IMG/VR virus record: IMGVR_UViG_3300009034_002625 | Coordinates: 1 to 64,000 of that record | Source of the DNA: a virus | DNA length: 64,000 nt | Strand: one strand, 5' to 3' | Shown here: positions 1 through 64,000 of the stretch, in pieces | How positions within the stretch are numbered: the stretch's first letter is position 1 | How the letters are laid out: each line of letters starts with the position of its first letter | Notes under the pieces: generated by a model | The model's input: the letters and a program-made list of their open reading frames with translations, nothing else | Told to the model about the DNA's origin: nothing | Database searches by the model: none | Translations under genes and position numbers: made by a program

Positions 1-37
1 TACTTTCTTTTCTTGCCAATCCTTTAGTTACTATCAT
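1..37 (-). CDS. start of a downstream late gene (partial)
   Basis: Only the first 12 codons are inside the window, reading MIVTKGLARKES. The ATG overlaps the TGA stop of the preceding surface-protein gene as ATGA, and an AAAGGA ribosome site lies about 8 bases upstream, so translational coupling is likely. The function cannot be told from this fragment. Its place after the tail fibre and surface genes suggests another tail-end or late gene. Confidence 0.55.
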   Translation of the reverse strand, partial: MIVTKGLARKES

Positions 38-2493
38 ATTCTTTTCCTTTCAAATACATTTGCCATTGCAGGATTTCCGCTTATATCGAATAAATTAAAA
101 GTGGCAATGACAGTAGTATTATCATTTTTGTAAAATATCATCTGGTTATTTATAATTTTCCACCTCCCACCTTCTATTTGTTTTATGAATTCTATAGCAC
201 TTTCCGTAAGAGCTCTATGAGAAGATAGAGTAATTTCTTTAGCAACGGTAACGTCTGCTGCCCGAGTTGAAATCTTAGTATCTATATTTGGTTCAACAGT
301 AGTTCTGTGAGCAGTCAAAGCAGAAGAAGTAGCCAATGCACTAACATTAGCTTTAAATTCATTTTTTTTATTTATAATTTCAGGTTGAATTTTATTAGTT
401 TCCGCTTTAATATTTTGGAGTTGTCCGCTAACTGCTATTTCTTTATTTCCATCAACTCCAAGTGCATCTCTAATTTGCTTGCGTTCGTCCGTAGTCCAAT
501 CTGTAAGTCCTGCTGTTGACAAAGTAATATTTTCTGTATGTATAGTACTTGGCACTAATGCTTTTTCAACAGTATATCCGCTTTTATCAAAATATACTTC
601 ATAATCAGTAGCTGAATAATCAAAATCATGAGTAAAGGGGGAACCCATATCGGTATGCCATCCACCGCCATCTCCAAAATTAACTGATATTCCTTGTAAA
701 TGATAGCCTTGAGAATCTTTGACATTAAAAGTTACAGTATATTTTGAAACCGTCATTGTCATGCTGTCTTCTGCAGTTGCTCCTAAGTTATCCTCAACTT
801 TTAAATTACAAGTAATTGCTCCAATATTATCAAAGACATAAGTAAAAGCTTGAACTGCTTCTAATAAAGTTGCCCATCCACCTTTTGGAATTTCTATCCA
901 TCCCGAACCTTCAATATCATAATAAGCATGATCAACTGTGCCGTCAGGGTCACTAAATGAACAATCTGAAAATGGCTTTTTGCTTTCATGATCATAGCAA
1001 GTTTTGTTAGTTCCTGCATCTACGCTTGGAGCAAAATTAGCAGAATAAGTAATCTGGATTTCGTCAAGTTCGACTTTTTGCAATCCATTTGAAACTAAAT
1101 AAGCAACAAATCCTATCTTGTCTGGAGTGGGATCAAATGTTCCGATATTCGCATTTATAACTGCAGCGGAATTAAAGTTGCTGGAACTTCCGCCAACAAC
1201 CCAAGCAGCTCCATTCCACCAATATTTATTGGCTTTGTCTACTTTGTACAAATTATATCCGATACTGCCTTCATTTCCGCCACCAAGAGTTTCCTGAAAA
1301 ATATCCCAAGATATTACTGCTACAGGGTCAAACAAAATTGTTGGCTCTATTGTTGGTTTGTCAGAAACGTAGGCAGTCTCTTCGCTTCCCCACGTGCTGT
1401 GTGTTGGCTCGGGGTAAGTGTATTTTCTCTCATACCAATTGTCAAAAAGCGCATTGACGAAATAGACGTCAGTGTAGGGTTCGCTTGATTCTAAAACGCG
1501 ACCAGAAGAAAAAGCCTTGACTGATGCCTTTGGAATTGAGGCTGGTGTTGTAAATTGCGAAACTCTGCTATCATCTAATATGTCTAAATTATAATTGACT
1601 CCGTCATCCCATATTTGAATGTAATAGCTGCCAGCTCCTAAAAGATAAACAGCGGTACCTTGCCACGCACTTCCATTCCACCAATGAGGATTTCCTAACG
1701 TATCCCAATACATCACTCTAAATTTATTTGCTCTGGTTGCATGATTAGCTCCATATCTGAGTGCGAGAAATCTTCTTTTGGGGTTCCAAACAGACGAATG
1801 TTCAGGAGTATTTACCGCAGAATCATCAATTAAACCTAAAGCAAGGAAAGCAGCATTGGTGCTAGATGTGCCAGTTATAACAGACTTAACTTCTGAGAAA
1901 AAATTCCCGCTTGGTGGTACTACTCCCATAACCCAACCATCGTCAGATGTGTTGCCGCCAGTTGTATGAATCAATCCGCCAGAATGCGAAAAGACTGAAG
2001 TGCCTGATGTGTAATAAGTAAGATTCCAATTGAGAGAATCGTCTCCTGCCAGCATTGTTGTCGTAATATCGCTTGTAGTTGAGGCGGCTACATTTCCATA
2101 ATGAATATAAATGGTTTGATTTCCAACGCCCAAGTCATCATTGACTTTTACCCAAAACGTTGCAGAACTTGACGGAATATAAGCTTCTCTCCAATAGCCA
2201 AGCTCTGTAATGCCATCATCATCTGTAAATCTTATATCGCTGAAATCGGTTTTGCATTTACTATTCATGTAAACATTTTCGCCAGAGTCAGAACCGCTTC
2301 CATAATGAACAACGATTTTTACTTGATAGTTTGAGCCTGCGCCTGTGGCTTGATTAATTACATGCGATTTGCGATAATTCCAGCCAACTAAAGTTTGCCT
2401 TTTAAGTTTTCCCAGACCACCTGCAACTTCTATCTTATTAGAATCATAAGTGTAGTTGCCTGGCGTTGTGAACGGATAAGATTTGACTGTCAT
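34..2493 (-). CDS. DUF2341-containing phage surface or tail protein
   Basis: An 819-residue protein whose first ~135 residues match the DUF2341 pattern as I recall it: a WNYRKS start, a FSDIRFTDDDG segment, an LGYWRE segment and a final IYIHYGN. The middle is beta-rich with repeated aromatic patches, as in concanavalin-like and PKD-like folds (residues ~490-600). The C-terminal third has a predicted helical stretch and ends with a short beta segment. DUF2341 proteins are usually extracellular or surface proteins. Its place directly after the tail hub and two small membrane genes suggests a virion surface or receptor-contact protein. No catalytic motif is visible. Confidence 0.65.
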   Translation of the reverse strand: MTVKSYPFTTPGNYTYDSNKIEVAGGLGKLKRQTLVGWNYRKSHVINQATGAGSNYQVKIVVHYGSGSDSGENVYMNSKCKTDFSDIRFTDDDGITELGYWREAYIPSSSATFWVKVNDDLGVGNQTIYIHYGNVAASTTSDITTTMLAGDDSLNWNLTYYTSGTSVFSHSGGLIHTTGGNTSDDGWVMGVVPPSGNFFSEVKSVITGTSSTNAAFLALGLIDDSAVNTPEHSSVWNPKRRFLALRYGANHATRANKFRVMYWDTLGNPHWWNGSAWQGTAVYLLGAGSYYIQIWDDGVNYNLDILDDSRVSQFTTPASIPKASVKAFSSGRVLESSEPYTDVYFVNALFDNWYERKYTYPEPTHSTWGSEETAYVSDKPTIEPTILFDPVAVISWDIFQETLGGGNEGSIGYNLYKVDKANKYWWNGAAWVVGGSSSNFNSAAVINANIGTFDPTPDKIGFVAYLVSNGLQKVELDEIQITYSANFAPSVDAGTNKTCYDHESKKPFSDCSFSDPDGTVDHAYYDIEGSGWIEIPKGGWATLLEAVQAFTYVFDNIGAITCNLKVEDNLGATAEDSMTMTVSKYTVTFNVKDSQGYHLQGISVNFGDGGGWHTDMGSPFTHDFDYSATDYEVYFDKSGYTVEKALVPSTIHTENITLSTAGLTDWTTDERKQIRDALGVDGNKEIAVSGQLQNIKAETNKIQPEIINKKNEFKANVSALATSSALTAHRTTVEPNIDTKISTRAADVTVAKEITLSSHRALTESAIEFIKQIEGGRWKIINNQMIFYKNDNTTVIATFNLFDISGNPAMANVFERKRI

Positions 2494-2573
2494 TTTAATT
2501 CTTTCTTCAACTTTCTATTTTAGAATCCTAATATCTTTTCTTGATTTGCCTACATTAGTTTTAATGTGAAAAA

Positions 2574-3059
2574 TCAAATCTTTTTTTTGGTAATTTTTCC
2601 TACTCTATCTTTAAGCAACTGCTTAATTTTATTTTCATCTGCATATTTGCCTATTAAGCCCAATAAGGCTTCTTTTGTTATAGTAGGTGGTGCTTCATCA
2701 ACAGCTTTAATAAGTGAAGTGTTTACCTTTTTCTCGTTTTTGTGCCTTACTTCTTTTACTCCAATATATCCTGCACCAATTGTAATAAGCATTAAAAGGA
2801 TTTCGCTCCATGGAGAACCCAATCCTTTTGTAAGTATTTCCTTTGTTTTCTCTTTTACCGTATTGGTAACTACCTGAAATGTTTTTTTTATCGCTTTTTT
2901 AATTTCTTTTTTAGATACAGTAGCAGTTCCAGAAAAAACAATATTGCCCTTATCGTCAATTCTGCCTCTTCCTTTGAAAGCACAACAACCAAATGATATA
3001 ATAAGCAAAAAAGCTATAAATATCCAGACAATCAATCCTTTTCTTTTTTCTTGATTCAT
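2574..3059 (-). CDS. small membrane protein, possible lysis or anchoring role
   Basis: About 161 residues. The start at 3059 has a GGAGG site and overlaps the previous stop as TAATG. A hydrophobic N-terminal segment (residues ~8-28) ends with two cysteines; a lysine-rich amphipathic region follows, then a second hydrophobic segment near residues 85-105 and a charged tail. The N-terminus could be a signal anchor or a poor lipobox. Its position after the tail genes, beside a coiled-coil membrane protein, fits a holin or spanin-like role, but no diagnostic motif proves that. Confidence 0.5.
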   Translation of the reverse strand: MNQEKRKGLIVWIFIAFLLIISFGCCAFKGRGRIDDKGNIVFSGTATVSKKEIKKAIKKTFQVVTNTVKEKTKEILTKGLGSPWSEILLMLITIGAGYIGVKEVRHKNEKKVNTSLIKAVDEAPPTITKEALLGLIGKYADENKIKQLLKDRVGKITKKKI

Positions 3060-3412
3060 TAATTTCCTCCCATTTTCCATTTAATAAGAAGGGTAATAAG
3101 AGTCACCAAAAGACCTGATAAAGAAAGAACAATAGCCAAAAGAACTTTACTCCTATATTGCCAACCTTTAATTTTAACATTTCCCACTCCATTTTCCAAA
3201 TCATCTACCTTTTTATCCAACCCTTCTATATCTTTTGTATTTTGTTTAACTTGGCTATGATTCTTGATTTGATTTTCTCTAATCTGTTGAACATCTTTGT
3301 CAATTCCATCCAATTTTCCAAGCAAAATAGTCTGATGTCCATCAATTTTTTTATCAATTTCTTTAATCTCATTTCCTACCATACTAAATTCTTTTCGCAC
3401 TGCTTCTTCCAT
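3059..3412 (-). CDS. coiled-coil protein with C-terminal membrane anchor
   Basis: About 117 residues from the ATG at 3412, which has an AGAAAGGA site; an upstream in-frame ATG lies inside the previous gene and lacks a site. Residues 1-85 carry a heptad-like pattern (EIKEIDKKIDGHQ, DIEGLDKKVDDLENG). One membrane segment (LLAIVLSLSGLLVTLITLLI) follows, then a short basic tail. The layout resembles XhlA-like phage haemolysin/lysis accessory proteins, which have an N-terminal coiled coil and a C-terminal anchor. It is translationally coupled to the next membrane gene. Confidence 0.5.
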   Translation of the reverse strand: MEEAVRKEFSMVGNEIKEIDKKIDGHQTILLGKLDGIDKDVQQIRENQIKNHSQVKQNTKDIEGLDKKVDDLENGVGNVKIKGWQYRSKVLLAIVLSLSGLLVTLITLLIKWKMGGN

Positions 3413-3428
3413 ATTTAGTCCTTTCTTT

Positions 3429-3989
3429 TTATTTAGCAGGAACTTCTCCGTCCTTTGCTCCTTCTTCCTCTTTTGCCTTAACTTCTGTTTCTGGCTTTTT
3501 TTCTTTTGTTTGTACATCTTTTACCTCTTCTTTGGTTTTTTCATCAACCTCAATTTCTTCAGCATCTTCTAAAGCATCAAGAAGTTGACCCAATCTTCCA
3601 ATCATTTCCCCGCCACCAAAAGATTGTGGAATACCTTCAATGATTTTCATTTCTGGTTCCTTTCCAGTCATATTGGCGGTAATAGCTTCAACGCACAAAT
3701 CTTTTTCACTTTTGGTCAAATGAAAAATATTGCTTTCTGCTTTTTCGGAAAGCAATTTATTTGATAACCTAGCAAAGGCTAAAGCTTTTTCTTTTTTTGG
3801 TCTATGTCCGTAAACAATAAGATACAAATCATCCAAGACTTTTACAATTTCTACATCAGGAAGATCCTTGCTTTCTTTCTTCATTTTTTCCAAAATCTGT
3901 TGAGCTTCCATTGGGTTTGTAATATCCCTTAAAAAAGGTTGCTTTCTTGCATTCCTAATTACCCTATTCGTTACCGCTAATACCTTCAT
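3429..3989 (-). CDS. hypothetical phage protein with charged C-terminus
   Basis: A 186-residue protein, not recognised. The first ~140 residues look globular and mostly helical. The last ~45 are almost all Glu and Lys with EVKAKEEEGAK-type runs, probably disordered. It lies among tail-end genes with its own ribosome site (AAAGGAG) and a gap of about 105 bases to the gene before it. Confidence 0.55.
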   Translation of the reverse strand: MKVLAVTNRVIRNARKQPFLRDITNPMEAQQILEKMKKESKDLPDVEIVKVLDDLYLIVYGHRPKKEKALAFARLSNKLLSEKAESNIFHLTKSEKDLCVEAITANMTGKEPEMKIIEGIPQSFGGGEMIGRLGQLLDALEDAEEIEVDEKTKEEVKDVQTKEKKPETEVKAKEEEGAKDGEVPAK

Positions 3990-4094
3990 ACCATTTCTCC
4001 TTTCCTAATTTATTGAGCCTTCCAAAATGGCGACTCTGTTTTTTGATTTTCCTTTATGACAATTTATGAATAGACATATATCGTTATAATTATT

Positions 4095-4445
4095 TTATGG
4101 TAATAAACCTCTTGCCTCAAGACGTTCTATTGCTATTTTTTCTATTTCTTCTTTTATTAGTTTTTGATGTTGTTTCTCCATTTTTAATTTTTGTGCTTTT
4201 TTCTTATCAACCCAAATCCCTTGTCCTTTTCTACCTGTCCAAGCATCTCTATCTTCTCTTGATTGAGGTAACTCAGATAAATCAATATCATCATAGGGTC
4301 TTCCTTCCAAATCTCCGTGCATACACTTTGTAAATACCCTCTCCAACCAGTCTGTTTCCATTTCATCAGCACGCCTTGAATTTAGAGCAGGATAGATTAT
4401 TGACACTCCATTATCTGCTCTGTAAACAACCCTTACTTTATTCAT
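4095..4445 (-). CDS. conserved-type hypothetical phage protein
   Basis: A 116-residue protein coupled to the large tail gene: its ATG shares a base with the previous stop. The central stretch DWLERVFTKCM plus DIDLSELPQSREDRDAW resembles a small family I recall next to phage tail-fibre genes, with no known function. The C-terminus is a basic helix. Coupling to the tail hub/fibre suggests a role in fibre assembly or stability, but this is inferred from position only. Confidence 0.55.
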   Translation of the reverse strand: MNKVRVVYRADNGVSIIYPALNSRRADEMETDWLERVFTKCMHGDLEGRPYDDIDLSELPQSREDRDAWTGRKGQGIWVDKKKAQKLKMEKQHQKLIKEEIEKIAIERLEARGLLP

Positions 4446-7400
4446 TATGCACTATCTCCTATTGCTATTATAAAAATTTGTGCTGAATCCACTTTGGCTG
4501 GGCCTGCTACATTTAATGTTTGAAACTCAACCCATTCTGTATTAAGCGTTCTTACAATAACAACAGCATTATATGTTGCTTGGTCAGTATATCCTGCACC
4601 TCCTACTGCATAGTCGTCATTAGCAAAATCTATATCCCAAGTCACAGTATATTCTCCTACTGCGTTATCTGCTATGCCAGCCACATTGTAACTATCCCGT
4701 TCAGCAATTACTCCTGTTCCATCAAAATTTATCCAACCATTTATAGCACCTTCGCCTTTAAAAGTGGGTGCGGTTATTACACCATCCTTGCCTATAGTCA
4801 TCGCAGTGGTATCCACCAATCCAGTGTTGGAAGTCTTAATTGTTATCTTGGTTGGAACATAATCTGCACCTGCATTACCATCTTGCTCAGCTAATATATA
4901 TGCACCATAAGCCCAAGCCTGATTGGTATCAACTCCCTTAAAACCTATTACCCCAAACCATTCCCCATCAATTGTGTCTATCATAGTTCCATAAGTATCG
5001 TGATGAGATTTTCTAAATAGAAAAAGGGATTTTTGGGTATCAGTATCAGAATAACAATCAAATAGATGGATATTATCCGCTGCGGCTAAAGCCGAATGTA
5101 TTGTTGCGTCAGGGGTTGTTTCCGCTCCAAGACCAAGTTGTCCTTTTAAATAATTATCTGCGCCAGTTCCAGCCTGATATATGCCATAGTCAACATTGGT
5201 AGCTTCATCAAGATAGAGCATATATACAGAGCCAGTCGGGTCTTTATCCGCATCAACTTTTATATATTGTCCATAAACATCTCCTGCGATAGAAGCCATT
5301 GCAGATTCCAAATCTACATCTACATAGCTACCGCAAACATTTACAGAGACAGTTCCGCCGTCTCCGTCAACCTGAACAGAAGTTCCATACAAACTATCGT
5401 GAACAGTTCCAGAAAGAAGTCGTGCAATACTTCTTATTCCAGCAGCCTCTTTTGTATTAACCGCATCTCCAACACTAACGGACTTGTCTAACTGCATTGT
5501 ATTGTGTATGCCATAAACATCTCCCACTTCAGTCGAGGCGTGATTCATAGTTATGTTGTTTAAAATGCCATACATATGATCATCGTGGTCAGTAATTCCT
5601 GCTGTTTTAGTATGTTGATTTTCAAATCCACGATAAGTAGTGGTAGTATCAACAGTAAGATTTAATATTCTTACACGCCCATCTGCCACATCCAAAGCAT
5701 AAGTTGTATCGCAAATAGTTACACTTCTTCCATCTCCAGAAAAGTAACCAGCCCAAGAAGTTCCGAAATCAGTATAACTGGCGGGCAACTTACAACTGAT
5801 ACCTTCAAGAACTGGAGCCCCGCCATTACGAGTTGTTCCACTCCAGTCTATATTTACTCCCCTGTAAGTTGCCGTAGCACTTAAAGCAGTAGATCCTGGG
5901 TCAGTATAGGAAAAACCTGTCTGGATTTTATTTTCTGTCATTTCCTCGAGAAACAAACCAAAACCAGTAGTAGTATCTGTGGCAGATGGAGCAACCCAAA
6001 AACCAGATAAAATAGCATCCTTATCCACGCTTACTAAAGTAGAAAAGTCAACATAGCAACCAGCGATAGCACAATTTGCACCTGTCACTGGGTCTAAAGC
6101 AGTTGCGTCAATGATTATACCTGCCCAAAGGGAACCCGCATCCAAAGGATTTTGGGAAGTTATAGCAACAATAGTTTGGCTTCCAGTCGCAGTAGGCTCA
6201 ATTTTAAATCCTCCATCGCTATATAGTGTAACATTATTGTCTATCCAATCAGTAAGTTCAGTATGCTGTGCTGATGTTAAATGATAATATTCAGCAACAG
6301 TTCCGCCTTGAAGCCCAGCCAAATCGCCGTGGTCTGAAACTCCAGTTCCAACAAATACTGTAACAAAAGCACTTTCAGTAGAATAAAAAGTCGCACTATT
6401 CTTTTGTATTATTATCTTACCTATCAAGGTAGCAAGCTTGGTGAGTCTATCTGGCAAAGTAGATGGTGGTTGAACTCCCAGTGCTTCCGCTAATTTATAA
6501 TCGCCTTGTCCGTATACAATACCGACATCTCCACTCCATCCCTGATATACCCAGTGGACACCATATCTGTTTGCTGTAAGAGCAACAAGACCTGGATTTT
6601 GTCCATAATCGTTCCATTGAGTATTGTCAACCTGAGATTGAGTCGCAACTTCCACCCAACCAGTATGGTCATTATACCAATAGCTAAATCTATCAGCACC
6701 AGAACTATCAAAGGCAGCAGTTAGAAGAAAATTTAATCCTGCATACCAAGATCCTGCTGTAACAGCAATGTTTCTTGCTCCAGTTTCAGAAAGAATAGAT
6801 CCAGCAGTTCTTTTTGCAATATCAGCAGCAGCGAATCTTCTATTTGTCATGTGAGCAATATTGCCAGCGGGTTGACCGCCCTGAACAATACAAATAGTAT
6901 TTCCATCTTTATAAACCCTGGCTATTGGAAATTCATCATTAAAGTTTATTGTAGTTGGATCTGTTGTGTCCTGTATTATGGGCGCACCAGCATTATAGTT
7001 TATGTAAATATAGTTCAAATCAGGATCACCAGCTGGTGTATAAGAAGCATCACCAGCCCAGTCAAAAAATAAATTGTTTGCTACATTAGAATCAGAACTT
7101 CTTATAAATCCAGTTCCAGCACCAATATTGACAGTTCCATCTCCGTTGTCAGTTACGGTTATCGTGCCTATATGTCCTGCCGACTGAGCTGTATCAATAA
7201 AATGCTGAAGAGTTTTATAAGTAGCTCCTGTAATATAATCAACTGCAATATGGCCATCAAGAAATCCAGTTGTCCCATCAAATTTAGCAATGTCAACATA
7301 CGATGCTCCATTCCACCATTGAACAGTCATATCATAATTTTTAAGTCGCCAGACTAAGGTTCCACTATCTATGTCAACATTCAGTTTTGATCGAGAAACA

Positions 7401-10400
7401 CTTGTATAATAAACATCATCAAAAGCTTGAACTTCAGGTGAAAATTCTTGCCATGAAGTATTAGACCAATTTCTTCTGAAAATTTTAAAATTGGTAGTAT
7501 CAAACCAAATTTGACCAGGATAAGGAGAAACAGGTGAATCTCTGTCTGGATAAAAATGCTCACCCATTCTTGTATGTTCTCTTGACATCAATCTTACAAA
7601 AGTATTATGGTGGATAACAACCTCAGTTAATTTCATGGTAAGATATGCCAAATGATCTGTTAGGGATAAATCTTCATATTTCGTTAATGATTTATGAAGA
7701 ATTGGAGGAAGGGGTTCTGTTAAATCATAAGCTTCTTGAACCAGAGGATAAAAACAATTAAAAGCATCATGTTTTCTTGCCAGTTCACAATAATATAACC
7801 CTTCATAAGCAGTTGCTTCCAACCTTCTCCAGCCATCTTTATCTGCAAAAAAATCTTCAGGGAAAGGGTAGATCATATAAGCAAATTCAGGCAAATCCAA
7901 CCAATTCTTAAAGCATGACCAATCTCCCGCATAATTATCTCTCGAGGGTTTATAGTTCAAGGTTTGTTCTGCCCTCAAATCTTTAGTTCCAAGAGGAGAA
8001 TATTTAGATTTTGGACAGTTGGCTTTTTCAGCAGGATATGTTTTTCCCTGATAAAGATTCGTAACAGCTTCCTTGTAAAAAGGAAGAGAATCGGCATACT
8101 CAGCAGATGAAGTTCCATAAGAAGGATGACCGACTTTGCCCCCCGCATAAGTATGCCAACTTGAATTCCAAGGATAAGATTTTGTGCAAAACCAAGGACC
8201 TTCTATTACTGAACTATAGACTGAACAATCGGGTCTTCCCTTTCTTTGTAAAAAATAACTTGTTGGAGTTATCACTGGATTGTCAGGGGAAGAAGTTTTT
8301 TTAGGTTTAAGCTTGATTTGCCCTGTGCATTTCAATTTTCCTTCTTTGAGACCAGTATAAATTAAGTCAGTATCAATATTAACCCAATTATACCAATGGC
8401 CCAAAGGCAAGCTTTTTTCCCAAACTCGGGTTCTTTCAGGATCTAAGATATCCTCGTTGGGCGTAAACCAAGTTCGGACTAATAAGGTATTTTTAAGTCC
8501 TTTTTTAGGAGTCTCTGGGGGTTCCTCGCACCAAATTGGTCCAACTCGATCAATAGTATGATTACCAAAAACAAAATCTTTATTTGTTACTTGACAAAAT
8601 TGAACTGAATCTAAATGGTCTGGAATTGATCCTCCCCTAGGCTGACCATCAATATAAAAAAGATTACCTTTGGGTAAACCCGTAGTATCATGAATTCCTA
8701 TTAATCCTGTATGATTCCATGAACTCAAAGCTAAATCAGCAACCGATTGTGCTTCTCCGGGAGAATAACTATATTTTCCCAATCTTCCTTTGGGACGAAC
8801 TGAATATTCTTCCTTTTCTCTCATTCGAATAAACCACTGCATCTGCTCCCACTGATCTTCTTTTAATTTTCTTTTCATGGAAGGAGAAAGTCTATCTGCG
8901 GAAAATTCCAGATTTATATTGATTCTTGTTCCGTAACTAACATTCCATGAAACAGAAGTAATCCATCCATCAGGATCGACATCTAAATAAGTTGCATATT
9001 CATAGCTCCATTTTTGTTGATTAAGAAGACTTTCTGCAACTCTTTCCGCAATTTCTTTGGATAGAAATTCTAATCTTTCTTCATTAATCCAAATCTTATC
9101 GATAAGAAGAGGAACAAGATCGGGAACTCGAACCAACAATTCGGTTTCAAGCCCTTTTCCAGAAGGAGAAGATCCCAATTTAGCATTCGGAACTCGTTTC
9201 ATGAATCCAAAAGGATTCATAACTGATAATTTTTTATCCGGGGTTTTATATTCAAATTCTCTCCACTCAAAAGCAAAAGTAACCTCGGGACCTATCTCTT
9301 TAGCTTCGAATTGACTTTTCAAAAGCTTTGCGGTATCTTCCTCAAGGCCTGTAGACCAATTTTTTCCCTTAATTTTTAATACCAAAAGATCATAATCCAT
9401 TGTCCAATCCTTTGGTTCTTCTATTTCTTTCTCCTCATAAGTATGTTTATCTGGCTTTTTAACAATTTGCCAAGCTTTAATATAGATATCTTTAAATTTA
9501 GCTCCAAGAGATGGATATTTAGCAGAATCTATTCTTTTTAGAATAGCTGGGGTTTTCTTCAAATTGTGATAAGTATATCCTTTTATAATAGGTGAATATT
9601 CAGGATGGCAAAACCACCTAAAAACACACTTCTCCATTTTTTTAGATTTTTCTTCACCAATTAGATTCTTCCAAAAATGCTCTTTATTTACACCCTTGGT
9701 AATATCTTCTCTTGAAATTTTCCAAATTTTTTCTATTGATTGTAACTTCCATTTTTTCGCGTCTTTATGTTGATCTTTCTCAAAAAGAGGACGAATTTTA
9801 TTTTCAAGATCTTCGCAAACAGGAATCCACGAAACTGGCGGTTCTTGAATTAAAAAATTATTTCCAACAACATGAATCCAATAAGGCAATGGAGCTTTGT
9901 TAATTCCTCCTGTTTTATTTTTCAGAAAATTTTGATAGGCTTTTTCTATATTGCTGAATTTACTCTTTGCAATTGGATTTCCTTTTTTAACTATTTCTAT
10001 TTTTCCATTCGCTTTAAGAGCAATCTCATGGTTTATTGGTTCCAAAATATCATTTATTGCTTGATTGAGTGGAGTTCTAAACCATTTAATACTTAAAGGC
10101 ATATATGGCTTAATACCATCTTTTCCTGCCGATCGAATAGGATCGTTATATTTTGGCCATTTATTTCCAGGGCGTTGTTTTCCTGTCCTTTCAGCTCGAA
10201 CAAGTGCATCGGGAATCCAGCTTGCTCCCTTCATCCCAAGAAGTTCAGAAATAATTTCTTTCGCAAGATGAAGAACATCCATTCCATACCAAGGCCAACC
10301 ATCTTTCTGATCTATAAATCTAACAGCTCCGTCTAGAAGAGCGGGTTGATTTAACAAGTTATCTGAAGGAATATTAAATTCTCCTGTAATATTTATTCTA

Positions 10401-10687
10401 TCCCAAAAAAATCGCCAATCTTTTAATTGAATTTTAATTTTGGGTGGATCAGCCCCTTCTTCTTTTTCCCAATGAATAACAACTAGGTTTTCAATCATTT
10501 TTTGATCCCAGTCGTTTCTAAAAGTCAGCCAATGACCATAGGGATTTTTTTCTAATTCTTTTTCAAGGCTTCCATCTTCATCAACCAAAGTACAGGTTCC
10601 TGAAGAGGGAGAAGTTCCAAGATCAAGGGTCATTTCAGCACTATTAACTGGCCATCTATCAAACCAAGCTTGAATATCACCTTCCAT
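4445..10687 (-). CDS. tail hub / central fibre protein
   Basis: At 2080 residues this is the largest protein in the window, placed after the tape measure and distal tail genes where siphophages carry their hub and fibre. The N-terminal part (~1-900) is a mixed, tryptophan-rich domain likely to contact the tail tip. From about residue 1090 it becomes repetitive and beta-rich. The GQIWFDTTNFKIF and GDLAGLQGGTVAEYYHLT segments are typical of fibre shafts in environmental phages, and many short Gly/Asp/Thr-rich repeats lead to a C-terminal head. It probably sets host recognition. No hydrolase or chaperone motif was identified. Confidence 0.75.
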   Translation of the reverse strand: MEGDIQAWFDRWPVNSAEMTLDLGTSPSSGTCTLVDEDGSLEKELEKNPYGHWLTFRNDWDQKMIENLVVIHWEKEEGADPPKIKIQLKDWRFFWDRINITGEFNIPSDNLLNQPALLDGAVRFIDQKDGWPWYGMDVLHLAKEIISELLGMKGASWIPDALVRAERTGKQRPGNKWPKYNDPIRSAGKDGIKPYMPLSIKWFRTPLNQAINDILEPINHEIALKANGKIEIVKKGNPIAKSKFSNIEKAYQNFLKNKTGGINKAPLPYWIHVVGNNFLIQEPPVSWIPVCEDLENKIRPLFEKDQHKDAKKWKLQSIEKIWKISREDITKGVNKEHFWKNLIGEEKSKKMEKCVFRWFCHPEYSPIIKGYTYHNLKKTPAILKRIDSAKYPSLGAKFKDIYIKAWQIVKKPDKHTYEEKEIEEPKDWTMDYDLLVLKIKGKNWSTGLEEDTAKLLKSQFEAKEIGPEVTFAFEWREFEYKTPDKKLSVMNPFGFMKRVPNAKLGSSPSGKGLETELLVRVPDLVPLLIDKIWINEERLEFLSKEIAERVAESLLNQQKWSYEYATYLDVDPDGWITSVSWNVSYGTRININLEFSADRLSPSMKRKLKEDQWEQMQWFIRMREKEEYSVRPKGRLGKYSYSPGEAQSVADLALSSWNHTGLIGIHDTTGLPKGNLFYIDGQPRGGSIPDHLDSVQFCQVTNKDFVFGNHTIDRVGPIWCEEPPETPKKGLKNTLLVRTWFTPNEDILDPERTRVWEKSLPLGHWYNWVNIDTDLIYTGLKEGKLKCTGQIKLKPKKTSSPDNPVITPTSYFLQRKGRPDCSVYSSVIEGPWFCTKSYPWNSSWHTYAGGKVGHPSYGTSSAEYADSLPFYKEAVTNLYQGKTYPAEKANCPKSKYSPLGTKDLRAEQTLNYKPSRDNYAGDWSCFKNWLDLPEFAYMIYPFPEDFFADKDGWRRLEATAYEGLYYCELARKHDAFNCFYPLVQEAYDLTEPLPPILHKSLTKYEDLSLTDHLAYLTMKLTEVVIHHNTFVRLMSREHTRMGEHFYPDRDSPVSPYPGQIWFDTTNFKIFRRNWSNTSWQEFSPEVQAFDDVYYTSVSRSKLNVDIDSGTLVWRLKNYDMTVQWWNGASYVDIAKFDGTTGFLDGHIAVDYITGATYKTLQHFIDTAQSAGHIGTITVTDNGDGTVNIGAGTGFIRSSDSNVANNLFFDWAGDASYTPAGDPDLNYIYINYNAGAPIIQDTTDPTTINFNDEFPIARVYKDGNTICIVQGGQPAGNIAHMTNRRFAAADIAKRTAGSILSETGARNIAVTAGSWYAGLNFLLTAAFDSSGADRFSYWYNDHTGWVEVATQSQVDNTQWNDYGQNPGLVALTANRYGVHWVYQGWSGDVGIVYGQGDYKLAEALGVQPPSTLPDRLTKLATLIGKIIIQKNSATFYSTESAFVTVFVGTGVSDHGDLAGLQGGTVAEYYHLTSAQHTELTDWIDNNVTLYSDGGFKIEPTATGSQTIVAITSQNPLDAGSLWAGIIIDATALDPVTGANCAIAGCYVDFSTLVSVDKDAILSGFWVAPSATDTTTGFGLFLEEMTENKIQTGFSYTDPGSTALSATATYRGVNIDWSGTTRNGGAPVLEGISCKLPASYTDFGTSWAGYFSGDGRSVTICDTTYALDVADGRVRILNLTVDTTTTYRGFENQHTKTAGITDHDDHMYGILNNITMNHASTEVGDVYGIHNTMQLDKSVSVGDAVNTKEAAGIRSIARLLSGTVHDSLYGTSVQVDGDGGTVSVNVCGSYVDVDLESAMASIAGDVYGQYIKVDADKDPTGSVYMLYLDEATNVDYGIYQAGTGADNYLKGQLGLGAETTPDATIHSALAAADNIHLFDCYSDTDTQKSLFLFRKSHHDTYGTMIDTIDGEWFGVIGFKGVDTNQAWAYGAYILAEQDGNAGADYVPTKITIKTSNTGLVDTTAMTIGKDGVITAPTFKGEGAINGWINFDGTGVIAERDSYNVAGIADNAVGEYTVTWDIDFANDDYAVGGAGYTDQATYNAVVIVRTLNTEWVEFQTLNVAGPAKVDSAQIFIIAIGDSA

Positions 10688-10696
10688 TTTCTATTC

Positions 10697-11923
10697 CTAT
10701 TCTTTGATCCCGAGTAAAGCAGATACATCTGGCAGGTTGCCTTCCTCTTTATACTTTAGATGATAAGACCAAGAAATTTCATAAGAATGAAGCTTTCCTT
10801 TGTAATCAGTTTTTGGAATGATTTTTCGAATATCAGGAGGGGTTACCATATCATCTTCACTAAAACCATATTCTGGAACTTCAGGATAATCATTTAAACC
10901 AATAGCTCTTCCTGATAATCGAAGTTCAGCAGGAAGCCAGCCCAATTTTTGAATTATAGGTTTCTTTCTTCCGCCGATAATCATAATTATTCTCTTTTGT
11001 TTAATTGGCTTAAGAACGGTTGCTTCCTCAGACCACTCCAAAAGATCTCTTGTTCCCGCCATAACACTTTCAAAGACTAGGCTGAAACCCATCGTTAATT
11101 TTTCAGCATCCCAGACAAGTTCTCTGGAAACTTGTCTATAACTTGCTTTCCTTCGCCATATATTTTCAATTCTATCTACTGCCCTTTCCAAATCTCTTCG
11201 TCCTTCCAAAGCTAATGTTCCACTTAGGGTAACCCTTCCTTTCCCTGTATCATCAAAACTATAAGACTCCGAATATTTAGAAGCTTTTTCAGATCCGCCC
11301 TTACTAGAAACCAAAGTAATACTTTCGTCTAGAAAAGTAAAATCGCATCGTGTATCATCTTCATTAATTGAAAAAGCTTGACTCTTGGCAAACATTACAT
11401 CTTTTGCAAGATAAGGCTGTTTACCCTTAGCTTTGGTTAAGGCAGAAATACCTGCCTTGGTTTCTACAAAACCAGCAGTCCTACGAGAAATTTTTCGCCC
11501 TTCGATAGTCCAAGAGTAGGTAATTTCTTCATTGACAACATTAGCTTCTATATAGATAGGTCTGAAACCTTGAAATGTTATTGAAAATTTTATATTGGTG
11601 CTGAAAGCTCCCTGTCGAGGTTCAGTAATAGTAGGACCATCAGTTATTCTTGGTCCTTTATTACAATCAGCAGCAAGCAAAGTTTGAAGAACAGTATCAT
11701 CATCTTTGAGCAATTGAAGATCTTGCTTGTCAGTAGCCATTGCAGCTTTTAAAGCATTCCATTTTGTATTCAAGTCATCTTGGCCAGTTCCTGCAAGCCA
11801 ACCTTCTGTTGGCCAAGTTTCTCTAGTTCCAATCCTTCTTCCAACAGCATCGAATTCTGCTACAATTCCAGCTTGAAAAGTTGGCATTATTGGAAATGTA
11901 TAAGCTCCGTATTTGATTTTCAT
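10697..11923 (-). CDS. distal tail-like protein
   Basis: A 408-residue protein between tape measure and tail hub, the usual place of the distal tail (Dit) protein that joins tube to tip. The N-terminus (IKYGAYTFPIMPTFQAGI) and two similar beta-rich halves fit a tail-tip adaptor, as does the mixed beta content with RRDLERAVDRIENIWR and WEDAEKL-like helices. No direct signature was recognised, so the name rests on gene order. It ends 9 bases before the next gene, in one operon. Confidence 0.55.
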   Translation of the reverse strand: MKIKYGAYTFPIMPTFQAGIVAEFDAVGRRIGTRETWPTEGWLAGTGQDDLNTKWNALKAAMATDKQDLQLLKDDDTVLQTLLAADCNKGPRITDGPTITEPRQGAFSTNIKFSITFQGFRPIYIEANVVNEEITYSWTIEGRKISRRTAGFVETKAGISALTKAKGKQPYLAKDVMFAKSQAFSINEDDTRCDFTFLDESITLVSSKGGSEKASKYSESYSFDDTGKGRVTLSGTLALEGRRDLERAVDRIENIWRRKASYRQVSRELVWDAEKLTMGFSLVFESVMAGTRDLLEWSEEATVLKPIKQKRIIMIIGGRKKPIIQKLGWLPAELRLSGRAIGLNDYPEVPEYGFSEDDMVTPPDIRKIIPKTDYKGKLHSYEISWSYHLKYKEEGNLPDVSALLGIKE

Positions 11924-11925
11924 AG

Positions 11926-14874
11926 TTATCCCAGAGCGATTGTAGATTTCTCAAACATATCGGGAATTCTTTCTGTAAGAGCTAGTGTAATTTCCTCAGT
12001 TATTTCATCAATTCGGGGTTTCACTCTCTTTTCAACTTCATCTCCTACGGCTTCTGCGGTTTCTTTAGAAGTTGGTTTTAGTTCCACCATTGTTTCAAGC
12101 TTCACAGTTCCTCCCACATCAATTTTTGCAATGGGAGCTTTAAGCTTAAATGCTTTCTCAAGTTTTTCTTTTAAAAGCGGACTAACTTTTTCAATTTCTC
12201 CAAGCAGAGCTTTCCAATCTTCTTTCATTACTTTAATTCTACCTCGAAGCTCTTCTGCTATTCTCAATTGTTTTTCAGTTTCAATTGGCAACATACTCAA
12301 TATTTTTTCTAAGCCTTGAATTTCTTTGTATTCTTTTGCATAATTATTTATTTGTTCAAGGGTTATTTTCTTTAAAAGCTGATGAGCTGCATAAACATGC
12401 TCTCCGTGTATTACTTCTCTTCCTCTATTTTCGGCTAAGCGTTTGGATCCCTCAAGCATTTCTTTAAGCCAGCCAGCTGAACTTTCTATCTGTTTCCCGA
12501 CTATTTTATAGCTCTTTTCAATATCCCATCGACGCCAAAGCTCTTCTTGGGCCGTCTTGGGAATTTCCGTAAGAGTCTCCAGTAAATGCTGGGCCTCTTT
12601 TTCATTTATGCTAACCACTTCTGCTATTTTAGAAAATCTTTTTCTAACTTCGTCAATAGGTTTAGGTAAATCCTTAATGGGTTCTGGCATTCTAGTTTTC
12701 CCCAAAGTATCTTGAAATCTTGTCCATGCATCTTCCATCTCCGAAACATCAGTATCGAACTCTTGAGCTAAATTATCAAAAGCAGGTGTTAAAGCATTAA
12801 AAACTGATTCTAGAGTATAAGCAAAACCAATTATCGCTGCAAGTTTCGCTCCAGCTTCAACTATACCCCAAAGACCTTTTTTCGCTAGACTAAGTGTCAG
12901 GGTAAGTAATGTCCCAGCTTTCCAAGCATCATATATTGCTTTTCCGATCTTGACGAAAGAAAGGCCCATGCGAGTTAGCCAAAAAACTATTTTTGAACTG
13001 ATGAAAAACCATATTAATTTTGATCCAAAGACTTTAAGAATGCTCAAGGCTCCTTTTATTGCTTTAATTAAAAGGGGGAAAAGAACTATTGCTATTCTTG
13101 CAAAAGGTTCTGCAATAGCTACTAAAACTTCCAGAAAATATCCAAAAGCTGTAATCAAATCATGAATTACTTCAGCATTAAGCAAGCCTTCTTCTGTAAC
13201 TACTTTAAATCGTTTTCCCAAATAAGTTAAAGCTTTCCATGTCATACTAATTGTTTTATATAACATTAAAAATCCAGGAAGAATCCATGTCTTTATTTTT
13301 TCCCCAATATCTTTAGCCCATTTTAAAATTACTTTTCTATTTGCAATAATAAAATCAGAGATTTCTTGAAGAGCTGGAGCAAATGTCTCCATCAAAGTAA
13401 TCCTAACCCAATCGATTACACTTCCTAACATTTTGAAAGAAGCCCAAGCTGAATCTGTAACTGTAGTTAATTTCTTTTCTAATTCATTAATATCCTTCAT
13501 AGCATCAACATGCTTTTTCATTTTTTCAGTAGATATACTCAGCCAAGCTGCCAACCCAGACAAAGCTCTAATTCTGCCCATTAAAAGAAAAGCTTCTGCT
13601 TGTTCACTTTTTGTAAGTGCATCTGTTGCATCTTTCAATAATTTGTGAAGATCTAAGAGTTTTAAAATTTCAGGACCTTCTTTGTTGAAAATATCTGCAA
13701 GTTGTTCATGCGTAATTCTTAATTTAGTTGCCATAAATTCGCCTAAATCCATTTCTTCCCCGGAAGCCCTAAGCATCTTAATTACTCCAGCAAGCATTCT
13801 TCTCAAGAAAGTTCCTGCTTTTGCACCCTTAATCATTTTATCGTGAAGAACCATAAGAGATGCAGTAACTTCTTCAAAAGTAATTCCCAAAGAATATGCA
13901 AGGGGCCCTATATAAACCATTGCTTCCGAGAATCTTTGCATTGTCAAAGCAGTTCTAGATATCGCATAATCCATTACACCAACAATATGAGTTAAATCAC
14001 TAGCTGTTAAATTGTAGGTTTTCATTACGCCTATTGCGGTTTCACTAGTAGCAGCTAAAGATTCTTGGTGAACTGTTGCAAAAGCAATTACAGGACCCAG
14101 AGCTTGAAAAATTTCTTTTTGCTTTAGACCAGCAGATGCCATCCAATATGAAGCCTCAGCAATTTCTTTCGCAGCGAATACACTAGAAGCAGCTAATTCA
14201 AGAACCCTTTGCTTTAAAGTTTCCTGAATTTTTATCGAACCTCCCATGATTGCTGAAGTTCTAATAATCGCACTTTGTAATTCAGCCCAAGGATCGTAAA
14301 GACTTTTAACAGCTCGAAAAAGTGTATAACCTATAAGAACTACTCTTAAAAAAAATGATTGTAAACTTCTCAAGGCTTTAAAGCCTCTGGTAATGCCCCT
14401 CCAAAGAACTCCAAATCCTTTTCCAACCATATTTACACCTTTTCCAAGACGTTGAGTAGTTCGCATGACCCTTGATGTCCAATGAGTTAGGGTTTTATAT
14501 CCTGCTGCCAAGACATCAACCACTGCCTTTTGTCTTTGAAATTGATTGATAACCCGCTTCGCATCTTTTTCTACTATTTTGGCTACAGAAGTCGTTTTTC
14601 TCTGAGATTTATTAAATGTTTCATTTGCTTTGGCAACTTTTAAAATAGCAGGACCATATTTGTCAAAACCTTTAGTGAGATCTCGCATGATTTTGAGAAT
14701 AGCTTGAGCCTGCTCATAAATTTTTTTAAAGACTTCGGTAGGAGGAGCAATAGTCTTCCATTGTTTGGAAAGTTTCTGCATTTCTTGGGTAAACTCTGCC
14801 CCAAATTCTGCCAAAGCCTTCATTGCGGGCTGATAATTAGCAGAGATTATTACAACAGCATCTGGCTTGGCCAT
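11926..14874 (-). CDS. tail tape measure protein
   Basis: A 982-residue protein with the TP901-type tape-measure core at about residues 190-390: alanine-rich helices with ASSVFAAKEIAEASYWMASAG, then LAATSETAIGVMKTYNL and SLGITFEEVTASLMVL. Long amphipathic helices precede it. Hydrophobic segments at about 545-700 could insert in the membrane or line the tail lumen, and the C-terminus is helical. Tape measures set tail length at about 0.15 nm per residue, which would give a tail near 150 nm. It lies just after the chaperone genes, the canonical siphophage order. Confidence 0.9.
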   Translation of the reverse strand: MAKPDAVVIISANYQPAMKALAEFGAEFTQEMQKLSKQWKTIAPPTEVFKKIYEQAQAILKIMRDLTKGFDKYGPAILKVAKANETFNKSQRKTTSVAKIVEKDAKRVINQFQRQKAVVDVLAAGYKTLTHWTSRVMRTTQRLGKGVNMVGKGFGVLWRGITRGFKALRSLQSFFLRVVLIGYTLFRAVKSLYDPWAELQSAIIRTSAIMGGSIKIQETLKQRVLELAASSVFAAKEIAEASYWMASAGLKQKEIFQALGPVIAFATVHQESLAATSETAIGVMKTYNLTASDLTHIVGVMDYAISRTALTMQRFSEAMVYIGPLAYSLGITFEEVTASLMVLHDKMIKGAKAGTFLRRMLAGVIKMLRASGEEMDLGEFMATKLRITHEQLADIFNKEGPEILKLLDLHKLLKDATDALTKSEQAEAFLLMGRIRALSGLAAWLSISTEKMKKHVDAMKDINELEKKLTTVTDSAWASFKMLGSVIDWVRITLMETFAPALQEISDFIIANRKVILKWAKDIGEKIKTWILPGFLMLYKTISMTWKALTYLGKRFKVVTEEGLLNAEVIHDLITAFGYFLEVLVAIAEPFARIAIVLFPLLIKAIKGALSILKVFGSKLIWFFISSKIVFWLTRMGLSFVKIGKAIYDAWKAGTLLTLTLSLAKKGLWGIVEAGAKLAAIIGFAYTLESVFNALTPAFDNLAQEFDTDVSEMEDAWTRFQDTLGKTRMPEPIKDLPKPIDEVRKRFSKIAEVVSINEKEAQHLLETLTEIPKTAQEELWRRWDIEKSYKIVGKQIESSAGWLKEMLEGSKRLAENRGREVIHGEHVYAAHQLLKKITLEQINNYAKEYKEIQGLEKILSMLPIETEKQLRIAEELRGRIKVMKEDWKALLGEIEKVSPLLKEKLEKAFKLKAPIAKIDVGGTVKLETMVELKPTSKETAEAVGDEVEKRVKPRIDEITEEITLALTERIPDMFEKSTIALG

Positions 14875-14878
14875 CTAT

Positions 14879-15567
14879 CTATCTCCTAGGTTTCTTCTTT
14901 GAAATTTTATCTGTTTCTTCTTTTTCATATTGATGAATAGCATCATCAATTACCATCAAATAATTTAAAAGCCTTGGCGAAAGATCGTCAAAGCTTTTAA
15001 GTCCTGGATATCCGCTAAAGATTTTAATCAGCCTATACATTCTGAAAGCATAGGATGCATAAGGCCAAATATCTGGCATTAGATATTTCGGACAAGGAAC
15101 TCCTCGGATCTTTCCCTCGCAATCTGGATCCATTCCCTTGGCTTGTATAGTCTTTTCGCAAGTTTCACAAGAAGGCAATTTGGGATTCTTGAGACTCCAG
15201 GTTACGAGATCTCTGAGTTTTTTTCTTCTTCCTCCTCCAATTCTTCTTCTTCTGTAATGCCTCGAATTTTTTCTATCAAATCAGTAACTATTTCTCCAGG
15301 CAGAAGGAGAATTTTATCTAAAGCAAAAGGAACTTCTTGTCCTTCTCCATCAAAAACTTTTTCCCAGCCTTGTATGCCTCTTTTCAGATATTCAAGACCA
15401 ACAGTAGAATACTTAAAGTCAATCTTCCGCTTTCCTTTCATTGCCCACATCTTGTCATCAATCTGGGCTCTTTCTTCAGCATCTAACCTTCTATAAAAAA
15501 ACCTAGATTCTCCTACTTCGTGGACCAGCTTTTCTCCGGGGCTGATCAAAACAACTCTGTCCGTCAT
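14879..15567 (-). CDS. tail assembly chaperone, frameshifted long form (GT-type)
   Basis: The upstream 121-codon frame and the downstream frame appear to be joined by a -1 shift on an A AAA AAC heptamer at 15217-15223. After the shift the reading continues CTC AGA GAT without a stop, giving about 229 residues. The downstream domain starts with a CETCEKTIQ cysteine pair and has no good start of its own: only a TTG at 15178 with no ribosome site. Lambda G/GT and many other siphophages make tail chaperones this way. The long form would bind the tape measure and recruit tube subunits. Confidence 0.8.
15202..15567 (-). CDS. tail assembly chaperone, short form (G-type)
   Basis: A 121-residue protein between tail tube and tape measure. 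It is acidic at the C-terminus, with a run of Glu just before the slippery site, and has a helical core with FFYRRLDAEERAQID. This size, place and acidic end match G-type tail chaperones, which coat the tape measure before tube polymerisation. Normal termination at TAA (15202-15204) gives this form; frameshifting gives the longer one. Confidence 0.8.
   Translation of the reverse strand: MTDRVVLISPGEKLVHEVGESRFFYRRLDAEERAQIDDKMWAMKGKRKIDFKYSTVGLEYLKRGIQGWEKVFDGEGQEVPFALDKILLLPGEIVTDLIEKIRGITEEEELEEEEEKNSEIS
15217..15223 (-). promoter_or_regulatory. -1 ribosomal frameshift slippery site A AAA AAC
   Basis: Read on the minus strand in the frame of the upstream chaperone gene the codons are GAA AAA AAC, a canonical X XXY YYZ heptamer. 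Thirteen sense codons in the -1 frame bridge it to the downstream chaperone domain. It lies 13 bases before the zero-frame stop codon, as in known tail-chaperone frameshifts. No clear downstream pseudoknot was resolved by eye. Confidence 0.8.
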
Positions 15568-15585
15568 AAATCCTCCTTTCTTTTT

Positions 15586-16491
15586 TTATGTTACAGTAAC
15601 TTCCAATTCCATATCACTTCCTGAGCGAATAGCTGTGTATGAAACATTTTCTTCTACTACTTGATCGCCTCTATCAAAATCATATTCTGGAAGAATCACA
15701 TGTTTCAAATCAAAGGCCCAAGTATCCGTGCCATTTGTAAAAGAAAGCTGTAATGCCTTTTCAGTCTTATTTTGAACATCATGCCAGAAATCGGTAGCTT
15801 CATCTAACTCAAGAATAAAGTTTCCCGTGCAATTTGCTACTCCTTCAGGATGCTCTTTTGTATAACAATCTCCAGTTGTAAAATAATCAGAGGCAAAACC
15901 ATTGTCATAAACAATTTCAGCAGATCTAACAGCTGTAGGCGTAACACCAACCGTAAAGGTTCCCTGACACATTACAAAAGGTTCTTTAAGCGGTGAATAA
16001 GTAGGAGATTGCAGACTTGCAACATCTAGTAATTTTCTAGTATATCTCCCAACAACATTCAAAGAAGCTCTTAAAATTTCTCGATTAGCCATTGTAAAAG
16101 TAATTGAAACAATCTTGACGCCGACATGGACAAAGCCTAAGCCTGCAATTCTTTCTTGGATCGTGAAAGATTTCAATCCAGCATCGTCTGGTTTATAAGT
16201 ATTTACACTTTGGGGCCCGATTGCCCATTTCAGAAAGTTATCAAATTCTCCATCTCTCACATCAATATCGGGAATAGTTCCAGCAAGAACTTTGTCACCC
16301 CAAGCAAAATATCTTTTCCCGCGAGTTCCATCGGTTCCATCCTGCTCAATCACATTAGGAACCATTTTAAGATCAGTATCCCCATAAGATCTTAACCAAA
16401 TAGCTCCAGAAGAAAAATCAGTTTCTTCTACACCCCAATCAGTTTCTTCCTTAAACCCTATCGTTCTTTTCCATTGATAGTCTCTTGCCAT
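15586..16491 (-). CDS. major tail tube protein
   Basis: A 301-residue protein just before the tail chaperones. The N-terminus (WKRTIGFKEETDWGV) and the closing DLKHVILPEYDF followed by a YTAIRSGSD strand resemble the phage tail tube family (Phage_tube type). The rest is beta-rich. These proteins polymerise as hexameric rings around the tape measure. It has a good ribosome site (AGGAGGAAAAGAA) and opens the tail part of the operon. Confidence 0.75.
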   Translation of the reverse strand: MARDYQWKRTIGFKEETDWGVEETDFSSGAIWLRSYGDTDLKMVPNVIEQDGTDGTRGKRYFAWGDKVLAGTIPDIDVRDGEFDNFLKWAIGPQSVNTYKPDDAGLKSFTIQERIAGLGFVHVGVKIVSITFTMANREILRASLNVVGRYTRKLLDVASLQSPTYSPLKEPFVMCQGTFTVGVTPTAVRSAEIVYDNGFASDYFTTGDCYTKEHPEGVANCTGNFILELDEATDFWHDVQNKTEKALQLSFTNGTDTWAFDLKHVILPEYDFDRGDQVVEENVSYTAIRSGSDMELEVTVT

Positions 16492-16514
16492 TTCTTTTCC
16501 TCCTATGTTAAAAA

Positions 16515-16964
16515 TTATACAGGGGTTATATCCACAGTACTCATCTTTAGAGCGAACTCAATTGATCCTCCAGCTACGCCCCTATTTTCTTTAACTTTTG
16601 TAAAAAATTCTCCACCTTCAATCCAAGATCGAGCACAACAACCATTAACTTGGGGATTTTTCAAAAGCCACTTTGATATTTCAGCCATTCTTTGATCTAC
16701 TAATTGTTTTTGAAAATTAACATCCATCTCTGAATGATAATAAATTACATTAAGAATAATATCCCAATAGGCCCAATCCCTACTTCTTCTGTCAGGAAGA
16801 AATCTATCAAAGTCAACACAGATGCAGGGAAGGCTAATTAGGACTTCTCTATCTTCATTGAAGAATTCCTGTATTCCCCAATCTGTTTGCTTTAACTTCA
16901 ATATCACTAAAGTATTTTCTACAGCATCTCGAAATTCACCTTCACCGGTTGCAACTACCGCCAT
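16515..16964 (-). CDS. probable tail terminator/completion protein
   Basis: A 149-residue protein upstream of the tail tube and downstream of an HK97-gp10-like protein, the usual slot for the tail terminator. It has an alpha/beta pattern with a central ILNVIYYHSEMDVNFQKQLV segment and a final strand FALKMSTVDI, compatible with a gpU or minor tail completion fold. Assignment is by size and synteny. Its ATG overlaps the previous TAA by one base. Confidence 0.5.
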   Translation of the reverse strand: MAVVATGEGEFRDAVENTLVILKLKQTDWGIQEFFNEDREVLISLPCICVDFDRFLPDRRSRDWAYWDIILNVIYYHSEMDVNFQKQLVDQRMAEISKWLLKNPQVNGCCARSWIEGGEFFTKVKENRGVAGGSIEFALKMSTVDITPV

Positions 16965-17524
16965 TATCTTGCCCCATCTCTTTTAACTTTCATTTTCATA
17001 AAATGCCTAAAAAGTTTCGAAAAAGTTCTAGCTATTTGATTTCTTTTCTTTTTACTGATGAAAAATAATCTTCTTGATTCATGAAATTTTAAAGCATAAG
17101 GAACCTTAGTCTTTTTGACTCCCCAAATATAAACATAAGAATCACCTCTCTTTTCAGGTTTTCTGATACCAGCAGGATGTTTTAACATAGTTAATGCATT
17201 ATACAATAAATCAGTTAGCTTACCTATGTGTTTTCTACCAGAAGGATGAACAACTGGTCGACCATGATGTAAATATTTCTCTTTTTCTTTTTTTCTTCTT
17301 TTTTTTGGCTTTGTCTTTCCACTAGCTATATCTTTCCATTTGGAATATCTAACACTTAGATCTTTCCAGCCTTTTCTGGGAAAATCTTTAAAACATTTTG
17401 CTATGCGTTGTTTAAAGGGAGTAGATTCAATTGAAGCCCTTGTAGAGGAATCTATTGCCAAGCCAAGATTTTCCACCTTGGATTTAAAAGTTTCTTTATC
17501 AATTTTTATTTGAACTTTAAACAT
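16964..17524 (-). CDS. HK97-gp10-like neck or virion morphogenesis protein
   Basis: About 186 residues starting at 17524, where a GGAGA site lies about 8 bases upstream; this ATG overlaps the stop of the previous gene by eight bases. The protein is very basic. It has a FPRKGWKDLSVRYSKWK segment and GKLTDLLYNALT, a pattern seen in virion morphogenesis and gp10-type proteins. It probably helps connect head and tail. Confidence 0.55.
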   Translation of the reverse strand: MFKVQIKIDKETFKSKVENLGLAIDSSTRASIESTPFKQRIAKCFKDFPRKGWKDLSVRYSKWKDIASGKTKPKKRRKKEKEKYLHHGRPVVHPSGRKHIGKLTDLLYNALTMLKHPAGIRKPEKRGDSYVYIWGVKKTKVPYALKFHESRRLFFISKKKRNQIARTFSKLFRHFMKMKVKRDGAR

Positions 17525-18215
17525 CCCCATATTCTCCCGATTCCCACTCAACACTTGGCAACGTTGGTTCATGATGTAATTTTGGACGATAGAAATAATC
17601 TACATATACTGTTTGTTTATCAGTTATATTTCCCCCTGATAGCCTTCTGATTTCCCCTGTATCATAAAAGATTTCATAATCAGTATCTCTTACATAAACA
17701 TTTGTTTTATCCAAATCATCATAAACTACTTCTGTAAACTTTAAAACATGTTGATGATCTAGAGAAAGATAATCTTGGTCTGTCATATAAACTTCTTCCT
17801 CCCTAATTTGTCTGAAGCCTGAAGACCTCGGTTTGGTTGTTGGCTTAACTCCCCATTTGCCTGGCTGTATTTGAATTCTACCAGCCAACATATCATCTAT
17901 CCATTTTTCTCCCGATTCTCCCCAAACAACAACATTCGCAGGAATTTCATCTCCTTCGGATCTAATTATCACAGCTGAATAAATGTTATAACAAGATAGA
18001 TAAGTCGCTGCTTCTTTCAATATCGCTTCAATAGTAGCAGAAGGCGTGAAGCCCAATCTTCCTGAAATATAAGATTCTTGGGCATCAATAAAAGCTGTAA
18101 TTTGAGCTTCGGTGATATTGTCTGTTGAGGCATTTCCAATTTTAATTCTGGGATAGACTCCACCGCTCATCAGAACTCGTTTAACTGCTGCAAGATCTGT
18201 TATATATGGTGCCAT
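17517..18215 (-). CDS. head-tail connector protein
   Basis: About 232 residues from the ATG at 18215, with GGAG 8 bases upstream. The first ~120 residues show a helical pattern (ITDLAAVKRVLMS, ITAFIDAQESYISGRLGF, EAATYLSCYNIYSAV) that resembles gp6/DUF1320-like connectors, which dock on the portal. The C-terminal half is a beta domain with YVRDTDYEIFYDTGEIRRL, a strand-turn-strand motif often seen in phage neck proteins. It is coupled to its neighbours by short overlaps. Confidence 0.6.
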   Translation of the reverse strand: MAPYITDLAAVKRVLMSGGVYPRIKIGNASTDNITEAQITAFIDAQESYISGRLGFTPSATIEAILKEAATYLSCYNIYSAVIIRSEGDEIPANVVVWGESGEKWIDDMLAGRIQIQPGKWGVKPTTKPRSSGFRQIREEEVYMTDQDYLSLDHQHVLKFTEVVYDDLDKTNVYVRDTDYEIFYDTGEIRRLSGGNITDKQTVYVDYFYRPKLHHEPTLPSVEWESGEYGDV

Positions 18216-18219
18216 TTTT

Positions 18220-19293
18220 TTACTCCGCAAAACTTTCATCTACGGTTATTTCGTAACCATATGGTGAATTGGGTAAAAGTTTATCATAAAGATCTCTAAC
18301 AAAACTCAAGAATAAACCACCATCATCTGAATCAGTTGTAAGGTAAAAAGCATCATCAAGAACAAACAAAGGAACTAAAACATAACGAGTCGCAGCAATA
18401 GCATAAGCAGTAGTTCCATCAATTACTACAGATCCTGAAATTCCAGATGCATTTTCTTGGGTAATTGTGCAAGTTACGGGAGCTCCATCATAATAAGCAG
18501 TTCCGCTTGCAACAAGTTCGTCTCCATCCGAATCTGAATAAAGTTTAATAGTCAAAACATGAGTATAGCCAACTCCATTGGCAACAACTGTTAAAGTATA
18601 ATAAAGTTTTCCTTCATCTGAATTATCATTATCATAACCAGTCAAAGACCAAGATGAAAGTTGATTATTGGTATCACCATATTCAAGAATTGTAGTTCCT
18701 TCTATTATCTTAAAAGAAATTCCACCTTCTTCCCATTCGTAATCTTCATCCGTTACAGGCTGAACAGAAGGTGAAGCAATCGCAGAACACCTTACTTCCC
18801 AAAGTTCAGATCCTTGGGTTCCTACATCTGAACAGATAACTTCAATATAATTATCTTCTCTAGCCATTTGAGTAGTAAGATAATTTATTAGACTTCCCGC
18901 ATTGGAATTAGTCAAACTGCTTGTTGGGCCGCTAGAAGAAATCGTATTAGCTTTAACCTTATCGCTTGCGGAATTCATCTCTCTTATCAAATCATCTATT
19001 ACCTGAACTACAGTCTCATCAAGTCCTGAATTTAGTTGTGTTTTTACAAAATTGCTGAAAAATGAATCACAATCGGTCTTGATCAAAGTATCTTTCCAGG
19101 TAAGATAGGTACTTTGCTTTGCATCAAAATCATCCAGTGCTGTCTCAAGAGATTCCATATCTGATTTATTCGTATTGAATAAATTAACAAATGCTTTCCT
19201 TATTGATTCATAATAGTCATCATATTCAACCATTGTATTTCTAAACATTACATATTTCCCCATGCGACGATAAATTAAATCACGATCGTACAT
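18220..19293 (-). CDS. structural protein of unknown role
   Basis: A 357-residue protein not recognised by family. The N-terminal ~130 residues are helical, the middle ~170 are beta-rich and Asp/Thr/Ser-rich like an Ig-type or decoration domain, and the last ~45 are helical. It lies between capsid and connector genes, so a capsid decoration, neck or head-closure role is likely. Its ribosome site AAGGAGGA lies in the last codons of the HNH gene, which suggests that gene was inserted just upstream. Confidence 0.5.
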   Translation of the reverse strand: MYDRDLIYRRMGKYVMFRNTMVEYDDYYESIRKAFVNLFNTNKSDMESLETALDDFDAKQSTYLTWKDTLIKTDCDSFFSNFVKTQLNSGLDETVVQVIDDLIREMNSASDKVKANTISSSGPTSSLTNSNAGSLINYLTTQMAREDNYIEVICSDVGTQGSELWEVRCSAIASPSVQPVTDEDYEWEEGGISFKIIEGTTILEYGDTNNQLSSWSLTGYDNDNSDEGKLYYTLTVVANGVGYTHVLTIKLYSDSDGDELVASGTAYYDGAPVTCTITQENASGISGSVVIDGTTAYAIAATRYVLVPLFVLDDAFYLTTDSDDGGLFLSFVRDLYDKLLPNSPYGYEITVDESFAE

Positions 19294-20099
19294 TTCTTCC
19301 TCCTTCTTATTTTTCCAGCATAATTATCAGTTTTTTTATGACACACTTGGCAAAGAGTTTGCCCATTTGAAATTTCAAATCTTAAAGCAGGATATTTTGC
19401 AAAAGATAAAACATGATGAGCATTTAAATAATTTCCTCTTTTCCTACATTTTTGACAAATATAATTATCTCTTTCAAAAACTGCTTTTCTCCAATCTTTA
19501 TATTCTTTTGAATAATATCCTGTTTTATAACCTTTGCTTTTTCCACCTTTCCAATTATAATGTTTCGGCCCTTTTATAGATTGACCAATTTTATCTCTGG
19601 TCTTTTGAGAACGAGGAGGTCTTCCAAGTGAACCACAAGATTGAGAACAATATTTTCGGGAAACAGAAGGTATAACTTCAAAAGCTTTTCCGCAATATAA
19701 ACAAACTAATACCTTTCTTTTATAAGGAGCATGTCTTTTGCGTTTCATTCCTTTTCGAGTCAGTAATCCTTTTTCTATGGATTCTTTAGATAGTTTTCGA
19801 CCTTTGAGTTTTATGCTAATTTTCAATTTGGATTCCAAAGTATGATGTCTTCCCGAAAAAGTTGGAGGGGGAGTTTGTTTCAGCCGAATAATTCTTAATT
19901 TATTTTTAGTTTCTTCAGAAACTTTTTTTCCCATTAAAGCTTTAGATATTTTCTTTTTGTGATCCAAGGAAAATATTCTTCCCTTACCACTCAAGCTCAT
20001 TTTTTTCTTAGTTTCTTCCGAATGAAATTTTCCCATGTGTGATTTTCTCATTTTCTCTATAGATTCTTCTGAATGTTTAAAACCTAACCTATTAGGCAT
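19275..20099 (-). CDS. free-standing HNH homing-type endonuclease with NUMOD3 repeats
   Basis: A 274-residue protein. Residues ~5-110 contain several NUMOD3-like DNA-binding repeats (FKHSEESIEKMRKSHMG, FHSEETKKKMS, SEETKNKLR). A CxYCGKxF..C..SC zinc-binding patch follows at ~130-155, and an HNH domain at ~205-262 has ERDNYICQKC, LNAHHVL and the final CQVCH. It is probably a mobile homing endonuclease. It sits between capsid and connector genes and overlaps the next start by 19 bases. Confidence 0.9.
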   Translation of the reverse strand: MPNRLGFKHSEESIEKMRKSHMGKFHSEETKKKMSLSGKGRIFSLDHKKKISKALMGKKVSEETKNKLRIIRLKQTPPPTFSGRHHTLESKLKISIKLKGRKLSKESIEKGLLTRKGMKRKRHAPYKRKVLVCLYCGKAFEVIPSVSRKYCSQSCGSLGRPPRSQKTRDKIGQSIKGPKHYNWKGGKSKGYKTGYYSKEYKDWRKAVFERDNYICQKCRKRGNYLNAHHVLSFAKYPALRFEISNGQTLCQVCHKKTDNYAGKIRRRKKCTIVI

Positions 20100-20108
20100 C
20101 TTCCCCCC

Positions 20109-21560
20109 TTAACTTGCTATGTGAATATTATAACCAGAAAATTTTTCCTTAATTGTCTGAGTCATATATAAAAAGGATAATTTATCCTTTAAACTTTTAC
20201 CCTCAAAAGTTAAATTGACTTTAGAAGATTTTGACATCTCATTAAATATTTTGTGTCTAGTTGGTTTAGGAAGAAACTTTTTAATCTTTTCGGCAAGAAC
20301 ATCCAAGCTGAATTTTTCTAATTTAAAATTGCGAATTTTCTTTTTTCCCGATACAGCAATCTGGATAGATTCCTGTATCTCTTTTAAGTTTTTTTGATTT
20401 TTCACATATATCAAATCATCTCCATATTCCCGTTTTAGTTGTTTCAATTCTAAAGCTACAAATGGCTTATTGAATGCTAAAAACTCTGCGGGAACCATAC
20501 CAAAGCCCTCATGCCTAGAAAGAACAATCCCAGCTTTTGATCTTTGAATTATTTGAAATTTTGTTTTATCGTCTACCCGTTCATAATAATTGAATTTGTG
20601 AAGATTATTTCCATTTCCAAAAACCTCTCTGACTTTCGAAGTTCCAGTTCCAATATAATTAAGATCCAATGGATCTTTCATTTCAATAATTGCTTTTCCA
20701 ATTTCTTTCCATCCTTTAAAATCTGCAATTCTTCCTATATAAGTAATTTCATTTTCTATTTTCTGCTTTAGAACACTTTTCATAACTTCTAAATTTAATG
20801 GCGGTTCACAAATGTGAATAGGAATTCTATTAAATCTCTTATCCCATTCATAAAATTTTTCTTTAGTCATTTTTGAGCTACAAAGTATTGCATCTGCTTG
20901 GAGATATTCTTCTCGATGATCTACAATTTTATCTTTCCATTCAGGAACTTCTTCTGTCAACCATTTGTCTGTTTCATAACAAAATAGCCAAATCGGAATC
21001 TGAAAAAACTCACCATATTCAATAGCTCTTTTTAAGCATTGCGGAGGAGTCCCGATTACCAAATCAAAACCTGCATACTTAATAGCATAACGGTTATTAA
21101 ATTCAAATGAAATGCCTATTTCTCTTTTCCAATCATTCATAAAAGGAGATTCTTTCGGAGTACAAACATGAATATGCGCTCCAGTTTTAGCTAAAGCTTG
21201 GACTAAAGCATAATCAGAATATCTTGCTCCAGAATATCCAGGATCATCAGCAGTCATGAATAAAATTTTAAATTTACGTTCAGGATGAAAAGCTCTCCGG
21301 ATATCCTTTCTGGAACTAAACGCTCTAGACTCTCCAACTTCAGGTGCTTTCTCAAACCACTTTTCAAAAACATCTGCCCCCACTGAAACTTTTTGAAAAG
21401 GTGATCCCGAGGAAAGAAACCAATTTTTCATCAAACTGGAAATAGGAAAAGGTTCTCCCTTGAGAACAGTAATTTCTCGACCCCAGCGAGAATTTAAAGT
21501 ATTTTCAATTCTTTTCGCTTTTTTGGGTCCGGTATAAACTAACCAAATAACATCTTCCAT
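20109..21560 (-). CDS. glycosyltransferase, GT4-like
   Basis: A 483-residue protein with a two-domain GT-B layout. The donor-side half has NEITYIGRIADFKGWKEI and SRHEGFGMVPAEFLAFNKPFV, the typical GT4 EGFG motif with its following Glu. The N-terminal ~90 residues are an extra domain of unknown role, then DDPGYSGARYSDYALVQAL, a typical N-terminal Gly-rich loop. It would transfer a sugar from an activated donor. Placement right after the capsid gene suggests modification of virion protein, or of host or phage DNA; the substrate is not shown by the sequence. Confidence 0.85.
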   Translation of the reverse strand: MEDVIWLVYTGPKKAKRIENTLNSRWGREITVLKGEPFPISSLMKNWFLSSGSPFQKVSVGADVFEKWFEKAPEVGESRAFSSRKDIRRAFHPERKFKILFMTADDPGYSGARYSDYALVQALAKTGAHIHVCTPKESPFMNDWKREIGISFEFNNRYAIKYAGFDLVIGTPPQCLKRAIEYGEFFQIPIWLFCYETDKWLTEEVPEWKDKIVDHREEYLQADAILCSSKMTKEKFYEWDKRFNRIPIHICEPPLNLEVMKSVLKQKIENEITYIGRIADFKGWKEIGKAIIEMKDPLDLNYIGTGTSKVREVFGNGNNLHKFNYYERVDDKTKFQIIQRSKAGIVLSRHEGFGMVPAEFLAFNKPFVALELKQLKREYGDDLIYVKNQKNLKEIQESIQIAVSGKKKIRNFKLEKFSLDVLAEKIKKFLPKPTRHKIFNEMSKSSKVNLTFEGKSLKDKLSFLYMTQTIKEKFSGYNIHIAS

Positions 21561-21572
21561 TATTTTCCTTAA

Positions 21573-21604
21573 GGGACGGGGAAGAAGTGATTCCTCCCCA
21601 TCCC
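21573..21604 (-). terminator. hairpin after the capsid gene
   Basis: An inverted repeat between the capsid and glycosyltransferase genes: GGGA then GGGGA on one arm pair with TCCCC then TCCC on the other, split by one mismatch. On the minus strand only TTAAGG follows, so the U-run is weak. It may partly stop the late transcript after the highly made capsid protein, or protect its mRNA end. Confidence 0.45.
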
Positions 21605-21615
21605 TGTTAATCTAA

Positions 21616-22623
21616 CTAGCTAAGATCTGTCGCTGCTGTATAAAGAGCATAGAGTCTATCTGTGTTGAGAACCTTGACTTGATCATACCAACGAAGGGCA
21701 ACACCGAAGTATCTTCCATAATCATCTTTTTCTTCAGCCCAAATGAACTGAATAGCATTTTCATGGAAGAAACCAATTGCTCTTCCAAGAGCTCTTGGAC
21801 CCATCATGAAACCCTTATAAATCGTGGTAGAATATCCATTGGCAGCTGATACGATCAACGGAGACCTATAAATAAGGCATCCATCCCAATAAGCATCAAA
21901 GCCTCTAAACGCAGGACCTATGGCATTTTGCTCAGACATGGTTGAACCAGCCTGCGCGGCAGCCGTCTTATAGTCAGTGTGAGTTACCAGATCATAAATC
22001 TGGTAAGGATGTAAGAAGCAAACATAATATCCATCGGCTTTCGCTCTTGGATTTGTGGGATCTCCTACATCGAATTTAGGAACTTTCGCTCCCTCCATCT
22101 TGTATTTCAACTTGGAAATGGTTCCAGGGGTTATTTTATCAGTAGCATCAATATCTCCAGATCCCGTAGCATCTCCGCCCCACAAAATATTTGCGGCAAG
22201 ACATCCCGACACCAATGCCGTAAAGGCATCCGTTTCCTTTTTCTCCGCAGCTTCTTCGCCTAGAGTATAAACAGCCTCTTTTCTCAGTTCTATCAAGGTT
22301 TTAGCTCTTGCGCTAGCTGTGAATGCAACTGCTCCACCTTTCTCTGTAGGCTCGTAACTAACCAAGTCAAATTGCATCTTCTTCTCATTGCCTTTTAGAG
22401 AAGTAGTTTCAGTCAAATCCCAACTGATGTTAAGCTTTTGTCTCTTTGGAATGTTAAGCTTATCACCTTCTTTTTCAATGAGCTCTCTCTTGATAACCTC
22501 AAATTTGGCCATAAATCTCTTAGCCCAGTTGACATCCTCAACCTGCTTGGTCCAAATTTCTGGCAGGGTATTATCTATCGTGGTTGAAGATGTTACATTA
22601 GTATAACTTGGATTATCAGCCAT
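21616..22623 (-). CDS. major capsid protein, N4-gp56-like
   Basis: A 335-residue protein directly after the scaffold region. It resembles N4-gp56-family major capsid proteins, with an opening TLPEIWTKQVEDVNWAKRF and LIEKEGDKLNIPKRQK; the late segment FFHENAIQFIWAEEKDDYGRYFGVAL fits the HK97-fold peripheral region. These proteins form the icosahedral shell. A good AGGAGGATTTGAAC site precedes the ATG. Name given from pattern memory and position, no search was run. Confidence 0.8.
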   Translation of the reverse strand: MADNPSYTNVTSSTTIDNTLPEIWTKQVEDVNWAKRFMAKFEVIKRELIEKEGDKLNIPKRQKLNISWDLTETTSLKGNEKKMQFDLVSYEPTEKGGAVAFTASARAKTLIELRKEAVYTLGEEAAEKKETDAFTALVSGCLAANILWGGDATGSGDIDATDKITPGTISKLKYKMEGAKVPKFDVGDPTNPRAKADGYYVCFLHPYQIYDLVTHTDYKTAAAQAGSTMSEQNAIGPAFRGFDAYWDGCLIYRSPLIVSAANGYSTTIYKGFMMGPRALGRAIGFFHENAIQFIWAEEKDDYGRYFGVALRWYDQVKVLNTDRLYALYTAATDLS

Positions 22624-22680
22624 TGTTCAAATCCTCCTATTTTCTTTATTTCCTCAGTTCAGAAAAAAACCAATCACCAA

Positions 22681-23211
22681 TTATTTTTTTGTCTCGTCAA
22701 GATAATAATCGGTTCCAACCAATTTGATCTTTTCTGCATTCATCAGCTCGGTCATTTTTCCCGGAGGCATTTTGGCTATATCATCTGCGGTTAATTTTTT
22801 GCCTGTCGGAGTTTCTTTCTTGGTAGCTTGCTTTCCATCTCCTGTCAAAATCGAGGGCATTTCTTCAAAAACGGAAAGAAGTTCCAATGTTTCCTTGCTA
22901 AAATCAGCTTCAAGATCAGTTCTGTCTCCTTCAAATTTCTCGACCATTGACAAAACTTTGGCTTTCTGAGCTGGAGGAAGTTTACCTGAACCAACCAAAC
23001 TTTCCACTTTCTCGTTGATCATCTTGGTAGACTGGGCTTTTCGAATTTTTTCCAGAGTCTCTATCTTTTTAACCCCAGTCTTAACAGCCTCTTCGAGCTT
23101 AACCAAAGACTCATGAGTTTGTTTTCCAAGAGCTATTTCTCTCTTCTTGAGCTCAGCCTCTTTCTTTTCAAGAGCTTTGGCCTTTTCAACTAGTTCTTTA
23201 ACTTCTTCCAT
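22681..23211 (-). CDS. nested scaffold protein from internal in-frame start
   Basis: The ATG at 23211 is in frame with the protease gene and is preceded, 8 bases away, by TAAGGAGG, a full match to the anti-Shine-Dalgarno. It would yield 176 residues: a long coiled coil (VEKAKALEKKEAELKKRE), then helical segments and a C-terminal helix, as in scaffolds. Lambda C/Nu3 and Mu I/Z use the same overlapping layout. No protein evidence is available here. Confidence 0.65.
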   Translation of the reverse strand: MEEVKELVEKAKALEKKEAELKKREIALGKQTHESLVKLEEAVKTGVKKIETLEKIRKAQSTKMINEKVESLVGSGKLPPAQKAKVLSMVEKFEGDRTDLEADFSKETLELLSVFEEMPSILTGDGKQATKKETPTGKKLTADDIAKMPPGKMTELMNAEKIKLVGTDYYLDETKK

Positions 23212-24027
23212 CGTATCTTCCTCCTTAAGATATTCGAAATTCACAAGTTTTTTTACACCTACAGAATCTGCTTCAAGTTGCTGAAATCCTTCTAACTTTG
23301 TGATTTGTGGATCAAGCGTTAAAGCGACATGATCGATAATCTCACCCTCATCTTCTCCAGATTCAGAATTTTTAAAGTGAGGATCAATGCTTATACTTGT
23401 GTCCTTAATCGATTTATTGCTGACCAACTCTTCAATTTGATCAGTAGTAAAACCAATTAAGCCCCACAAAGAATTATTGTCCCGAATCTCAAGATCTTCA
23501 ACCCAACCAGTATTCAAGCGTGGATCTTTCGAATGACGGAGAGGAACTGGAACCTTTTTGAGCTCTTTTTTAAAAGCATCAATCCATTTCTGCAATCTTT
23601 CAACAGTCACTTCCAATTTCTTTTCCGTACCCGGAATAATCCAAGATCCTACCCGAATCAACTCTTTCCAGAATTTCTTACCTTCTTTATTCTCAAAATT
23701 CAAATCCTCAATGTTTGAGCTAAGAAGAAGGCTTTCTTCCGCGGTTGGTTCGAATTCCTCAAGAAACTTCGAATAAGCAGCGCCAGCAGTCTTAATAATG
23801 TAGCCCTTGATTCTTCCAAGTAGCAATTTTAGGTTCTTGGGGGCTTTCTCAATTTCCTTATCAATGAACTGAATTACGGCCTTAAACTTTCCACCATAAG
23901 GTGCCTTTGCCATTTTATCTTTATCCTTTTCTGGATATTCATCTTTATCCTTTTTATAAGGCTCATAATCCTTTTTCTTCTTATCTTTCAAATCTTTATC
24001 CCAATTTCCATAAAAATCGTCACTCAT
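22681..24027 (-). CDS. head maturation protease fused to scaffold (Mu gpI-like)
   Basis: About 448 residues. The start at 24027 overlaps the previous TGA as ATGA and follows a GGAGG site. Residues ~1-45 are extremely charged. The ~115-250 region resembles Mu gpI-type proteases: VPVPLRHSKDP, then GLIGFTTDQIEELV, KDTSISIDPHF and HVALTLDPQI. The last ~175 residues form a coiled-coil scaffold-like domain that can also be made alone from an internal start at 23211. Protease and scaffold would drive procapsid assembly and then be removed. Confidence 0.65.
   Translation of the reverse strand: MSDDFYGNWDKDLKDKKKKDYEPYKKDKDEYPEKDKDKMAKAPYGGKFKAVIQFIDKEIEKAPKNLKLLLGRIKGYIIKTAGAAYSKFLEEFEPTAEESLLLSSNIEDLNFENKEGKKFWKELIRVGSWIIPGTEKKLEVTVERLQKWIDAFKKELKKVPVPLRHSKDPRLNTGWVEDLEIRDNNSLWGLIGFTTDQIEELVSNKSIKDTSISIDPHFKNSESGEDEGEIIDHVALTLDPQITKLEGFQQLEADSVGVKKLVNFEYLKEEDTMEEVKELVEKAKALEKKEAELKKREIALGKQTHESLVKLEEAVKTGVKKIETLEKIRKAQSTKMINEKVESLVGSGKLPPAQKAKVLSMVEKFEGDRTDLEADFSKETLELLSVFEEMPSILTGDGKQATKKETPTGKKLTADDIAKMPPGKMTELMNAEKIKLVGTDYYLDETKK
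23220..23227 (-). promoter_or_regulatory. internal ribosome binding site TAAGGAGG
   Basis: A full anti-Shine-Dalgarno match inside the protease reading frame, 8 bases upstream of an in-frame ATG. Such a perfect site by chance inside coding sequence is unlikely, which supports separate translation of the scaffold domain. Confidence 0.7.
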
Positions 24028-24524
24028 GATATAACCTCCCATATTTCAATTCTCTGCTCTTCCAGCATCACTTCCTGGCCTTGAGCAGGATTGATAACAA
24101 CAGAGATATTCCTAAACTCGATGTCTTTGGCACTCCTTTTCTTACCTTTTGTATTGACTTCTGTCAAACGCATGGCTGGAGAAACACCAAAAGACATAAA
24201 ACCCATCAGCCTTTTCTGATCCTCTAATTTCTTGATAAGAACGGAATCAACAAAACACAATTCTGCTCTTATTCCTTTTACACCCTGATCCCAAAAAGGC
24301 TGTCTATAAAAACCTACCCAGGTTTCTATTCCTTCTTTGTGATCAGTAAAAATGGAAAACTTTCCTCCCTCAGCAGGTTTGCCCTCATCCTTCTTCAAAT
24401 CGGCGAGGGCTTTTTTAATTTCCTCTGCGGGATAGAAAAGATCATTCCATGTTCCTTCTTTTAAGATAATTCTATTCTTAAAAATAAGAATATTATCTTT
24501 TTTTTCAAAACAATACAAATCCAT
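24024..24524 (-). CDS. prohead protease-like protein
   Basis: A 166-residue protein upstream of the protease-scaffold gene. FYPAEEIKKALADL, then IFTDHKEGIETWVGFY, GIRAELCFVD, GFMSFGVSPAMRL and NISVVINPAQGQEV fit the pattern of phage prohead protease folds, with His in TDH and Ser in SFGVS as the likely catalytic pair. Because a Mu-I-like domain follows in the next gene, this phage may encode two related proteases, or one of them may have lost activity. It is coupled by an ATGA overlap. Confidence 0.6.
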   Translation of the reverse strand: MDLYCFEKKDNILIFKNRIILKEGTWNDLFYPAEEIKKALADLKKDEGKPAEGGKFSIFTDHKEGIETWVGFYRQPFWDQGVKGIRAELCFVDSVLIKKLEDQKRLMGFMSFGVSPAMRLTEVNTKGKKRSAKDIEFRNISVVINPAQGQEVMLEEQRIEIWEVIS

Positions 24525-27500
24525 TTAGTCCCTTTCTCCTCCAGGGCCAGCCAATCTTTGAAAAACCCAAATGTCGGCTTTGGGGGTTTCTCTTTTGAAA
24601 GTATATAGTCCCTTTAAATGCTTTCCCTTGAATTCCGCCGACATGAAATTTGGATTGTCCTCCAAAATATTCAGCGAACCAGAATCTTCAATATCTACAT
24701 TCGCCTCTATTTTCTTGTTAGGATTTTCCCCATGCGCCGGTGGAAGCTTGCCTTTAAAAGTCATCCAAGCTTTCACTGGAGCATTGGGAGGACCAATTGT
24801 CGTCTTAACTTTTTTTGCAGCAACCGCTTCTTCAAAAAGAGGTGATTCTTTCAACTTGAAAGTATCAAGCCATTCTTTGCCCCTATCTATTCTAGTAGAA
24901 TATTGTTCAACCGGCATTGCTCTCACAACTTTTGCACCAAGCCACCATATTTTCTGAAGAATGAATTTTGCTTTAGCTAATTCCAATTCTTTTACTTCAA
25001 TCTTTCTATGTTTCAAATAACCTTCATCGATAAGCCAATTAAAAGCTAAATCCATTTTTTTCAAAGCCTCATTTTTGGATACAGCTTTAGTCCACCATTT
25101 TATTTCATCTGGAATGATAGCTTCAAATTCAGGAGATAATCCCGATGTTCCCCGAGGTGGAACATAGTCTCTTTTCTTCCTTCCTTCTGGAGACATCAGA
25201 TAGGGAATTTCATTTTTAGTCTTAGAGAAAAACCAAAAAAGTTCCTTCTTCCCAACTCTTTCCCATTCTTTTCTCCTACCTATTAAACGTGTAATAAATC
25301 TTCCTTTATATTTACTACCTCTCAAAAAATACTCTCTAAAATATGCCTTTCTGGTTCCGGGCCAAGAAAGACCCCAGTCTTCTCCCCAGAATACTCCCTT
25401 TTTAGTAGCAGTTGCACCTACTTGACCAGGTTCAACAATATTTTTAATTTCCTTAATCCATACCAAGGGTTGAGTTCCTTTTTCTGTAGCATAGAGTCTG
25501 GTTCCAACCGGCATATCTGGTCTCATTTTTTTAATTTTGGGATCATTCGCATATTTTTCAGCTTTTTCAAAAGTATCAACATCTTCTTTTATTGCCCCCT
25601 TAATCTGATTAGCAATAGTCCAGCCTTCAAGATGATCATTTATTTTAATCCTAAGATCGCTGTGCAAACTCCGTCCCCTGAAATGATCAGATAGTTGGAA
25701 GAATCCTTTTGGCAATGTTTTCGGATCCATCTTTAAAATTTGTTCTCTAGTTTTACCAGTCCATTTTTTAAACTTGCTTTCCACTTCTGGAACTTTTGGA
25801 GGTTCTTTCTCAAGATTGATTTCTTCTTTAAAAGAAAGTTCATAAAAAGAAGAATGATAAGATAATCTTCCGCTTATCGCTTCTTCCCCAGCTAGCTCAG
25901 CTTCTTCTTCAAAAAAAAGTTTTTTCTTTTCAAAAACTTCTTTGTATCGTTTTGGGAAAGGCTTCTCGGCTATTTCTCCACCAGTTTCTTTAACAAGTTT
26001 CAAAGCAAACTCCAAACTATCAGGTTTAGTTTTATCTTCACGTTTCTCAATTGGTCGAGCAGCCCACATATTCAACCAAATCTCATTGGTTTTGGGATCC
26101 GTATATTTATTTATATTTGAGAAGGCCACTCTTAATATATCTCCTACCTTACATTTGATTCTAGTGTTATAAGTCCTTCCTGAAGGAATTAACTTATCTC
26201 CCTTTCTCACAACCGTGAGATAATTCCATGCTGCTAACTTTCCAGCTTTAGGACCTGCAACCTGATGGATATCAATAACTTCTACATCTAAGTCAGCTTC
26301 TTTTTTGCCTTTAACCCATTTAGTTGACATTCCACCTAAAGGATAAGTTCCTTCTGACTGCTTAACCATCATTCCTTCTGAATTCTTGATCCCCCCAAAA
26401 TGTTCCCAAGCCTTTTCTACTTGTCCTTCATTTTTGCAAAGCCTCCATTCCATAACTTGGAGTTTACTTAAATTTAAAGGCTTGATTGCTTTATCTAAAA
26501 CATGTTTTCTTTCCATTTCAGTTTCTTTATGCAAATCTCTATCATCGATCATTAGAATGGTAAAGATATTAGCAAAGAAAGGCTTGTCATCTACAGCTCC
26601 TTTAGAATGAGCATATCCTGCAACATCGCTTCTACCCATATGTTTGCCTTTCAAGAATCCCTCAGACCATCCTTCTATTTCACTATCAACGATAAAATCT
26701 TGTTTAACCTTTTTGGCTTGAGCAACGATAGTTGGAAGTCTATGAGTCCAATCTCCACCATCTTCAGATTGGATTTTTACTCTATCACCCTTTTTACTGA
26801 TAATAGCACGTGCACCGTCCGCTTTCTTATCAATGATAAACTCATAATCTTCAGGCTTGAATTTGCCTTTCAAAAAATTCAAGATATTCTTAATCGAATA
26901 AACTTCTTGTTTTCTATATCCTGCAATTCCTTTAAGTGGAAGAAAATATCTAAAATATTCTATCTTATCTTCTCGTTTTGACTTTTCAGCTTGACTGCTA
27001 ACTTCTTCTGATTTAATTCTCTGGAAATTCCAACCATCTTTAGATAGACCTACCAGTTTATCTTCGCATCTTTCAAATTTAATATTATAGAGAGGAATAT
27101 AACTAGTAAATAATCTGGAATCAGAAACAAGATGGATGTCTTCCATCAAATCTGTAGGTAATTGGGACATAAGTCTAAATTCTTCTTCCGGCAGTAAGTC
27201 TCTCCTGCAAATCAAATCAACATCATTCCCGTGTCCTGAAACTGCCATTGAACCAGCAAGACAAACAAGTTCTTTTCCTATATAGAAATCTTTAAATAAA
27301 TCCAAAACTCCCTGAAGTTTATATTTTCGCTTCTGGCCATAAAGCTCATATTTCATAGAAATCTTATCAAGCAGGTCTATGATTCTGTGTTCCATATTCC
27401 TTCTATCTCTCATTTCATCAACAACAAAAGCATGAGCATGAATCAAGGGTTCTGAAATTTTTGGGTAATTTTCCCAGAAGATATCATGGAGTTCTGAATG

Positions 27501-28082
27501 AAGAATAACTAATTCTTTATTCGAAAGACTGTCCAGATATTCAGGCGTAACCTCTTTAATATCAAACTTTCTCTCAAAATTCAAATAATGAATATCGTCA
27601 ACAAAAGCCTGAACTTCCTTTTTTTGCTTGATATCTTTTGGCCTATCAAAAGGAATAACTTCCCTAACTTTCCACAAATAAAACTCTTTAACATTTGGCC
27701 AAAAAGCTATTCTTTCATCATCTGTAATTTTATGAACATCTCTTAGTTCATCGAATTCTTTTCGAGAGATCTTTTCATAATCCTGAAAACGAGCTAGGCC
27801 ATAGTCTTTCTTGCCACTCACAATATGATAAAAGCCGCGTAGGTCAAATTTCTTTGATTTAACCACGGCCGCTTTATTGCCCGATATGAGCATCTGAGCA
27901 TGCGGAGAGACTAAAGTTAGGCCCTTCGTAGATTCCTTCGCCAGGACTTCTCGAAAGACCTCTCGAGAAATTCTCTTCATTTTGTTAGGATGGAAAACAG
28001 TTGATTCTCGATCAATTAACTCCCTAACAATTTTTCCCAAAAAAGTCATAATTTGTTCTTTTGTAAAATCTTTTATTTCCAT
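24525..28082 (-). CDS. nucleotidyltransferase / ATP-dependent DNA ligase / LigD phosphoesterase-like fusion
   Basis: About 1185 residues from the ATG at 28082. The N-terminal ~250 residues include a region (KKFDLRGFYHIVSGKKDYG) and a helical H-x-x-LH plus H-x6-EM pattern. A polymerase-beta-type nucleotidyltransferase follows (GSMAVSGHGNDVDL, ~277-290). The ligase core spans ~390-600 with motif I KADGAR, a DSEIEGW motif III, EGMMVKQSEG motif IV and KWVKGK motif V, followed by an OB-like region. At ~800-830, H-x6-HSDLR resembles the LigD 3'-phosphoesterase. The closing strand LYTFKRETPKADIWVFQR also fits that domain, so ~300 residues may be inserted in it. It would seal and trim DNA ends; its place among head genes is unusual. 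Confidence 0.8.
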   Translation of the reverse strand: MEIKDFTKEQIMTFLGKIVRELIDRESTVFHPNKMKRISREVFREVLAKESTKGLTLVSPHAQMLISGNKAAVVKSKKFDLRGFYHIVSGKKDYGLARFQDYEKISRKEFDELRDVHKITDDERIAFWPNVKEFYLWKVREVIPFDRPKDIKQKKEVQAFVDDIHYLNFERKFDIKEVTPEYLDSLSNKELVILHSELHDIFWENYPKISEPLIHAHAFVVDEMRDRRNMEHRIIDLLDKISMKYELYGQKRKYKLQGVLDLFKDFYIGKELVCLAGSMAVSGHGNDVDLICRRDLLPEEEFRLMSQLPTDLMEDIHLVSDSRLFTSYIPLYNIKFERCEDKLVGLSKDGWNFQRIKSEEVSSQAEKSKREDKIEYFRYFLPLKGIAGYRKQEVYSIKNILNFLKGKFKPEDYEFIIDKKADGARAIISKKGDRVKIQSEDGGDWTHRLPTIVAQAKKVKQDFIVDSEIEGWSEGFLKGKHMGRSDVAGYAHSKGAVDDKPFFANIFTILMIDDRDLHKETEMERKHVLDKAIKPLNLSKLQVMEWRLCKNEGQVEKAWEHFGGIKNSEGMMVKQSEGTYPLGGMSTKWVKGKKEADLDVEVIDIHQVAGPKAGKLAAWNYLTVVRKGDKLIPSGRTYNTRIKCKVGDILRVAFSNINKYTDPKTNEIWLNMWAARPIEKREDKTKPDSLEFALKLVKETGGEIAEKPFPKRYKEVFEKKKLFFEEEAELAGEEAISGRLSYHSSFYELSFKEEINLEKEPPKVPEVESKFKKWTGKTREQILKMDPKTLPKGFFQLSDHFRGRSLHSDLRIKINDHLEGWTIANQIKGAIKEDVDTFEKAEKYANDPKIKKMRPDMPVGTRLYATEKGTQPLVWIKEIKNIVEPGQVGATATKKGVFWGEDWGLSWPGTRKAYFREYFLRGSKYKGRFITRLIGRRKEWERVGKKELFWFFSKTKNEIPYLMSPEGRKKRDYVPPRGTSGLSPEFEAIIPDEIKWWTKAVSKNEALKKMDLAFNWLIDEGYLKHRKIEVKELELAKAKFILQKIWWLGAKVVRAMPVEQYSTRIDRGKEWLDTFKLKESPLFEEAVAAKKVKTTIGPPNAPVKAWMTFKGKLPPAHGENPNKKIEANVDIEDSGSLNILEDNPNFMSAEFKGKHLKGLYTFKRETPKADIWVFQRLAGPGGERD

Positions 28083-29047
28083 GTTCCTTGTTTCCTTTTG
28101 GCCGAAGCACAAGCAAGTAGAAATCGCATATCATCCCTTAATTGTATCTCAGTTCTACTATCGGCTTCATATTTTTCAGTATCAAGTTCTTTGTTATTTT
28201 CAATGGGCTCATTTATACAAACCCATAGTTGGTTGTCAATATCTTTCCCGCCTAAAATATTTCTGCTGGTCTGCAATTGAACTCGTTCGACAGATTTAAA
28301 AACTATCTCAAGATTTTTTCTGATATTTCCTTCGCAATGCATAAGAAAGATTTTGCAGTTCTTGCTTAGTTTATTAACTATCTGAGGAATATCATTTAAA
28401 TTGAAAGGCATACTAGCTATCTCTTTTTGTTCCAAAATGCAATCCAAAAATTTTTGAGGTTCATATTTAGATGAATCGTATGGCGGGTCAAAATAAACTA
28501 CATCTACCTTTGGAAAATTCATTCTTTGAATATCTTCCCTTAAAACCTTAGCCTCTTTTGAAAAATTTATTCTTCGATAGAAAGATTGTTTAATTTTCTC
28601 TTCTAAAAATTCCTCAAATCGCTTAGAAAAGTTATTTTCTCTAATTGGCATATAGGTAAAATAATGAGTAAAGGTATCCGCCAACACTCCCAAGCCAATA
28701 TGTTTTTTCTTCATTTGTTGTGCATGAACTGCCAATCCATCAATTCGTTTTCTTAATTCTTCGGGTTCTTTTCTCATCTTTGCTTTAGTAAACCATCCTT
28801 CAACTGGCTTAGCTTTTAAGAAAGCATCAGTTTCTTCCTTTGTTAGTTTGTCTTTTGAAAGCAAATAACGAGAAAACCAATAAGGAACTCCATTAACATC
28901 GTTAGCTAAAACTTCCATTCCTCGTCTTAAGCAAGATAAAAGAACCGTGCTTCTACCACAACAAGGATCAAAGATGGACTTCGCCCCAACTGGAATTCTC
29001 TCCAGAATATCGTCTCGAACTAAATGTCTACTTTGCCACCAAATCAC
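28073..29047 (-). CDS. DNA (adenine-type) methyltransferase-like protein
   Basis: A 324-residue protein with an S-adenosylmethionine-binding motif FDPCCGRSTVLLSCLRRG near residue 25 and a catalytic DPPYDSSKY near 150. The order, SAM motif first, fits alpha- or gamma-like N6 methyltransferases. The mid-region between them is long and basic and may hold target recognition. It is joined by overlaps to portal and ligase-fusion genes. It may modify phage DNA before or during packaging, but the base and site are unknown. Confidence 0.8.
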   Translation of the reverse strand: MIWWQSRHLVRDDILERIPVGAKSIFDPCCGRSTVLLSCLRRGMEVLANDVNGVPYWFSRYLLSKDKLTKEETDAFLKAKPVEGWFTKAKMRKEPEELRKRIDGLAVHAQQMKKKHIGLGVLADTFTHYFTYMPIRENNFSKRFEEFLEEKIKQSFYRRINFSKEAKVLREDIQRMNFPKVDVVYFDPPYDSSKYEPQKFLDCILEQKEIASMPFNLNDIPQIVNKLSKNCKIFLMHCEGNIRKNLEIVFKSVERVQLQTSRNILGGKDIDNQLWVCINEPIENNKELDTEKYEADSRTEIQLRDDMRFLLACASAKRKQGTWK

Positions 29048-30554
29048 CAGCTTTCTCCTTACTTCTTTTTATTCCTAAATCATAGATTAAATTCAATAAA
29101 TCAAAATGTCCCAGTTTAATTTCCTTCTCTTTCGAGAATTGTTTTAATTGAATAAATTCTTTTGCTTTTCCTTTCAAGAAATCATGATCCTCATCTGGCA
29201 TTTCAACGTATCCCTCAAAGCTATATTCTTCTTTTCCTTTCTCAACGCCTTGATTGTAAACTTTTCTCAAAGCAATAAATGCGGATCTTTCAGGATTCTT
29301 TTCCTCTTTATAATCAAATGAAATCTTCCCGCCCTCTGAAGTAAGGGGAACTCTAAATCTTTTGGCTAATTCAATAACATCAGGTTTAATATCTTGAGGC
29401 TCATTATCAAAAGTTTTCAAGAAAACATCTTTATTAATATTTCTTACATAGGGATCAAGGGGTTCAAACTCAAAATCGATTTTGGGAAGACTTCCTGAAA
29501 AATTTGCTCGGATCAAAGGATCCACCAGATAAGGAAGAATATAGCCTTTAGCCATATCATTTGCCAAACTTTCAACTGCTCGAGAAAGCCATTCACTATG
29601 AATATTAGCTTTTGCATAAGATCCTCCACCACCAAAAGCTACTTCTTCAAAAACAAAGATCGCTCTCGCTTTTAGCTGATCCATCTTGTCATGATCTGCA
29701 TTAAAATCATAGACCTTACCTGCTTTTTCTTCAAGCAGTTCTATGTTCCAACCTGCTTCTGAAGGCATAGAAACCCCACCCGAAGAACGAACTGATTCTA
29801 CTATTTCCTGAATTAGATCTAAATTATCTACCATGATAGGAGAATTCTCAGAATCAAGACCAATCTGAGATTCACCTATCGGAGCTTTTCCCAGAACTGT
29901 AGCTATAGCCAGCTTCTCGGTATAAAGCCCATGATTCTCAAAAATATATTTGTCCAAAAACCAATAACGATAAGCAGATCTAATCCTGGATCTTCCGTAA
30001 AGATTCCCAAATCTTTTATCATGAGTATAAACAAAACATTTTTCTTTGGGAATAGTAACCTCTTCAGTATTGCCCCAGGGCAATTGCTGAATCAATCCAT
30101 CAAAGGAACCATCTTCGGTAACTTTGATGGTTAGATATTGGGGATCCATATCCAAGGGAATCTTCAACCACCATTGACCATCCCTTGCTTCAAATCTTTT
30201 TTCGTTACCTGAATAGCCAAATTCAAGAGCTGTTGATAAATTTCTCATCAAATGTTTCCAGATTCTTTCTAAATTCTCTGTGGCGAATTTTTTAATTTCT
30301 TGAGATTTACAAACTAATTGCCATCTCATATTCTGGATAGGTATTTTAAAAATAAGCAAAGGAAATAAGATTCCCCCATCATCCAACATTTCCTTGTATG
30401 TTGAAATTTGAATAGTATCGGGATTATAAGTTTCACCCTCTTTGATAAAAGAAAATTGATGACGACCGAGTTGTGCCGAGGTTAGAAGTTTATATAAAGA
30501 TTTTTTCTTATTTTTTTTATACTTCGTAACTTTAAATTTTGCAGTTTTAGCCAT
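29028..30554 (-). CDS. portal protein, DUF935/Mu gp29-like
   Basis: A 508-residue protein directly after the large terminase. IQISTYKEMLDDGGILFPLLIFKIPIQ, FGNLYGRSRIRSAYRYWFLDKY and FEEVAFGGGGSYAKANIHSEWL fit DUF935-type portals. Portals form the 12-fold DNA gate and dock the terminase. The start overlaps the terminase stop by 8 bases, and the end overlaps the methyltransferase by 20. Confidence 0.85.
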   Translation of the reverse strand: MAKTAKFKVTKYKKNKKKSLYKLLTSAQLGRHQFSFIKEGETYNPDTIQISTYKEMLDDGGILFPLLIFKIPIQNMRWQLVCKSQEIKKFATENLERIWKHLMRNLSTALEFGYSGNEKRFEARDGQWWLKIPLDMDPQYLTIKVTEDGSFDGLIQQLPWGNTEEVTIPKEKCFVYTHDKRFGNLYGRSRIRSAYRYWFLDKYIFENHGLYTEKLAIATVLGKAPIGESQIGLDSENSPIMVDNLDLIQEIVESVRSSGGVSMPSEAGWNIELLEEKAGKVYDFNADHDKMDQLKARAIFVFEEVAFGGGGSYAKANIHSEWLSRAVESLANDMAKGYILPYLVDPLIRANFSGSLPKIDFEFEPLDPYVRNINKDVFLKTFDNEPQDIKPDVIELAKRFRVPLTSEGGKISFDYKEEKNPERSAFIALRKVYNQGVEKGKEEYSFEGYVEMPDEDHDFLKGKAKEFIQLKQFSKEKEIKLGHFDLLNLIYDLGIKRSKEKAGDLVAK

Positions 30555-32091
30555 GCTTTATTTTCCCAAATTTTAAATTTGTTTCAATTCTAGGCCTAAA
30601 GAAAGAAGCTCTTGATAAATGCTTTTTCTTTTTTTCTTTCATTTTTCTCGCTTGCTGACTTAATATTTGTCCTCCCGATCTATATCGAAATCCTTTCGTT
30701 CCAGTTTTCGCGGCTTCTCTTGCAAAGAAACATGCCATTACAAGATCGTCTTCTTTCATATTAGGCCAGTTCTTAAGCTGTTTTATCCATTCACACCAAA
30801 TACATTTGCAGACCACAGAATGCTTTCTCCCCATAAAAATTTTCCATTTACCTTGCTCGAAATCCAAAGCCATTCCATCAATGCCTGCCAAAGATCTTTT
30901 CTGCAATTGCGTAAAGTATGCTTTTAAAGGAAGATGAGTATCCTTTGCTTCAGGTAAAGTTTTTATCCATTCCAGAAAGGATTTTTGATAAGCATTAGTT
31001 TCCACCATTATTTTTTTTGCCCAATGGATTTTTTGAAGTTGGACTACCCGTCTTGCTGTAGCAATAGAACCAAGTCTCTTTTTGCCCATTTCAACAGGAT
31101 AAAGATTTCCCTCGGGATCTCTTGCAAGGATAAAAAATGCAGAGAAAGAAGCATCGGAACGTTTTCCTATCGCAAGATCAACTCCCATAAATCTTGGCCA
31201 GTCGGAAGAAATATCAGAAGGCGATCTGGTATCAAAAACACAACTATCAACATCCTTTTCTTGGAAAGTGTGATCTTCATCGGAGACTGGTTTCAATTCA
31301 TAATTTCTTTCCCAATCTGACTTCTTCATTGATTTTCTTTTATTCTGCAATTTTGGCGCATTCCATTTATTTGGCCAGATAGGTTTAAAATCTACAATGG
31401 GTCGGATAAGCTTCTCATACTCAGGATCATTTCTTAATTCACTGGTTAAATCATCTTCATGCCAAGTAGTAGCAATATAAATTAATTTACCTCCATCTGC
31501 TAGCAAAGGAATCCAAGTTGAATAAAAAGCCCGCTTAATTGTTTCTCTCATCTTGGGAAATTGAATTGCATTCCTGAAATCTACAGGATCATCAAAAATA
31601 AGGAGGTCTGCTTGACCTCCCGTAGATGAACTGAGAATCGACCAGGCTTCAACACTTGAATCGGAGCTAACACCTGGTCTGTCAACTGTAAATTTATGTT
31701 TCGTCCAATCAAGTTCGCCGGGCATAAGATCGGGAAAAACTTCATGAAGATCGATAGAGTTTTCAATATAATATTTAATAAATCTAATTTTTGCTTTTGC
31801 CATTTCGTCAGTATTCGAAACGACTTTAATTCTCATGCGGGTATCTTTTCCAAGAGAATGAATTGCATAAGATTTGACAATAGTAGTTTTCCCATGCTTT
31901 CTAGGAATAAGAAGAAGGCCTTTTTCTTTAATTGAATCAAAAAAATCGATAATTTCATTATGAATTTCATCCAAGACTAAAGGATTTCCAGTTTTATCAT
32001 CCTTGATAACTAACTCGGTAAAATCCTTTGCATTAGTTTGAGCTCTTTCGTATTTTTCTAGTTCTTTAATTTCTTCTTCAACTGTTAGCAT
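30547..32091 (-). CDS. terminase large subunit
   Basis: About 514 residues from the ATG at 32091, which has an AGGAGAAG site; an upstream in-frame ATG lies in the small-subunit gene. The ATPase half has Walker A (PRKHGKTTIV, ~63-72), Walker B (DLLIFDDPVD, ~162-171) and a coupling ATTWHEDD. The nuclease half has a GVDLAIGKRSD Asp at ~305, VETN Glu at ~364 and DDLVMA near ~449. It packages DNA into the prohead and cuts the concatemer. The packaging type cannot be read from this alone. Confidence 0.95.
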   Translation of the reverse strand: MLTVEEEIKELEKYERAQTNAKDFTELVIKDDKTGNPLVLDEIHNEIIDFFDSIKEKGLLLIPRKHGKTTIVKSYAIHSLGKDTRMRIKVVSNTDEMAKAKIRFIKYYIENSIDLHEVFPDLMPGELDWTKHKFTVDRPGVSSDSSVEAWSILSSSTGGQADLLIFDDPVDFRNAIQFPKMRETIKRAFYSTWIPLLADGGKLIYIATTWHEDDLTSELRNDPEYEKLIRPIVDFKPIWPNKWNAPKLQNKRKSMKKSDWERNYELKPVSDEDHTFQEKDVDSCVFDTRSPSDISSDWPRFMGVDLAIGKRSDASFSAFFILARDPEGNLYPVEMGKKRLGSIATARRVVQLQKIHWAKKIMVETNAYQKSFLEWIKTLPEAKDTHLPLKAYFTQLQKRSLAGIDGMALDFEQGKWKIFMGRKHSVVCKCIWCEWIKQLKNWPNMKEDDLVMACFFAREAAKTGTKGFRYRSGGQILSQQARKMKEKKKKHLSRASFFRPRIETNLKFGKIKHG

Positions 32092-32500
32092 CCTGCTTCT
32101 CCTTCTGTTCTCGTAGCTTCCCCAACCTATCAAGCCTAGAAGATCTCGGGCTATCTCCAGAGCCACCATTTTCACTAGAAATTCTAGCAAGAACTTCCAG
32201 CTTGAATTTTTGCAAATCAATCAAACTTGTTATATTACTTGCCGTAAGCTTCTCTTGTTTCTTAACCCTATCAATAAGTTCATTACAGCTTTTCAAAATT
32301 AATTTTTTTTCGATATCGGGGATTATTTCAGTTGGCCCAAAAGAATCAACAAATTGCTTTGCTTTAATTTTCTTTTTAACTCTGTAAATTTGTTGATCAC
32401 CCAATCCTAATTCGAGTGCAATTCTCTGCCAAGAATAGCCTAGGCCCCGCATTTCGTTAGCAAGAGAAACATTTTGGTTAAATTGTTTTACTGTGTTCAT
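32078..32500 (-). CDS. terminase small subunit
   Basis: A 140-residue protein with an N-terminal helix-turn-helix (LGYSWQRIALELGLGDQQIYRVKKKI) and a central helical oligomerisation segment, then a charged tail with SPRSSRLDRLG. It overlaps the large subunit by 14 bases. Small terminase subunits recognise the packaging site and load the large subunit. Confidence 0.75.
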   Translation of the reverse strand: MNTVKQFNQNVSLANEMRGLGYSWQRIALELGLGDQQIYRVKKKIKAKQFVDSFGPTEIIPDIEKKLILKSCNELIDRVKKQEKLTASNITSLIDLQKFKLEVLARISSENGGSGDSPRSSRLDRLGKLREQKEKQDANS

Positions 32501-32712
32501 TTTTTTGAAATTATTGTTAGTTTTTTACTGGGTAAAAGAATACCTTTTTGGTAAGCTCCGCATTTTGTAGCTTGCAAAACTAAATTAGCATTGAACTCAA
32601 ATCCCTCTAATTTCCTAGCTTTGCGGTAGGTCCCAATGAAAAAATCAAGCTGTGCGATAGTTTTTTTCATTACTTCACAATTTTTGGCGAGTTTACAATC
32701 CTGACATGACAT
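32497..32712 (-). CDS. small cysteine-containing protein, first late gene
   Basis: About 71 residues from the ATG at 32712, which follows GGAAAGGA. It begins MSCQDCKLAKNC, a zinc-binding-like cysteine trio; the rest is helical. It is coupled to the terminase small subunit by a 4-base overlap. Function is unknown. Being first after the terminator-like hairpin makes it the probable leader gene of the late operon. Confidence 0.5.
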   Translation of the reverse strand: MSCQDCKLAKNCEVMKKTIAQLDFFIGTYRKARKLEGFEFNANLVLQATKCGAYQKGILLPSKKLTIISKK

Positions 32713-32733
32713 TGAGATTCCTTTCCAAAAAGA

Positions 32734-32776
32734 AAGGCTGATCCGTAAACCGTGCACGGAACAGCCTTACCTTTTT
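32734..32776. terminator. terminator-like hairpin, bidirectional
   Basis: AAGGCTG and TCCGT pair with ACGGA and CAGCCTT around a 9-base loop, with one A-A mismatch. On the plus strand a TTTTT run follows; on the minus strand a TCTTTTT run follows. It sits 22 bases upstream of the first late start codon, between the accessory operon and the late genes. It may end the accessory transcript and also attenuate late transcription. The loop holds the palindrome CCGTGCACGG, which can form a rival fold. Confidence 0.6.
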
Positions 32777-32854
32777 GTTGAATTAGGTTTGGGATGAAGA
32801 AACGTCTTTCCCCTCCCAATCAAAGGGCCAATGAGCAAAAGATTTTTTATATCA

Positions 32855-32895
32855 TACTACTATAGATTGAACTTGTTTAGACAATTACTACTATA
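32855..32895. repeat. direct repeat TACTACTATA, two copies
   Basis: TACTACTATA is at 32855-32864 and 32886-32895, starting 31 bases apart, close to three helical turns, in the AT-rich gap upstream of the late operon. The spacing suggests a protein-binding pair. Identical 10-mers in AT-rich DNA can arise by chance. Confidence 0.4.
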
Positions 32896-32904
32896 ATTAT
32901 AAGA

Positions 32905-32933
32905 TAAATAGCTTATGAATTCTAATTTGTCAA
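32905..32933 (-). promoter_or_regulatory. possible weak late promoter
   Basis: On the minus strand a perfect TTGACA (32928-32933) is followed 17 bases later by TATTTA, a poor -10; a perfect TATAAT lies 26 bases away, too far for normal use. The gap of 273 bases otherwise holds the repeats and the hairpin. A phage-coded activator could make up for the weak -10, or the site is not used. Confidence 0.25.
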
Positions 32934-33030
32934 GGAATATTTTATATTTTTTTTCTGAAATGAAGATAGAAATGTAGATAAGTGGTTAAGGCAAAAAGGT
33001 TTAAGTCGTGTAAAAATAATTTAAGAAAAT

Positions 33031-33360
33031 TTAATCTTTTAATTGTTTAGACCAATCTCGATTATAGATCCGCACTTTTCCCCTACCCTTACATTTCTTA
33101 CACCTGACTTTGGTTTTGCCATCTTTTTTTCTTGGAGTTCCAATTCTTTCATGAGTAGAACAATATCTGCATCGAAGCCAACGATAACCTTTACCACCAC
33201 ATTTCCAGCAAGTAAAAGTATTGTAGGCTTTCTCCTTCTTTTCTTTCTTTGCCTTCTTTGCCTTCTTTGCCTTGCGAATCTTGGTCTTTTCAGATTTTTG
33301 TTGAGCTTCACTATAAAATGAGGAACCCAGCAAAAGCATAAATAAAATTAAATATCTCAT
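33031..33360 (-). CDS. secreted DnaJ-type zinc finger protein
   Basis: A 109-residue protein with a signal peptide (LILFMLLLGSSFYSEA, residues ~4-19), then a Lys/Ala-rich linker. A zinc-finger-like domain follows with CWKCGGKGY, CRYC and CKKCKGRGKV, a CxxCxGxG arrangement as in the DnaJ cysteine-rich region. It may act in the envelope; role unknown. It ends the accessory operon. Confidence 0.6.
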   Translation of the reverse strand: MRYLILFMLLLGSSFYSEAQQKSEKTKIRKAKKAKKAKKEKKEKAYNTFTCWKCGGKGYRWLRCRYCSTHERIGTPRKKDGKTKVRCKKCKGRGKVRIYNRDWSKQLKD

Positions 33361-33551
33361 TTGCTTCCTTTCTCTTTTTTCTTTTTCTCAAAAATAGTTT
33401 TTTGCCCTGTAGCCTCAAAAGTTATTTCCATCTGGGTTTCCGCGGGAACCGCAGGAGAAATAACTTTCCTTTCTGCTTTAATACGAATTTCAATTCCACA
33501 ATTAGGACATACTCTTCGCTCGTCTACCAATGGCTTTCGCTCTTTGGCCAT
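33357..33551 (-). CDS. small zinc-ribbon-like protein
   Basis: A 64-residue protein with CPNCGIEI near residue 15 and a Lys-rich tail. Only one CxxC pair is present, so it may bind zinc as a dimer or not at all. It has a good GGAGG site and overlaps the next start by one codon-scale step. Function unknown. Confidence 0.45.
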   Translation of the reverse strand: MAKERKPLVDERRVCPNCGIEIRIKAERKVISPAVPAETQMEITFEATGQKTIFEKKKKEKGSK

Positions 33552-33717
33552 CCCTTGCCTCCTTTCCTTTTACTAAAATTTCCAATCTTTCCTTCAAAAA
33601 TTTTTTTCCCTTTTCATCCTCGGCTTTAAATTTTTGCTCAAGTCTTTTTCTCATTCCCTCTCTTGCACTTGGTGGAGATTTTTCAATCAGTTTTGCAATA
33701 AGTTCAGCTTCCGTCAT
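33502..33717 (-). CDS. small helical protein
   Basis: A 71-residue charged helical protein (KRLEQKFKAEDEKGKKFLKE). The ATG at 33717 follows GGAGG. It overlaps the next gene by 50 bases in another frame. Not recognised. Confidence 0.45.
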   Translation of the reverse strand: MTEAELIAKLIEKSPPSAREGMRKRLEQKFKAEDEKGKKFLKERLEILVKGKEARDGQRAKAIGRRAKSMS

Positions 33718-33925
33718 TTTTTACCTCCTCATAAGTCTCTTCAAAGATATCTCCCCGGCAAGGATACAACTCTCCCTTAATCCCCCTGATAACAAAATCA
33801 CCAGGTTCAGCCCAGACAGTTCCCCCTATAGCAGAAATGGGCATTTTCTTCCTTGTTTGAAAAGCTTGAATTACTACAGATTTTTTTCTATAGCTTTTCC
33901 ATTTATCTTTATCCTCATTTCCCAT
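33704..33925 (-). CDS. conserved phage hypothetical protein (PGDxVIRGxKGExYPC type)
   Basis: A 73-residue protein containing PGDFVIRGIKGELYPCRGD and ending IFEETYEEV. This pattern recurs in many phages as a small protein of unknown function, probably an SH3-like beta fold. It has an AAGGAGG site. Confidence 0.65.
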   Translation of the reverse strand: MGNEDKDKWKSYRKKSVVIQAFQTRKKMPISAIGGTVWAEPGDFVIRGIKGELYPCRGDIFEETYEEVKNDGS

Positions 33926-34109
33926 CCTGTTCCTCCTTCATTACTTTTACCAATTCATCCATTCTTCCTTTAAGTCGATTTAAATCTTTCTCGATTTTTT
34001 CTACTGGAAGAATAGTCCTGTAATCCTGCGCAAAGATCCGGAAAGAAGTCCAGAGAATATCCCAGACTCTTTCCGATTCTTTGGGTTTACCACCACAACA
34101 TCCTGCCAT
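33915..34109 (-). CDS. small hypothetical protein
   Basis: About 64 residues from 34109 with GGAG 8 bases upstream. It starts MAGCCGGKP and continues as an amphipathic helix. Function unknown. Confidence 0.45.
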   Translation of the reverse strand: MAGCCGGKPKESERVWDILWTSFRIFAQDYRTILPVEKIEKDLNRLKGRMDELVKVMKEEQDGK

Positions 34110-34110
34110 T

Positions 34111-34509
34111 TTAGGTCTCCAAACCAAATTTATGTCCAATAATTTTCCCAAGAACATTCCAGTTTTCCCAAGGAAAAATTACTACCGATCCATCTTCTCT
34201 AATCATAGTAGCACTGAAAGTACCATTCTCAAATTTAACTTCATAGAGAATTCTTTCCTCGGATCCAATAATTAGAAAATCCTTTTCATAAATTTCTTTT
34301 CCGTCAATATCTTTTTTTCCGCTATACCACATCAATTCGTAATCTTCATTCTTTTCTATATGAAAACCAAAAATATTCTCCGCCATATGTTGATGGGTAA
34401 TAGTAAAACTACTATTAAAGAAAATCTGAATATCATAATCTGAATCATCAGGATAAATCATTTTCTTTCGAACTTTATCGTATAAACGCATTTTAGGAAT
34501 TATTATCAT
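34111..34509 (-). CDS. YopX-like phage protein
   Basis: A 132-residue protein with the YopX layout: an N-terminal RLYDKVRKKMIYP, a middle LMWYSGKKDIDGKEIYEKDFLI and a final strand pair ending WNVLGKIIGHKFG. YopX proteins are common in phage accessory regions. Their biochemical role is not settled. Confidence 0.75.
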   Translation of the reverse strand: MIIIPKMRLYDKVRKKMIYPDDSDYDIQIFFNSSFTITHQHMAENIFGFHIEKNEDYELMWYSGKKDIDGKEIYEKDFLIIGSEERILYEVKFENGTFSATMIREDGSVVIFPWENWNVLGKIIGHKFGLET

Positions 34510-34751
34510 TTCCTTTCCTTCATAATTAGTTTTTCAGATGGACCATCATACGTATAACTTGCTCCTAAAGAAATTTTCTTTTTTCCACCACTAATTGATT
34601 GCCCTTCTTTAAAAGCGGTTTCCATTACATTGAATATTGCCATTTCTATTTTCTTCTTATGCTGCGGATCCAATTCAAACATATGCTTAGTGCCATATTC
34701 AGTTTCAATTAAGCTTACAATTTCCTGAACAGCTTTTGCTACATATTGCAT
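34506..34751 (-). CDS. small helical protein
   Basis: An 81-residue, mainly helical protein (VSLIETEYGTKHMFELDPQ), ending with a short basic tail. It overlaps the YopX-like start by 4 bases. Not recognised. Confidence 0.45.
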   Translation of the reverse strand: MQYVAKAVQEIVSLIETEYGTKHMFELDPQHKKKIEMAIFNVMETAFKEGQSISGGKKKISLGASYTYDGPSEKLIMKERK

Positions 34752-34759
34752 TTTACCTC

Positions 34760-34999
34760 CTATTTTTTTATTTTTCCAAATTTAACCAAAACACCTTTGC
34801 ATAATTCAACACCCATTTTTATTCCCAAGACATAAGCTTCTCTTAAATTATTTGCTCGATGATATTGAAATTTAACCAAATCATCATTAGCTAAATGGTC
34901 AGCTACATATTTGTCAACCATTTGTTTCAGCTCTGTCTGTTCTTTCTCCTTTTCTATCCGCTCCTTTTCTTTTTTAGTTATTCTTTTTTTCTTGGTCAT
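34760..34999 (-). CDS. small Lys-rich helical protein
   Basis: A 79-residue protein with a charged N-terminal helix (KKRITKKEKERIEKEKEQ) and a second helical half with LREAYVLGIKMGVELC. Function unknown. Confidence 0.4.
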   Translation of the reverse strand: MTKKKRITKKEKERIEKEKEQTELKQMVDKYVADHLANDDLVKFQYHRANNLREAYVLGIKMGVELCKGVLVKFGKIKK

Positions 35000-35035
35000 T
35001 TGCTTTCTCCTTTTTGTTCTATTTTGGAACTGGGG

Positions 35036-35269
35036 TTATAAATCCTCCAATTCTGTAAAAACGATCAAATCCTTTAATTTCTTTGCAATTTTCTTGTCAA
35101 GAAAGTGGATTATCGGCATACCAAGCTGTGGCGGTTTGCCCTTATATTCCAAATTTACCAAATAGTTCAAGCTGTAATCTTTCGTTTTGTAGTCAAAACA
35201 TAAGCAATAATCCTTGCTATTAATCAGTATTTCTATTTTGAGAGTATTGTTTTTTAGGGCTTGTTTCAT
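35036..35269 (-). CDS. hypothetical protein
   Basis: A 77-residue protein with alternating strands (LKIEILINSKDYCLCFDY) and a helical end. It starts with an AAGGAG-like site (AACGGAGAAAAA). Function unknown. Confidence 0.4.
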   Translation of the reverse strand: MKQALKNNTLKIEILINSKDYCLCFDYKTKDYSLNYLVNLEYKGKPPQLGMPIIHFLDKKIAKKLKDLIVFTELEDL

Positions 35270-35293
35270 TTTTTCTCCGTTAATTTTAAAAAT

Positions 35294-35632
35294 TTATTCA
35301 CCTTTAATTTCTTTAACAATAGCATCAGCATCAACAAAACCATTTGCCAATAAAACACCAGCAACATTTTCCATTAACTGAGAAAATTCTTTGTGTATCG
35401 GGTCATCGCTATTTTCGGTATCTCCTGTAAGCTTCAATGTTAATAATTCACCTATACCTTCTCCTGCTTCATGCATCAAAATACTAAATATTCTTTCACT
35501 ATCAACTCTTTTATCAATATATATATTTTTCTTCTCTACGTCTACAGCACCTTCGGAGTTTTCACCAAGCAATTTTTTGTTTTTTGTGAAATGCACTTTA
35601 AAACTATAGCCCATTATTTCCAGCATATACAT
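35294..35632 (-). CDS. zincin-like protein without full HExxH
   Basis: A 112-residue protein that resembles small phage metallopeptidase-like proteins: a short strand region (IYIDKRVD), then a helix ILMHEAGEGIGELL. The motif is HEAGE rather than HExxH, so a normal zinc site is incomplete and activity is doubtful. It is coupled to the upstream gene by TAATG. Confidence 0.45.
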   Translation of the reverse strand: MYMLEIMGYSFKVHFTKNKKLLGENSEGAVDVEKKNIYIDKRVDSERIFSILMHEAGEGIGELLTLKLTGDTENSDDPIHKEFSQLMENVAGVLLANGFVDADAIVKEIKGE

Positions 35633-35973
35633 TACAAAGATTTCCTTTCGTCAACTGAATCGTCAACCAAATCACCAATATTAAAATAAACCGGAATATT
35701 CCATTTTATCGCCATCTCCACTTCTCGGTTTGCTCCCTTACTTTCTCCAGGCAATCTTAACAGAGCATCGCATTTCTTTAATATTTTTAAATCGTATTCA
35801 TACCAGAAATCCACGGGCTTCGGACTTATCGCATGCCACAACATTGCTAAGTGTGGTATGAATGGAGTAAAGCCAAGTTTGATAAGCTCATCTGCTACTT
35901 TTACTACTCTATTTGCATTAGCAACTGGATCCGGATTTATATATGGAGCTGCTATAAAAATTATTTTATCCAT
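35632..35973 (-). CDS. nucleoside 2-deoxyribosyltransferase-like / DUF4406 protein
   Basis: About 113 residues from 35973. It starts KIIFIAAPYI and ends with CDALLRLPGESKGANREVEMAI, the usual Rossmann-like opening and the Glu-bearing helix of this superfamily. It may act in nucleotide salvage or hydrolysis. It is coupled through TAATG overlaps on both sides. Confidence 0.65.
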   Translation of the reverse strand: MDKIIFIAAPYINPDPVANANRVVKVADELIKLGFTPFIPHLAMLWHAISPKPVDFWYEYDLKILKKCDALLRLPGESKGANREVEMAIKWNIPVYFNIGDLVDDSVDERKSL

Positions 35974-36263
35974 TACAGTAATTTCCTCTTTAATATCCAA
36001 TAATATTTATCATAATTTATATCATCAGGAATATTATCATGTTTTGGACTTGTCATATCCCTTGCTTTCTTTATAAAAGATAAACCTAGAACTAAAGCCT
36101 CTGGAAGCACATCGTATCCTAATGCTTTTAGCATAGTGCTTGCAGTCTTAAAAGTGCCTAATCTATTATCTTCAGGTTCATAAGTTCCACTTTTATTTTC
36201 GCAGAGTTCAAGACATTCTTTGTCTATTTCTTCTATGATTTCTCTTAAATTTTTCTTTTTCAT
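35973..36263 (-). CDS. small hypothetical protein, nucleotide-metabolism-like
   Basis: A 96-residue helical protein with GTYEPEDNRLGTFKTAS, ALVLGLSFIKKARDM and DNIPDDINYDKYYWIL. The pattern, two helices with an acidic Asp-Asp end, resembles small DUF6378 or MazG-like phage proteins; I am not certain. It is coupled to the deoxyribosyltransferase-like gene, which supports a nucleotide role. Confidence 0.45.
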   Translation of the reverse strand: MKKKNLREIIEEIDKECLELCENKSGTYEPEDNRLGTFKTASTMLKALGYDVLPEALVLGLSFIKKARDMTSPKHDNIPDDINYDKYYWILKRKLL

Positions 36264-36272
36264 AATTCTCCT

Positions 36273-36297
36273 TTAGGTTTGATAATCACGAACCTAA
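36273..36297 (-). promoter_or_regulatory. hairpin overlapping a ribosome site
   Basis: TTAGGTT and AACCTAA form a perfect 7-bp inverted repeat with an 11-base loop. On the minus strand the second arm runs directly into AGGAG, the ribosome site of the 36263 gene. It may weaken or time translation of that gene, or stabilise the end of the upstream phosphoesterase message. Confidence 0.4.
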
Positions 36298-36300
36298 TCG

Positions 36301-37509
36301 TCAACTATAAATCTTTACCCTTTGCTTTGTAGTATCCTTAAGCATAATATCCCTCGACCAAGTTTTTTTAAATCTTGGATGTATGCTAAACACTTTCTGG
36401 CTAGCAGGACTACCTGTTTTCAATCGCTTTAAAGAATATTCAGTTCCACCAGTCCAACCACCATTGGTAATAATTTTAGAAAATTCACTCGGCTGATGTA
36501 TGTGAGCAACTAAAAAGTAATCAAAATCTACAGGCCTACCTTTTTCATCAAGATATTCCCTCAATACTTCCCTGATGTTTCCCTTGCCTCTTTTGATACC
36601 ATAGAAAGGTATTCCAAGCCAACTGAAGAAATCATCCCCATGTTCCATGTAAAGCTTACAACCCATCCGTTCTATCAACATCCACCAGCTTTTAGATATA
36701 TTAAATTTTACATTTCGGAAACCCTCAAGCCTCTGCTTCATCCACTGCGCAATTAAATAGTCAAGATGGTCAAATGGTGAAAGCACAGCAGTTTTTTTAG
36801 TAAGCCTTGAATGGTTACCGCATACACTATAAACATTTACCATGGGAAATTTCGTAGCAATCCAAGCGACAATTTTTGTAAGTTCATCTACTACAAGCAT
36901 AATCTGTTCTACCACCGCTAAATCAGTGGTTCTCAACTGCGACTCCCTCAAAATCTTACCCTCAATAAGGTCGCCAACCAGATAAATATTGCAAACATCA
37001 TAAATTGTTTCTTTAAAATGAATATTGAAAATCCTATCAAGCGAAGCCTTGTAAAAACCCATTTCTCCCAACAAAACCTTAACGTTAAAACTTCCAAGCC
37101 CACCACTTTCTTCGGCATCTACCGTCAGCCCTGCATGCACATCGCTAATCATCAGATTCATTTCTTCCCTAGTTTTCCCCTTAGACCTTTTGGGTTCGGG
37201 TATTTTGTAATCAGCTTCCAGTGCTTTTGTTGCAGTAAGTATAGCATTACCAACTATTTCAAAAAAAGTTTGTTGCTTCCGCAGAGAAATTAGTTCTCTT
37301 TTTTCTATGCCCCTTAAAAATCCTTCTTTGCCTTTTGGTTTTTCGTAGAATTGGCTTCTCCAGAAATCCCTAACTTCTTTAGGGATTAATTTTACTTTAA
37401 ACTTTTTATTTATAAATGTTGCGATACGGGCATAACTTTGCCTGTCGCTATCGGGGCTATTTTTTATCTTAGTTATTTCGTCTGCTATTTTACCGCTAAT
37501 TTTATCCAA
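36301..37509 (-). CDS. metallophosphoesterase
   Basis: A 402-residue protein. The N-terminal ~110 residues look helix-turn-helix-like and may bind DNA. The phosphoesterase core follows, with NLMISDVHAG, YLVGDLIEG, GNHSRL, MEHGDDF and VAHIHQPSEF, the complete set of metal-binding blocks (DxH, GDxxE, GNH, GH-like, HxH). It most resembles SbcD-type phage enzymes that cut DNA. The substrate is not fixed by these motifs. Confidence 0.85.
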   Translation of the reverse strand: MDKISGKIADEITKIKNSPDSDRQSYARIATFINKKFKVKLIPKEVRDFWRSQFYEKPKGKEGFLRGIEKRELISLRKQQTFFEIVGNAILTATKALEADYKIPEPKRSKGKTREEMNLMISDVHAGLTVDAEESGGLGSFNVKVLLGEMGFYKASLDRIFNIHFKETIYDVCNIYLVGDLIEGKILRESQLRTTDLAVVEQIMLVVDELTKIVAWIATKFPMVNVYSVCGNHSRLTKKTAVLSPFDHLDYLIAQWMKQRLEGFRNVKFNISKSWWMLIERMGCKLYMEHGDDFFSWLGIPFYGIKRGKGNIREVLREYLDEKGRPVDFDYFLVAHIHQPSEFSKIITNGGWTGGTEYSLKRLKTGSPASQKVFSIHPRFKKTWSRDIMLKDTTKQRVKIYS

Positions 37510-37887
37510 TTACTTCTCCCTTGGAACTTTATTGCCCTCTATTATTTTTTGAATACCCAACAACCTGTTATTTCCTTTATTGTTATCATGCAACATTTTT
37601 TGAAACCTCTTACGGCCTATAATATGTCTTAACTGTTCTATCCGATAATAATAAGGATCATCCAACAATTTGGTTTTTTCCTTTTGTAATTGTTTAATTT
37701 TTTTCCCATATTCTTTTTCTATTACATAACCTACGATCTTAATCCTTGTTGGCCTAGTAATTTTCATCCCGGTAAGTTCTTCAAATTTATTCCTGTCAAC
37801 ACAGCATTGTTTTTTCAACGCCTTTTTGAACTTAAAAAAACCTATTATTTTTTTATAAGGAATAGCCCAAAATGTTTTATTTTTCAT
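37510..37887 (-). CDS. basic hypothetical protein
   Basis: A 125-residue, strongly basic protein, with long Lys-rich helices (EYGKKIKQLQKEKTKLL). It ends directly before the phosphoesterase start. Probably nucleic-acid binding, but no motif is clear. Confidence 0.4.
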   Translation of the reverse strand: MKNKTFWAIPYKKIIGFFKFKKALKKQCCVDRNKFEELTGMKITRPTRIKIVGYVIEKEYGKKIKQLQKEKTKLLDDPYYYRIEQLRHIIGRKRFQKMLHDNNKGNNRLLGIQKIIEGNKVPREK

Positions 37888-38505
37888 TTAAATTCTTTTG
37901 GAAATATTAGAATATAATTTAGATTCAGCCTCACGAGTCCAAATAGCAACTCTTATTTCTTCTTCGGTAAAATCTGTTTCAAAAACGGTAACGGCTCTTC
38001 CTATTTCTCCATAAGTATGAGCATCACTCCCGCCTGTTTTTGCAAAATGAAATTTTTTATATAATTCCAAAATATCAGAACCACCATGATTTCCATTCAT
38101 TTCTTCCATACCGTCAAGATCACCTAAAAATCCTTCATCCATTTCTCCAAGATTAACAAAAGAAAAACATGGATGAGCCAAAATAGCTATTCCATTTAAA
38201 TTCCTGATTAACCTAAGAGCTTCTAGGGGATTTAAAACTTGTTCTCTAGGATAAACTATTTCTTGTTCAATAAACAAACCAAGAAGATGACCGTAAGTAA
38301 TATTTATTTCTATTCCAGAAATTACAAGAAAATCTTTAGAAGAATATTGCAGAGAATTCAATCCACCCAGAGAAGAATTATGGTCCGTAATTGCAATTCC
38401 GGAAAGTCCTCTTTCTTTTGCAATTCTCACAACTTCTTTGGGTTCTACTTCGGCAGAACCGGAACAAGGAGAATATTTAGTATGTATGTGCAGGTCAAGC
38501 TCCAT
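37888..38505 (-). CDS. PHP-domain phosphoesterase
   Basis: A 205-residue protein. It opens DLHIHTKYSPCSG, then AITDHNS, ISGIEINITYGH, ILAHPC and GGSDAH, the ordered metal ligands of PHP enzymes. These hydrolyse nucleotide or sugar phosphates or DNA ends. It lies between two small genes of the accessory operon. Confidence 0.85.
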   Translation of the reverse strand: MELDLHIHTKYSPCSGSAEVEPKEVVRIAKERGLSGIAITDHNSSLGGLNSLQYSSKDFLVISGIEINITYGHLLGLFIEQEIVYPREQVLNPLEALRLIRNLNGIAILAHPCFSFVNLGEMDEGFLGDLDGMEEMNGNHGGSDILELYKKFHFAKTGGSDAHTYGEIGRAVTVFETDFTEEEIRVAIWTREAESKLYSNISKRI

Positions 38506-38708
38506 TATTTTGGCTCCGCTTTTGGACGTATTATTCCATCGCCTTTCTCGTAATTTCCATCAGGCCCCATCACGGGAAAAAATTCCAAGCCATTCTTCAT
38601 CGCTCGGGCAACAAATATATTCATCATATCTTGTTCGACAGCAGAAGAAGTATCTCTTGCATTGATATTCAAATATGGATTGCCATCGTCAACTCTTAAT
38701 TGAATCAT
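38505..38708 (-). CDS. small hypothetical protein
   Basis: A 67-residue protein with IQLRVDDGNPYLNI and a central helix; it ends GDGIIRPKAE. Coupled by one base to the PHP gene. Not recognised. Confidence 0.4.
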   Translation of the reverse strand: MIQLRVDDGNPYLNINARDTSSAVEQDMMNIFVARAMKNGLEFFPVMGPDGNYEKGDGIIRPKAEPK

Positions 38709-38968
38709 TTGGTCTCCTTTGAATTTTTCCTTTTAATCGCTTCAACACAAGCGCAGTCTTTCTTAAATAAATTACAACCCTTTTTATCAAATTCTCTTAA
38801 AATGTTTTTTTTCTGTTCAAAAGCAACTATCAGTGCATCTCTCATTAATCCTTGAACAAGCATGCAAGTCTTAACTCTGCATTGTCCATCAGCATCTTCT
38901 TTATAATTATAAGCACAATTAATAGGAAACAAAGCTTTGACAACTCCTCCAACACTAGCATCACTCAC
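38705..38968 (-). CDS. small cysteine-containing protein
   Basis: An 87-residue protein with several Cys (INCAYN, GQCRVKTC, GCNLFKKDCAC) and a helical centre. The Cys could bind a metal. Function unknown. Confidence 0.4.
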   Translation of the reverse strand: MSDASVGGVVKALFPINCAYNYKEDADGQCRVKTCMLVQGLMRDALIVAFEQKKNILREFDKKGCNLFKKDCACVEAIKRKNSKETK

Positions 38969-38982
38969 TATAACTCCTTTCT

Positions 38983-39135
38983 TTATTTTCTCCTATACCA
39001 TTCTTCCCAACATCTTTGATCTGCTCTATCGCTGATTGCGTTGACTATTGTGAAGAACATATAGATGATAGCAAAGATGATAAAAGTAGCTAGATACAAA
39101 GCAGAAATTAGAAAGATTATTTCGTAGAAATTCAT
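38983..39135 (-). CDS. 50-residue membrane protein
   Basis: This short gene reads MNFYEIIFLISALYLATF onward, a single membrane segment of about 25 residues, then a charged end (DRADQRCWEEWYRRK). AAGGA lies just upstream. It fits a small inner-membrane protein; the role is unknown. Confidence 0.5.
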   Translation of the reverse strand: MNFYEIIFLISALYLATFIIFAIIYMFFTIVNAISDRADQRCWEEWYRRK

Positions 39136-39141
39136 ATTTCC

Positions 39142-39405
39142 TTATCCTGAAATCGATTTGAATACCTCATCTGTATCTATATAAAAACTTCCATTTTTTT
39201 GAGAGCCCTTATCGCTTTTCGCCACTTCTTCAGATAGACTTAACACTTTCACAAAATCCGAACCATCTCCATCAAAGTAAATAATAAGATTACGAGACAT
39301 CCCACAACATAAACCCTCAGCGTGTCTTAGCATTAGAACTAAAGCTCTATAAAAAGCCTCGTTGCAATGAATCTTAATTTCAAAATCTTTTCTTTCATTA
39401 CTCAT
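39142..39405 (-). CDS. small hypothetical protein
   Basis: An 87-residue protein with EIKIHCNEAFYRALVLMLRHAEGL and YFDGDGSDFVKVLSL. It ends in a GSFYIDTDEVFK strand. The mixed alpha/beta pattern has no known name. Confidence 0.4.
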   Translation of the reverse strand: MSNERKDFEIKIHCNEAFYRALVLMLRHAEGLCCGMSRNLIIYFDGDGSDFVKVLSLSEEVAKSDKGSQKNGSFYIDTDEVFKSISG

Positions 39406-39592
39406 TTTTTTCCTCCTTTTTTTCTTTTTTCATAGCTTCAACTATTTTATCTAAATTGTCCTTAATTCCTTTAATAGTTTTTTCAGCACTTTCTACTGGC
39501 AAAGGCTGTAAAACCTGAACGCAAAGACGTTTTACACCCAAACATACACTATCAAGTTTTACTTCTGATGGTTTTGCGCTACGACTATCCAT
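39398..39592 (-). CDS. small hypothetical protein
   Basis: A 64-residue protein with a helical Lys-rich C-terminus (IKGIKDNLDKIVEAMKKEK). It overlaps the next start by 8 bases. Not recognised. Confidence 0.4.
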   Translation of the reverse strand: MDSRSAKPSEVKLDSVCLGVKRLCVQVLQPLPVESAEKTIKGIKDNLDKIVEAMKKEKKEEKNE

Positions 39593-39605
39593 TGTTTTTT
39601 CCCTT

Positions 39606-39821
39606 TCAATAATTAGATTTACAAGCTTTCTGATAAAGTTCTACCAGCTTATGCATTTGCTTATCAGTTAAAGACAGAAGTGCATCAACTTTTTTAGATA
39701 TGTCTTCAAGAAAATTTATTTCCCAGTCAGTATATAAAACATCATTGGCATCGATTGCGTTGTCAGCGGCTTCAATACATTCCTTAACTTTTTCAAAATA
39801 TGTTAATTCTTTTTCTACCAT
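39606..39821 (-). CDS. small helical protein, promoter-proximal
   Basis: A 71-residue protein (EKVKECIEAADNAIDANDVL) with two amphipathic helices. A consensus promoter ends 9 bases upstream of its ATG, so the message may be leaderless or nearly so. It is probably the first gene of the accessory operon. Function unknown. Confidence 0.5.
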   Translation of the reverse strand: MVEKELTYFEKVKECIEAADNAIDANDVLYTDWEINFLEDISKKVDALLSLTDKQMHKLVELYQKACKSNY

Positions 39822-39829
39822 AATTTCCC

Positions 39830-39858
39830 CTTATACCATATTTTGGGTCGTTTGTCAA
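39830..39858 (-). promoter_or_regulatory. sigma70-type promoter
   Basis: On the minus strand TTGACA (39853-39858) and TATAAG (39830-39835) are separated by exactly 17 bases. The expected start site is near 39823, next to the ATG at 39821. It should drive the leftward accessory genes down to about 33.0 kb and perhaps beyond. Confidence 0.75.
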
Positions 39859-39943
39859 GGATTATCCGCGATATTATATAAATTATTTTTGATGACTTTT
39901 GGCCTTATTAAGGCAAATGGATAAAAACCTCTATAGTTATAAT

Positions 39944-40498
39944 TTAAATATTTCCAATATATCTAACTGCTTCTTTTATAAATTGTTTTCTATTTTTTGT
40001 AGGCAAAAAAGAATTACATCCGTTACACAAAAAACCAAAATTACAAGAATCCCATATTTTTTCTTTTTCCTTAGTCCTTTTATTTTCACTTAACCAATTG
40101 GTTGGAGATTTTTGTATAAGTTCATTTCCGCCATTCCTATGATCAAAATGGATTGCACTCCCTCTATTCTTTTTGCCAAAAAATATTTTCTTGCCACAAA
40201 TTTGACATTCTGCTTCTTGTGGTATAAATCCAATCCACGACATTAAATTTAATCTATTTCTTTTGATGCGATACTTATTGTATTTTTTGTTAATTATTTT
40301 TCTGTTTTTTTGACAATAAGCCTTTTTGCCCTCTTTTACTTTCTCTGTATTTTTTTCTATATATTTCTTGCCGTATAATTTTATTTTTTCTTTATTTCTT
40401 TGATAATACTCTTTAGCTTTCTCTCTAATCTTTCCTTGATTTCTTCAATACCTTCTTTTATAATATGCTTTTCTGTCTTCAGTATTTTTATATGACAT
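39944..40498 (-). pseudogene. HNH endonuclease gene with in-frame TGA
   Basis: A strong start at 40498 (AAGGAG site, promoter upstream) opens a frame that meets TGA at codon 18 (40445-40447) and then stays open to 39944, for 185 codons in all. After the stop come basic repeats of the type YYQRNKEKIK, common in phage HNH proteins. An HNH-like domain follows with CQICGKKIF, IHFDHRNGG and FLCNGCN. An internal start at 40243 could still make the 99-residue domain. Confidence 0.7.
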
Positions 40499-40527
40499 TT
40501 CTACTCCTTATTTTTATAACCTATTTA

Positions 40528-40555
40528 ATTATAATGGGTTAAAAGGATTTGTCAA
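40528..40555 (-). promoter_or_regulatory. consensus sigma70-type promoter
   Basis: On the minus strand TTGACA (40550-40555) and TATAAT (40528-40533), both perfect, are 16 bases apart. It faces the HNH gene at 40498. It is one of two leftward promoters in the divergent region, and one of the best matches in the window. Confidence 0.75.
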
Positions 40556-40560
40556 GAAAA

Positions 40561-40930
40561 AAATTTGGCAAGATGTAGGATTTAGTAAAGTGCTTAGTAG
40601 TAAGATATGAAGCCCCCCTCTTTTATTTCCGCCTCTCTGCTTCCAGCAAAGTCGGGGCTTGCAGAGCAGTAATCTCCAAAACCCTTGAGATGTAGGCTGT
40701 GTGCGGAAAGCAAGGGTGCAGGAAACATAAGGGTCTTGAGGCGGTAATGGCTGGCATTACCAGTAAAATGAGGGTAATGCAAGGTGTGGCTGAAGATGTA
40801 GGGCTGGTGCGGGACACAGGTTTTTTTCACTTTCTTTCATCAAACAGTCTTGAAAGTTTGGGATTTTGCAGTATGTTTTAAGCGGTGGCAAGGGGCGGTT
40901 CAGGTGATTAATTAGTTATACAAAGGGGGC
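40561..40930. other. non-coding structured control region
   Basis: About 370 bases without a convincing gene, visibly richer in G+C than its surroundings. AGATGTAGG occurs at 40571, 40688 and 40794. AAGCCCC/GGGGCTT, CTCTGC/GCAGAG and CCGCCTC/GAGGCGG can pair. GGTAATG is followed by CATTACC and then by GGGTAATG, so the middle piece can pair with either neighbour. It may encode a structured RNA, be a control site, or hold an origin. A weak plus-strand promoter (TTGAAA, 16 bases, TATGTT) is near 40851. Confidence 0.5.
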
Positions 40931-40934
40931 ATAT

Positions 40935-41000
40935 ATGCAAAGGATTATCAAGTATGTAATTAATCTTTTAGCTAAAATAGTTTTAAGGGATTTAATTTAA
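40935..41000 (+). CDS. 21-residue amphipathic peptide
   Basis: ATG at 40935 follows an AAAGGGGG site. It encodes MQRIIKYVINLLAKIVLRDLI, hydrophobic and basic with an amphipathic helix pattern. Very short, so it may be a leader peptide or a membrane-active peptide. A 12-codon frame at 41012 lies between it and the next gene. Confidence 0.35.
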   Translation: MQRIIKYVINLLAKIVLRDLI

Positions 41001-41061
41001 GGTTGCCAATAATGGCAAAGGATCTATTTCATAGCCAAACCCGTAAATAAAGGGGCAAAAA

Positions 41062-41400
41062 ATGGCAAAGGCAAAAGAGAACAAAGGGGCGGGCAATCCC
41101 GCTGTGGTTAGTATCGAGGACTTGGGGCTATCCGCCGAGATAACCAAGAAGCAAGGGGACTTTCCCTTTGACTTGGTTAAGCAAATAGCGGTGTTTGAGT
41201 CTACAAAGGACAGGGCTCGCACCTGTTATGCGGTTATGAAGCATAAAAGCTCTGGTCAAAGGCGCTATATGATACAGAGTCAATTCAAGGCGAAAGATGG
41301 CATATGGAAAACAAGGGCCTTGAAGAAAGTATTATCACCAATTGATGTAAGCATTATAGCAAAGTATAGCAAGGAAGCTCTTGAAAGTTTAACCTCTTAA
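41062..41400 (+). CDS. hypothetical protein, first plus-strand gene of size
   Basis: A 112-residue basic protein, ahead of a terminator, so it may be a separate transcription unit. It contains KQGDFPFDLVKQIAVFESTKDR and a strand-rich CYAVMKHKSSGQRRYMIQSQF, then ends in a helix. The pattern may be a small DNA-binding fold, but no family was recognised. Its codons are richer in G+C than the genes that follow. Confidence 0.6.
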   Translation: MAKAKENKGAGNPAVVSIEDLGLSAEITKKQGDFPFDLVKQIAVFESTKDRARTCYAVMKHKSSGQRRYMIQSQFKAKDGIWKTRALKKVLSPIDVSIIAKYSKEALESLTS

Positions 41401-41419
41401 ATCAAGCGGTCAAAAAATA

Positions 41420-41453
41420 CCCCGTCAATCTTAAAAAATTGGCGGGGCTTTTT
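41420..41453 (+). terminator. intrinsic terminator
   Basis: CCCCGTCAAT and ATTGGCGGGG form a 10-bp stem with one wobble pair and an 8-base loop. CTTTTTG follows. It ends the short transcript of the 41062 gene, 20 bases after its stop codon. Confidence 0.85.
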
Positions 41454-41561
41454 GTTGAGTGAAATTAAAATTTTTTTTCTCTGGTGGATTTTCTTGGCAA
41501 AATTTTTCTCTCTAATAAATTTCAAAATCAATTTTTTTTTCTTTGCACTTGACTTTTTATG

Positions 41562-41603
41562 CAATTTTCAAATGTAAAATTCACTTTACATTTTGGAAAA
41601 TTG
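41562..41603. repeat. long inverted repeat, possible operator
   Basis: CAATTTTC plus AAATGTAAA is mirrored by TTTACATTT plus GAAAATTG, with a 6-base centre and a 2-base bulge, giving arms of about 17 bases. A TTGACT hexamer 13 bases upstream could pair with TGTAAA inside the left arm as a promoter at an 18-base spacing. The rest of 41454-41704 is AT-rich and shows no other feature. Confidence 0.55.
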
Positions 41604-41704
41604 GCGAAAAAAAATCAGTTTGGAAATCAGGAAAAAAAATATATTTTTACAAAGACCGCCTGCTCTGTTTTCCTGATTGAATTTAAATTAGAGGAGAAAT
41701 CAAA

Positions 41705-41788
41705 ATGGCTTGGGTAATACTTTATGCAATAAGCTGGATATACTTTATAAGGCTCTGGAAATGGTTGATAGAACATTTAGAGTATTAG
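41705..41788 (+). CDS. 27-residue membrane peptide
   Basis: Encodes MAWVILYAISWIYFIRLWKW and a short tail, probably a single membrane segment, with a GAGGAG site 8 bases upstream. Membrane peptides of this size are common in phage early regions. Function unknown. Confidence 0.45.
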   Translation: MAWVILYAISWIYFIRLWKWLIEHLEY

Positions 41789-41793
41789 GCGAG

Positions 41794-41934
41794 ATGGAGA
41801 AAGATTGGAAGGTGTATCTTCCCCCCACCATCTCGGGATTTAAAGACTATTTAAACTTGGTTTTTAATTAGGAAAAGCATCTTCCTCCCACTATCTGGAA
41901 TGTAAATGAGATAATTTTAAAGTATTTATCTTAA
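41794..41934 (+). other. tandem tiny frames with in-frame TAG
   Basis: A 25-codon frame (MEKDWKVYLPPTISGF...) ends in TAG at 41869-41871. The same frame then continues with a related segment (EKHLPPTIWNV...) to TAA at 41932. The two DNA segments are about 63 bases apart and similar. A local duplication is likely. Whether either is translated is unknown. Confidence 0.4.
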
Positions 41935-41948
41935 GAAAGGGGCTAATC

Positions 41949-42161
41949 ATGTCAAAGATAAAATGGCTTGACGGCATAAAGAGCTTAGGAGTCTTGCAAG
42001 GATTTGCTATCAATGAGCTTTACAAAAGATATAGATATAATCGGGTCGGGCTTCTGGTAGAAAATGATGATTTGATTTATGTGATAGATTGCAGAAAGAG
42101 AAGAGCCTATTACAAAGAGATAGGGACTGGCTTGGAATTGTTAAGGACTGAAAATATATAA
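41949..42161 (+). CDS. small hypothetical protein
   Basis: A 70-residue basic protein (KWLDGIKSLGVLQGFAINELY). It carries an AAAGGGG site. The fold looks alpha/beta. Not recognised. Confidence 0.45.
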   Translation: MSKIKWLDGIKSLGVLQGFAINELYKRYRYNRVGLLVENDDLIYVIDCRKRRAYYKEIGTGLELLRTENI

Positions 42162-42175
42162 GAAAGGATTGGCAA

Positions 42176-42367
42176 ATGGATTTTGTTAAAAAATGCGAAA
42201 AGGCTAAAGCAATTTATCGAAAAATGGACAGGCTGTTTGAAACTGAAATGAAAAAGTTGGAAATTGCTCCAAGAGAAAAGAACTCAATAAAGATTTGCGT
42301 GGCAGAATATCTGAAAGATACCTTTCCGAGCTTGGAGAACGAGGTAGAAGAGTTTCCTAAAAAATAA
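42176..42367 (+). CDS. small helical protein
   Basis: A 63-residue helical protein (VKKCEKAKAIYRKMDRLFE). AGAAAGGA precedes the ATG. Not recognised. Confidence 0.45.
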   Translation: MDFVKKCEKAKAIYRKMDRLFETEMKKLEIAPREKNSIKICVAEYLKDTFPSLENEVEEFPKK

Positions 42368-42382
42368 AGAAAGGGACTTAAG

Positions 42383-42586
42383 ATGATAACCTTGATAGAG
42401 TTGAAAGAATTTATGGAAGAAGAACTGGAAAGAGGGGTTGACCTTTCAGAAGCAAAGGCATTTATGAATTTTCTGGAGATTGACAGATATGACTGGCTTA
42501 AGGGTAATTTAAAAGAAAAAGAAAGGAGACTGATATGGAAGAAATTCTTGAAGACAGAATGGAAGGGATTGTCAAAGAGCTTATAA
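42383..42586 (+). CDS. small acidic-basic protein
   Basis: A 67-residue helical protein (LIELKEFMEEELERGVDLSEA). Its 3' part overlaps the next start in another frame by about 52 bases. Function unknown. Confidence 0.45.
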   Translation: MITLIELKEFMEEELERGVDLSEAKAFMNFLEIDRYDWLKGNLKEKERRLIWKKFLKTEWKGLSKSL

Positions 42587-42672
42587 GGCTGGGATATTCT
42601 CAAGACCAGATTGAACTAAAGGTTAAGGGCTGGATTGAAGATGTTTTTGTTTTGGAAAATCTGAAAACATAA
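42535..42672 (+). CDS. 45-residue protein
   Basis: Reads MEEILEDRMEGIVKELIRLG and a second amphipathic helix; GAAAGGAG lies just upstream. It overlaps the end of the previous gene. It may be a small dimeric helix protein. Not recognised. Confidence 0.45.
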   Translation: MEEILEDRMEGIVKELIRLGYSQDQIELKVKGWIEDVFVLENLKT

Positions 42673-42682
42673 AGGGGCAAAT

Positions 42683-42808
42683 ATGGCAATAATCAGGACA
42701 AAGGATTTAAAGGACTCAAGAAGGATAGCAAAGTTTTTCAGAGAACTTGGCTTACTGCCAATAGTAAGAAAGAGATTTGGGCTTTATCAGGTTGTAGTTC
42801 TGTTTTAG
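42683..42808 (+). CDS. 41-residue basic protein
   Basis: Reads MAIIRTKDLKDSRRIAKFF and ends FGLYQVVVLF. It is basic and helical, then a short strand. AAAGGGG site upstream. Not recognised. Confidence 0.4.
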   Translation: MAIIRTKDLKDSRRIAKFFRELGLLPIVRKRFGLYQVVVLF

Positions 42809-42820
42809 AAAGGGGGCAGA

Positions 42821-43279
42821 ATGATTAGCTATAAGAAAGGGGACATATTCCTTTCAGAGTGTCAAGTGATTACCAACCCCGTGAATTGTGTCGGTGTAAT
42901 GGGTAAAGGATTGGCACTTCAATTTAAGGAAAGATTTCCCCTGATGTTCGTTTATTACCAAGCAATGTGTAAAACCAGAGTCTTAATGACTGGCAAACCA
43001 ATATTATACCAAGACAGCGAACCAGAGGTTTTACTATTCCCCACCAAAGACCATTGGAGAAATCAATCCCAGATGGAATATATCTCTGAAGGACTGGAAC
43101 ACATAGCACAACAGATTAGATATAACATCTGGAAGATTAAATCCATTGCCTTTCCAAAGCTTGGTTGTGGATTAGGTAGGCTATCTTGGAAGGAAGTCCT
43201 GACAGAGATTGAGGACAAGTTAGGACACCTGAAGGATTTATCTGTGGAAGTCTATGGTGAAAGGATAACCAATGATTAA
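42821..43279 (+). CDS. macrodomain protein, DarG-like
   Basis: A 152-residue protein with the macrodomain ADP-ribose pocket: NPVNCVGVMGKGLALQFKE near residues 18-36, FPTKDHWRNQSQ near 73-84, and FPKLGCGLGRL near 110-120. The second block resembles DarG-type macrodomains, which remove ADP-ribose from thymidine bases in DNA. It could protect phage DNA or nucleic acid from host ADP-ribosylation, such as the DarTG defence. Possible substrates also include metabolite ADP-ribose. It has an AAAGGGGGCAGA ribosome site. Confidence 0.85.
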   Translation: MISYKKGDIFLSECQVITNPVNCVGVMGKGLALQFKERFPLMFVYYQAMCKTRVLMTGKPILYQDSEPEVLLFPTKDHWRNQSQMEYISEGLEHIAQQIRYNIWKIKSIAFPKLGCGLGRLSWKEVLTEIEDKLGHLKDLSVEVYGERITND

Positions 43280-43448
43280 CATATTAGAGCCAAGACTATG
43301 CGGTCTATATGATGAGTTTGAAGAGAAGGTTAAAAACAGATTTATCTTGAAAGGAATTTGTAAGGGCAAATCAGGAACAAGGTGTGCTGGTATCCCTGCA
43401 TTATGCAAAGACCAAGACAGAAAGAAAGCTTGGTTGGAAAGGAGATAA
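43272..43448 (+). CDS. 58-residue cysteine-containing protein
   Basis: ATG overlaps the macrodomain stop by eight bases. It encodes an acidic N-terminus and GICKGKSGTRCAGIPALCKDQ with three Cys. Not recognised; coupled translation with the macrodomain gene is likely. Confidence 0.4.
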   Translation: MINILEPRLCGLYDEFEEKVKNRFILKGICKGKSGTRCAGIPALCKDQDRKKAWLERR

Positions 43449-43453
43449 TATCT

Positions 43454-43591
43454 ATGTTTGCTTGTGTCTTTCTGGTATGGATTTTGGTTATTACGATTGC
43501 CGTTCAATCTGCAAATAGAAAGGAAAGCAAATGCCTGAGAAAAGAAAAGTCAACAAAAGACTCCAGAAAATCTTTGAACAAGGTGGAGTGA
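43454..43591 (+). CDS. 45-residue membrane protein
   Basis: Begins MFACVFLVWILVITIAVQS, a membrane segment, then a basic tail rich in Lys and Ser. GGAG precedes it. It overlaps the next gene in another frame. Confidence 0.45.
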   Translation: MFACVFLVWILVITIAVQSANRKESKCLRKEKSTKDSRKSLNKVE

Positions 43592-43809
43592 TTTGTGATA
43601 TTTGTTTCAGGGCTATCCTGATTGCTATGAGCTTTGATGGTGGGCATATCTGCCCAGAATGTTTGGTTGAGAACTGCTATTCAATTCTAACAGAACCCGA
43701 AGAAGATAAACCCCAAAAAATCTCAAGAAGAGATTTGGAAAGGATTAAAAATGATACCCATAGAATACAAGGGACAAACCTACAAAGGCAATCTTACCAA
43801 CCTTGTTAA
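43531..43809 (+). CDS. zinc-finger-like protein
   Basis: A 92-residue protein with CDICFRAI and HICPECLVENC, a likely C4 or C3H zinc site, and a basic second half. The ribosome site GAAAGGAAAGC overlaps the membrane gene. Function unknown. Confidence 0.5.
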   Translation: MPEKRKVNKRLQKIFEQGGVICDICFRAILIAMSFDGGHICPECLVENCYSILTEPEEDKPQKISRRDLERIKNDTHRIQGTNLQRQSYQPC

Positions 43810-43978
43810 ATTCAATGTCATCACTCCCAAGATAGCAACAGAGACAACAGTAAATAATAATCAGCCTTTAGGAACGGGGAAAGCCAAGAACGGAAGAAAT
43901 CATAGTTATTCTGATAAAGTTTATATGGCAACCCAAAAGATAAGAAGAGAACACAGAAAAAGAATTTGGGGGGATTGA
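43751..43978 (+). CDS. small hypothetical protein
   Basis: A 75-residue protein with IEYKGQTYKGNLTNL and a basic helical end (TQKIRREHRKRI). It overlaps the previous gene by 59 bases. The 169 bases after it hold AT-rich DNA and no firm feature. Confidence 0.45.
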   Translation: MIPIEYKGQTYKGNLTNLVKFNVITPKIATETTVNNNQPLGTGKAKNGRNHSYSDKVYMATQKIRREHRKRIWGD

Positions 43979-44147
43979 TTTGTTATTTTTATAATGTATT
44001 TCGTGTCCTATTGAGACATGTTTTACATTTATAAACTAATTATGCCTCTATTTTTTTCTTCTTTTTTTTATCTGGAAAAATTTTAATTTTAACTAAGACG
44101 GGGATCCCCAGTTTCTCTATTGAATTTGAAAGGAGAAATCTTTAACA

Positions 44148-44558
44148 ATGAAATATATAAATGGAATTAGAGAAATAAAGCCGTTGAGAATTGGTTCACT
44201 CTCGTCATCAGATCTTATTGGGGCTTTACTTGTAGATTTGGGTTGTTCAGTAAGTGGAATTCCCCGAACTTATATTTCAAAATCTTATCATACAAGGTGG
44301 GAAATATTTGACCCCGAAAAAGTAAAAGACCCCAAAGATCTAACAACACCTTGGAGTATGGTTTGGAGAGTCCACCATGAATCAGACAGAATAGATTGTG
44401 TTCGCCTTGCATATAGATATGTTCATACACCAATTGATATCATACCCCAATATCCCCACGTTCCCTGTAAAGGTATTTTTTGTATTTGCCACAAAGAAGT
44501 AAAACTAAAGGACTTAACAGTTAGTGATTTAATTCATATTGGCAATGATTTTGAATAA
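44148..44558 (+). CDS. hypothetical protein
   Basis: A 136-residue protein with an alpha/beta pattern (GSLSSSDLIGALLVDLG) and a CKGIFCICHKE cluster near its end, and the short WEIFDPEKVKDP stretch. Its leader resembles that of 41705: a run ending TTGAATTT, then AGGAGAAATC. Not recognised. Confidence 0.45.
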   Translation: MKYINGIREIKPLRIGSLSSSDLIGALLVDLGCSVSGIPRTYISKSYHTRWEIFDPEKVKDPKDLTTPWSMVWRVHHESDRIDCVRLAYRYVHTPIDIIPQYPHVPCKGIFCICHKEVKLKDLTVSDLIHIGNDFE

Positions 44559-44570
44559 AAGGAGACCAAA

Positions 44571-44801
44571 ATGTTGGATGAAACAAAAAAATCTATCTTG
44601 AAAGCGTTGGATAAGATTGATAATGAAAATATGTTAATTTCAAGTATCGTTAGAGTTAAAGAGCAAACTGATAAAATCAGAAATTTGCTTGAAGCCTTTC
44701 TTTGCGAGAAGTGCGGAGACTTAGAATATAATTGTAGGGTAGAAGAACCAGAAGATAGGATTTGTTTAGAATGCCAAATAAATATGGTAGGAGGAGAATA
44801 A
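44571..44801 (+). CDS. small protein with zinc-ribbon-like end
   Basis: A 76-residue protein with a helical N-terminus and a C-terminal CEKCGDLEYNC and CLECQ. The four Cys could bind zinc. AAGGAG site. Function unknown. Confidence 0.5.
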   Translation: MLDETKKSILKALDKIDNENMLISSIVRVKEQTDKIRNLLEAFLCEKCGDLEYNCRVEEPEDRICLECQINMVGGE

Positions 44802-44802
44802 T

Positions 44803-44973
44803 ATGCCAAAGGGATTGGTTAAAGAACTTCCTCAAATTAGATACGACAGAAGATTGTGGTTTGTTGATGAAAAAGCTAAAGAGATTAGGCGGGTAGATAA
44901 TCCACATGAGTTTTTGGATTTTAAACAGGTTGATGAAGATAAAATAGGGAGGAGGGATGAAGATGAAGTATGA
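44803..44973 (+). CDS. 56-residue hypothetical protein
   Basis: Reads MPKGLVKELPQIRYDRRLWF and an acidic end. GGAGGAG site upstream. It overlaps the next start. Not recognised. Confidence 0.45.
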   Translation: MPKGLVKELPQIRYDRRLWFVDEKAKEIRRVDNPHEFLDFKQVDEDKIGRRDEDEV

Positions 44974-45172
44974 GCAAATGGTTAGTATTTATGGAACGAT
45001 AATTGTAGAAGCTAAAGGTAAAGAAGAGGGCACAAAACTTATAAGAGCAGAATTGGAACGGCTAAAATTTTGTGGGCTTAAAATTTATAGCGACATCTGT
45101 GAATCTGAGTGTCATATTTTAGTTGGAGATTATGAAAGAGAAAGTGATGTCAAATTGCAGGAGGAGAAATAA
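44963..45172 (+). CDS. small hypothetical protein
   Basis: About 69 residues from the second ATG, where GGAGG sits at a normal distance; an ATG six bases earlier is too close to the site. It has an EQMVSIYGTIIVEAKGKEEG strand-helix pattern. Not recognised. Confidence 0.45.
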   Translation: MKYEQMVSIYGTIIVEAKGKEEGTKLIRAELERLKFCGLKIYSDICESECHILVGDYERESDVKLQEEK

Positions 45173-45174
45173 AG

Positions 45175-45426
45175 ATGTCTATAACAATTTGGAAAATGAA
45201 TTATGAAAGTATTGGCGACCTCATGGGTGAAGATTGCCATGAACTTTTAGAGGATTGTTGCAGAGACAGAGAACCAACCCAGCAACTTTATATCAATAAA
45301 GAAAGCCTGAAAGAGATGATGGGAAAAGCCAAGACTCTTGCACAGAAAGACTTGGTAGATATTTTCGTAGATTGGTTTGAAAAACACCCAGAAGATGCTG
45401 ATGGAATAGATATTGATTTGTCATGA
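45175..45426 (+). CDS. small acidic protein
   Basis: An 83-residue acidic protein with CHELLEDCCRDREP and many Asp/Glu. AGGAGGAG site. It may be a DNA-mimic-like or regulatory protein, but only its charge suggests that. Confidence 0.45.
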   Translation: MSITIWKMNYESIGDLMGEDCHELLEDCCRDREPTQQLYINKESLKEMMGKAKTLAQKDLVDIFVDWFEKHPEDADGIDIDLS

Positions 45427-45443
45427 AATCAGGAGGAATAAAA

Positions 45444-45677
45444 ATGAGTTGGAGAAATCATAGCACACATAGAGAAGAAACCAAAGCAGTCAAGAAAGCT
45501 TTGGAAAAAGCAGGAATTAAATTTAAGAAGGTGGGACACGGAACAGGAACAGCTTGGGAATAGCTTGAAATTAAATTACCAGAATGGAACGAAGAAGCCC
45601 GACAGGAAGCAATAGCGATAGCACAAGCAGTTACGGGCAGGCGTGGCGATTATGATGGTAGGATTTCGATTCATTAA
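45444..45677 (+). pseudogene. small gene with in-frame amber stop
   Basis: The frame opens MSWRNHSTHREETKAVKKAL after an AGGAGG site and meets TAG at codon 40 (45561-45563), just after GHGTGTAWE. It then continues for 37 codons, LEIKLPEWNEEARQEAIA, to TAA at 45675. A TGG to TAG change would restore a 77-residue protein. It may be a recent mutation or a low-level readthrough site. Confidence 0.6.
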
Positions 45678-45691
45678 AGAAGGGAATTGAT

Positions 45692-45892
45692 ATGTCTCCT
45701 GAAAGAAGATGTAAATTTTATAGGCTAACAATTGCAGGATATCTTTGCTTTGCTAATAGAAAAGAACCTTTCCCACACGATTGCAAAGGCATAGAAGATG
45801 AGAATTGTCCATTTGTATGTCCACCAAATAAGAGAACACCTGCTTGCATTCCAGTTGATAACCACGATTTAACACTTGTTTATAAAAATTAA
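45692..45892 (+). CDS. small cysteine-containing protein
   Basis: A 66-residue protein with RRCKFYRL, YLCFANR, HDCKG and NCPFVCPP: about six Cys, likely a metal site. GAAGGG site upstream. Function unknown. Confidence 0.45.
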   Translation: MSPERRCKFYRLTIAGYLCFANRKEPFPHDCKGIEDENCPFVCPPNKRTPACIPVDNHDLTLVYKN

Positions 45893-45908
45893 TAGAAAGG
45901 AGGAAAAA

Positions 45909-46064
45909 ATGTCCTTAGAAAAAGCCAAAGGTGAAATCGGAGAAATCGTTTGTGAGATGTGCCAGTTTGAAAGCACGGGTTGCGACCCATTGAAATGCGA
46001 AACCCTGAATGAAGTTGATAGGGTTTTGGAAGAATTTGAAAAGTCTTGTAAGAAGGAAGATTGA
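45909..46064 (+). CDS. 51-residue cysteine-containing protein
   Basis: ATG at 45909 follows AAAGGAGG. It encodes an acidic helix with VCEMCQFESTGCDPLKC, possibly a metal-binding site. Last gene before the structured RNA candidates. Function unknown. Confidence 0.5.
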   Translation: MSLEKAKGEIGEIVCEMCQFESTGCDPLKCETLNEVDRVLEEFEKSCKKED

Positions 46065-46071
46065 AGAATAA

Positions 46072-46145
46072 AGCGAGGTCTCCAAACCAAAACTCTAAGG
46101 CTCGATAAAGCCAATCTTTTTCTTTTAACCTGGATAGACCTCGCT
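46072..46145 (+). ncRNA. structured RNA candidate A
   Basis: AGCGAGGTCT (46072-46081) and AGACCTCGCT (46136-46145) form a perfect 10-bp closing stem. Inside, GGCT/AGCC closes a short hairpin. There is no poly-U after it, so it is not a plain terminator. It lies in the gap between two early genes. Confidence 0.55.
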
Positions 46146-46155
46146 ACATAAATTT

Positions 46156-46212
46156 GTCAGGACTGAAGGAAGCCCCTTATAATTCTACGGAATTATTTCC
46201 TTCAGTTCTGGC
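46156..46212 (+). ncRNA. long hairpin with cUACGg tetraloop
   Basis: A 16-bp stem (46156-46171 with 46197-46212, two G-T wobbles) holds a second hairpin TAATTC-TACG-GAATTA. The loop is a C(UACG)G of the very stable UNCG class. No U-run follows, only CTTTAAAGG. It could stop exonucleases or process the early transcript just ahead of the GTG-started gene. Confidence 0.65.
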
Positions 46213-46255
46213 TTTAAAGGAAATATAATATGAAAAAAAAAGAAAGGAGAAAGAA

Positions 46256-46573
46256 GTGGAAGATGATTTAGGGTTTGTTTCAGTTAGATTAACAGTAGAT
46301 GGCATAAAACATGAAATAATAAGAGCATTGACGCTTTATGAGAAAAATCTCCAAAAAGATATCGAGGGTGCGGTAAAAAAAGCTATTGATAATTTTGATT
46401 TTGAAAAGGAGTTGGCTTGTCAAGTGGATATTGCAATCAAAGAAGCAATTGCAAGAGCAGTCCAAAATGCTTTGATATGGGGAGATGGATATAAGAAAAT
46501 AGAAAAGATAGTCAGAGAAGCAATAGACAAAAAGGCAAAATTTACAGATGGAAAGGAAGGTAAGGTTAATTAA
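46256..46573 (+). CDS. hypothetical protein with GTG start
   Basis: A 105-residue helical protein that starts at GTG after AAAGGAG. It contains repeats of charged helices (DIEGAVKKAIDNFDFEKE, IAIKEAIARAVQNAL). Not recognised. It ends one base before the helicase ATG. Confidence 0.5.
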   Translation: MEDDLGFVSVRLTVDGIKHEIIRALTLYEKNLQKDIEGAVKKAIDNFDFEKELACQVDIAIKEAIARAVQNALIWGDGYKKIEKIVREAIDKKAKFTDGKEGKVN

Positions 46574-47940
46574 TGGCTTTATTCAAACATCAAGTAGAAA
46601 TGATTGAGTTCGCTTTAAAACGAGATAGGTCTGGAAATTTTGGAGAGACTGGCGTTGGGAAGAGCCTTGCAACATTAGAAGTAATTAAGGAAAGAATGAA
46701 AAGAGGCGAGGTTGAGACCGTTCTGGTCATATGTCCATTGACTTTGATTTGGAACTGGCAAGAAGAAATTGAGAAATGGACAGACCTGACCTCAGTAGCA
46801 TTGAAAGGAAATCTTACGAAAAGACTAGACAATCTTAAGAAAAATGCGGATATATATCTGATAAATTATGAGGGAGTTCCCCTGATCAAATCAGCGTTGG
46901 AAGAAAAGAATTTTGATATGATTATCTTAGACGAGGCCCATAAGATCAAAAGCCGATTTGCAAGTCGAAGTCTGGCTATTTTTAGCGTGGCTGAAATGAC
47001 TCCCTATCGTATGATTTTGACAGCAACTCCAATCCTGAATATGCCTACGGATATCTACTCCGAATTCTTCTTTTTGGACCCCAAAATTCTGGGTGAGAAT
47101 TATTACGAATTCAGGGACCATTATATGAAGAATTTGAAAGAGACAAGGAAGGTTCCTCTTAATAAATGGATTGTTAGAAAAGGCAAACTCAAAGATCTTT
47201 CTGATAAGATTTTCAAGCATGCTATCAGATTCAGAAAAGCAGACTGTTTAGATCTCCCGGATCGGGTTTTTGTAGAAAGAAAGGTCGGGCTTTCCAGAGA
47301 CCAGGAGACCGCTTACATAGATTTAGCAAAGCGATTTAAGACCGAATTGGATGGCGAGATGATTACTATAGCGGGTATTTTTGCTAAATTCTTGAGACTC
47401 AATCAAGTCTGTTCTGGCTATTTGCCCGCAAAAACAGGCATTAAGCACTTTTCCAAGAATTCTAAGTTAGAACTACTAAAGGAAGTGTTAGAAGAGATAG
47501 GCGAACCCCAGACGATAGTGTGGGCATACTTCCACGAAGATATCGAGAGAATTGTAAAAGAGATTAAGAGAGCCGATTCTATCTATGGAAAGACTCCTGT
47601 AGCACAGAGACAAGAAGTAGTAAAGAGATTTCAAGAAGGTAAGATTCAATATCTTGTAGCCCATCCTGGATGTGCTGGTCAGGGATTGAATTTGACTAAT
47701 GCTCCCTATAGTATCTATTATAGTAGAAGTTTCTCCTTAATGGAAAGACTCCAGAGTTTGGGAAGGAATTATAGGATAGGCTCTGAGGTTCATTCTAAGA
47801 TTACGATTTTTGACCTTGTTTCAAAGCTTAATGCTAATGTGGTTTCGATTGATGAATATATCTTAAATTCCTTAAAAATGAAAAAGAAGATTGCGGATGT
47901 GGTTAACCGAGATTCGGCATTTAAGTTATTTGATTTTTAG
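46573..47940 (+). CDS. SNF2-family ATP-dependent helicase
   Basis: A 455-residue superfamily 2 protein. Motif I GETGVGKS is at ~24-31, DEAH (motif II) at ~120-123, TATP (motif III) at ~150-153 and a motif VI-like QSLGRNYRIGS near ~396. The short linker between halves and the late LNLTNAP block fit SNF2-type phage enzymes. It may remodel DNA-protein complexes or aid replication fork restart. Confidence 0.85.
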   Translation: MALFKHQVEMIEFALKRDRSGNFGETGVGKSLATLEVIKERMKRGEVETVLVICPLTLIWNWQEEIEKWTDLTSVALKGNLTKRLDNLKKNADIYLINYEGVPLIKSALEEKNFDMIILDEAHKIKSRFASRSLAIFSVAEMTPYRMILTATPILNMPTDIYSEFFFLDPKILGENYYEFRDHYMKNLKETRKVPLNKWIVRKGKLKDLSDKIFKHAIRFRKADCLDLPDRVFVERKVGLSRDQETAYIDLAKRFKTELDGEMITIAGIFAKFLRLNQVCSGYLPAKTGIKHFSKNSKLELLKEVLEEIGEPQTIVWAYFHEDIERIVKEIKRADSIYGKTPVAQRQEVVKRFQEGKIQYLVAHPGCAGQGLNLTNAPYSIYYSRSFSLMERLQSLGRNYRIGSEVHSKITIFDLVSKLNANVVSIDEYILNSLKMKKKIADVVNRDSAFKLFDF

Positions 47941-47953
47941 AAAGGAGAAAAAA

Positions 47954-48166
47954 ATGAAACCCTGGAAAGCTTGTTCTGATTCAGAAAAAATTGAAAGGTT
48001 AGGAAAAGCGGTTTTTATATTGGGTGATACTTTAGCCCATTTACAGGCTCATTATGAAAAAGAAAAACATAAATCTTCTAATTTTCCAGAACCACCTTTT
48101 GATAATTATGTAGATTCAATGCATCAAGCACTTTGTAAAATTATAGGGCAGAAATTTCTGAAATAG
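47954..48166 (+). CDS. small hypothetical protein
   Basis: About 70 residues from an ATG after AAAGGAG; it starts MKPWKACSDSEKIERLGKAV, helical, then a proline-rich patch. Not recognised. Confidence 0.45.
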   Translation: MKPWKACSDSEKIERLGKAVFILGDTLAHLQAHYEKEKHKSSNFPEPPFDNYVDSMHQALCKIIGQKFLK

Positions 48167-48185
48167 CAAGAAAGGAGGAAAATAA

Positions 48186-48377
48186 ATGGAGAAGTTTAGA
48201 ATTTGTTTCTTCAGCTATGAAGTAAAGGCAAAAAATAAAGCGGAAGCATTTGAGAAAGCAAAGAAATGTTTTTTCAAAGAGATTAGAGAAAAATTAAAGG
48301 TCTTAATGAAACTTTGGTATGTAGATAGTGTAACAAAACATATATTCAAAACAAAGGAAAAAAATGAAAATCGTTAA
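48186..48377 (+). CDS. small hypothetical protein
   Basis: A 63-residue basic protein (FRICFFSYEVKAKNKAEAFEK) with a strand then a helix, as in small ferredoxin-like domains. AGGAGG upstream. Not recognised. Confidence 0.45.
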   Translation: MEKFRICFFSYEVKAKNKAEAFEKAKKCFFKEIREKLKVLMKLWYVDSVTKHIFKTKEKNENR

Positions 48378-48603
48378 ATTTCAATCAGAGGAGGGTAGCT
48401 TTACCGAAAGCTTTACCCTCAAACTGGAAGCAGTTGGAGACGATATGCTTGAAGAAGAAAATATCCAAAAGCTTTTGAAAAAATACAAAAAAGAAGATGA
48501 AAATGTTGTAGATTTTTACAACAAGGAAGACTGGATGGAATTCTTAAGAAGAAATTGTATTTGTGCAGAAGAATTAGAGCCAGATTATCAGATTTATTTT
48601 TAA
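48364..48603 (+). CDS. small acidic protein
   Basis: A 79-residue protein with an acidic helix (EEENIQKLLKKYKKEDENVV). It overlaps the previous gene by 14 bases. Not recognised. Confidence 0.4.
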   Translation: MKIVKFQSEEGSFTESFTLKLEAVGDDMLEEENIQKLLKKYKKEDENVVDFYNKEDWMEFLRRNCICAEELEPDYQIYF

Positions 48604-48612
48604 GGAGAAATA

Positions 48613-48888
48613 ATGGAAAAGAAAGCAGGTTGGAGTGGGTTTGTTATACTTGGGTTGATTGCAGTAGTAATATTCTTTGGTGGTCATAAGTTGGGATTTA
48701 GCAAAGGTTTCAAGGCTGGACAGGCAAGCAAAGGTCTAATCCTGATTGATGGAGAATTTTACCATCAAGATGAGAAAGGAATTTTGCGAGAAGTTGATGA
48801 TACTCAAAAATATATAATTATTGATGGCAAATTGCATTTAGTTGCACCGCCTCATATGAAGAGAGGAAAGATAAGGAGAAAGAAATGA
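48613..48888 (+). CDS. single-pass membrane protein
   Basis: A 91-residue protein with an N-terminal membrane segment (FVILGLIAVVIFFGGHKLG) and a soluble domain with two strand pairs (LILIDGEFYHQDEKG, YIIIDGKLHLVA), a small repeat. AAGGAG site. Function unknown. Confidence 0.5.
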   Translation: MEKKAGWSGFVILGLIAVVIFFGGHKLGFSKGFKAGQASKGLILIDGEFYHQDEKGILREVDDTQKYIIIDGKLHLVAPPHMKRGKIRRKK

Positions 48889-49103
48889 AATTTGAACTTG
48901 AATCTGAATGGAAACCTGCAAAACCCAATTGTGTTGACTTCAAAAATAAATCTTGGCTTGCTAGATGGTTAGAGGGAATAGGTTCATACTATGAAGAAGG
49001 AAAAAGTTACTACAGTTGCAAGCTTGCATCAAAATGTGCAAATAGCAAGGGAACTAGTTATTGCAATGGGGTATTTAGGAAAAAAGGAAAGAAGAAAGAA
49101 TGA
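48885..49103 (+). CDS. small cysteine-containing protein
   Basis: A 72-residue protein with CVDFKNK, YSCKLASKCANS and YCNGVF: several Cys, possible zinc site. It overlaps the previous gene by four bases. Not recognised. Confidence 0.45.
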   Translation: MKFELESEWKPAKPNCVDFKNKSWLARWLEGIGSYYEEGKSYYSCKLASKCANSKGTSYCNGVFRKKGKKKE

Positions 49104-49402
49104 AAAAAAAGAATGACTACAAAGAATATGGAATGGATTTGCAAGATCAGATAGTAGCTTTGGTCAGAGAGATAGAAACTTTGATTTTGGATTTCTGTAA
49201 GAGAAGTCCCAAGATATCTACAGACCCTAAGAAAGTTTCTATGATATTCTTGGCTACAGGAAAGCTGTTGCTTCTAATTGCCATAGACAAGGCGAAGATA
49301 GTTTGGGATTTGAAGGAACTCAAAAAAGTGGTTAAGAAATTTTACAAACAGGCCATAAAGAAATCAAAACGGAAGGAGAAAAAATGGCAACAACAGAATT
49401 AG
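49100..49402 (+). CDS. small helical protein
   Basis: A 100-residue protein with long charged helices (LQDQIVALVREIETLILDF) and a Lys-rich end. It overlaps the next gene by 19 bases. Not recognised. Confidence 0.4.
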   Translation: MKKKNDYKEYGMDLQDQIVALVREIETLILDFCKRSPKISTDPKKVSMIFLATGKLLLLIAIDKAKIVWDLKELKKVVKKFYKQAIKKSKRKEKKWQQQN

Positions 49403-49680
49403 CCGTAAAGATATGCTTAGCAATAGGATTTTTTGCATCTGTTTTTGTATTATTACTCTGTCTTTGTAGAAGAAGGATAATTTTTGGAATTGGAATGGGC
49501 TCTGGTCTTTCTTCTCTTGATATTATAAGTGATTCGCGATGGATAGTTTATTATTGGTCAGAAAAAAGTGGAGGGCGCTGTTCAGTTCCACTTTCAAAAA
49601 ATACAGCAGAGGGTTTATTTAAAAAATTTAATGAAGCAGAATATTTATTATATGTTGTAAAAAGAAAGGAGCCAAAATGA
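49384..49680 (+). CDS. membrane protein with soluble tail
   Basis: A 98-residue protein with one membrane segment (ICLAIGFFASVFVLLLCLC) followed by an alpha/beta tail. It overlaps the nuclease gene by four bases. Function unknown. Confidence 0.45.
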   Translation: MATTELAVKICLAIGFFASVFVLLLCLCRRRIIFGIGMGSGLSSLDIISDSRWIVYYWSEKSGGRCSVPLSKNTAEGLFKKFNEAEYLLYVVKRKEPK

Positions 49681-50489
49681 GAATAGGAAAAGCAGTTGAA
49701 GATGGCGAACTGAAACATTTATCAAACACTTCAATAGATATGTATACAAAATGTCCATTTAGATTCTATTGTAGATACCCTTTAGGATTAAAGAAACCAC
49801 CGAGTGCAGCATTAACTTTCGGCATAAGCTTTGGAGATGCTACGGATTTGAATTATGAACAAAAAATTGTTACCCATGAAGATTTGAAAGTCAAAAAAAT
49901 AACAGATCGCTTTAATGATCGTTGGAAAGAATTGAAATCTGAAACCGAATTTACAAAAAAAGAAAAGCCAGAAGAAATTAGAAAGATAGGAGAAAAGTCT
50001 ATAGAAATATTTCAAAAAGAAATAGCTCCAATAGTTCAACCGGTAGCAATTCAGCTATTCAAAAGCGTAGACTTTGAAGGTTCAGATTTTAAGTTTGTAG
50101 GAAAACTAGATGTCGTAGACAATAAAAATGTTATCAGGGATACCAAAACTTCCTCAAGTAGGTGGAAAGATAGTGCAGCTCACGATACCCTTCAACATGT
50201 AGGATATTCATTATTATTAGATGGTCAATCAGACAAAGAAAGAGATTGTACTTATGATATCGCGGTAAAATTAAAAACACCAGTAACTCAAATAATTAAA
50301 ACAAAAGTAAGCAAAGAACAAAGAATGGGATTTCTAATTCATTTAACAAGAATAAAAATGCAGATACAACATTCAATTCAAACAGGAAACTTTCCTGCAT
50401 ACAAAACTAAAGAATGGTGGTGCTCAAAGAGATTTTGTGGTTATTTTCGTGAGTGCGAAAAAACTTTTGGTTGGAAAATCAAAGATTAA
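49677..50489 (+). CDS. PD-(D/E)XK nuclease with likely Fe-S cluster
   Basis: A 270-residue RecB/Cas4-like nuclease. It opens LSNTSIDMYTKCPFRFYCRY. The GKLDVVDNK Asp near 145 and RDTKT (Asp-x-Lys near 155-157) are the core, and QHVGYSLLL supplies the Gln-Tyr motif. An N-terminal Cys and three Cys at the end (WWCSKRFCGYFRECE) fit an iron-sulfur site. It probably resects DNA ends for recombination. Confidence 0.85.
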   Translation: MRIGKAVEDGELKHLSNTSIDMYTKCPFRFYCRYPLGLKKPPSAALTFGISFGDATDLNYEQKIVTHEDLKVKKITDRFNDRWKELKSETEFTKKEKPEEIRKIGEKSIEIFQKEIAPIVQPVAIQLFKSVDFEGSDFKFVGKLDVVDNKNVIRDTKTSSSRWKDSAAHDTLQHVGYSLLLDGQSDKERDCTYDIAVKLKTPVTQIIKTKVSKEQRMGFLIHLTRIKMQIQHSIQTGNFPAYKTKEWWCSKRFCGYFRECEKTFGWKIKD

Positions 50490-50493
50490 AAAA

Positions 50494-50573
50494 AGCCGAC
50501 TGGTTTTGCCAAGAGGTTTCTCGCACATTCCTTAAAGCAAAAGTAATAGGGCGCTCCTTCCTGCCAGTCGGTT
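50494..50573 (+). ncRNA. structured RNA candidate B
   Basis: AGCCGACTGG and CCAGTCGGTT form a 10-bp closing stem with one wobble. Inside, TTTTGC pairs with GCAAAA and encloses a GAG-GTTT-CTC hairpin, and the last part can form another small hairpin. No clear U-run follows. It fills the gap between nuclease and ASCH-like genes. Confidence 0.55.
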
Positions 50574-50592
50574 AAAAAGAAAGAAAAATAAA

Positions 50593-50988
50593 ATGCAAGT
50601 ATTATCATTCAGTATGTTTAAAGAAAAGATTTTAAACAGAACCAAAGAACAAACGATAAGACGCTTGGGCACTATCAGGAAAAGAGATTATAAAAAATGG
50701 AAGAAGACTCGAAAATTTTGGTATAGACTTTATTGGAAAATGAGAACCCCTGATTGCGAAGCGTTAATGGAAGTTGCAGTTAAAAATATGATACCAATTC
50801 AAATGAAATGGAAAGGATTCGGAGAAGTATTTGCCATTAGATTTGAAAATGGCAAGGAGTTATCTCTTGAAGAAAAAAGGAAATTGGCCCACGATGATGG
50901 CTTTGAGGATTTAGCTGGTTTTAAATTATTCTTTGCTAATCATTACAATTTAAGAAAATGGCAAAATCTTGTAATTATTCGTTGGTAA
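50593..50988 (+). CDS. ASCH-like protein
   Basis: A 131-residue basic protein. It opens QVLSFSMFKEKILNRTKEQTIRRLG, a strand-helix with the QTIRR segment; the end has ELSLEEKRKLAHDDGFEDLAGFKLFF and a final LVIIRW. These are ASCH-like features for RNA binding or a nucleotide. The role is unknown. Confidence 0.7.
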   Translation: MQVLSFSMFKEKILNRTKEQTIRRLGTIRKRDYKKWKKTRKFWYRLYWKMRTPDCEALMEVAVKNMIPIQMKWKGFGEVFAIRFENGKELSLEEKRKLAHDDGFEDLAGFKLFFANHYNLRKWQNLVIIRW

Positions 50989-51027
50989 AGATCAGAAAAA
51001 AAACTTACAGAAAGTGAAAGATTTCCC

Positions 51028-51056
51028 TTGACAAAACCAGAAAATTGTATTATAGA
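51028..51056 (+). promoter_or_regulatory. probable sigma70-type promoter
   Basis: TTGACA at 51028 is followed, after exactly 17 bases, by TATAGA. It sits just upstream of the 51089 gene, so a secondary transcript could start there for the resolvase-annealing-primase part of the operon. Confidence 0.6.
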
Positions 51057-51088
51057 AAATCATAATAGAAAAAAATAGATAGATAGAA

Positions 51089-51337
51089 ATGAGAGAAAAA
51101 CAAATCCAACCTAAAAAAATTCATTACGAAACAACAGATTTAAATCTCGCTGCTTATTTAAAATCTCAGGGTGTTAAGTTTATCAACGTAAGATATGGCG
51201 AGAAGTTCGCCACTTTCATATTTGAAGATATTCCCAAAACTAAAGAAATGGTTCAGGCATTTTATAAAGATACAAAGATAAATTCATTTATTCACGCTTT
51301 TAAGGAGATAAAAGCTTTACTTTTTAATCAGAAATAG
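51089..51337 (+). CDS. DUF5659-like protein
   Basis: An 82-residue protein with TTDLNLAAYLKSQGVKFI and a later FATFIFED strand; this is the usual DUF5659 pattern. The ATG at 51089 follows a GATAGA-rich leader. Function unknown. Confidence 0.65.
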   Translation: MREKQIQPKKIHYETTDLNLAAYLKSQGVKFINVRYGEKFATFIFEDIPKTKEMVQAFYKDTKINSFIHAFKEIKALLFNQK

Positions 51338-51434
51338 GCTCCTCTCTGAATCGGGAAGTTTGGACTGAACTCCCGCTAAAAAGCTTGATAGCTAAGCAAG
51401 CTGGGAATGAAACAGGCTACCCAAGGGAGGAGCC
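51337..51434 (+). ncRNA. structured RNA candidate C, four-way-junction-like
   Basis: An 11-bp closing stem (GGCTCCTCTCT at 51337 with AGGGAGGAGCC at 51424-51434) surrounds a 7- to 9-bp hairpin (CGGGA and GTT with AAC and TCCCG), then AGCTTG/CAAGCT, then a short TGGG/CCCA stem. It starts at the last base of the stop codon of the preceding gene and ends 15 bases before the resolvase start. It lacks the T-loop and other tRNA marks. It could fold as RNA or as a DNA junction. Confidence 0.6.
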
Positions 51435-51449
51435 GACTAGGAGATTGAA

Positions 51450-51938
51450 TTGAAAATTTTAGGAATAGATCCAGGAACTACCCAAAGTGCCTTTCTCGGA
51501 TTACGCCCTGAAGATAAATTTGGACCCATACAAATTTGGGAAAAAGGAATTATAGATAATTGTCAGCTTTTGGATAAATTGAGAATGCCCTATTCCTTTA
51601 GTGAAATAGTAGTGATTGAAATGATTGCTTGCTATGGAATGCCGGTAGGCAAAGATATTTTTGAAACTGTTAAATGGATTGGAAGATTCCAGGAAGCTTC
51701 CGAATCTACTGACAAAAAAGTAGTCCTAGTCTATCGCAAAGATATTAAATTACATCTTTGCAATTCTGCTAGGGCAAAAGATTCCAATATAAGACAAGCT
51801 TTAATAGATAGGCTTGGAAAACCAGGAACTAAAAAAGTCCCTGGAATGCTATATGGAATTAAAAAAGATATCTGGAGTGCTTTAGCAGTTTCCGTTTTCT
51901 ATGTGGATACCCTATATAAAAAAGAAAGGAGAAACTAA
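51450..51938 (+). CDS. RuvC-like Holliday junction resolvase
   Basis: A 162-residue RNase H-fold protein. It starts at TTG with an AGGAG site, so KILGIDPGTTQSA is at the extreme N-terminus, the usual place of the first catalytic Asp. VVIEMIACYG carries the next acid, and KKDIWSALAVSVFY the last. The set matches phage RuvC-like resolvases. It would cut branched DNA during replication or packaging. Confidence 0.8.
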   Translation: MKILGIDPGTTQSAFLGLRPEDKFGPIQIWEKGIIDNCQLLDKLRMPYSFSEIVVIEMIACYGMPVGKDIFETVKWIGRFQEASESTDKKVVLVYRKDIKLHLCNSARAKDSNIRQALIDRLGKPGTKKVPGMLYGIKKDIWSALAVSVFYVDTLYKKERRN

Positions 51939-51940
51939 AA

Positions 51941-52138
51941 ATGAAAGTATGTGATAAGTGTGCGAAGCAAGATATCATAAGTGAAGGTAAATTTTCAGCT
52001 TGGGATTTCTTTGACAGGATGAAGAAAATATACAAGGAAGAGCTTCTTTGTTTGGTTCATTCCAAGAAATTAGATAAGTTAATTGAAGATTTTTTCCAAA
52101 ATAGAGAAGTGATAAGAAAGAAAGGAGGAAAGAAGTAA
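51941..52138 (+). CDS. small protein with Cys pair
   Basis: A 65-residue protein starting MKVCDKCAKQ, a CxxC that may bind metal, then a helical domain. It overlaps the next start by one base (TAATG). Not recognised. Confidence 0.45.
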   Translation: MKVCDKCAKQDIISEGKFSAWDFFDRMKKIYKEELLCLVHSKKLDKLIEDFFQNREVIRKKGGKK

Positions 52139-52317
52139 TGGAAAAAGTTTTTATTGTAGTAGTAAGTGATTCAGAAAGCACAGGATATGGAACTTATGAT
52201 ATTCTTGCAGTCTATAAAGATATAGAAAAAGCTAGAGAAAAATTGATGGAAGAAAAAAAACATTGGAAAAAACCAAGGTTTCGTGTAAACATTCTGGAGA
52301 TTCTTTATAATGATTAA
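52138..52317 (+). CDS. 59-residue hypothetical protein
   Basis: Reads MEKVFIVVVSDSESTGYGTY and ends with FRVNILEILYND, a strand-helix-strand. AAGGAGG lies upstream. It resembles small beta-alpha-beta phage proteins. Function unknown. Confidence 0.45.
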   Translation: MEKVFIVVVSDSESTGYGTYDILAVYKDIEKAREKLMEEKKHWKKPRFRVNILEILYND

Positions 52318-52338
52318 AAGAAAGGAGAAAAAAAGATA

Positions 52339-53514
52339 ATGGCAAAACCTAAAGAAGAAACCAAGAAAAAACCACCAGTAGAAAAGAAGCCTAAAGAAGT
52401 AGTGGCAATGGTTCCGGTAGAATTGGGAGGGCTAACCATACCAGACCCGGTAGAAACAAAGAAGAGATTTCAGCAGTATCTAGCCTTAAAAGACGCAATT
52501 ACCGATGATGAAGATTATGTATTTTTCGTCATGAGACCCGGGGAAAGAGGAGATACCATAGTATTTGGATCAGAAGGATCTAGGGGAAAGAAATCATGCG
52601 AAGCAAAAGTCAAGTTGATTAAAGGTGGTTATATAAAGAAGAGGATAAAGAAGTCTGGAGTTTACAAGATAGGCACAGTCTTTGGTATCGATGCACCAAT
52701 CATAGAAGAAACCAAGGAGACTAATGAGAGATTTGTGGCCTATCATTTCAAGGTAAGAGCAGTTCATAAAGCCTCTGGAAGATTTGCTGAAGCAGTAGGA
52801 AGTGCTTCAAGTAATGAAAGAGGAAAAGGAAGTCAGCGCCCAATCCATGACCCGAGATCTACAGCAGAGACCAGAGCAAGCGAAAGAGCCATAATGAAGC
52901 TAGTAGGATTCGGAGAACTAACTGCGGAAGAGGCAGGCATGGAAGAGGTCGTAGTTCTCGATAAGAACGGTAAGGAGGTCAAGCCTACATCGGAACAGGT
53001 AAAAGTCCCAAACGTTCAACCTACCCCCCTTAGAATGAAACCTCAGAGGTCTGAGAGCACCAAGCCGGAAGAGAAAGAAGATGAGGTTTTTAAAGAGAAT
53101 TCTATCAAAAATGGGGCGATAAAAGAGGCAAGAGCAGAATTGAGGGCCTTGTTACTAAAACTGGGAGTTACCAAGATGCTACAAAGTGCTTGGCTGAAAG
53201 AAGCAGGTTATGATTTAAAGAAACTTAATGCTGATTTAGCAGAAATAGAGAAGGCTAAAGAGTATGTAAATACAGCCTTGATTGATAAAAAGAAGAAAGA
53301 ATCTAGCCAAGAAGATGTTACCACAGAAGATGAGGTATCAAGTCCATCTGAAACTTCAATAGAAGAAGTTCAGGCAGTATTTGAGAAGTTACATTATGCT
53401 CCAGATGTTATAGCAGATATCCTAGATGATCAATTTAGCAAGAAAACATTAGAAGAATTGACTCCGGAAGAGAGAAATGTGCTAAAAAAGGACTTAGAAA
53501 GTGAAATGTCTTAA
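52339..53514 (+). CDS. single-strand annealing / recombination-like protein
   Basis: A 391-residue protein. The N-terminus is Lys/Pro-rich. The core (~100-200) has VAYHFKVRAVHKASGRFAEA and HDPRSTAETRASERAIMKLVGFGE, close to phage proteins of the Erf/Rad52/Sak type. The C-terminal half is charged, mostly helical and probably flexible. It would anneal single strands with the nuclease and resolvase encoded upstream. Confidence 0.65.
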   Translation: MAKPKEETKKKPPVEKKPKEVVAMVPVELGGLTIPDPVETKKRFQQYLALKDAITDDEDYVFFVMRPGERGDTIVFGSEGSRGKKSCEAKVKLIKGGYIKKRIKKSGVYKIGTVFGIDAPIIEETKETNERFVAYHFKVRAVHKASGRFAEAVGSASSNERGKGSQRPIHDPRSTAETRASERAIMKLVGFGELTAEEAGMEEVVVLDKNGKEVKPTSEQVKVPNVQPTPLRMKPQRSESTKPEEKEDEVFKENSIKNGAIKEARAELRALLLKLGVTKMLQSAWLKEAGYDLKKLNADLAEIEKAKEYVNTALIDKKKKESSQEDVTTEDEVSSPSETSIEEVQAVFEKLHYAPDVIADILDDQFSKKTLEELTPEERNVLKKDLESEMS

Positions 53515-53557
53515 ATTGGATTTCTGTAAGTTATTACTACATAAGGGATTGACAGCT

Positions 53558-53676
53558 CATGACAGTAGGGTGTCATGGGTTAAATCATTAAAGGATAAGA
53601 ACTTATGAAGAATATGACATATGACAGTTCCAAGATGCTAAAGACAAAAAAAATAATAGGTTTTTTCCCCATGACA
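53558..53676. repeat. ATGACA repeats, iteron-like
   Basis: CATGACA (53558) and TGTCATG (53571) form a perfect inverted repeat with a 6-base centre. TATGACA occurs twice in tandem (53613 and 53620), and CATGACA again at 53670. Then an AT-rich tract (53709-53725) follows. This is the largest gene-free gap in the replication block and lies before the primase. It may be an origin or a repressor site. Confidence 0.5.
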
Positions 53677-53736
53677 TCTTTGACGGAAAAAAGCTACCAA
53701 AGAGAATGGTTATATTATATATATAAGCCAAAATGA
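53605..53736 (+). CDS. possible 43-residue protein
   Basis: ATG at 53605 has an AAGGAT site and a 43-codon frame with SLTEKSYQREWLYYIYKPK at its end. It lies in the repeat region, so it could be spurious. No family match. Confidence 0.25.
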   Translation: MKNMTYDSSKMLKTKKIIGFFPMTSLTEKSYQREWLYYIYKPK

Positions 53737-53753
53737 AAATAACAAATAAATAC

Positions 53754-53818
53754 AAAAGTGCTGTCCTGTTGGGAAAAACCTGTCTTTTTATTATAAATAA
53801 AGCAGGCTTGACACTTTT
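53754..53818 (+). ncRNA. structured RNA candidate D
   Basis: AAAAGTG pairs with CACTTTT as an outer stem. Inside, CCTG pairs with CAGG, and TTTATT with AATAAA around a 3-base loop. TTGGGA may also pair with TCCC just beyond the outer stem. It ends about 18 bases before the HNH start. It may act as a leader control for the HNH-primase genes. Confidence 0.45.
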
Positions 53819-53836
53819 CTCCCAGCGGAGTCGTTA

Positions 53837-54289
53837 ATGAAAAAGTGTAAAAGTTGCATTTATGAAGAACGGAAGCAAGAAGGTGGTTGCGGTTTTTGTA
53901 GATATTATATGGACCAACCTCGTCTTCAAAGCCATTTCATTCGCAAGGTAAAATTTAGACCGAGGCTAAAAGAAGGAAAAAGAACGGGAATGATTACAAA
54001 ACGATATTCCAAATCTCATTCTTTTGGTTCAAATAGAAAAAGAATCCCGATATTAATTAAAAGAGAAGTTCTAGCTCGAGATAAAGGAAAATGTAAGATT
54101 TGCAAGAATGGTTTTGAAATAGAAATTCACCATGTTAATTTAATCCCAAGTGACAATAGACCAGAGAATTTGGCTGTTTTATGCAAAGCCCATCAAGGAA
54201 GAGCTCATACTAAAAAATATTATAAAATTTACCAAAGAATTCTAACACGTCTAATAAAGGAAGATAATGAGGCAAAAGGAACCAACTAA
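53837..54289 (+). CDS. HNH endonuclease
   Basis: A 150-residue protein. It starts CKSCIYEERKQEGGCGFC, a CxxC and CxxC zinc site. The HNH part has REVLARDKGKCKICKNGF, EIHHVNL and NLAVLCKAHQG. It overlaps the primase start by 23 bases. It is a small free-standing HNH, perhaps linked to replication or mobile. Confidence 0.85.
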   Translation: MKKCKSCIYEERKQEGGCGFCRYYMDQPRLQSHFIRKVKFRPRLKEGKRTGMITKRYSKSHSFGSNRKRIPILIKREVLARDKGKCKICKNGFEIEIHHVNLIPSDNRPENLAVLCKAHQGRAHTKKYYKIYQRILTRLIKEDNEAKGTN

Positions 54290-56732
54290 ACTCTCGATTG
54301 GCGAAGTGGCTCAATGCAAGATAGATCTTCTCAAAAATAATAAAGTCAAAAAGAAATTAGAAAAATTGGGTATAACAGAAAATATTATCAAAACTTTTAG
54401 GCTTGGTTTAAATCCGAATAATACTTCCCCGGGCACTTTGCTGATTCCCGCTTATGATGCGACGAAGAAATTGATAACTTATAAATATAGGGCAATTAGA
54501 ACAGGATTTAAGTGGTCTGCTACCGGACATACCAATAAAGTGCTATATCCTTTGCACACATTTGAGCCAGGAGATAGCCTTGAAAGGCTTTATATATCAG
54601 AAGGTGAATTAGATTGCTGGATACTCTGGGATAGAAAATATAAGAATCTAACTACTATGGCAGGAGTTTCTACCATACCAGATTTGGTAAAATTTATTCC
54701 CATACCTTACAAAGAAGTATTTATCTGCTTAGATAATCAAGAAATATCTAGACAGGTAGCCGCTAAGATTAGAGTTCTTTTACCTGAGAGTATGCCGGTA
54801 TACAAAATTGAATGGGGCGATCAACGACAAATAGGTTATGATGTCAAAGATTTCTTTATTAAAGATGGCCATTCTGATGAAGATTTTGAGAATTTGTTTG
54901 TCCCCTATGATCTGGTTGAAGCAGAAATGCATCTGGATTTCTTTGATTATGCTGCACCCGTTGAGGACAATCCAATAAGATTAAAAGATGGCAAATACTG
55001 GAAGGTCAAAAAGGGTAGGATGGAACCTGTTGCCAGTTTCTTTTTCAAACCGAAAGAAAGAATTATAGATGAAGATGACAAAGAAACCATTTTGATGGAT
55101 TTATTCTGCGATAAAGAAGTAACAAAGATATTTTTCGGAAAACATGATTTTGATACCAAGGCAGCTTTTAAGAATAAACTTTCCGGAGCCAAGATGAGTG
55201 TCAAGGCAAATGAAAATGATCTCCAAGATATAATGGAATTTGTGGCCAAAAGAAATTTGCCTACCAAGAAAGGTATAACAAGATTGGGAATCACTTATAT
55301 AGATGGAGAGGTTATCTACGCTTGTCCCACTGAAGTATTTGCCAAAGAGGGCAGAACCGATAGATACACCTATATAGATAAAGAGCTTCAAACCGAGAAA
55401 GAAGTAAAGCCCATAGTTATGGATGAAGAGTCTTTCAAAGAAATGTTAAAAACTTTTACTTCTCATCTTTATTCTCTACATGAAAAGCATACAACTTATT
55501 CATTCCTTGCTTGGCATTTTTTGTGTTATTTAAAACCGATATTAGAAGGCAGGGGAATGCAGGGGGGTTTCCCGATCTTAGTGATTTCTGGCGGAAGTGG
55601 TGGAGGAAAAACTACCCTTGAAAAAATATTTTTAAAAGTTACAGGATTAGAAAAGCCAGCTTTATTCTCAGCTTTGTTGACACCATTCTCAAGAGATGTG
55701 GAATCCAATATCAGCAATTCCATTCCATTTATTATTGATGAATTCAAATGGGATCTTCCAAAAGATAAAATAGCAGCATGGCAAGTATTTGCTCGTCAAA
55801 CTTATGATAGAGAAATAGTAGAAAGAGGAAAAAAAGATTTAACATTGCAAGTTTGGACCTATAGAGCGCCATTCGTAATTTCTGGAGAAGCAGATTTTGC
55901 TACCCAACAAGCTTTACTGGAAAGAGCTATTATTGTTAATCCTGATCCTAATTTTTTAAGGCGAAGCGGTATAGGTAAAAAAGCTACCACCAGAGCCTGT
56001 CAAACTTTAGAAAGCCTACCACTTACTGCTTTTCCCTATTATATGGTTCAATTTTTGAATGAGAATTTAAACAATCTTTTTGATTTCTTGAAAGAAGCAA
56101 AAGAGATAGTCAAGGCAAAAAAGGATAAAACAATATTTCTTTCACCAAGAATTTATCACAATTTGAGTCTCTTGGTTCTAGGCGGAAAGATATTTGAAAA
56201 ATTTGTCAATAAATATGGTCTGAAATTTAACTCCGATGAATTTATCGATCCTACACTTCAAGTATTCTTTGAAGAATTACAGATTATGCAAACACGTGGC
56301 AGGGCCAAAAATGCCTTTGATGTATTTCTTGAAATGTGCGGAAGTCTTGCATTTACAGGAAGACTCAAGAAACACCAAAGTTGGGATTTTGAACCTCCTT
56401 ATTTATATCTCCATTTTGCTTCTTGCTATGGAGAGTTCAGGAAATACGTAAGGGAAATTGAATTCAGAGGCGAGGTAGCCGATGAGAATGCTTACAGAAG
56501 ACAGGCAAGAACTATGAAAAAACATGGAGAATATATTGACGAAATTTCTTGGCAACATTATCTAGGAGAATTTGCAGATAGTCGCCAAATGAGAGTAATG
56601 AAGATTGATCTTCACAAAGCTTTTAAAATGGGTTTAGATATAGAAGGGTATGGATATGAACCACCAGAAAAACAGGAAGAGGAAACCAAAGAAATTGAAG
56701 ATGCTGAAAATCAACAAGGAGATCTCCTCTAA
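54267..56732 (+). CDS. TOPRIM primase-helicase-like protein
   Basis: An 821-residue protein. A TOPRIM domain has LYISEGELDC (Glu near 112) and VFICLDN (Asp near 156). A P-loop ATPase follows, with ISGGSGGGKTT at ~440-450 and FIIDEFKW at ~488-494. No zinc finger is seen. The middle is unknown. It would unwind or prime DNA in replication. The order HNH, primase, small genes fits a replication module. Confidence 0.8.
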   Translation: MRQKEPTKLSIGEVAQCKIDLLKNNKVKKKLEKLGITENIIKTFRLGLNPNNTSPGTLLIPAYDATKKLITYKYRAIRTGFKWSATGHTNKVLYPLHTFEPGDSLERLYISEGELDCWILWDRKYKNLTTMAGVSTIPDLVKFIPIPYKEVFICLDNQEISRQVAAKIRVLLPESMPVYKIEWGDQRQIGYDVKDFFIKDGHSDEDFENLFVPYDLVEAEMHLDFFDYAAPVEDNPIRLKDGKYWKVKKGRMEPVASFFFKPKERIIDEDDKETILMDLFCDKEVTKIFFGKHDFDTKAAFKNKLSGAKMSVKANENDLQDIMEFVAKRNLPTKKGITRLGITYIDGEVIYACPTEVFAKEGRTDRYTYIDKELQTEKEVKPIVMDEESFKEMLKTFTSHLYSLHEKHTTYSFLAWHFLCYLKPILEGRGMQGGFPILVISGGSGGGKTTLEKIFLKVTGLEKPALFSALLTPFSRDVESNISNSIPFIIDEFKWDLPKDKIAAWQVFARQTYDREIVERGKKDLTLQVWTYRAPFVISGEADFATQQALLERAIIVNPDPNFLRRSGIGKKATTRACQTLESLPLTAFPYYMVQFLNENLNNLFDFLKEAKEIVKAKKDKTIFLSPRIYHNLSLLVLGGKIFEKFVNKYGLKFNSDEFIDPTLQVFFEELQIMQTRGRAKNAFDVFLEMCGSLAFTGRLKKHQSWDFEPPYLYLHFASCYGEFRKYVREIEFRGEVADENAYRRQARTMKKHGEYIDEISWQHYLGEFADSRQMRVMKIDLHKAFKMGLDIEGYGYEPPEKQEEETKEIEDAENQQGDLL

Positions 56733-57033
56733 GATTTCCGAAATGGAGAGAAAAATTGTAAGGCAGCTAATGGATTCTCATATGAAGAAGAAAGAGAAAA
56801 TGATAAAAGATACCTTGAAACCTTTTTGGGCAAAGCATTTTAGGATTGTCGCAAAATTTCTCTGCCTTCATGAATCTGAATTAAAATTTGTGCGCGTAGG
56901 AAATAGAGTTCATATTGAACAACATACAAGATTAGCAGTAAGAGCAAGGTGGAAAAGGTGGAGATGGTTAATTCAAAAGATTTTCGCAAATCCAGATATG
57001 ATAAAAGAAGGAAAAAATGAAAAAAGAAATTGA
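56701..57033 (+). CDS. small basic protein
   Basis: About 110 residues. It is very basic with RLAVRARWKRWRWLIQKIF near its end. Its start overlaps the primase gene; the ATG at 56743 is an alternative, and neither has a good site. It may bind nucleic acid. Confidence 0.4.
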   Translation: MLKINKEISSKISEMERKIVRQLMDSHMKKKEKMIKDTLKPFWAKHFRIVAKFLCLHESELKFVRVGNRVHIEQHTRLAVRARWKRWRWLIQKIFANPDMIKEGKNEKRN

Positions 57034-57232
57034 TAAGATGTTTGATAAAATTATTGATTCACTTAAACCAGCAAAAGTATCAAACGGTTGGGTAAATTTC
57101 AGCCTTATTATAGCAGATCTTCAAGATTGGAAGGAATTGATAGGGAAGGAAATGGAAAGATTTAATGCGGTAAAAAAACATTATAATCTTACAGAAGAAA
57201 CAATAGATTTTATATTGAAAGTGGAGGTCTAA
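57017..57232 (+). CDS. small helical protein
   Basis: A 71-residue helical protein (KKEIDKMFDKIIDSLKPAK). It overlaps the previous gene by 17 bases. Not recognised. Confidence 0.4.
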   Translation: MKKEIDKMFDKIIDSLKPAKVSNGWVNFSLIIADLQDWKELIGKEMERFNAVKKHYNLTEETIDFILKVEV

Positions 57233-57233
57233 A

Positions 57234-57731
57234 ATGAACCTACCGAAAGAAACTGAGGAATTGTTTGGGGAATTAGCAAAATCACTTAAATACTGGTTAA
57301 AAACAAGAGATGGGCAAACAACTCTTACAAAAGGCACAATAGAATATAGTATCTTGGAATGCTTCCAACACATTCGCAAGTTGGTTGGGGAGAAGATGGA
57401 GAAAGAAAAAGTTAAAATTTCTTATAACCTATTATGTCAAAAGGATGCATCCGAAGGATTGTTAAGTTGGTTTTGCAATTATATGATTAAAGCTACTTAT
57501 GTAGGAAAACCTGACAATCCTGAACAGCAGGAAATAAAATTTCTTAAAAAAGAAGTTTTAAACGTATTGGAATTTTCAAAAGTTTATGTAGATAAAAGTG
57601 GAAATCCACAGACCATAAAAAACCAAGAAGAATATAATAGAAAAATAAATGGCTATATTTCTTGGGTTATGACAAATTTTATTAAAATGCCAACCAAAAC
57701 AAAACCAATAGAATTGGAGGGAGGGGAATGA
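57234..57731 (+). CDS. hypothetical helical protein
   Basis: A 165-residue helical protein (LPKETEELFGELAKSLKYWLK, VLEFSKVYVDKSGNPQTIKN). Its last nine codons form the first copy of the 24-bp repeat (57702-57725). Not recognised. Confidence 0.5.
   Translation: MNLPKETEELFGELAKSLKYWLKTRDGQTTLTKGTIEYSILECFQHIRKLVGEKMEKEKVKISYNLLCQKDASEGLLSWFCNYMIKATYVGKPDNPEQQEIKFLKKEVLNVLEFSKVYVDKSGNPQTIKNQEEYNRKINGYISWVMTNFIKMPTKTKPIELEGGE
57702..57725 (+). repeat. 24-bp direct repeat, first copy
   Basis: A 24-base stretch with CCAATAGAATTGGAGGGAGGG at its core also occurs at 60142-60165. It holds the small palindrome CCAAT-AGA-ATTGG and the ribosome site for the next gene. The two copies bracket about 2.4 kb of methylation-related genes. 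Confidence 0.8.
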
Positions 57732-57931
57732 GCAAGGATAAAAGGATAAAAGAACGCATTGATGATTTACAATTTTTGTTAAGAGATATTGAGGTTGACA
57801 TTGTAACTTGTCGTATTTTTGGTGAAGAAAAAATGGAAGCAATTTGCAAGGTTAGCTGTGAACATTATAAAATTTGCAATCGTATTTTTGAGGATGAAAA
57901 TAAAGAAACTTTAGGGCATATAGGAGATTAA
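57728..57931 (+). CDS. small hypothetical protein
   Basis: A 67-residue protein (RIKERIDDLQFLLRDIEVDI) with an end CKVSCEHYKICNRIF, possibly metal-binding. It has a GGAGGGAGG site and a four-base overlap with the previous gene. Not recognised. Confidence 0.45.
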   Translation: MSKDKRIKERIDDLQFLLRDIEVDIVTCRIFGEEKMEAICKVSCEHYKICNRIFEDENKETLGHIGD

Positions 57932-57933
57932 CA

Positions 57934-58272
57934 ATGCCTATAAAATGCGACCATTGCGGTAAATTTTGCAAACCTTACGATAGTTACACTCCTTTTGGGT
58001 GTAGATGTTACGACCCACCCGAACCATATGACCCAACAGTAATTTGTAAAAAGTGCTATGAAAACCTAAAAGCAGATTGGCTAAAAAGATTTAAAAAGGG
58101 TGAGTTGCAGTATGGTAATTGGCAAAAATCTAAAGCGGAAATGGAAGCTGCTAAAGAATGCGGTTTAATCTGGATACATAGCAACGGAATTGGAAAGTAT
58201 GGAACAAAAGAGTATAAAATCTATTGCTATGTAACACAAGAAGAATACGATAGATTAAACCAGTCGGCTTAA
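57934..58272 (+). CDS. zinc-binding-like protein
   Basis: A 112-residue protein with IKCDHCGKFCKPYD, FGCRCYDPP and ICKKCYENLK. The Cys array is zinc-finger-like. The second half is helical. No function shown. Confidence 0.5.
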   Translation: MPIKCDHCGKFCKPYDSYTPFGCRCYDPPEPYDPTVICKKCYENLKADWLKRFKKGELQYGNWQKSKAEMEAAKECGLIWIHSNGIGKYGTKEYKIYCYVTQEEYDRLNQSA

Positions 58273-58289
58273 TATAGGGGAGTAGGGAG

Positions 58290-59021
58290 ATGGAAGAATA
58301 TCTAAACAAAATTCATTGTGCGGATTGTTTGGAATTTATAAAAGAGATGCCTGATAATTCAGTTGATTTAGTGTTGACTGATCCGCCTTATTTGGTAAGT
58401 CAAAATAGAGTTTTTACAAGAAAAAATGTTAAGCAAGTATCATTGGTTTTTGAATGGGATGATAGATTTAAAGACGAAAAAGAATATTTGAAAGAAATGT
58501 TTACAGTAATTAAAGAGTGTTCTCGGCTACTAAAATCTACTGGCAGTATTTATGTATTTATTGCTGATAGATACAATTCCTTTATCCGAAAATTTATGAT
58601 AGATTGTGGATTGCATTATAAAAATACTTTAGTCTGGTATAAAACAAATCCAGTTCCACATTTTATGAAGAATAATTTTTGTAATTCGTATGAATTTTGT
58701 TGTTTTGCTTGCAAAAATCCTAAAGAATTTATTTTTCATTTTGGTTGGCAAAAAAATATGCACAATGTAATTAGTTTGCCTATTTGCGGAGGACATGAAA
58801 GAACATCTCATCCAAGCCAAAAGCCTCTCAAATTGGTTAAAAATCTTATAGAAATATCAAGCGAGAAAGATGCAATAGTCCTTGATCCTTATTTAGGCTC
58901 TGGCACAACAGCAGTCGCTTGCAAAGAATTAAATAGAAATTATATCGGCATAGAAATCAATCCCGATTATTGTAAAATAGCAGAAAGAAGATTAAACAAT
59001 ACAGAAAAACCTTTATTTTAA
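58290..59021 (+). CDS. DNA methyltransferase, beta-type
   Basis: A 243-residue protein. The catalytic LVLTDPPYLVSQN comes first (near residue 30), then the SAM-binding VLDPYLGSGTTAVACKELN near 205. This order marks beta-class N6/N4 DNA methyltransferases. The site is not readable from sequence. It may protect phage DNA from host restriction. Confidence 0.9.
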   Translation: MEEYLNKIHCADCLEFIKEMPDNSVDLVLTDPPYLVSQNRVFTRKNVKQVSLVFEWDDRFKDEKEYLKEMFTVIKECSRLLKSTGSIYVFIADRYNSFIRKFMIDCGLHYKNTLVWYKTNPVPHFMKNNFCNSYEFCCFACKNPKEFIFHFGWQKNMHNVISLPICGGHERTSHPSQKPLKLVKNLIEISSEKDAIVLDPYLGSGTTAVACKELNRNYIGIEINPDYCKIAERRLNNTEKPLF

Positions 59022-59051
59022 AAACCTAAACCTTAACGGAAGGAGGGGGAG

Positions 59052-59525
59052 ATGAGTGCTAAAAAAGATAAAATTGTCTTGAAAAAAGGCGAAGGAATAT
59101 TTGTCGGAAAAAATGCTGAGTTAAATATTTATATAAAAGCAGAAAAAGATAGGTTAATAGTTTCTGCACCGTTTAATAAACATTCAAAAACTTTCATAGT
59201 TGATATTTATGGATGGGAAGATGGTGTTATTGAATATGGCAAAACAAGCAAAATAAAAGAAAAACCCAATCTAATTCCTTTCATAAGCGAAGTTGGCTAT
59301 AAAGCAATGAAATATTTAGAAAACAGAGAAAAACAGCTGATTTCGGTGATAAAAAAAATGAAAGAAAATGCAAACAAGTGTATTTTTGTAAAAGAATGTG
59401 AAGCCGAAGGAAGTCTTGGAGAAAATATGGAATATGTTTGTCCAATAATAATATATGATACACCCAAACCAACTTTTTTAGGGCTTCAGCCTCTCCTATC
59501 AACATTACCAATAGAAAATGAATAA
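59052..59525 (+). CDS. hypothetical protein
   Basis: A 157-residue protein with a beta-rich first half (NAELNIYIKAEKDRLIV) and a helical second (YKAMKYLENREKQLISV), then a Cys-containing end. It overlaps the next gene by 8 bases. Located between two methyltransferases. Not recognised. Confidence 0.45.
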   Translation: MSAKKDKIVLKKGEGIFVGKNAELNIYIKAEKDRLIVSAPFNKHSKTFIVDIYGWEDGVIEYGKTSKIKEKPNLIPFISEVGYKAMKYLENREKQLISVIKKMKENANKCIFVKECEAEGSLGENMEYVCPIIIYDTPKPTFLGLQPLLSTLPIENE

Positions 59526-60036
59526 AATAATACTTGATTTATGCGGTGGAACAGGGGCTTGGAGTAAGCCTTATAAAGATGCAGGATATGATGTAAGGCT
59601 GATTACATTGCCTGATTATGATGTTAGAACTTATAAGCCACCTGAAAATGTGTATGGAATATTGGCTGCTCCACCTTGCACCGAATTTTCATTAGCAAAA
59701 ACAAATTCTAAATATCCAAGAGATATGAAAAGGGGAATGGAGTTAGTATATCATTGTTTGAAAATTATTTGGGAGTGTCAATATAAACTACCTACTCCAT
59801 TAGCCAAAAGAACAAATCTAAAATTTTGGGCTTTAGAAAATCCATTTGGATTGTTAAGAAGATATTTGGGACATCCTGTATTGATATTCAATCCTTATGA
59901 TTATGGCGACCCTTATCAGGAAAAGACTTGTTTGTGGGGATATTTTAATATACCAAAGAAAAATCCCTGTAAAGAATATACTAAAAATTATATTCATCAT
60001 ATAGCACCCAATGGTAAAATAGGAAAAAAAGTTTGA
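59518..60036 (+). CDS. DNA cytosine methyltransferase-like protein, frameshifted at 3' end
   Basis: A 172-residue frame with ILDLCGGTGAWSKPYKDAGY, a SAM-binding motif, and GILAAPPCTEFS, where Pro-Cys is the cytosine-methyltransferase nucleophile. It ends shortly after a run of seven A's (60024-60030). The expected C-terminus continues in another frame, so this may be a truncated or shifted protein. Activity is uncertain. Confidence 0.75.
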   Translation: MNKIILDLCGGTGAWSKPYKDAGYDVRLITLPDYDVRTYKPPENVYGILAAPPCTEFSLAKTNSKYPRDMKRGMELVYHCLKIIWECQYKLPTPLAKRTNLKFWALENPFGLLRRYLGHPVLIFNPYDYGDPYQEKTCLWGYFNIPKKNPCKEYTKNYIHHIAPNGKIGKKV

Positions 60037-60151
60037 TAGATTACTAACCAAAGAAATTGCACCAGAATATTATGGAAAACTAACAAGGCAGGAACGCAGA
60101 GCTATAACTCCAGCAGGTTTTGCAAAAGCATTTTTTGAGGCAAACCAATAG
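60032..60151 (+). pseudogene. C-terminal piece of the cytosine methyltransferase-like gene
   Basis: Directly after the A-run, an open frame of 39 codons ends ITPAGFAKAFFEANQ, a tail known from this kind of phage enzyme. Loss of one A from the run would join it to the upstream frame, giving about 210 residues. It may be an insertion mutation, an assembly error or a slippage site. Confidence 0.65.
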
Positions 60152-60165
60152 AATTGGAGGGAGGG
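60142..60165 (+). repeat. 24-bp direct repeat, second copy
   Basis: Identical to 57702-57725. Here it holds the end of the methyltransferase remnant and the ribosome site of the 60170 gene. Recombination between copies would remove the cassette and leave a working ribosome site. Confidence 0.8.
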
Positions 60166-60169
60166 AAAG

Positions 60170-60331
60170 ATGAGTAAGCAAGAAGAATTTAAGGCTGATG
60201 ACTGCGAAGTGTGTCCTTTTTATAATGAAGATGGATTTTGTAATTATTACGAAGACCATATTGATGATGATGAAAAAAAACCCAAATATTGTAAAGTTAC
60301 TAAAGTAATTGTTTTACTTTGGGATGAATAA
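60170..60331 (+). CDS. 53-residue cysteine-containing protein
   Basis: Starts MSKQEEFKADDCEVCPFYNE and ends with a strand. The CEVC, FCNYYE and YCKVT Cys may bind metal. The opening resembles the start of the 57728 gene, which follows the other repeat copy. Function unknown. Confidence 0.5.
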   Translation: MSKQEEFKADDCEVCPFYNEDGFCNYYEDHIDDDEKKPKYCKVTKVIVLLWDE

Positions 60332-60346
60332 AAAAGGAGAAAACAA

Positions 60347-60484
60347 ATGAATGAGGGGGAGAGGGTGTGTAAGACTTGTGAGTGGTGGGATAAAGATGAT
60401 AGGTGCGATACTAAAGCAACAGATTCTTGTGGTGAATGGAAAGCAAAAATAAAAAAGGAGACCGCTAATGAAAAAAGCGAGTAA
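60347..60484 (+). CDS. 45-residue zinc-finger-like protein
   Basis: Encodes VCKTCEWWDKDDRCDTKATD and SCGEW, a C-x2-C plus two more Cys, common in phages. AAGGAG site. It overlaps the next gene. Confidence 0.5.
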   Translation: MNEGERVCKTCEWWDKDDRCDTKATDSCGEWKAKIKKETANEKSE

Positions 60485-60650
60485 GAAACCAATCAGTTCC
60501 AAAAAAGAACAGATTGGGAAATTAAAATATGACATTGATGCTTTACCAATGCTTGTATTAGCTTTTGTAGCTTTCGGTGCAGGAGTATTATTCATGTTTT
60601 TGGCATGGCCGTTTATTCGGTTGATAACATTTTTTAGTAAGGAGAAATAA
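60468..60650 (+). CDS. 60-residue membrane protein
   Basis: A basic N-terminus and two close hydrophobic segments (MLVLAFVAFGAGVLFMFLAW, then LITFF). AAAAGGAG site. Role unknown. Confidence 0.5.
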   Translation: MKKASKKPISSKKEQIGKLKYDIDALPMLVLAFVAFGAGVLFMFLAWPFIRLITFFSKEK

Positions 60651-60651
60651 A

Positions 60652-61368
60652 ATGCCAGTAATCTATACTCCTAGGGGAAAAGCCAGAGAATATTCACCGC
60701 TAGCTATCAATCTTTATAATGGATGTTCTCATAATTGCAAGTATTGTTATGGAAAGAATATCAGAGGCAATCCAGAACCGGTTCCCAGAAAAAATATTCT
60801 TAAATTAATAGAAAAAGAAGCAATCTTACTTTCTAATGCTATGATTGATGATCAGATATTATTATGTTTTCTTTGTGATCCATACCAGCATTTAGAAGAA
60901 GGGTTAAAAATTACATCTCAGACAATTGATATTTTAATGAAATATAATTTACGTTTTACGATTCTTACAAAAGGTGGCAAGAGAAGCATTCCAGATATGG
61001 CTAAATATAAAGATTATCCCAAAGCATCTTATGGTGTTACTTTGTTTACATTTAAAGATGTTGAAAGATTACTTCAAGAACCTTATGCATCTCCTGTACA
61101 AGATAGAGTAAAAGCCTTAGCTACAGCTCATTTTATGGAAATAAAAACATGGGTATCAGTTGAACCGGTTTTTTATCCTGAAGATGCTCTAGAATTAATT
61201 AAGAATATTGCACCGATAACAGATAAATTTAAAGTAGGCAAATTAAATCATTATCCTAAAATAGAAAAACAAATTGACTGGAAGAAATTTTGTCATGATG
61301 CTATTGCACTATTAGAAAAATTGGATAAAGAATATTATATTAAAAAAGATTTAATGGAATTTTTCTAA
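60652..61368 (+). CDS. radical SAM protein, SplB-like
   Basis: A 238-residue protein with the radical SAM motif NGCSHNCKYCYG (C25, C29, C32). The remainder has a TIM-barrel-like order (ILLCFLCDPYQHLEEG, RFTILTKGGKRS, WVSVEPVFYPEDALELI). Similar to SPL/DNA-repair photolyase-like proteins. It may repair or modify DNA; the substrate is unknown. Confidence 0.8.
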   Translation: MPVIYTPRGKAREYSPLAINLYNGCSHNCKYCYGKNIRGNPEPVPRKNILKLIEKEAILLSNAMIDDQILLCFLCDPYQHLEEGLKITSQTIDILMKYNLRFTILTKGGKRSIPDMAKYKDYPKASYGVTLFTFKDVERLLQEPYASPVQDRVKALATAHFMEIKTWVSVEPVFYPEDALELIKNIAPITDKFKVGKLNHYPKIEKQIDWKKFCHDAIALLEKLDKEYYIKKDLMEFF

Positions 61369-61379
61369 AGGAGAAAAAA

Positions 61380-61676
61380 ATGAAATGTGAAAAATGTGGA
61401 AGTCAGAAATTTTGGATAGAATGGAATAAGAGATTTGGATGCTTTTGTCAAACTTCAGAAGTTTTTTTGGAAGTTACAGGAACTTCACAAATTGATTCTT
61501 TTCGAGAAGTTAAAATGACTTGTTCTCAATGTAGAAACAAAATAGATATCAGCTCAAAAGAAAATAATCTTTTTAGTATCGAATATCTATATGGTCTTCT
61601 CAAACCCGCTCTTGAGATTACAGAAGAAGAAAAGAAAACCGTTAAAGATTTGATAGGAAGAAAACAAAATAGGTAG
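61380..61676 (+). CDS. zinc-finger-like protein
   Basis: A 98-residue protein with MKCEKCGSQKF and MTCSQCRNKID, two CxxC pairs. The C-terminus is helical. It may bind nucleic acid. Not recognised. Confidence 0.55.
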   Translation: MKCEKCGSQKFWIEWNKRFGCFCQTSEVFLEVTGTSQIDSFREVKMTCSQCRNKIDISSKENNLFSIEYLYGLLKPALEITEEEKKTVKDLIGRKQNR

Positions 61677-61685
61677 GAGAAAATA

Positions 61686-61946
61686 ATGCCTAGATTTTTA
61701 TCCGCGGAACAAATGGGAAAAATAGTAGATACTGTATTAGCAAAAACAAAAGGCAAGAAATGTAGTGATTGCGGAGGAACTGCTTTTTCAGTAGAAGATG
61801 GCTTCGTACATTTTTCCATGATAAATCCAAAGATAAAAGCGGTTATGCAGATAGGAGGACCGTTCATTCCCGCTTGTGTTTTAAGTTGCAGTAATTGTGG
61901 TCATTTAGATTTTTATAGCCTAAGAGGATTAGGCTTAATTAAATAG
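61686..61946 (+). CDS. zinc-ribbon-like protein
   Basis: An 86-residue protein with KKCSDCGGTAF and LSCSNCGHLDFY: two CxxC pairs around a short helical middle. Similar small zinc ribbons are frequent in phages. Function unknown. Confidence 0.55.
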   Translation: MPRFLSAEQMGKIVDTVLAKTKGKKCSDCGGTAFSVEDGFVHFSMINPKIKAVMQIGGPFIPACVLSCSNCGHLDFYSLRGLGLIK

Positions 61947-61960
61947 AAAGGAGGAAAAGA

Positions 61961-62437
61961 ATGACAGTGAATAAGGATTGGGATCGAAAATTGGAAGCAA
62001 ATGTAAGGTATATCCTGAGGGTAGACGACTGCTCAGAGAAGATAGCAAAAGAATCGGGTAATCTTTACTGGAATCTCAGGATAAAGGTAGAGAAAGAAGC
62101 AGGAGGGAAAAATTTTCTGGGATTTACGGTATGGGAAATTTTGGTAGATACCCCCACAAATGATTGGAAATGGAGAATCTTTTTTACAGCTTTAGGCATT
62201 GAGGATTTAGCGGGAAAGAAAACTTATGAGCCCGAAATGTTAAATGACAAAAAGATGATAGCCAAGCTGAGAGAAGAAATAGATGACCAGAGCAAAGATA
62301 TTAGATGGAGAATAGACACTGATTCTTGTGAACCTTATGCGGAAGAAACACCAGCTGTTAGTGAAGAAGCTCCTGCGGAAGCACCGACAACAGGACCCGA
62401 TAAGCCTGGAAAAGAAGAAGAAGATATTCCATTTTAA
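61961..62437 (+). CDS. single-stranded DNA-binding-like protein
   Basis: A 158-residue protein with an OB-like core (WDRKLEANVRYILRVDD, LGFTVWEILVDTPTNDWKWR), then a disordered acidic tail that ends EEEDIPF, as in SSB proteins. The core also fits DUF669-type proteins. It probably coats ssDNA during replication. Confidence 0.6.
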   Translation: MTVNKDWDRKLEANVRYILRVDDCSEKIAKESGNLYWNLRIKVEKEAGGKNFLGFTVWEILVDTPTNDWKWRIFFTALGIEDLAGKKTYEPEMLNDKKMIAKLREEIDDQSKDIRWRIDTDSCEPYAEETPAVSEEAPAEAPTTGPDKPGKEEEDIPF

Positions 62438-62446
62438 GGAATAAAG

Positions 62447-62683
62447 ATGAGCATAACGAAAAATTGGGATGATATGAAAAGCAAAAAGACGGAGAGTGTT
62501 AAAACTCAAGTTTTTAAAAGACTCTCCGTCATGGGCCCCTTTAGAATTCAGCGATGGATTTTACAAGAATATATTGAATTAAAATTCAAGAAAAAAGAAT
62601 GGGACGATTTAACTCCCCAAGAAAAGTGCATGGCTAGAAATCACTTCTTTAAGCTGATTAACCTGACCCGGAAAGAGTCTTAA
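62447..62683 (+). CDS. small basic protein at the end of the early operon
   Basis: A 78-residue basic protein (RIQRWILQEYIELKFKKKEW). Its DNA holds a minus-strand terminator at 62483-62530, and its end overlaps the opposite-strand gene by 26 bases. A second ATG at 62531 could be a start too. Not recognised. Confidence 0.5.
   Translation: MSITKNWDDMKSKKTESVKTQVFKRLSVMGPFRIQRWILQEYIELKFKKKEWDDLTPQEKCMARNHFFKLINLTRKES
62483..62530 (-). terminator. minus-strand intrinsic terminator inside a plus-strand gene
   Basis: GACGGAGAGT and ACTCTCCGTC form a perfect 10-bp stem; inner T/A-rich bases extend it. On the minus strand TTTTTGCTTTTC follows, on the plus strand no U-run does. It lies 128 bases past the stop of the last minus-strand gene, so it should end the late transcript. 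Confidence 0.8.
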
Positions 62684-62909
62684 GGGCAGTCTCAGTCGCA
62701 TCAATTTCTACATAAACGCTTTCAAGTTCCGAAGCTCTTGTTACAATTCTAGCCTGAAATTGATCAATGGTTTCCCCGGTCGGAATGTATGTAAATGTTT
62801 CAGCGATTTCCCAACTATGAAAACCAGATAGCAAATAGAATTTTACAAACACATCATAAAAATCATCTTTTAATTTGGAAGCTCCGGTTACTTCATATCT
62901 ATAAGCCAT
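62658..62909 (-). CDS. small virion-like protein
   Basis: An 83-residue protein with an alternating strand pattern (MAYRYEVTGASKLKDDFYDV) and a C-terminal helix (VEIDATETALKTLSG). It looks like a small tail-end protein. It is probably the last gene of the late transcript. Confidence 0.5.
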   Translation of the reverse strand: MAYRYEVTGASKLKDDFYDVFVKFYLLSGFHSWEIAETFTYIPTGETIDQFQARIVTRASELESVYVEIDATETALKTLSGSG

Positions 62910-62918
62910 AATTTTCTC

Positions 62919-64000
62919 CTATGCATAAAAAGATTCATAAACACATTGTTTGCTAATTTTATACCAATTCTTCCAAGAAAAATCTCCGCCGTCAAGAAAT
63001 CTTTTTGCTATTTCATGTCCATTGTCAAATCTTGCACATGTTGAATAAATCTTTTGCAACATTTCAATCTGAACCTTATGCTTTTCCGCGAAATTCAAAC
63101 AAGACTTTTCAAAGAAAGACTCGGGTACATCGTCATTTTGTCCTTTATACAAACCTTCTTTCGCACAATACTCTCCGAGAACTGTTCCCAAATAAGGTAC
63201 ATAAATTGAGGCCCAAGCTAACTCGGGTTTTAATGCTACATTCCATTCTAATAGCTTTAGATCATCTTCAACCGTGCTGGTCGGAAGACCAAGCATCTGC
63301 TCAGTTCTAATCTTAATTCCATAAGATTTGACAAGGTTAGCTCTCTCAAGAATTTGTGTTTCAGTCAATTGACTGCGATTGAGAAGTTTTCTTATCCTTG
63401 GGTTGGAACTTTCGAAGGCAAAAGTTACACTCCTGCACCCAGCTTCTCTTAAAGCAGTAAGATAAGCATCATTTACCATTTCCAATCGAAATTGAACGGC
63501 GAAAGGTTCATTGATTTCCTTGCGCCATTTATCAGCAAATTCATCCAGCCATTTCTGATTTACCCCAAAAACATCATCTTGGAAAAATATGATTTTGGTT
63601 TCTGGATAATTGTAGAAAATTGATTTAGCCTCATCTATCACAGCATCAACTTCCCGAAATTTCGTGCCAGTAACTTCAGGAATGGGATTGCTGTTGAAAC
63701 AATAACTGCATTTGAATGCACAATTCAAAGAAGCAACTATAGATTTAATATAACTTCCTTGATACTCTGGGTAAATCTGATATAAGAGATCTCTTCTTGG
63801 CGTGAAAGATAAGGCCGAAGCAAAATTGCTTCTAAATATTTTTTTATTTCCATTTTCAAGAATCTCCGGCAAGACCGAACAGCCATCTCCTACTACTATA
63901 TGATCTGTATAGTCAATTTTATCATGAAACCAGCTTGCATGTGGACCACCCATGATAGTCTTGACTTCTGGAAAAAATTTCTTAATCGCATAGCAGAATT
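62919..64000 (-). CDS. B12-binding-type radical SAM protein (partial)
   Basis: The visible 360 codons start outside the window. The part before residue ~1 of the local ATG continues in frame (KKFFPEVKTIMGGPHA), matching the end of a B12-binding domain. The radical SAM motif SLNCAFKCSYCF has CxxxCxxC. IIFFQDDVFG and EQMLGLPTST follow, typical of B12-type radical SAM enzymes. It could methylate or modify a protein, lipid or nucleic acid. It is unusual beside virion genes. Confidence 0.8.
   Translation of the reverse strand, partial: FCYAIKKFFPEVKTIMGGPHASWFHDKIDYTDHIVVGDGCSVLPEILENGNKKIFRSNFASALSFTPRRDLLYQIYPEYQGSYIKSIVASLNCAFKCSYCFNSNPIPEVTGTKFREVDAVIDEAKSIFYNYPETKIIFFQDDVFGVNQKWLDEFADKWRKEINEPFAVQFRLEMVNDAYLTALREAGCRSVTFAFESSNPRIRKLLNRSQLTETQILERANLVKSYGIKIRTEQMLGLPTSTVEDDLKLLEWNVALKPELAWASIYVPYLGTVLGEYCAKEGLYKGQNDDVPESFFEKSCLNFAEKHKVQIEMLQKIYSTCARFDNGHEIAKRFLDGGDFSWKNWYKISKQCVYESFYA

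Follow-up and report, generated by a model that had tools for sequence, protein, structure and literature searches.

The programmed -1 frameshift of phage lambda gpG/gpGT was reportedly described by Levin in 1993 and by Xu, Hendrix and Duda in 2004, and the lambda slippery site is G_GGA_AAG. In the lambda-like scheme, G is the main product and GT the minor one, with G binding the tape measure protein and T recruiting the tube protein (PMC5009743). A_AAA_AAC at a tail-chaperone junction is also already known. The heptamer accompanies a -1 shift in the gp93/gp94 chaperones of phiCbK and its relatives (PMC3556154), and it lies at the chaperone junction of gp12/gp13 in Acinetobacter phage Loki (PMC5313236) and of g-t in the haloarchaeal virus HCTV-2 (PMC5009743). 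Outside tail genes, E. coli dnaX combines A_AAA_AAG with a downstream stem-loop, and about 50% of ribosomes shift there (PMC5009743).

The window analysed here is a stretch of 64,000 nucleotides from a virus record of 73,022 bases. On its minus strand it carries the following features:

15586 to 16491, minus strand: tail tube protein, upstream neighbour (PF18906, E=2.7e-20)
15202 to 15567, minus strand: G frame, predicted 121-aa tail assembly chaperone and product of normal translation (ORF; phrog_344, E=0.0069)
15217 to 15223, minus strand: slippery heptamer A_AAA_AAC in the zero frame of G (4 in-frame copies per 16,497 codons)
14879 to 15217, minus strand: T frame (-1), 112-residue C-terminal domain of the predicted 229-aa fusion (gene-like codon usage, significant open frame)
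15176 to 15178, minus strand: TTG, the sole early start-type codon of the T frame, without a properly spaced ribosome-binding site (sequence)
11926 to 14874, minus strand: tail tape measure protein of 982 aa, downstream neighbour (PF10145, E=7.7e-25; TIGR01760, E=2.3e-28)

The gene order is tube, G, T, tape measure, with the G/T pair directly between tube and tape measure and the tape measure ATG 4 nt past the T stop. Judging from its sequence, the pair very probably forms the gene for the tail assembly chaperones of a long-tailed virus, with a -1 shift yielding two proteins. Like lambda G/GT, it lies between the tube and tape-measure genes and pairs a short G with a longer GT, with a heptamer near the end of G and a T at -1 that lacks its own start. 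Unlike lambda, it carries A_AAA_AAC rather than G_GGA_AAG, has no detectable sequence similarity to the lambda genes and encodes a T domain with four cysteines (order C-x2-C ... C ... CP). It resembles phiCbK gp93/gp94 in the AAAAAAC heptamer, the position before the tape measure and the predicted -1 shift, but phiCbK is an unrelated Caulobacter phage, and no INPHARED record matched GT of the window virus. Loki and HCTV-2 share A_AAA_AAC at the chaperone junction, but in Loki an additional gene separates the chaperone from the tape measure, and HCTV-2 infects archaea. The likeness to dnaX extends to an A-rich heptamer and an upstream Shine-Dalgarno-like element at a similar distance; dnaX, however, has A_AAA_AAG and a stem-loop, and the window virus A_AAA_AAC and no strong stem.

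Family assignment by homology was limited. G matched phrog_344 (tail assembly chaperone) only weakly and gave no Pfam or NCBIfam match, T had no match in Pfam, PHROGs or NCBIfam, and neither has a confident sequence homologue. The AlphaFold model of G, set against the beta hairpin plus helices of a chaperone fold, showed a hairpin followed by helices but had a mean pLDDT of only 41 and that of T of 49, and both models are too poor for use. Direct protein searches of IMG/VR with G, T and the tape measure, and of INPHARED with GT and the tube protein, yielded no confirmed relatives; the tape measure found only distant tape-measure matches in INPHARED, at about 25% identity. Elsewhere in the window, the head gene block contains a 1,195-aa ORF (24525-28112, minus strand) in whose interior lies an ATP-dependent DNA ligase domain (422-603; PF01068, E=2.6e-23); outside that domain it has no Pfam or PHROGs match. 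Two further minus-strand ORFs, 19275-20099 and 20109-21560, placed between capsid and tail genes, look by eye like an HNH/NUMOD-type homing endonuclease and a glycosyltransferase, respectively.

The sequence-only reading had proposed an in-frame GAA AAA AAC at 15217-15225, a -1 frame open through 13 codons into a downstream domain that otherwise has only a TTG start with no ribosome site, and predicted products of about 121 and 229 residues, all of which the present analysis bears out. The G frame is preceded by an AGGAGG Shine-Dalgarno ahead of its ATG. GAA AAA AAC (15225-15217, minus strand) is in frame with the 121-aa ORF (15567-15202), which ends ...GAG GAG GAA GAA GAA AAA AAC TCA GAG ATC TCG TAA. 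A canonical X_XXY_YYZ heptamer, A_AAA_AAC, lies four codons ahead of the G stop codon. In-frame A_AAA_AAC occurs four times in the 16,497 codons of the window's 51 ORFs, so that only about 0.006 would be expected within the 26-codon G/T overlap. Synonymous shuffles gave 2.85 +/- 1.5 copies; the motif is neither enriched nor depleted across the window, and avoidance elsewhere is therefore not used as evidence. Among the Asn codons of the window AAC is the minority (103 vs 557 AAT).

The -1 frame is free of stops from 15280 to 14879 (minus strand), and a shift at the heptamer would give ...EEEEEKN-LRDLVTWSLKNPKLPSCETCEK..., 229 aa in total. Between the stop of G and the start of the tape measure lie 327 nt, in which one frame is open for 106 codons; an open run of that length in any of the three frames of this region appeared in 3/5,000 dinucleotide shuffles. 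Codon usage of the -1 frame is gene-like at +0.167 per codon, real genes scoring +0.253 +/- 0.062 in frame and -0.075 +/- 0.061 and -0.094 +/- 0.116 out of frame. If T were instead made as a protein of its own, through internal initiation or through re-initiation at TTG 15178 (~24 nt past the G stop), the 99-aa ORF that this TTG opens would be the product. Yet the nearest Shine-Dalgarno-like GGAG ends 16 nt 5' of the TTG, too distant to serve, and no ATG or GTG occurs upstream of it in the -1 frame 3' of the heptamer. Also against separate translation, 13 open -1 codons (CTC to AAA) lie between the shift and the TTG, and the junction has a rare heptamer.

Distant relatives were reached through the terminase and their tail modules compared. 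Nine terminase-related viruses have a two-frame chaperone ahead of the tape measure, the second frame being at -1 in seven and at +1 in two. All seven with T at -1 have a canonical heptamer within the overlap:

L036: A_AAA_AAC (ten A then C), T at -1, 0.032 canonical heptamers expected in the overlap
L039: A_AAA_AAC, T at -1, 0.009 expected in the overlap
L130: A_AAA_AAT, T at -1, 0.077 expected in the overlap
L131: G_GGA_AAA, T at -1, 0.005 expected in the overlap
L132: G_GGA_AAC, T at -1, 0.030 expected in the overlap
L129: G_GGA_AAC, T at -1, 0.96 expected in the overlap
L134: T_TTT_TTA, T at -1, 0.53 expected in the overlap

The chance expectation is below 0.08 in five of the seven (L036, L039, L130, L131 and L132), while the heptamers of L129 and L134 are uninformative at 0.96 and 0.53 expected by chance. 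L130, L131 and L132 were picked by tube or tape-measure family alone; L039 is not independent of the motif because a slippery-site scan found it. Two glycosyltransferase-like ORFs adjoin the chaperone gene of L039. The G frames of L130 and L134 matched tail assembly chaperone families (phrog_344, E=0.043, and phrog_1442, E=1.8e-4, respectively). No useful tail module was present in a capsid relative, L002, or in L003 and L004, two records found by way of terminase and capsid. In L133 and L135 T is at +1, where no -1 heptamer is expected. Both G/T regions (L133 4323-5124; L135, minus strand) have TTT CGT in the overlap, which would permit a +1 slip from TTT to TTC, making them candidate +1 chaperone frameshifts.

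Gene order, the rare heptamer and these relatives support the earlier assignment to a tail-chaperone -1 shift of the lambda G/GT type, as do the weak phrog_344 match and a T frame without a usable start. The relatives also bear on separate translation of T. In L130 (minus strand; G of 112 aa, T of 116 aa) and L131 (minus strand), an ATG of the T frame sits at the stop codon of G (TAATG and ATGA, respectively), so that coupled re-initiation is possible in those relatives, but overlap heptamers are present in both of them too. For the window virus, we regard separate translation as a highly unlikely source of T. The T proteins of L130 and L131 both carry C-x2-C, HCP and CP motifs. Homology of the window T to these Cys-rich T proteins was suggested by the common C-x2-C but is not put forward here, hhalign giving no support. 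Speculatively, the terminase lineage would make T in two ways: the window virus exclusively as a frameshift fusion, L130 and L131 both fused and free, from the ATG at the G stop, with T a Cys-rich and possibly zinc-binding domain.

The frames could also be joined without a ribosomal shift if RNA polymerase slipped on the A run and some transcripts gained a base. With seven A, the run is short against the stretches of around nine A or T for which such slippage has been described (PMC5009743). In L036 (minus strand, end of the G ORF at 6828-6831) the slippery run at the equivalent place is ten A then C, long enough for polymerase slippage to join the frames there, alongside or instead of ribosomal slippage. 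L131, L132 and L129, however, carry G_GGA_AAN heptamers without a long A run, and polymerase slippage in the window virus seems very improbable. That a one-base mistake of sequencing or assembly in the A run split a continuous gene is scarcely credible: an eighth A would yield a single open frame and the record is a virus contig, but the genes nearby, up to 2,080 codons long, are intact and the two-frame layout recurs in independent related records.

Two elements flanking the heptamer were considered as possible stimulators of the -1 ribosomal shift:

15231 to 15238, minus strand: GGAGGAGG, possible internal Shine-Dalgarno stimulator (sequence)
15191 to 15213, minus strand: weak 7-bp stem-loop, 3 nt 3' of the heptamer, no better than shuffled sequences (z -1.26, 22/200)

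In GGAGGAGG (15238-15231), located within the Glu run, the first GGAGG ends 10 nt 5' of the heptamer and the second 7 nt. The 10-nt gap falls inside the 9-14 nt spacing given in a review for internal Shine-Dalgarno stimulators of -1 shifting (PMC5009743). When the same peptide was recoded by genome codon use, 6.6% of synonymous recodings contained such a GGAGG (P=0.066); its presence is therefore only mildly unexpected, and a stimulatory role only suggestive. No significant RNA structure was found downstream of the heptamer across the windows tested (z -0.19 to -1.26), and a strong downstream stem-loop of the dnaX type is absent.

Under the predicted -1 ribosomal shift, most ribosomes would complete G as the main product. 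In a minority, the tRNAs on AAA and AAC would slip back one base to AAA-AAA, and these ribosomes would continue in the -1 frame to make the 229-aa GT as a minority product. Base pairing between 16S rRNA and the GGAGG that ends 10 nt before the heptamer may make the shift more frequent. In E. coli, A_AAA_AAC is less shift-prone than A_AAA_AAG (PMC5009743); a genome scan for the host of the window virus returned only weak terminase matches in unrelated bacteria. A chaperone function of G/GT is carried over from position and architecture. If the gene works as lambda gpG/gpGT does, tape measure protein would be coated by the G part and tail tube subunits brought in by the T part, and neither G nor GT would stay in the virion.

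With identical heptamers published for phiCbK, Loki and HCTV-2, the window case joins a known phenomenon. It is a sound but ordinary example that changes no concept. Its value lies in the correct annotation of a gene which standard gene callers would either divide or overlook, and in extending the chaperone frameshift, as predicted here, to a divergent virus without a close sequenced phage relative.

Follow-up and report, generated by a model that had tools for sequence, protein, structure and literature searches.

The window, that is, the whole 64,000-nucleotide stretch analysed here, belongs to a tailed-virus record of 73,022 bases and carries a head gene cluster on its minus strand. Within this cluster, an open frame at 24525-28112, of which the ATG at 28082 is the likely start, encodes a protein of 1185 residues. 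In transcription order, its gene follows those of the terminase large subunit, the portal and a D12 adenine methyltransferase, the last lying upstream with a 10-base overlap, and precedes two protease genes and that of the major capsid protein. A preliminary description of this DNA had placed the protein in a head gene cluster, in agreement with the portal and methyltransferase genes on one side and the prohead protease and capsid genes on the other:

30547..32220, minus strand: terminase large subunit (phrog_38, 7.7e-70)
29028..30554, minus strand: portal protein (Pfam Portal_Mu, 1.3e-26; phrog_113, 2.8e-35)
28073..29047, minus strand: D12 N6-adenine DNA methyltransferase (Pfam MethyltransfD12, 3e-10)
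24525..28082, minus strand: the whole 1185-residue protein
24024..24524, minus strand: S78-like prohead protease domain (Peptidase_S78, weak, 0.15)
22681..24042, minus strand: Mu-I-like head maturation protease/scaffold (phrog_976, 2.7e-16; Mu-like_Pro, 6.7e-5)
21616..22623, minus strand: major capsid protein (Phage_capsid_3, 4.9e-19; phrog_334, 3.8e-21)

An HMM seeded from the S78-like protease at 24024..24524 picks up the proteases of relatives. The 1185-residue protein itself is fused to neither portal nor protease.

Domain architecture and catalytic residues

Domain HMMs order the chain, from the N- to the C-terminus, as a TTHA0113/ASCH-like domain, a nucleotidyltransferase (NT), an ATP-dependent DNA ligase with its OB fold, a phosphoesterase (PE1), a linker and a second phosphoesterase-like domain (PE2). 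Pfam matches only the ligase in this protein. The AlphaFold2 model of the whole chain, based on an alignment of 18 sequences, has a mean pLDDT of 74.8, and the whole-chain fold search, which returned ligases only among the matches listed, was uninformative for the other domains. We assign the following features:

27591..27923, minus strand: TTHA0113-like (ASCH/PUA-like) domain, residues 54-164 (family profile against PDB)
27048..27317, minus strand: putative Pol-beta-type NT domain, residues 256-345 (family conservation and weak NTP_transf_2)
27213..27254, minus strand: NT motif GSMAVSGHGNDVDL, residues 277-290 (read directly from the sequence)
26292..26984, minus strand: ligase adenylation domain, residues 367-597 (Pfam DNA_ligase_A_M, 2.6e-23)
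26814..26825, minus strand: ligase motif I, KADG, residues 420-423 (census)
25974..26291, minus strand: ligase OB-fold domain with REDK (motif VI-like), residues 598-703 (VIA alignment through 701; RPIEKREDK)
25212..25709, minus strand: PE1, LigD-type 3'-phosphoesterase, residues 792-957 (AlphaFold2, VIA, Foldseek)
25650..25685, minus strand: PE1 metal-site block H800-x6-H807-S-D809-L-R811 (census)
24978..25211, minus strand: conserved linker (MID), residues 958-1035 (own HMM; helices in the model)
24555..24977, minus strand: PE2, second diverged PE-like barrel, residues 1036-1176 (hhalign against PE1)

The three enzyme domains of the preliminary description are thus present in one chain (NT signature, ligase Z 25.7, PE Z 16.7), and its named motifs were located at residues 277-290, 420-423 and, for H-x6-HSDLR, 800-811. 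The family census holds 79 loci, comprising viral contigs, MAG-derived loci, locus L003 and the ANMV-1 virus, with some near-duplicates among them; residue conservation is given in rows of family sequences.

The ligase carries the motifs KADG, EG (residues 569-570), KGK (KxK; 591-593) and REDK (681-684). In the AlphaFold2 model, whose pLDDT across this region is mostly about 80-94, residues 367-701 align with 2cfm at Z 25.7 (VIA-align), matching archaeal and human DNA ligases, and the LigD ligase 6nhz is aligned at Z 21.7; this range includes the stretch near residues 390-600 where a ligase fold had been expected. K420 is found in 76 of 77 rows, G423 in all 77, and E468, E569, G570, K574 and K591 in 76/76 rows each. 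Sequence and model together indicate that the window protein contains a complete ATP-dependent DNA ligase.

Upstream of the ligase, the NT domain shows the signature of the Pol-beta superfamily, G[GS] followed by D-x-D, and its G277, D287 and D289 are invariant (70/70, 70/70 and 71/71 rows). Matches to NTP_transf_2 are weak and occur in 6 of 32 relatives (best 0.0034), the region is poorly modeled by AlphaFold2 (pLDDT about 60), and the NT profile matches PDB entries at E 0.09 or worse. The proposed identity of this domain is supported by the invariant glycine and D-x-D together with the weak NTP_transf_2 matches, and not by a good model.

For the C-terminal part, we modeled residues 780-1185 from an alignment of 32 sequences (pLDDT 85.6). 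Six LigD-PE entries top the fold search with this model, at Z 16.7 to 12.1, the next fold among the matches listed scoring 4.7; the Z values of LigD PEs for PE1 are 16.7, 16.6, 14.3, 13.2 and 12.1. The predicted PE1 superimposes on 3p43 at Z 16.7, with an rmsd of 1.9 over 123/124 residues (VIA), Foldseek matches it to LigD PEs with probability 1.00 (E 3e-7 to 7e-5), and 3p43 and 3p4h are the sole PDB matches of the PE1 profile. One relative clears the cut-off of Pfam LigD_N (3.6e-8). A single LigD sequence is aligned to PE1 by hhalign at E 9e-4 but with a probability of just 23%, and we therefore relied on the fold comparison instead. A PE match had been anticipated at residues 800-1180, and the VIA and Foldseek results place one there. 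This match covers model residues 12-180, about 792-957 of the protein, and PE1 is therefore whole and contiguous. The earlier proposal that the PE is interrupted by about 300 residues was rejected, since the contiguous segment 792-957 alone covers a complete LigD PE; the C-terminal "matching end strand" belongs to the second barrel at 1036-1176 and is not half of a split domain.

In LigD, the PE metal ligands His42, His48 and Asp50 act together with Arg52 (PMC8656161). They correspond to H800, H807, D809 and R811 of PE1, which are conserved at 97-100% in the census (59/61, 71/71, 70/71 and 69/71 rows). As previously read from the sequence, the first two histidines lie one residue farther apart than in LigD, seven as opposed to six, and this spacing is family-wide. 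The positions of LigD His84 and Tyr88 are occupied by Q871 and W875: across the family, the former is Q in 43, E in 18 and I in 8 of 75 rows, with no His among the residues listed, and the latter is W in 70/75. Both His84 and Tyr88 are required for activity in the Pseudomonas aeruginosa enzyme (PMC8656161). Thus, PE1 may use other residues, or its activity may be changed or weak; K868, W875 and E917 are conserved.

Cross-matches between PE1 and PE2 in iterated HMMs could reflect drift, and the relationship was therefore re-tested with separate alignments, which hhalign matched with 96% probability (E 4.8e-9). The metal-ligand positions of PE2 are I, Q and S in the window protein, and the H-x-D pattern is retained in PE2 of just 3/29 sequences. 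PE2 is a second barrel of the PE type, degenerate and lacking metal ligands. Such a loss would suit a structural or scaffold protein that descends from repair enzymes and has no catalytic role, a reading that we find hardly credible for the chain as a whole, in which ligase K420, E468, E569, K574 and K591, the NT aspartate pair and the PE1 metal ligands show almost no variation in 60-77 rows each.

At the N-terminus, family profile A6 matches TTHA0113 (PDB 2dp9/1wk2) at 5.4e-9 over most of the domain, which we take to belong to the ASCH/PUA folds. It is present in 33 loci of the 79-locus census and was missed in the preliminary description. Domains of the ASCH/PUA-like type could bind RNA, which would suit a role in RNA repair or counter-defence, with the Pol-beta NTase, ligase and phosphoesterase mending cut tRNA as RlaP does with RNA ligases. 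About one third of the family has KxNG in ligase motif I, and phage NTase-ligase pairs are known in RNA repair (PMC7824862). However, structure and Pfam indicate DNA ligases (Z 25.7), RNA_ligase is matched at only 1e-3 in a relative, the PE is of the LigD type, and the fusions found in the family include DNA methyltransferases and DNA glycosylases; we therefore consider action on RNA very unlikely.

Comparison with LigD and other known systems

LigD-like end repair is a cellular pathway, which some phages borrow through Ku. Like bacterial LigD, the window protein combines an ATP ligase, a 3'-phosphoesterase and a nucleotide-adding domain in one chain. It differs in its Pol-beta-type NTase, which takes the place of the primase-type POL, in its second PE-like barrel, in its head-gene context and in the change of the PE phosphate-site His/Tyr to Gln/Trp. 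The replacement of the primase, proposed in the preliminary description, agrees with the conserved G, D and D and with the lack of a Pfam match to a primase-type (AEP) polymerase in the window protein up to E 10. Ku was not matched in the window's record or in those of 21 relatives, which are possibly incomplete and whose hosts may provide Ku. As neither a primase-type polymerase nor Ku nor the phosphate-site residues of the PE were found, the window protein is not a LigD; it probably works in a similar way. With the archaeal stand-alone LigD-type 3'-phosphoesterases (3p43, 3p4h, 5dmp), PE1 shares the fold (Z 13-17) and the metal-binding residues, whereas its fusion to a ligase and an NTase, its longer His spacing and its lack of a His84 equivalent set it apart.

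A full-length relative, extending from NT to PE2, is the 866-residue "ATP-dependent DNA ligase" AJP62006 of the ANMV-1 virus (KP703175), with 31% identity to the window protein in the first BLAST segment. Its gene lies directly downstream of the portal gene, it lacks the TTHA0113-like domain, and no methyltransferase gene is annotated beside it. The protein is annotated only as a ligase, and the main text of the ANMV-1 paper makes no mention of it.

The window protein also resembles phage polyvalent proteins such as P1 DarB, in which several disparate domains are joined in one chain encoded with virion genes (PMC5512222). According to a survey of them, some of these proteins are fused to portal or MuF, they are thought to be packaged and injected, and they are scarce in archaea (Iyer et al, 2017; PMC5512222); the survey mentions neither LigD nor ASCH nor XkdF, and passages on ligases in it concern RNA ligases. 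In the cultured phages RHph_TM16 and Lactococcus 28201, an XkdF-type prohead protease is annotated together with a DNA methyltransferase, and the RHph_TM16 methyltransferase/prohead protease gene adjoins the portal; the match to these phages comprises the protease part only, with no NTase, ligase or PE match. The 1185-residue protein is thus a variant of LigD-like end repair and of phage polyvalent proteins. In the portion of the literature covered, we found no description of an NT-ligase-PE head fusion.

Family distribution and fusions to head genes

As a lone query, the window protein finds almost no relatives, and ANMV-1 finds none in viral contigs; an alignment led by the relative L004 recovered 65 viral contigs. 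The family loci come mostly from uncultured viruses, and among the MAG hosts are an archaeon of the Methanosarcinales and a bacterium, Ca. Hatepunaea. NT, ligase and PE occur together in 66 of the 79 loci, and in 47 all three reside in one ORF, which follows the domain order of the window protein in 26 cases and the order NT-PE-ligase in 21. Among 50,697 deposited phages, only ANMV-1 was matched beyond a single domain in the matches listed.

No DNA ligase other than the 1185-residue protein was detected in the window's record. The records of 21 relatives, up to 121 kb long, yielded no second ATP-dependent ligase and no NAD-type ligase, the latter search having covered these possibly partial records only. 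A general role as the viral ligase is therefore possible, and this count does not favor a dedicated one. An intracellular ligase or repair enzyme that is merely transcribed with the late genes nonetheless seems quite unlikely to us, since the head location and the fusions to portal or prohead protease are found repeatedly in highly divergent viruses and would be unnecessary for a replication ligase.

Family loci adjoin genes for portals, terminases, major head proteins and head maturation proteases. In 7 loci, the portal carries the TTHA0113-like domain at its C-terminus, and in 7 loci, ligase/PE proteins include a fused S78-like protease domain (E 1e-26 to 9e-38). Of the 72 segments scanned within or flanking family ORFs, 27 contain an XkdF-type protease (PF14550), which in L067, L075 and L085, for instance, lies at the C-terminus. 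D12 methyltransferases were found in 15 of 125 scanned segments; proteins that join one to family modules include those of L003, L067 and L075. Single or few ORFs with family domains contain a uracil-DNA glycosylase (UDG, 5.6e-22), a pyrimidine-dimer glycosylase (Pyr_excise, 5.5e-5), or NUDIX or metallo-beta-lactamase domains. These capsid-gene fusions suggest that DNA repair is an integral part of the particles of these viruses.

T4 endonuclease VII associates with the T4 portal. In a comparable manner, an enzyme at the portal or procapsid could seal nicks or heal concatemer ends while DNA is pumped in, and would not be carried into the next cell. The seven portal fusions and the proximity of family genes to portal and terminase fit such repair during packaging; the protease, methyltransferase and glycosylase fusions, however, also fit a packaged protein, and these data do not separate the two timings. 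We judge repair confined to packaging to be unlikely, if still worth serious consideration. P1 DarB, a large protein encoded beside the portal and prohead protease, is found in the virion (PMC9024508). Given that the same modules are fused to portal or prohead protease in relatives, the 1185-residue protein most likely enters the capsid or is positioned at it. The same fusions lend indirect support to the preliminary proposal of a packaged or late-expressed end-repair enzyme.

Proposed role in the virus particle

On balance, the evidence leans towards a DNA end-healing and sealing enzyme with several domains, which forms part of the virus head module and is most likely carried into the capsid or located there. 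Its activity, substrate, packaging and timing we infer as follows. The TTHA0113-like domain, possibly together with PE2, would anchor the protein to DNA or to the head. PE1 would strip blocked 3' ends by means of a metal bound by H800, H807 and D809, with R811, the Pol-beta-type domain would add one or a few nucleotides, and the ligase would adenylate itself at K420 and then seal. Around the time of packaging, ejection or early infection, the protein would repair the viral genome at nicks, gaps, ends or damaged bases.

A wider scenario, which we offer tentatively, is that many of the uncultured tailed viruses that infect archaea or bacteria possess a capsid-borne DNA repair kit, which would combine a glycosylase or methyltransferase with functions for 3'-end cleaning, nucleotide addition and ligation. 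The kit would either be attached to the portal or be synthesized as a single precursor with the prohead protease, which would release it by cleavage inside the capsid; it would then travel with the genome and repair it at ejection.

Public databases contain ligase-bearing relatives whose annotation can be revised, and the modular fusions are ready targets for enzyme assays and virion proteomics. These viruses appear to carry their own LigD-like end repair, with a different polymerase-type domain, joined to the machinery of capsid filling and maturation. If the protein is packaged, viral genomes would be repaired by enzymes brought in the particle.

Enzymes encoded in the window and genes around its head module

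Besides the family protein, the window virus encodes several further enzymes, and it shares with L003, one of the loci in which a D12 methyltransferase is fused to the family modules, a glycosyltransferase-like ORF recognised by eye right behind the major capsid gene. The ORF at 19275-20099, adjacent to the head genes, is possibly a homing endonuclease, judged by eye.

Features in the window and in L003
Window 19275-20099, ORF with short repeated motifs and an HNH-like C-terminus (by eye)
Window 20109-21560, glycosyltransferase-like ORF directly after the major capsid gene (by eye)
L003 17408-20278, glycosyltransferase-like ORF directly after the major capsid gene (by eye)
Window 46573-47940, SNF2-type helicase (2.4e-33)
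Window 49677-50489, PD-(D/E)XK nuclease (8.1e-18)
Window 58290-59021, DNA methylase, second in the virus (5e-49)
Window 60652-61368, radical SAM protein (8.6e-9)
Window 62919-63953, radical SAM protein, second of two in the virus (5e-15)

Loci of the relatives

AJP62005 of ANMV-1 (L002 1913-3193), deposited as a 'MutT-like phage hydrolase', matches Phage_portal_3 (3.2e-22) and is probably a portal protein under a wrong annotation. In L004 (10473-13380), a possible variable protein is followed downstream by a reverse transcriptase, an arrangement that, by eye, resembles the diversity-generating retroelement described for ANMV-1. Several other ORFs separate the nucleotidyltransferase-ligase part from the phosphoesterase part in two further relatives (L006 647-6919; L059 6519-11911), which may reflect insertion, rearrangement or an assembly artefact.

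Possible inteins

From translation alone, an intein-like insertion appears to break a large terminase-like ORF in L003 (5528-8356). Family proteins may themselves be intein targets, because LAGLIDADG domains occur in four of the 72 flanking or internal segments of the aligned family ORFs, and an intein splicing domain in one.
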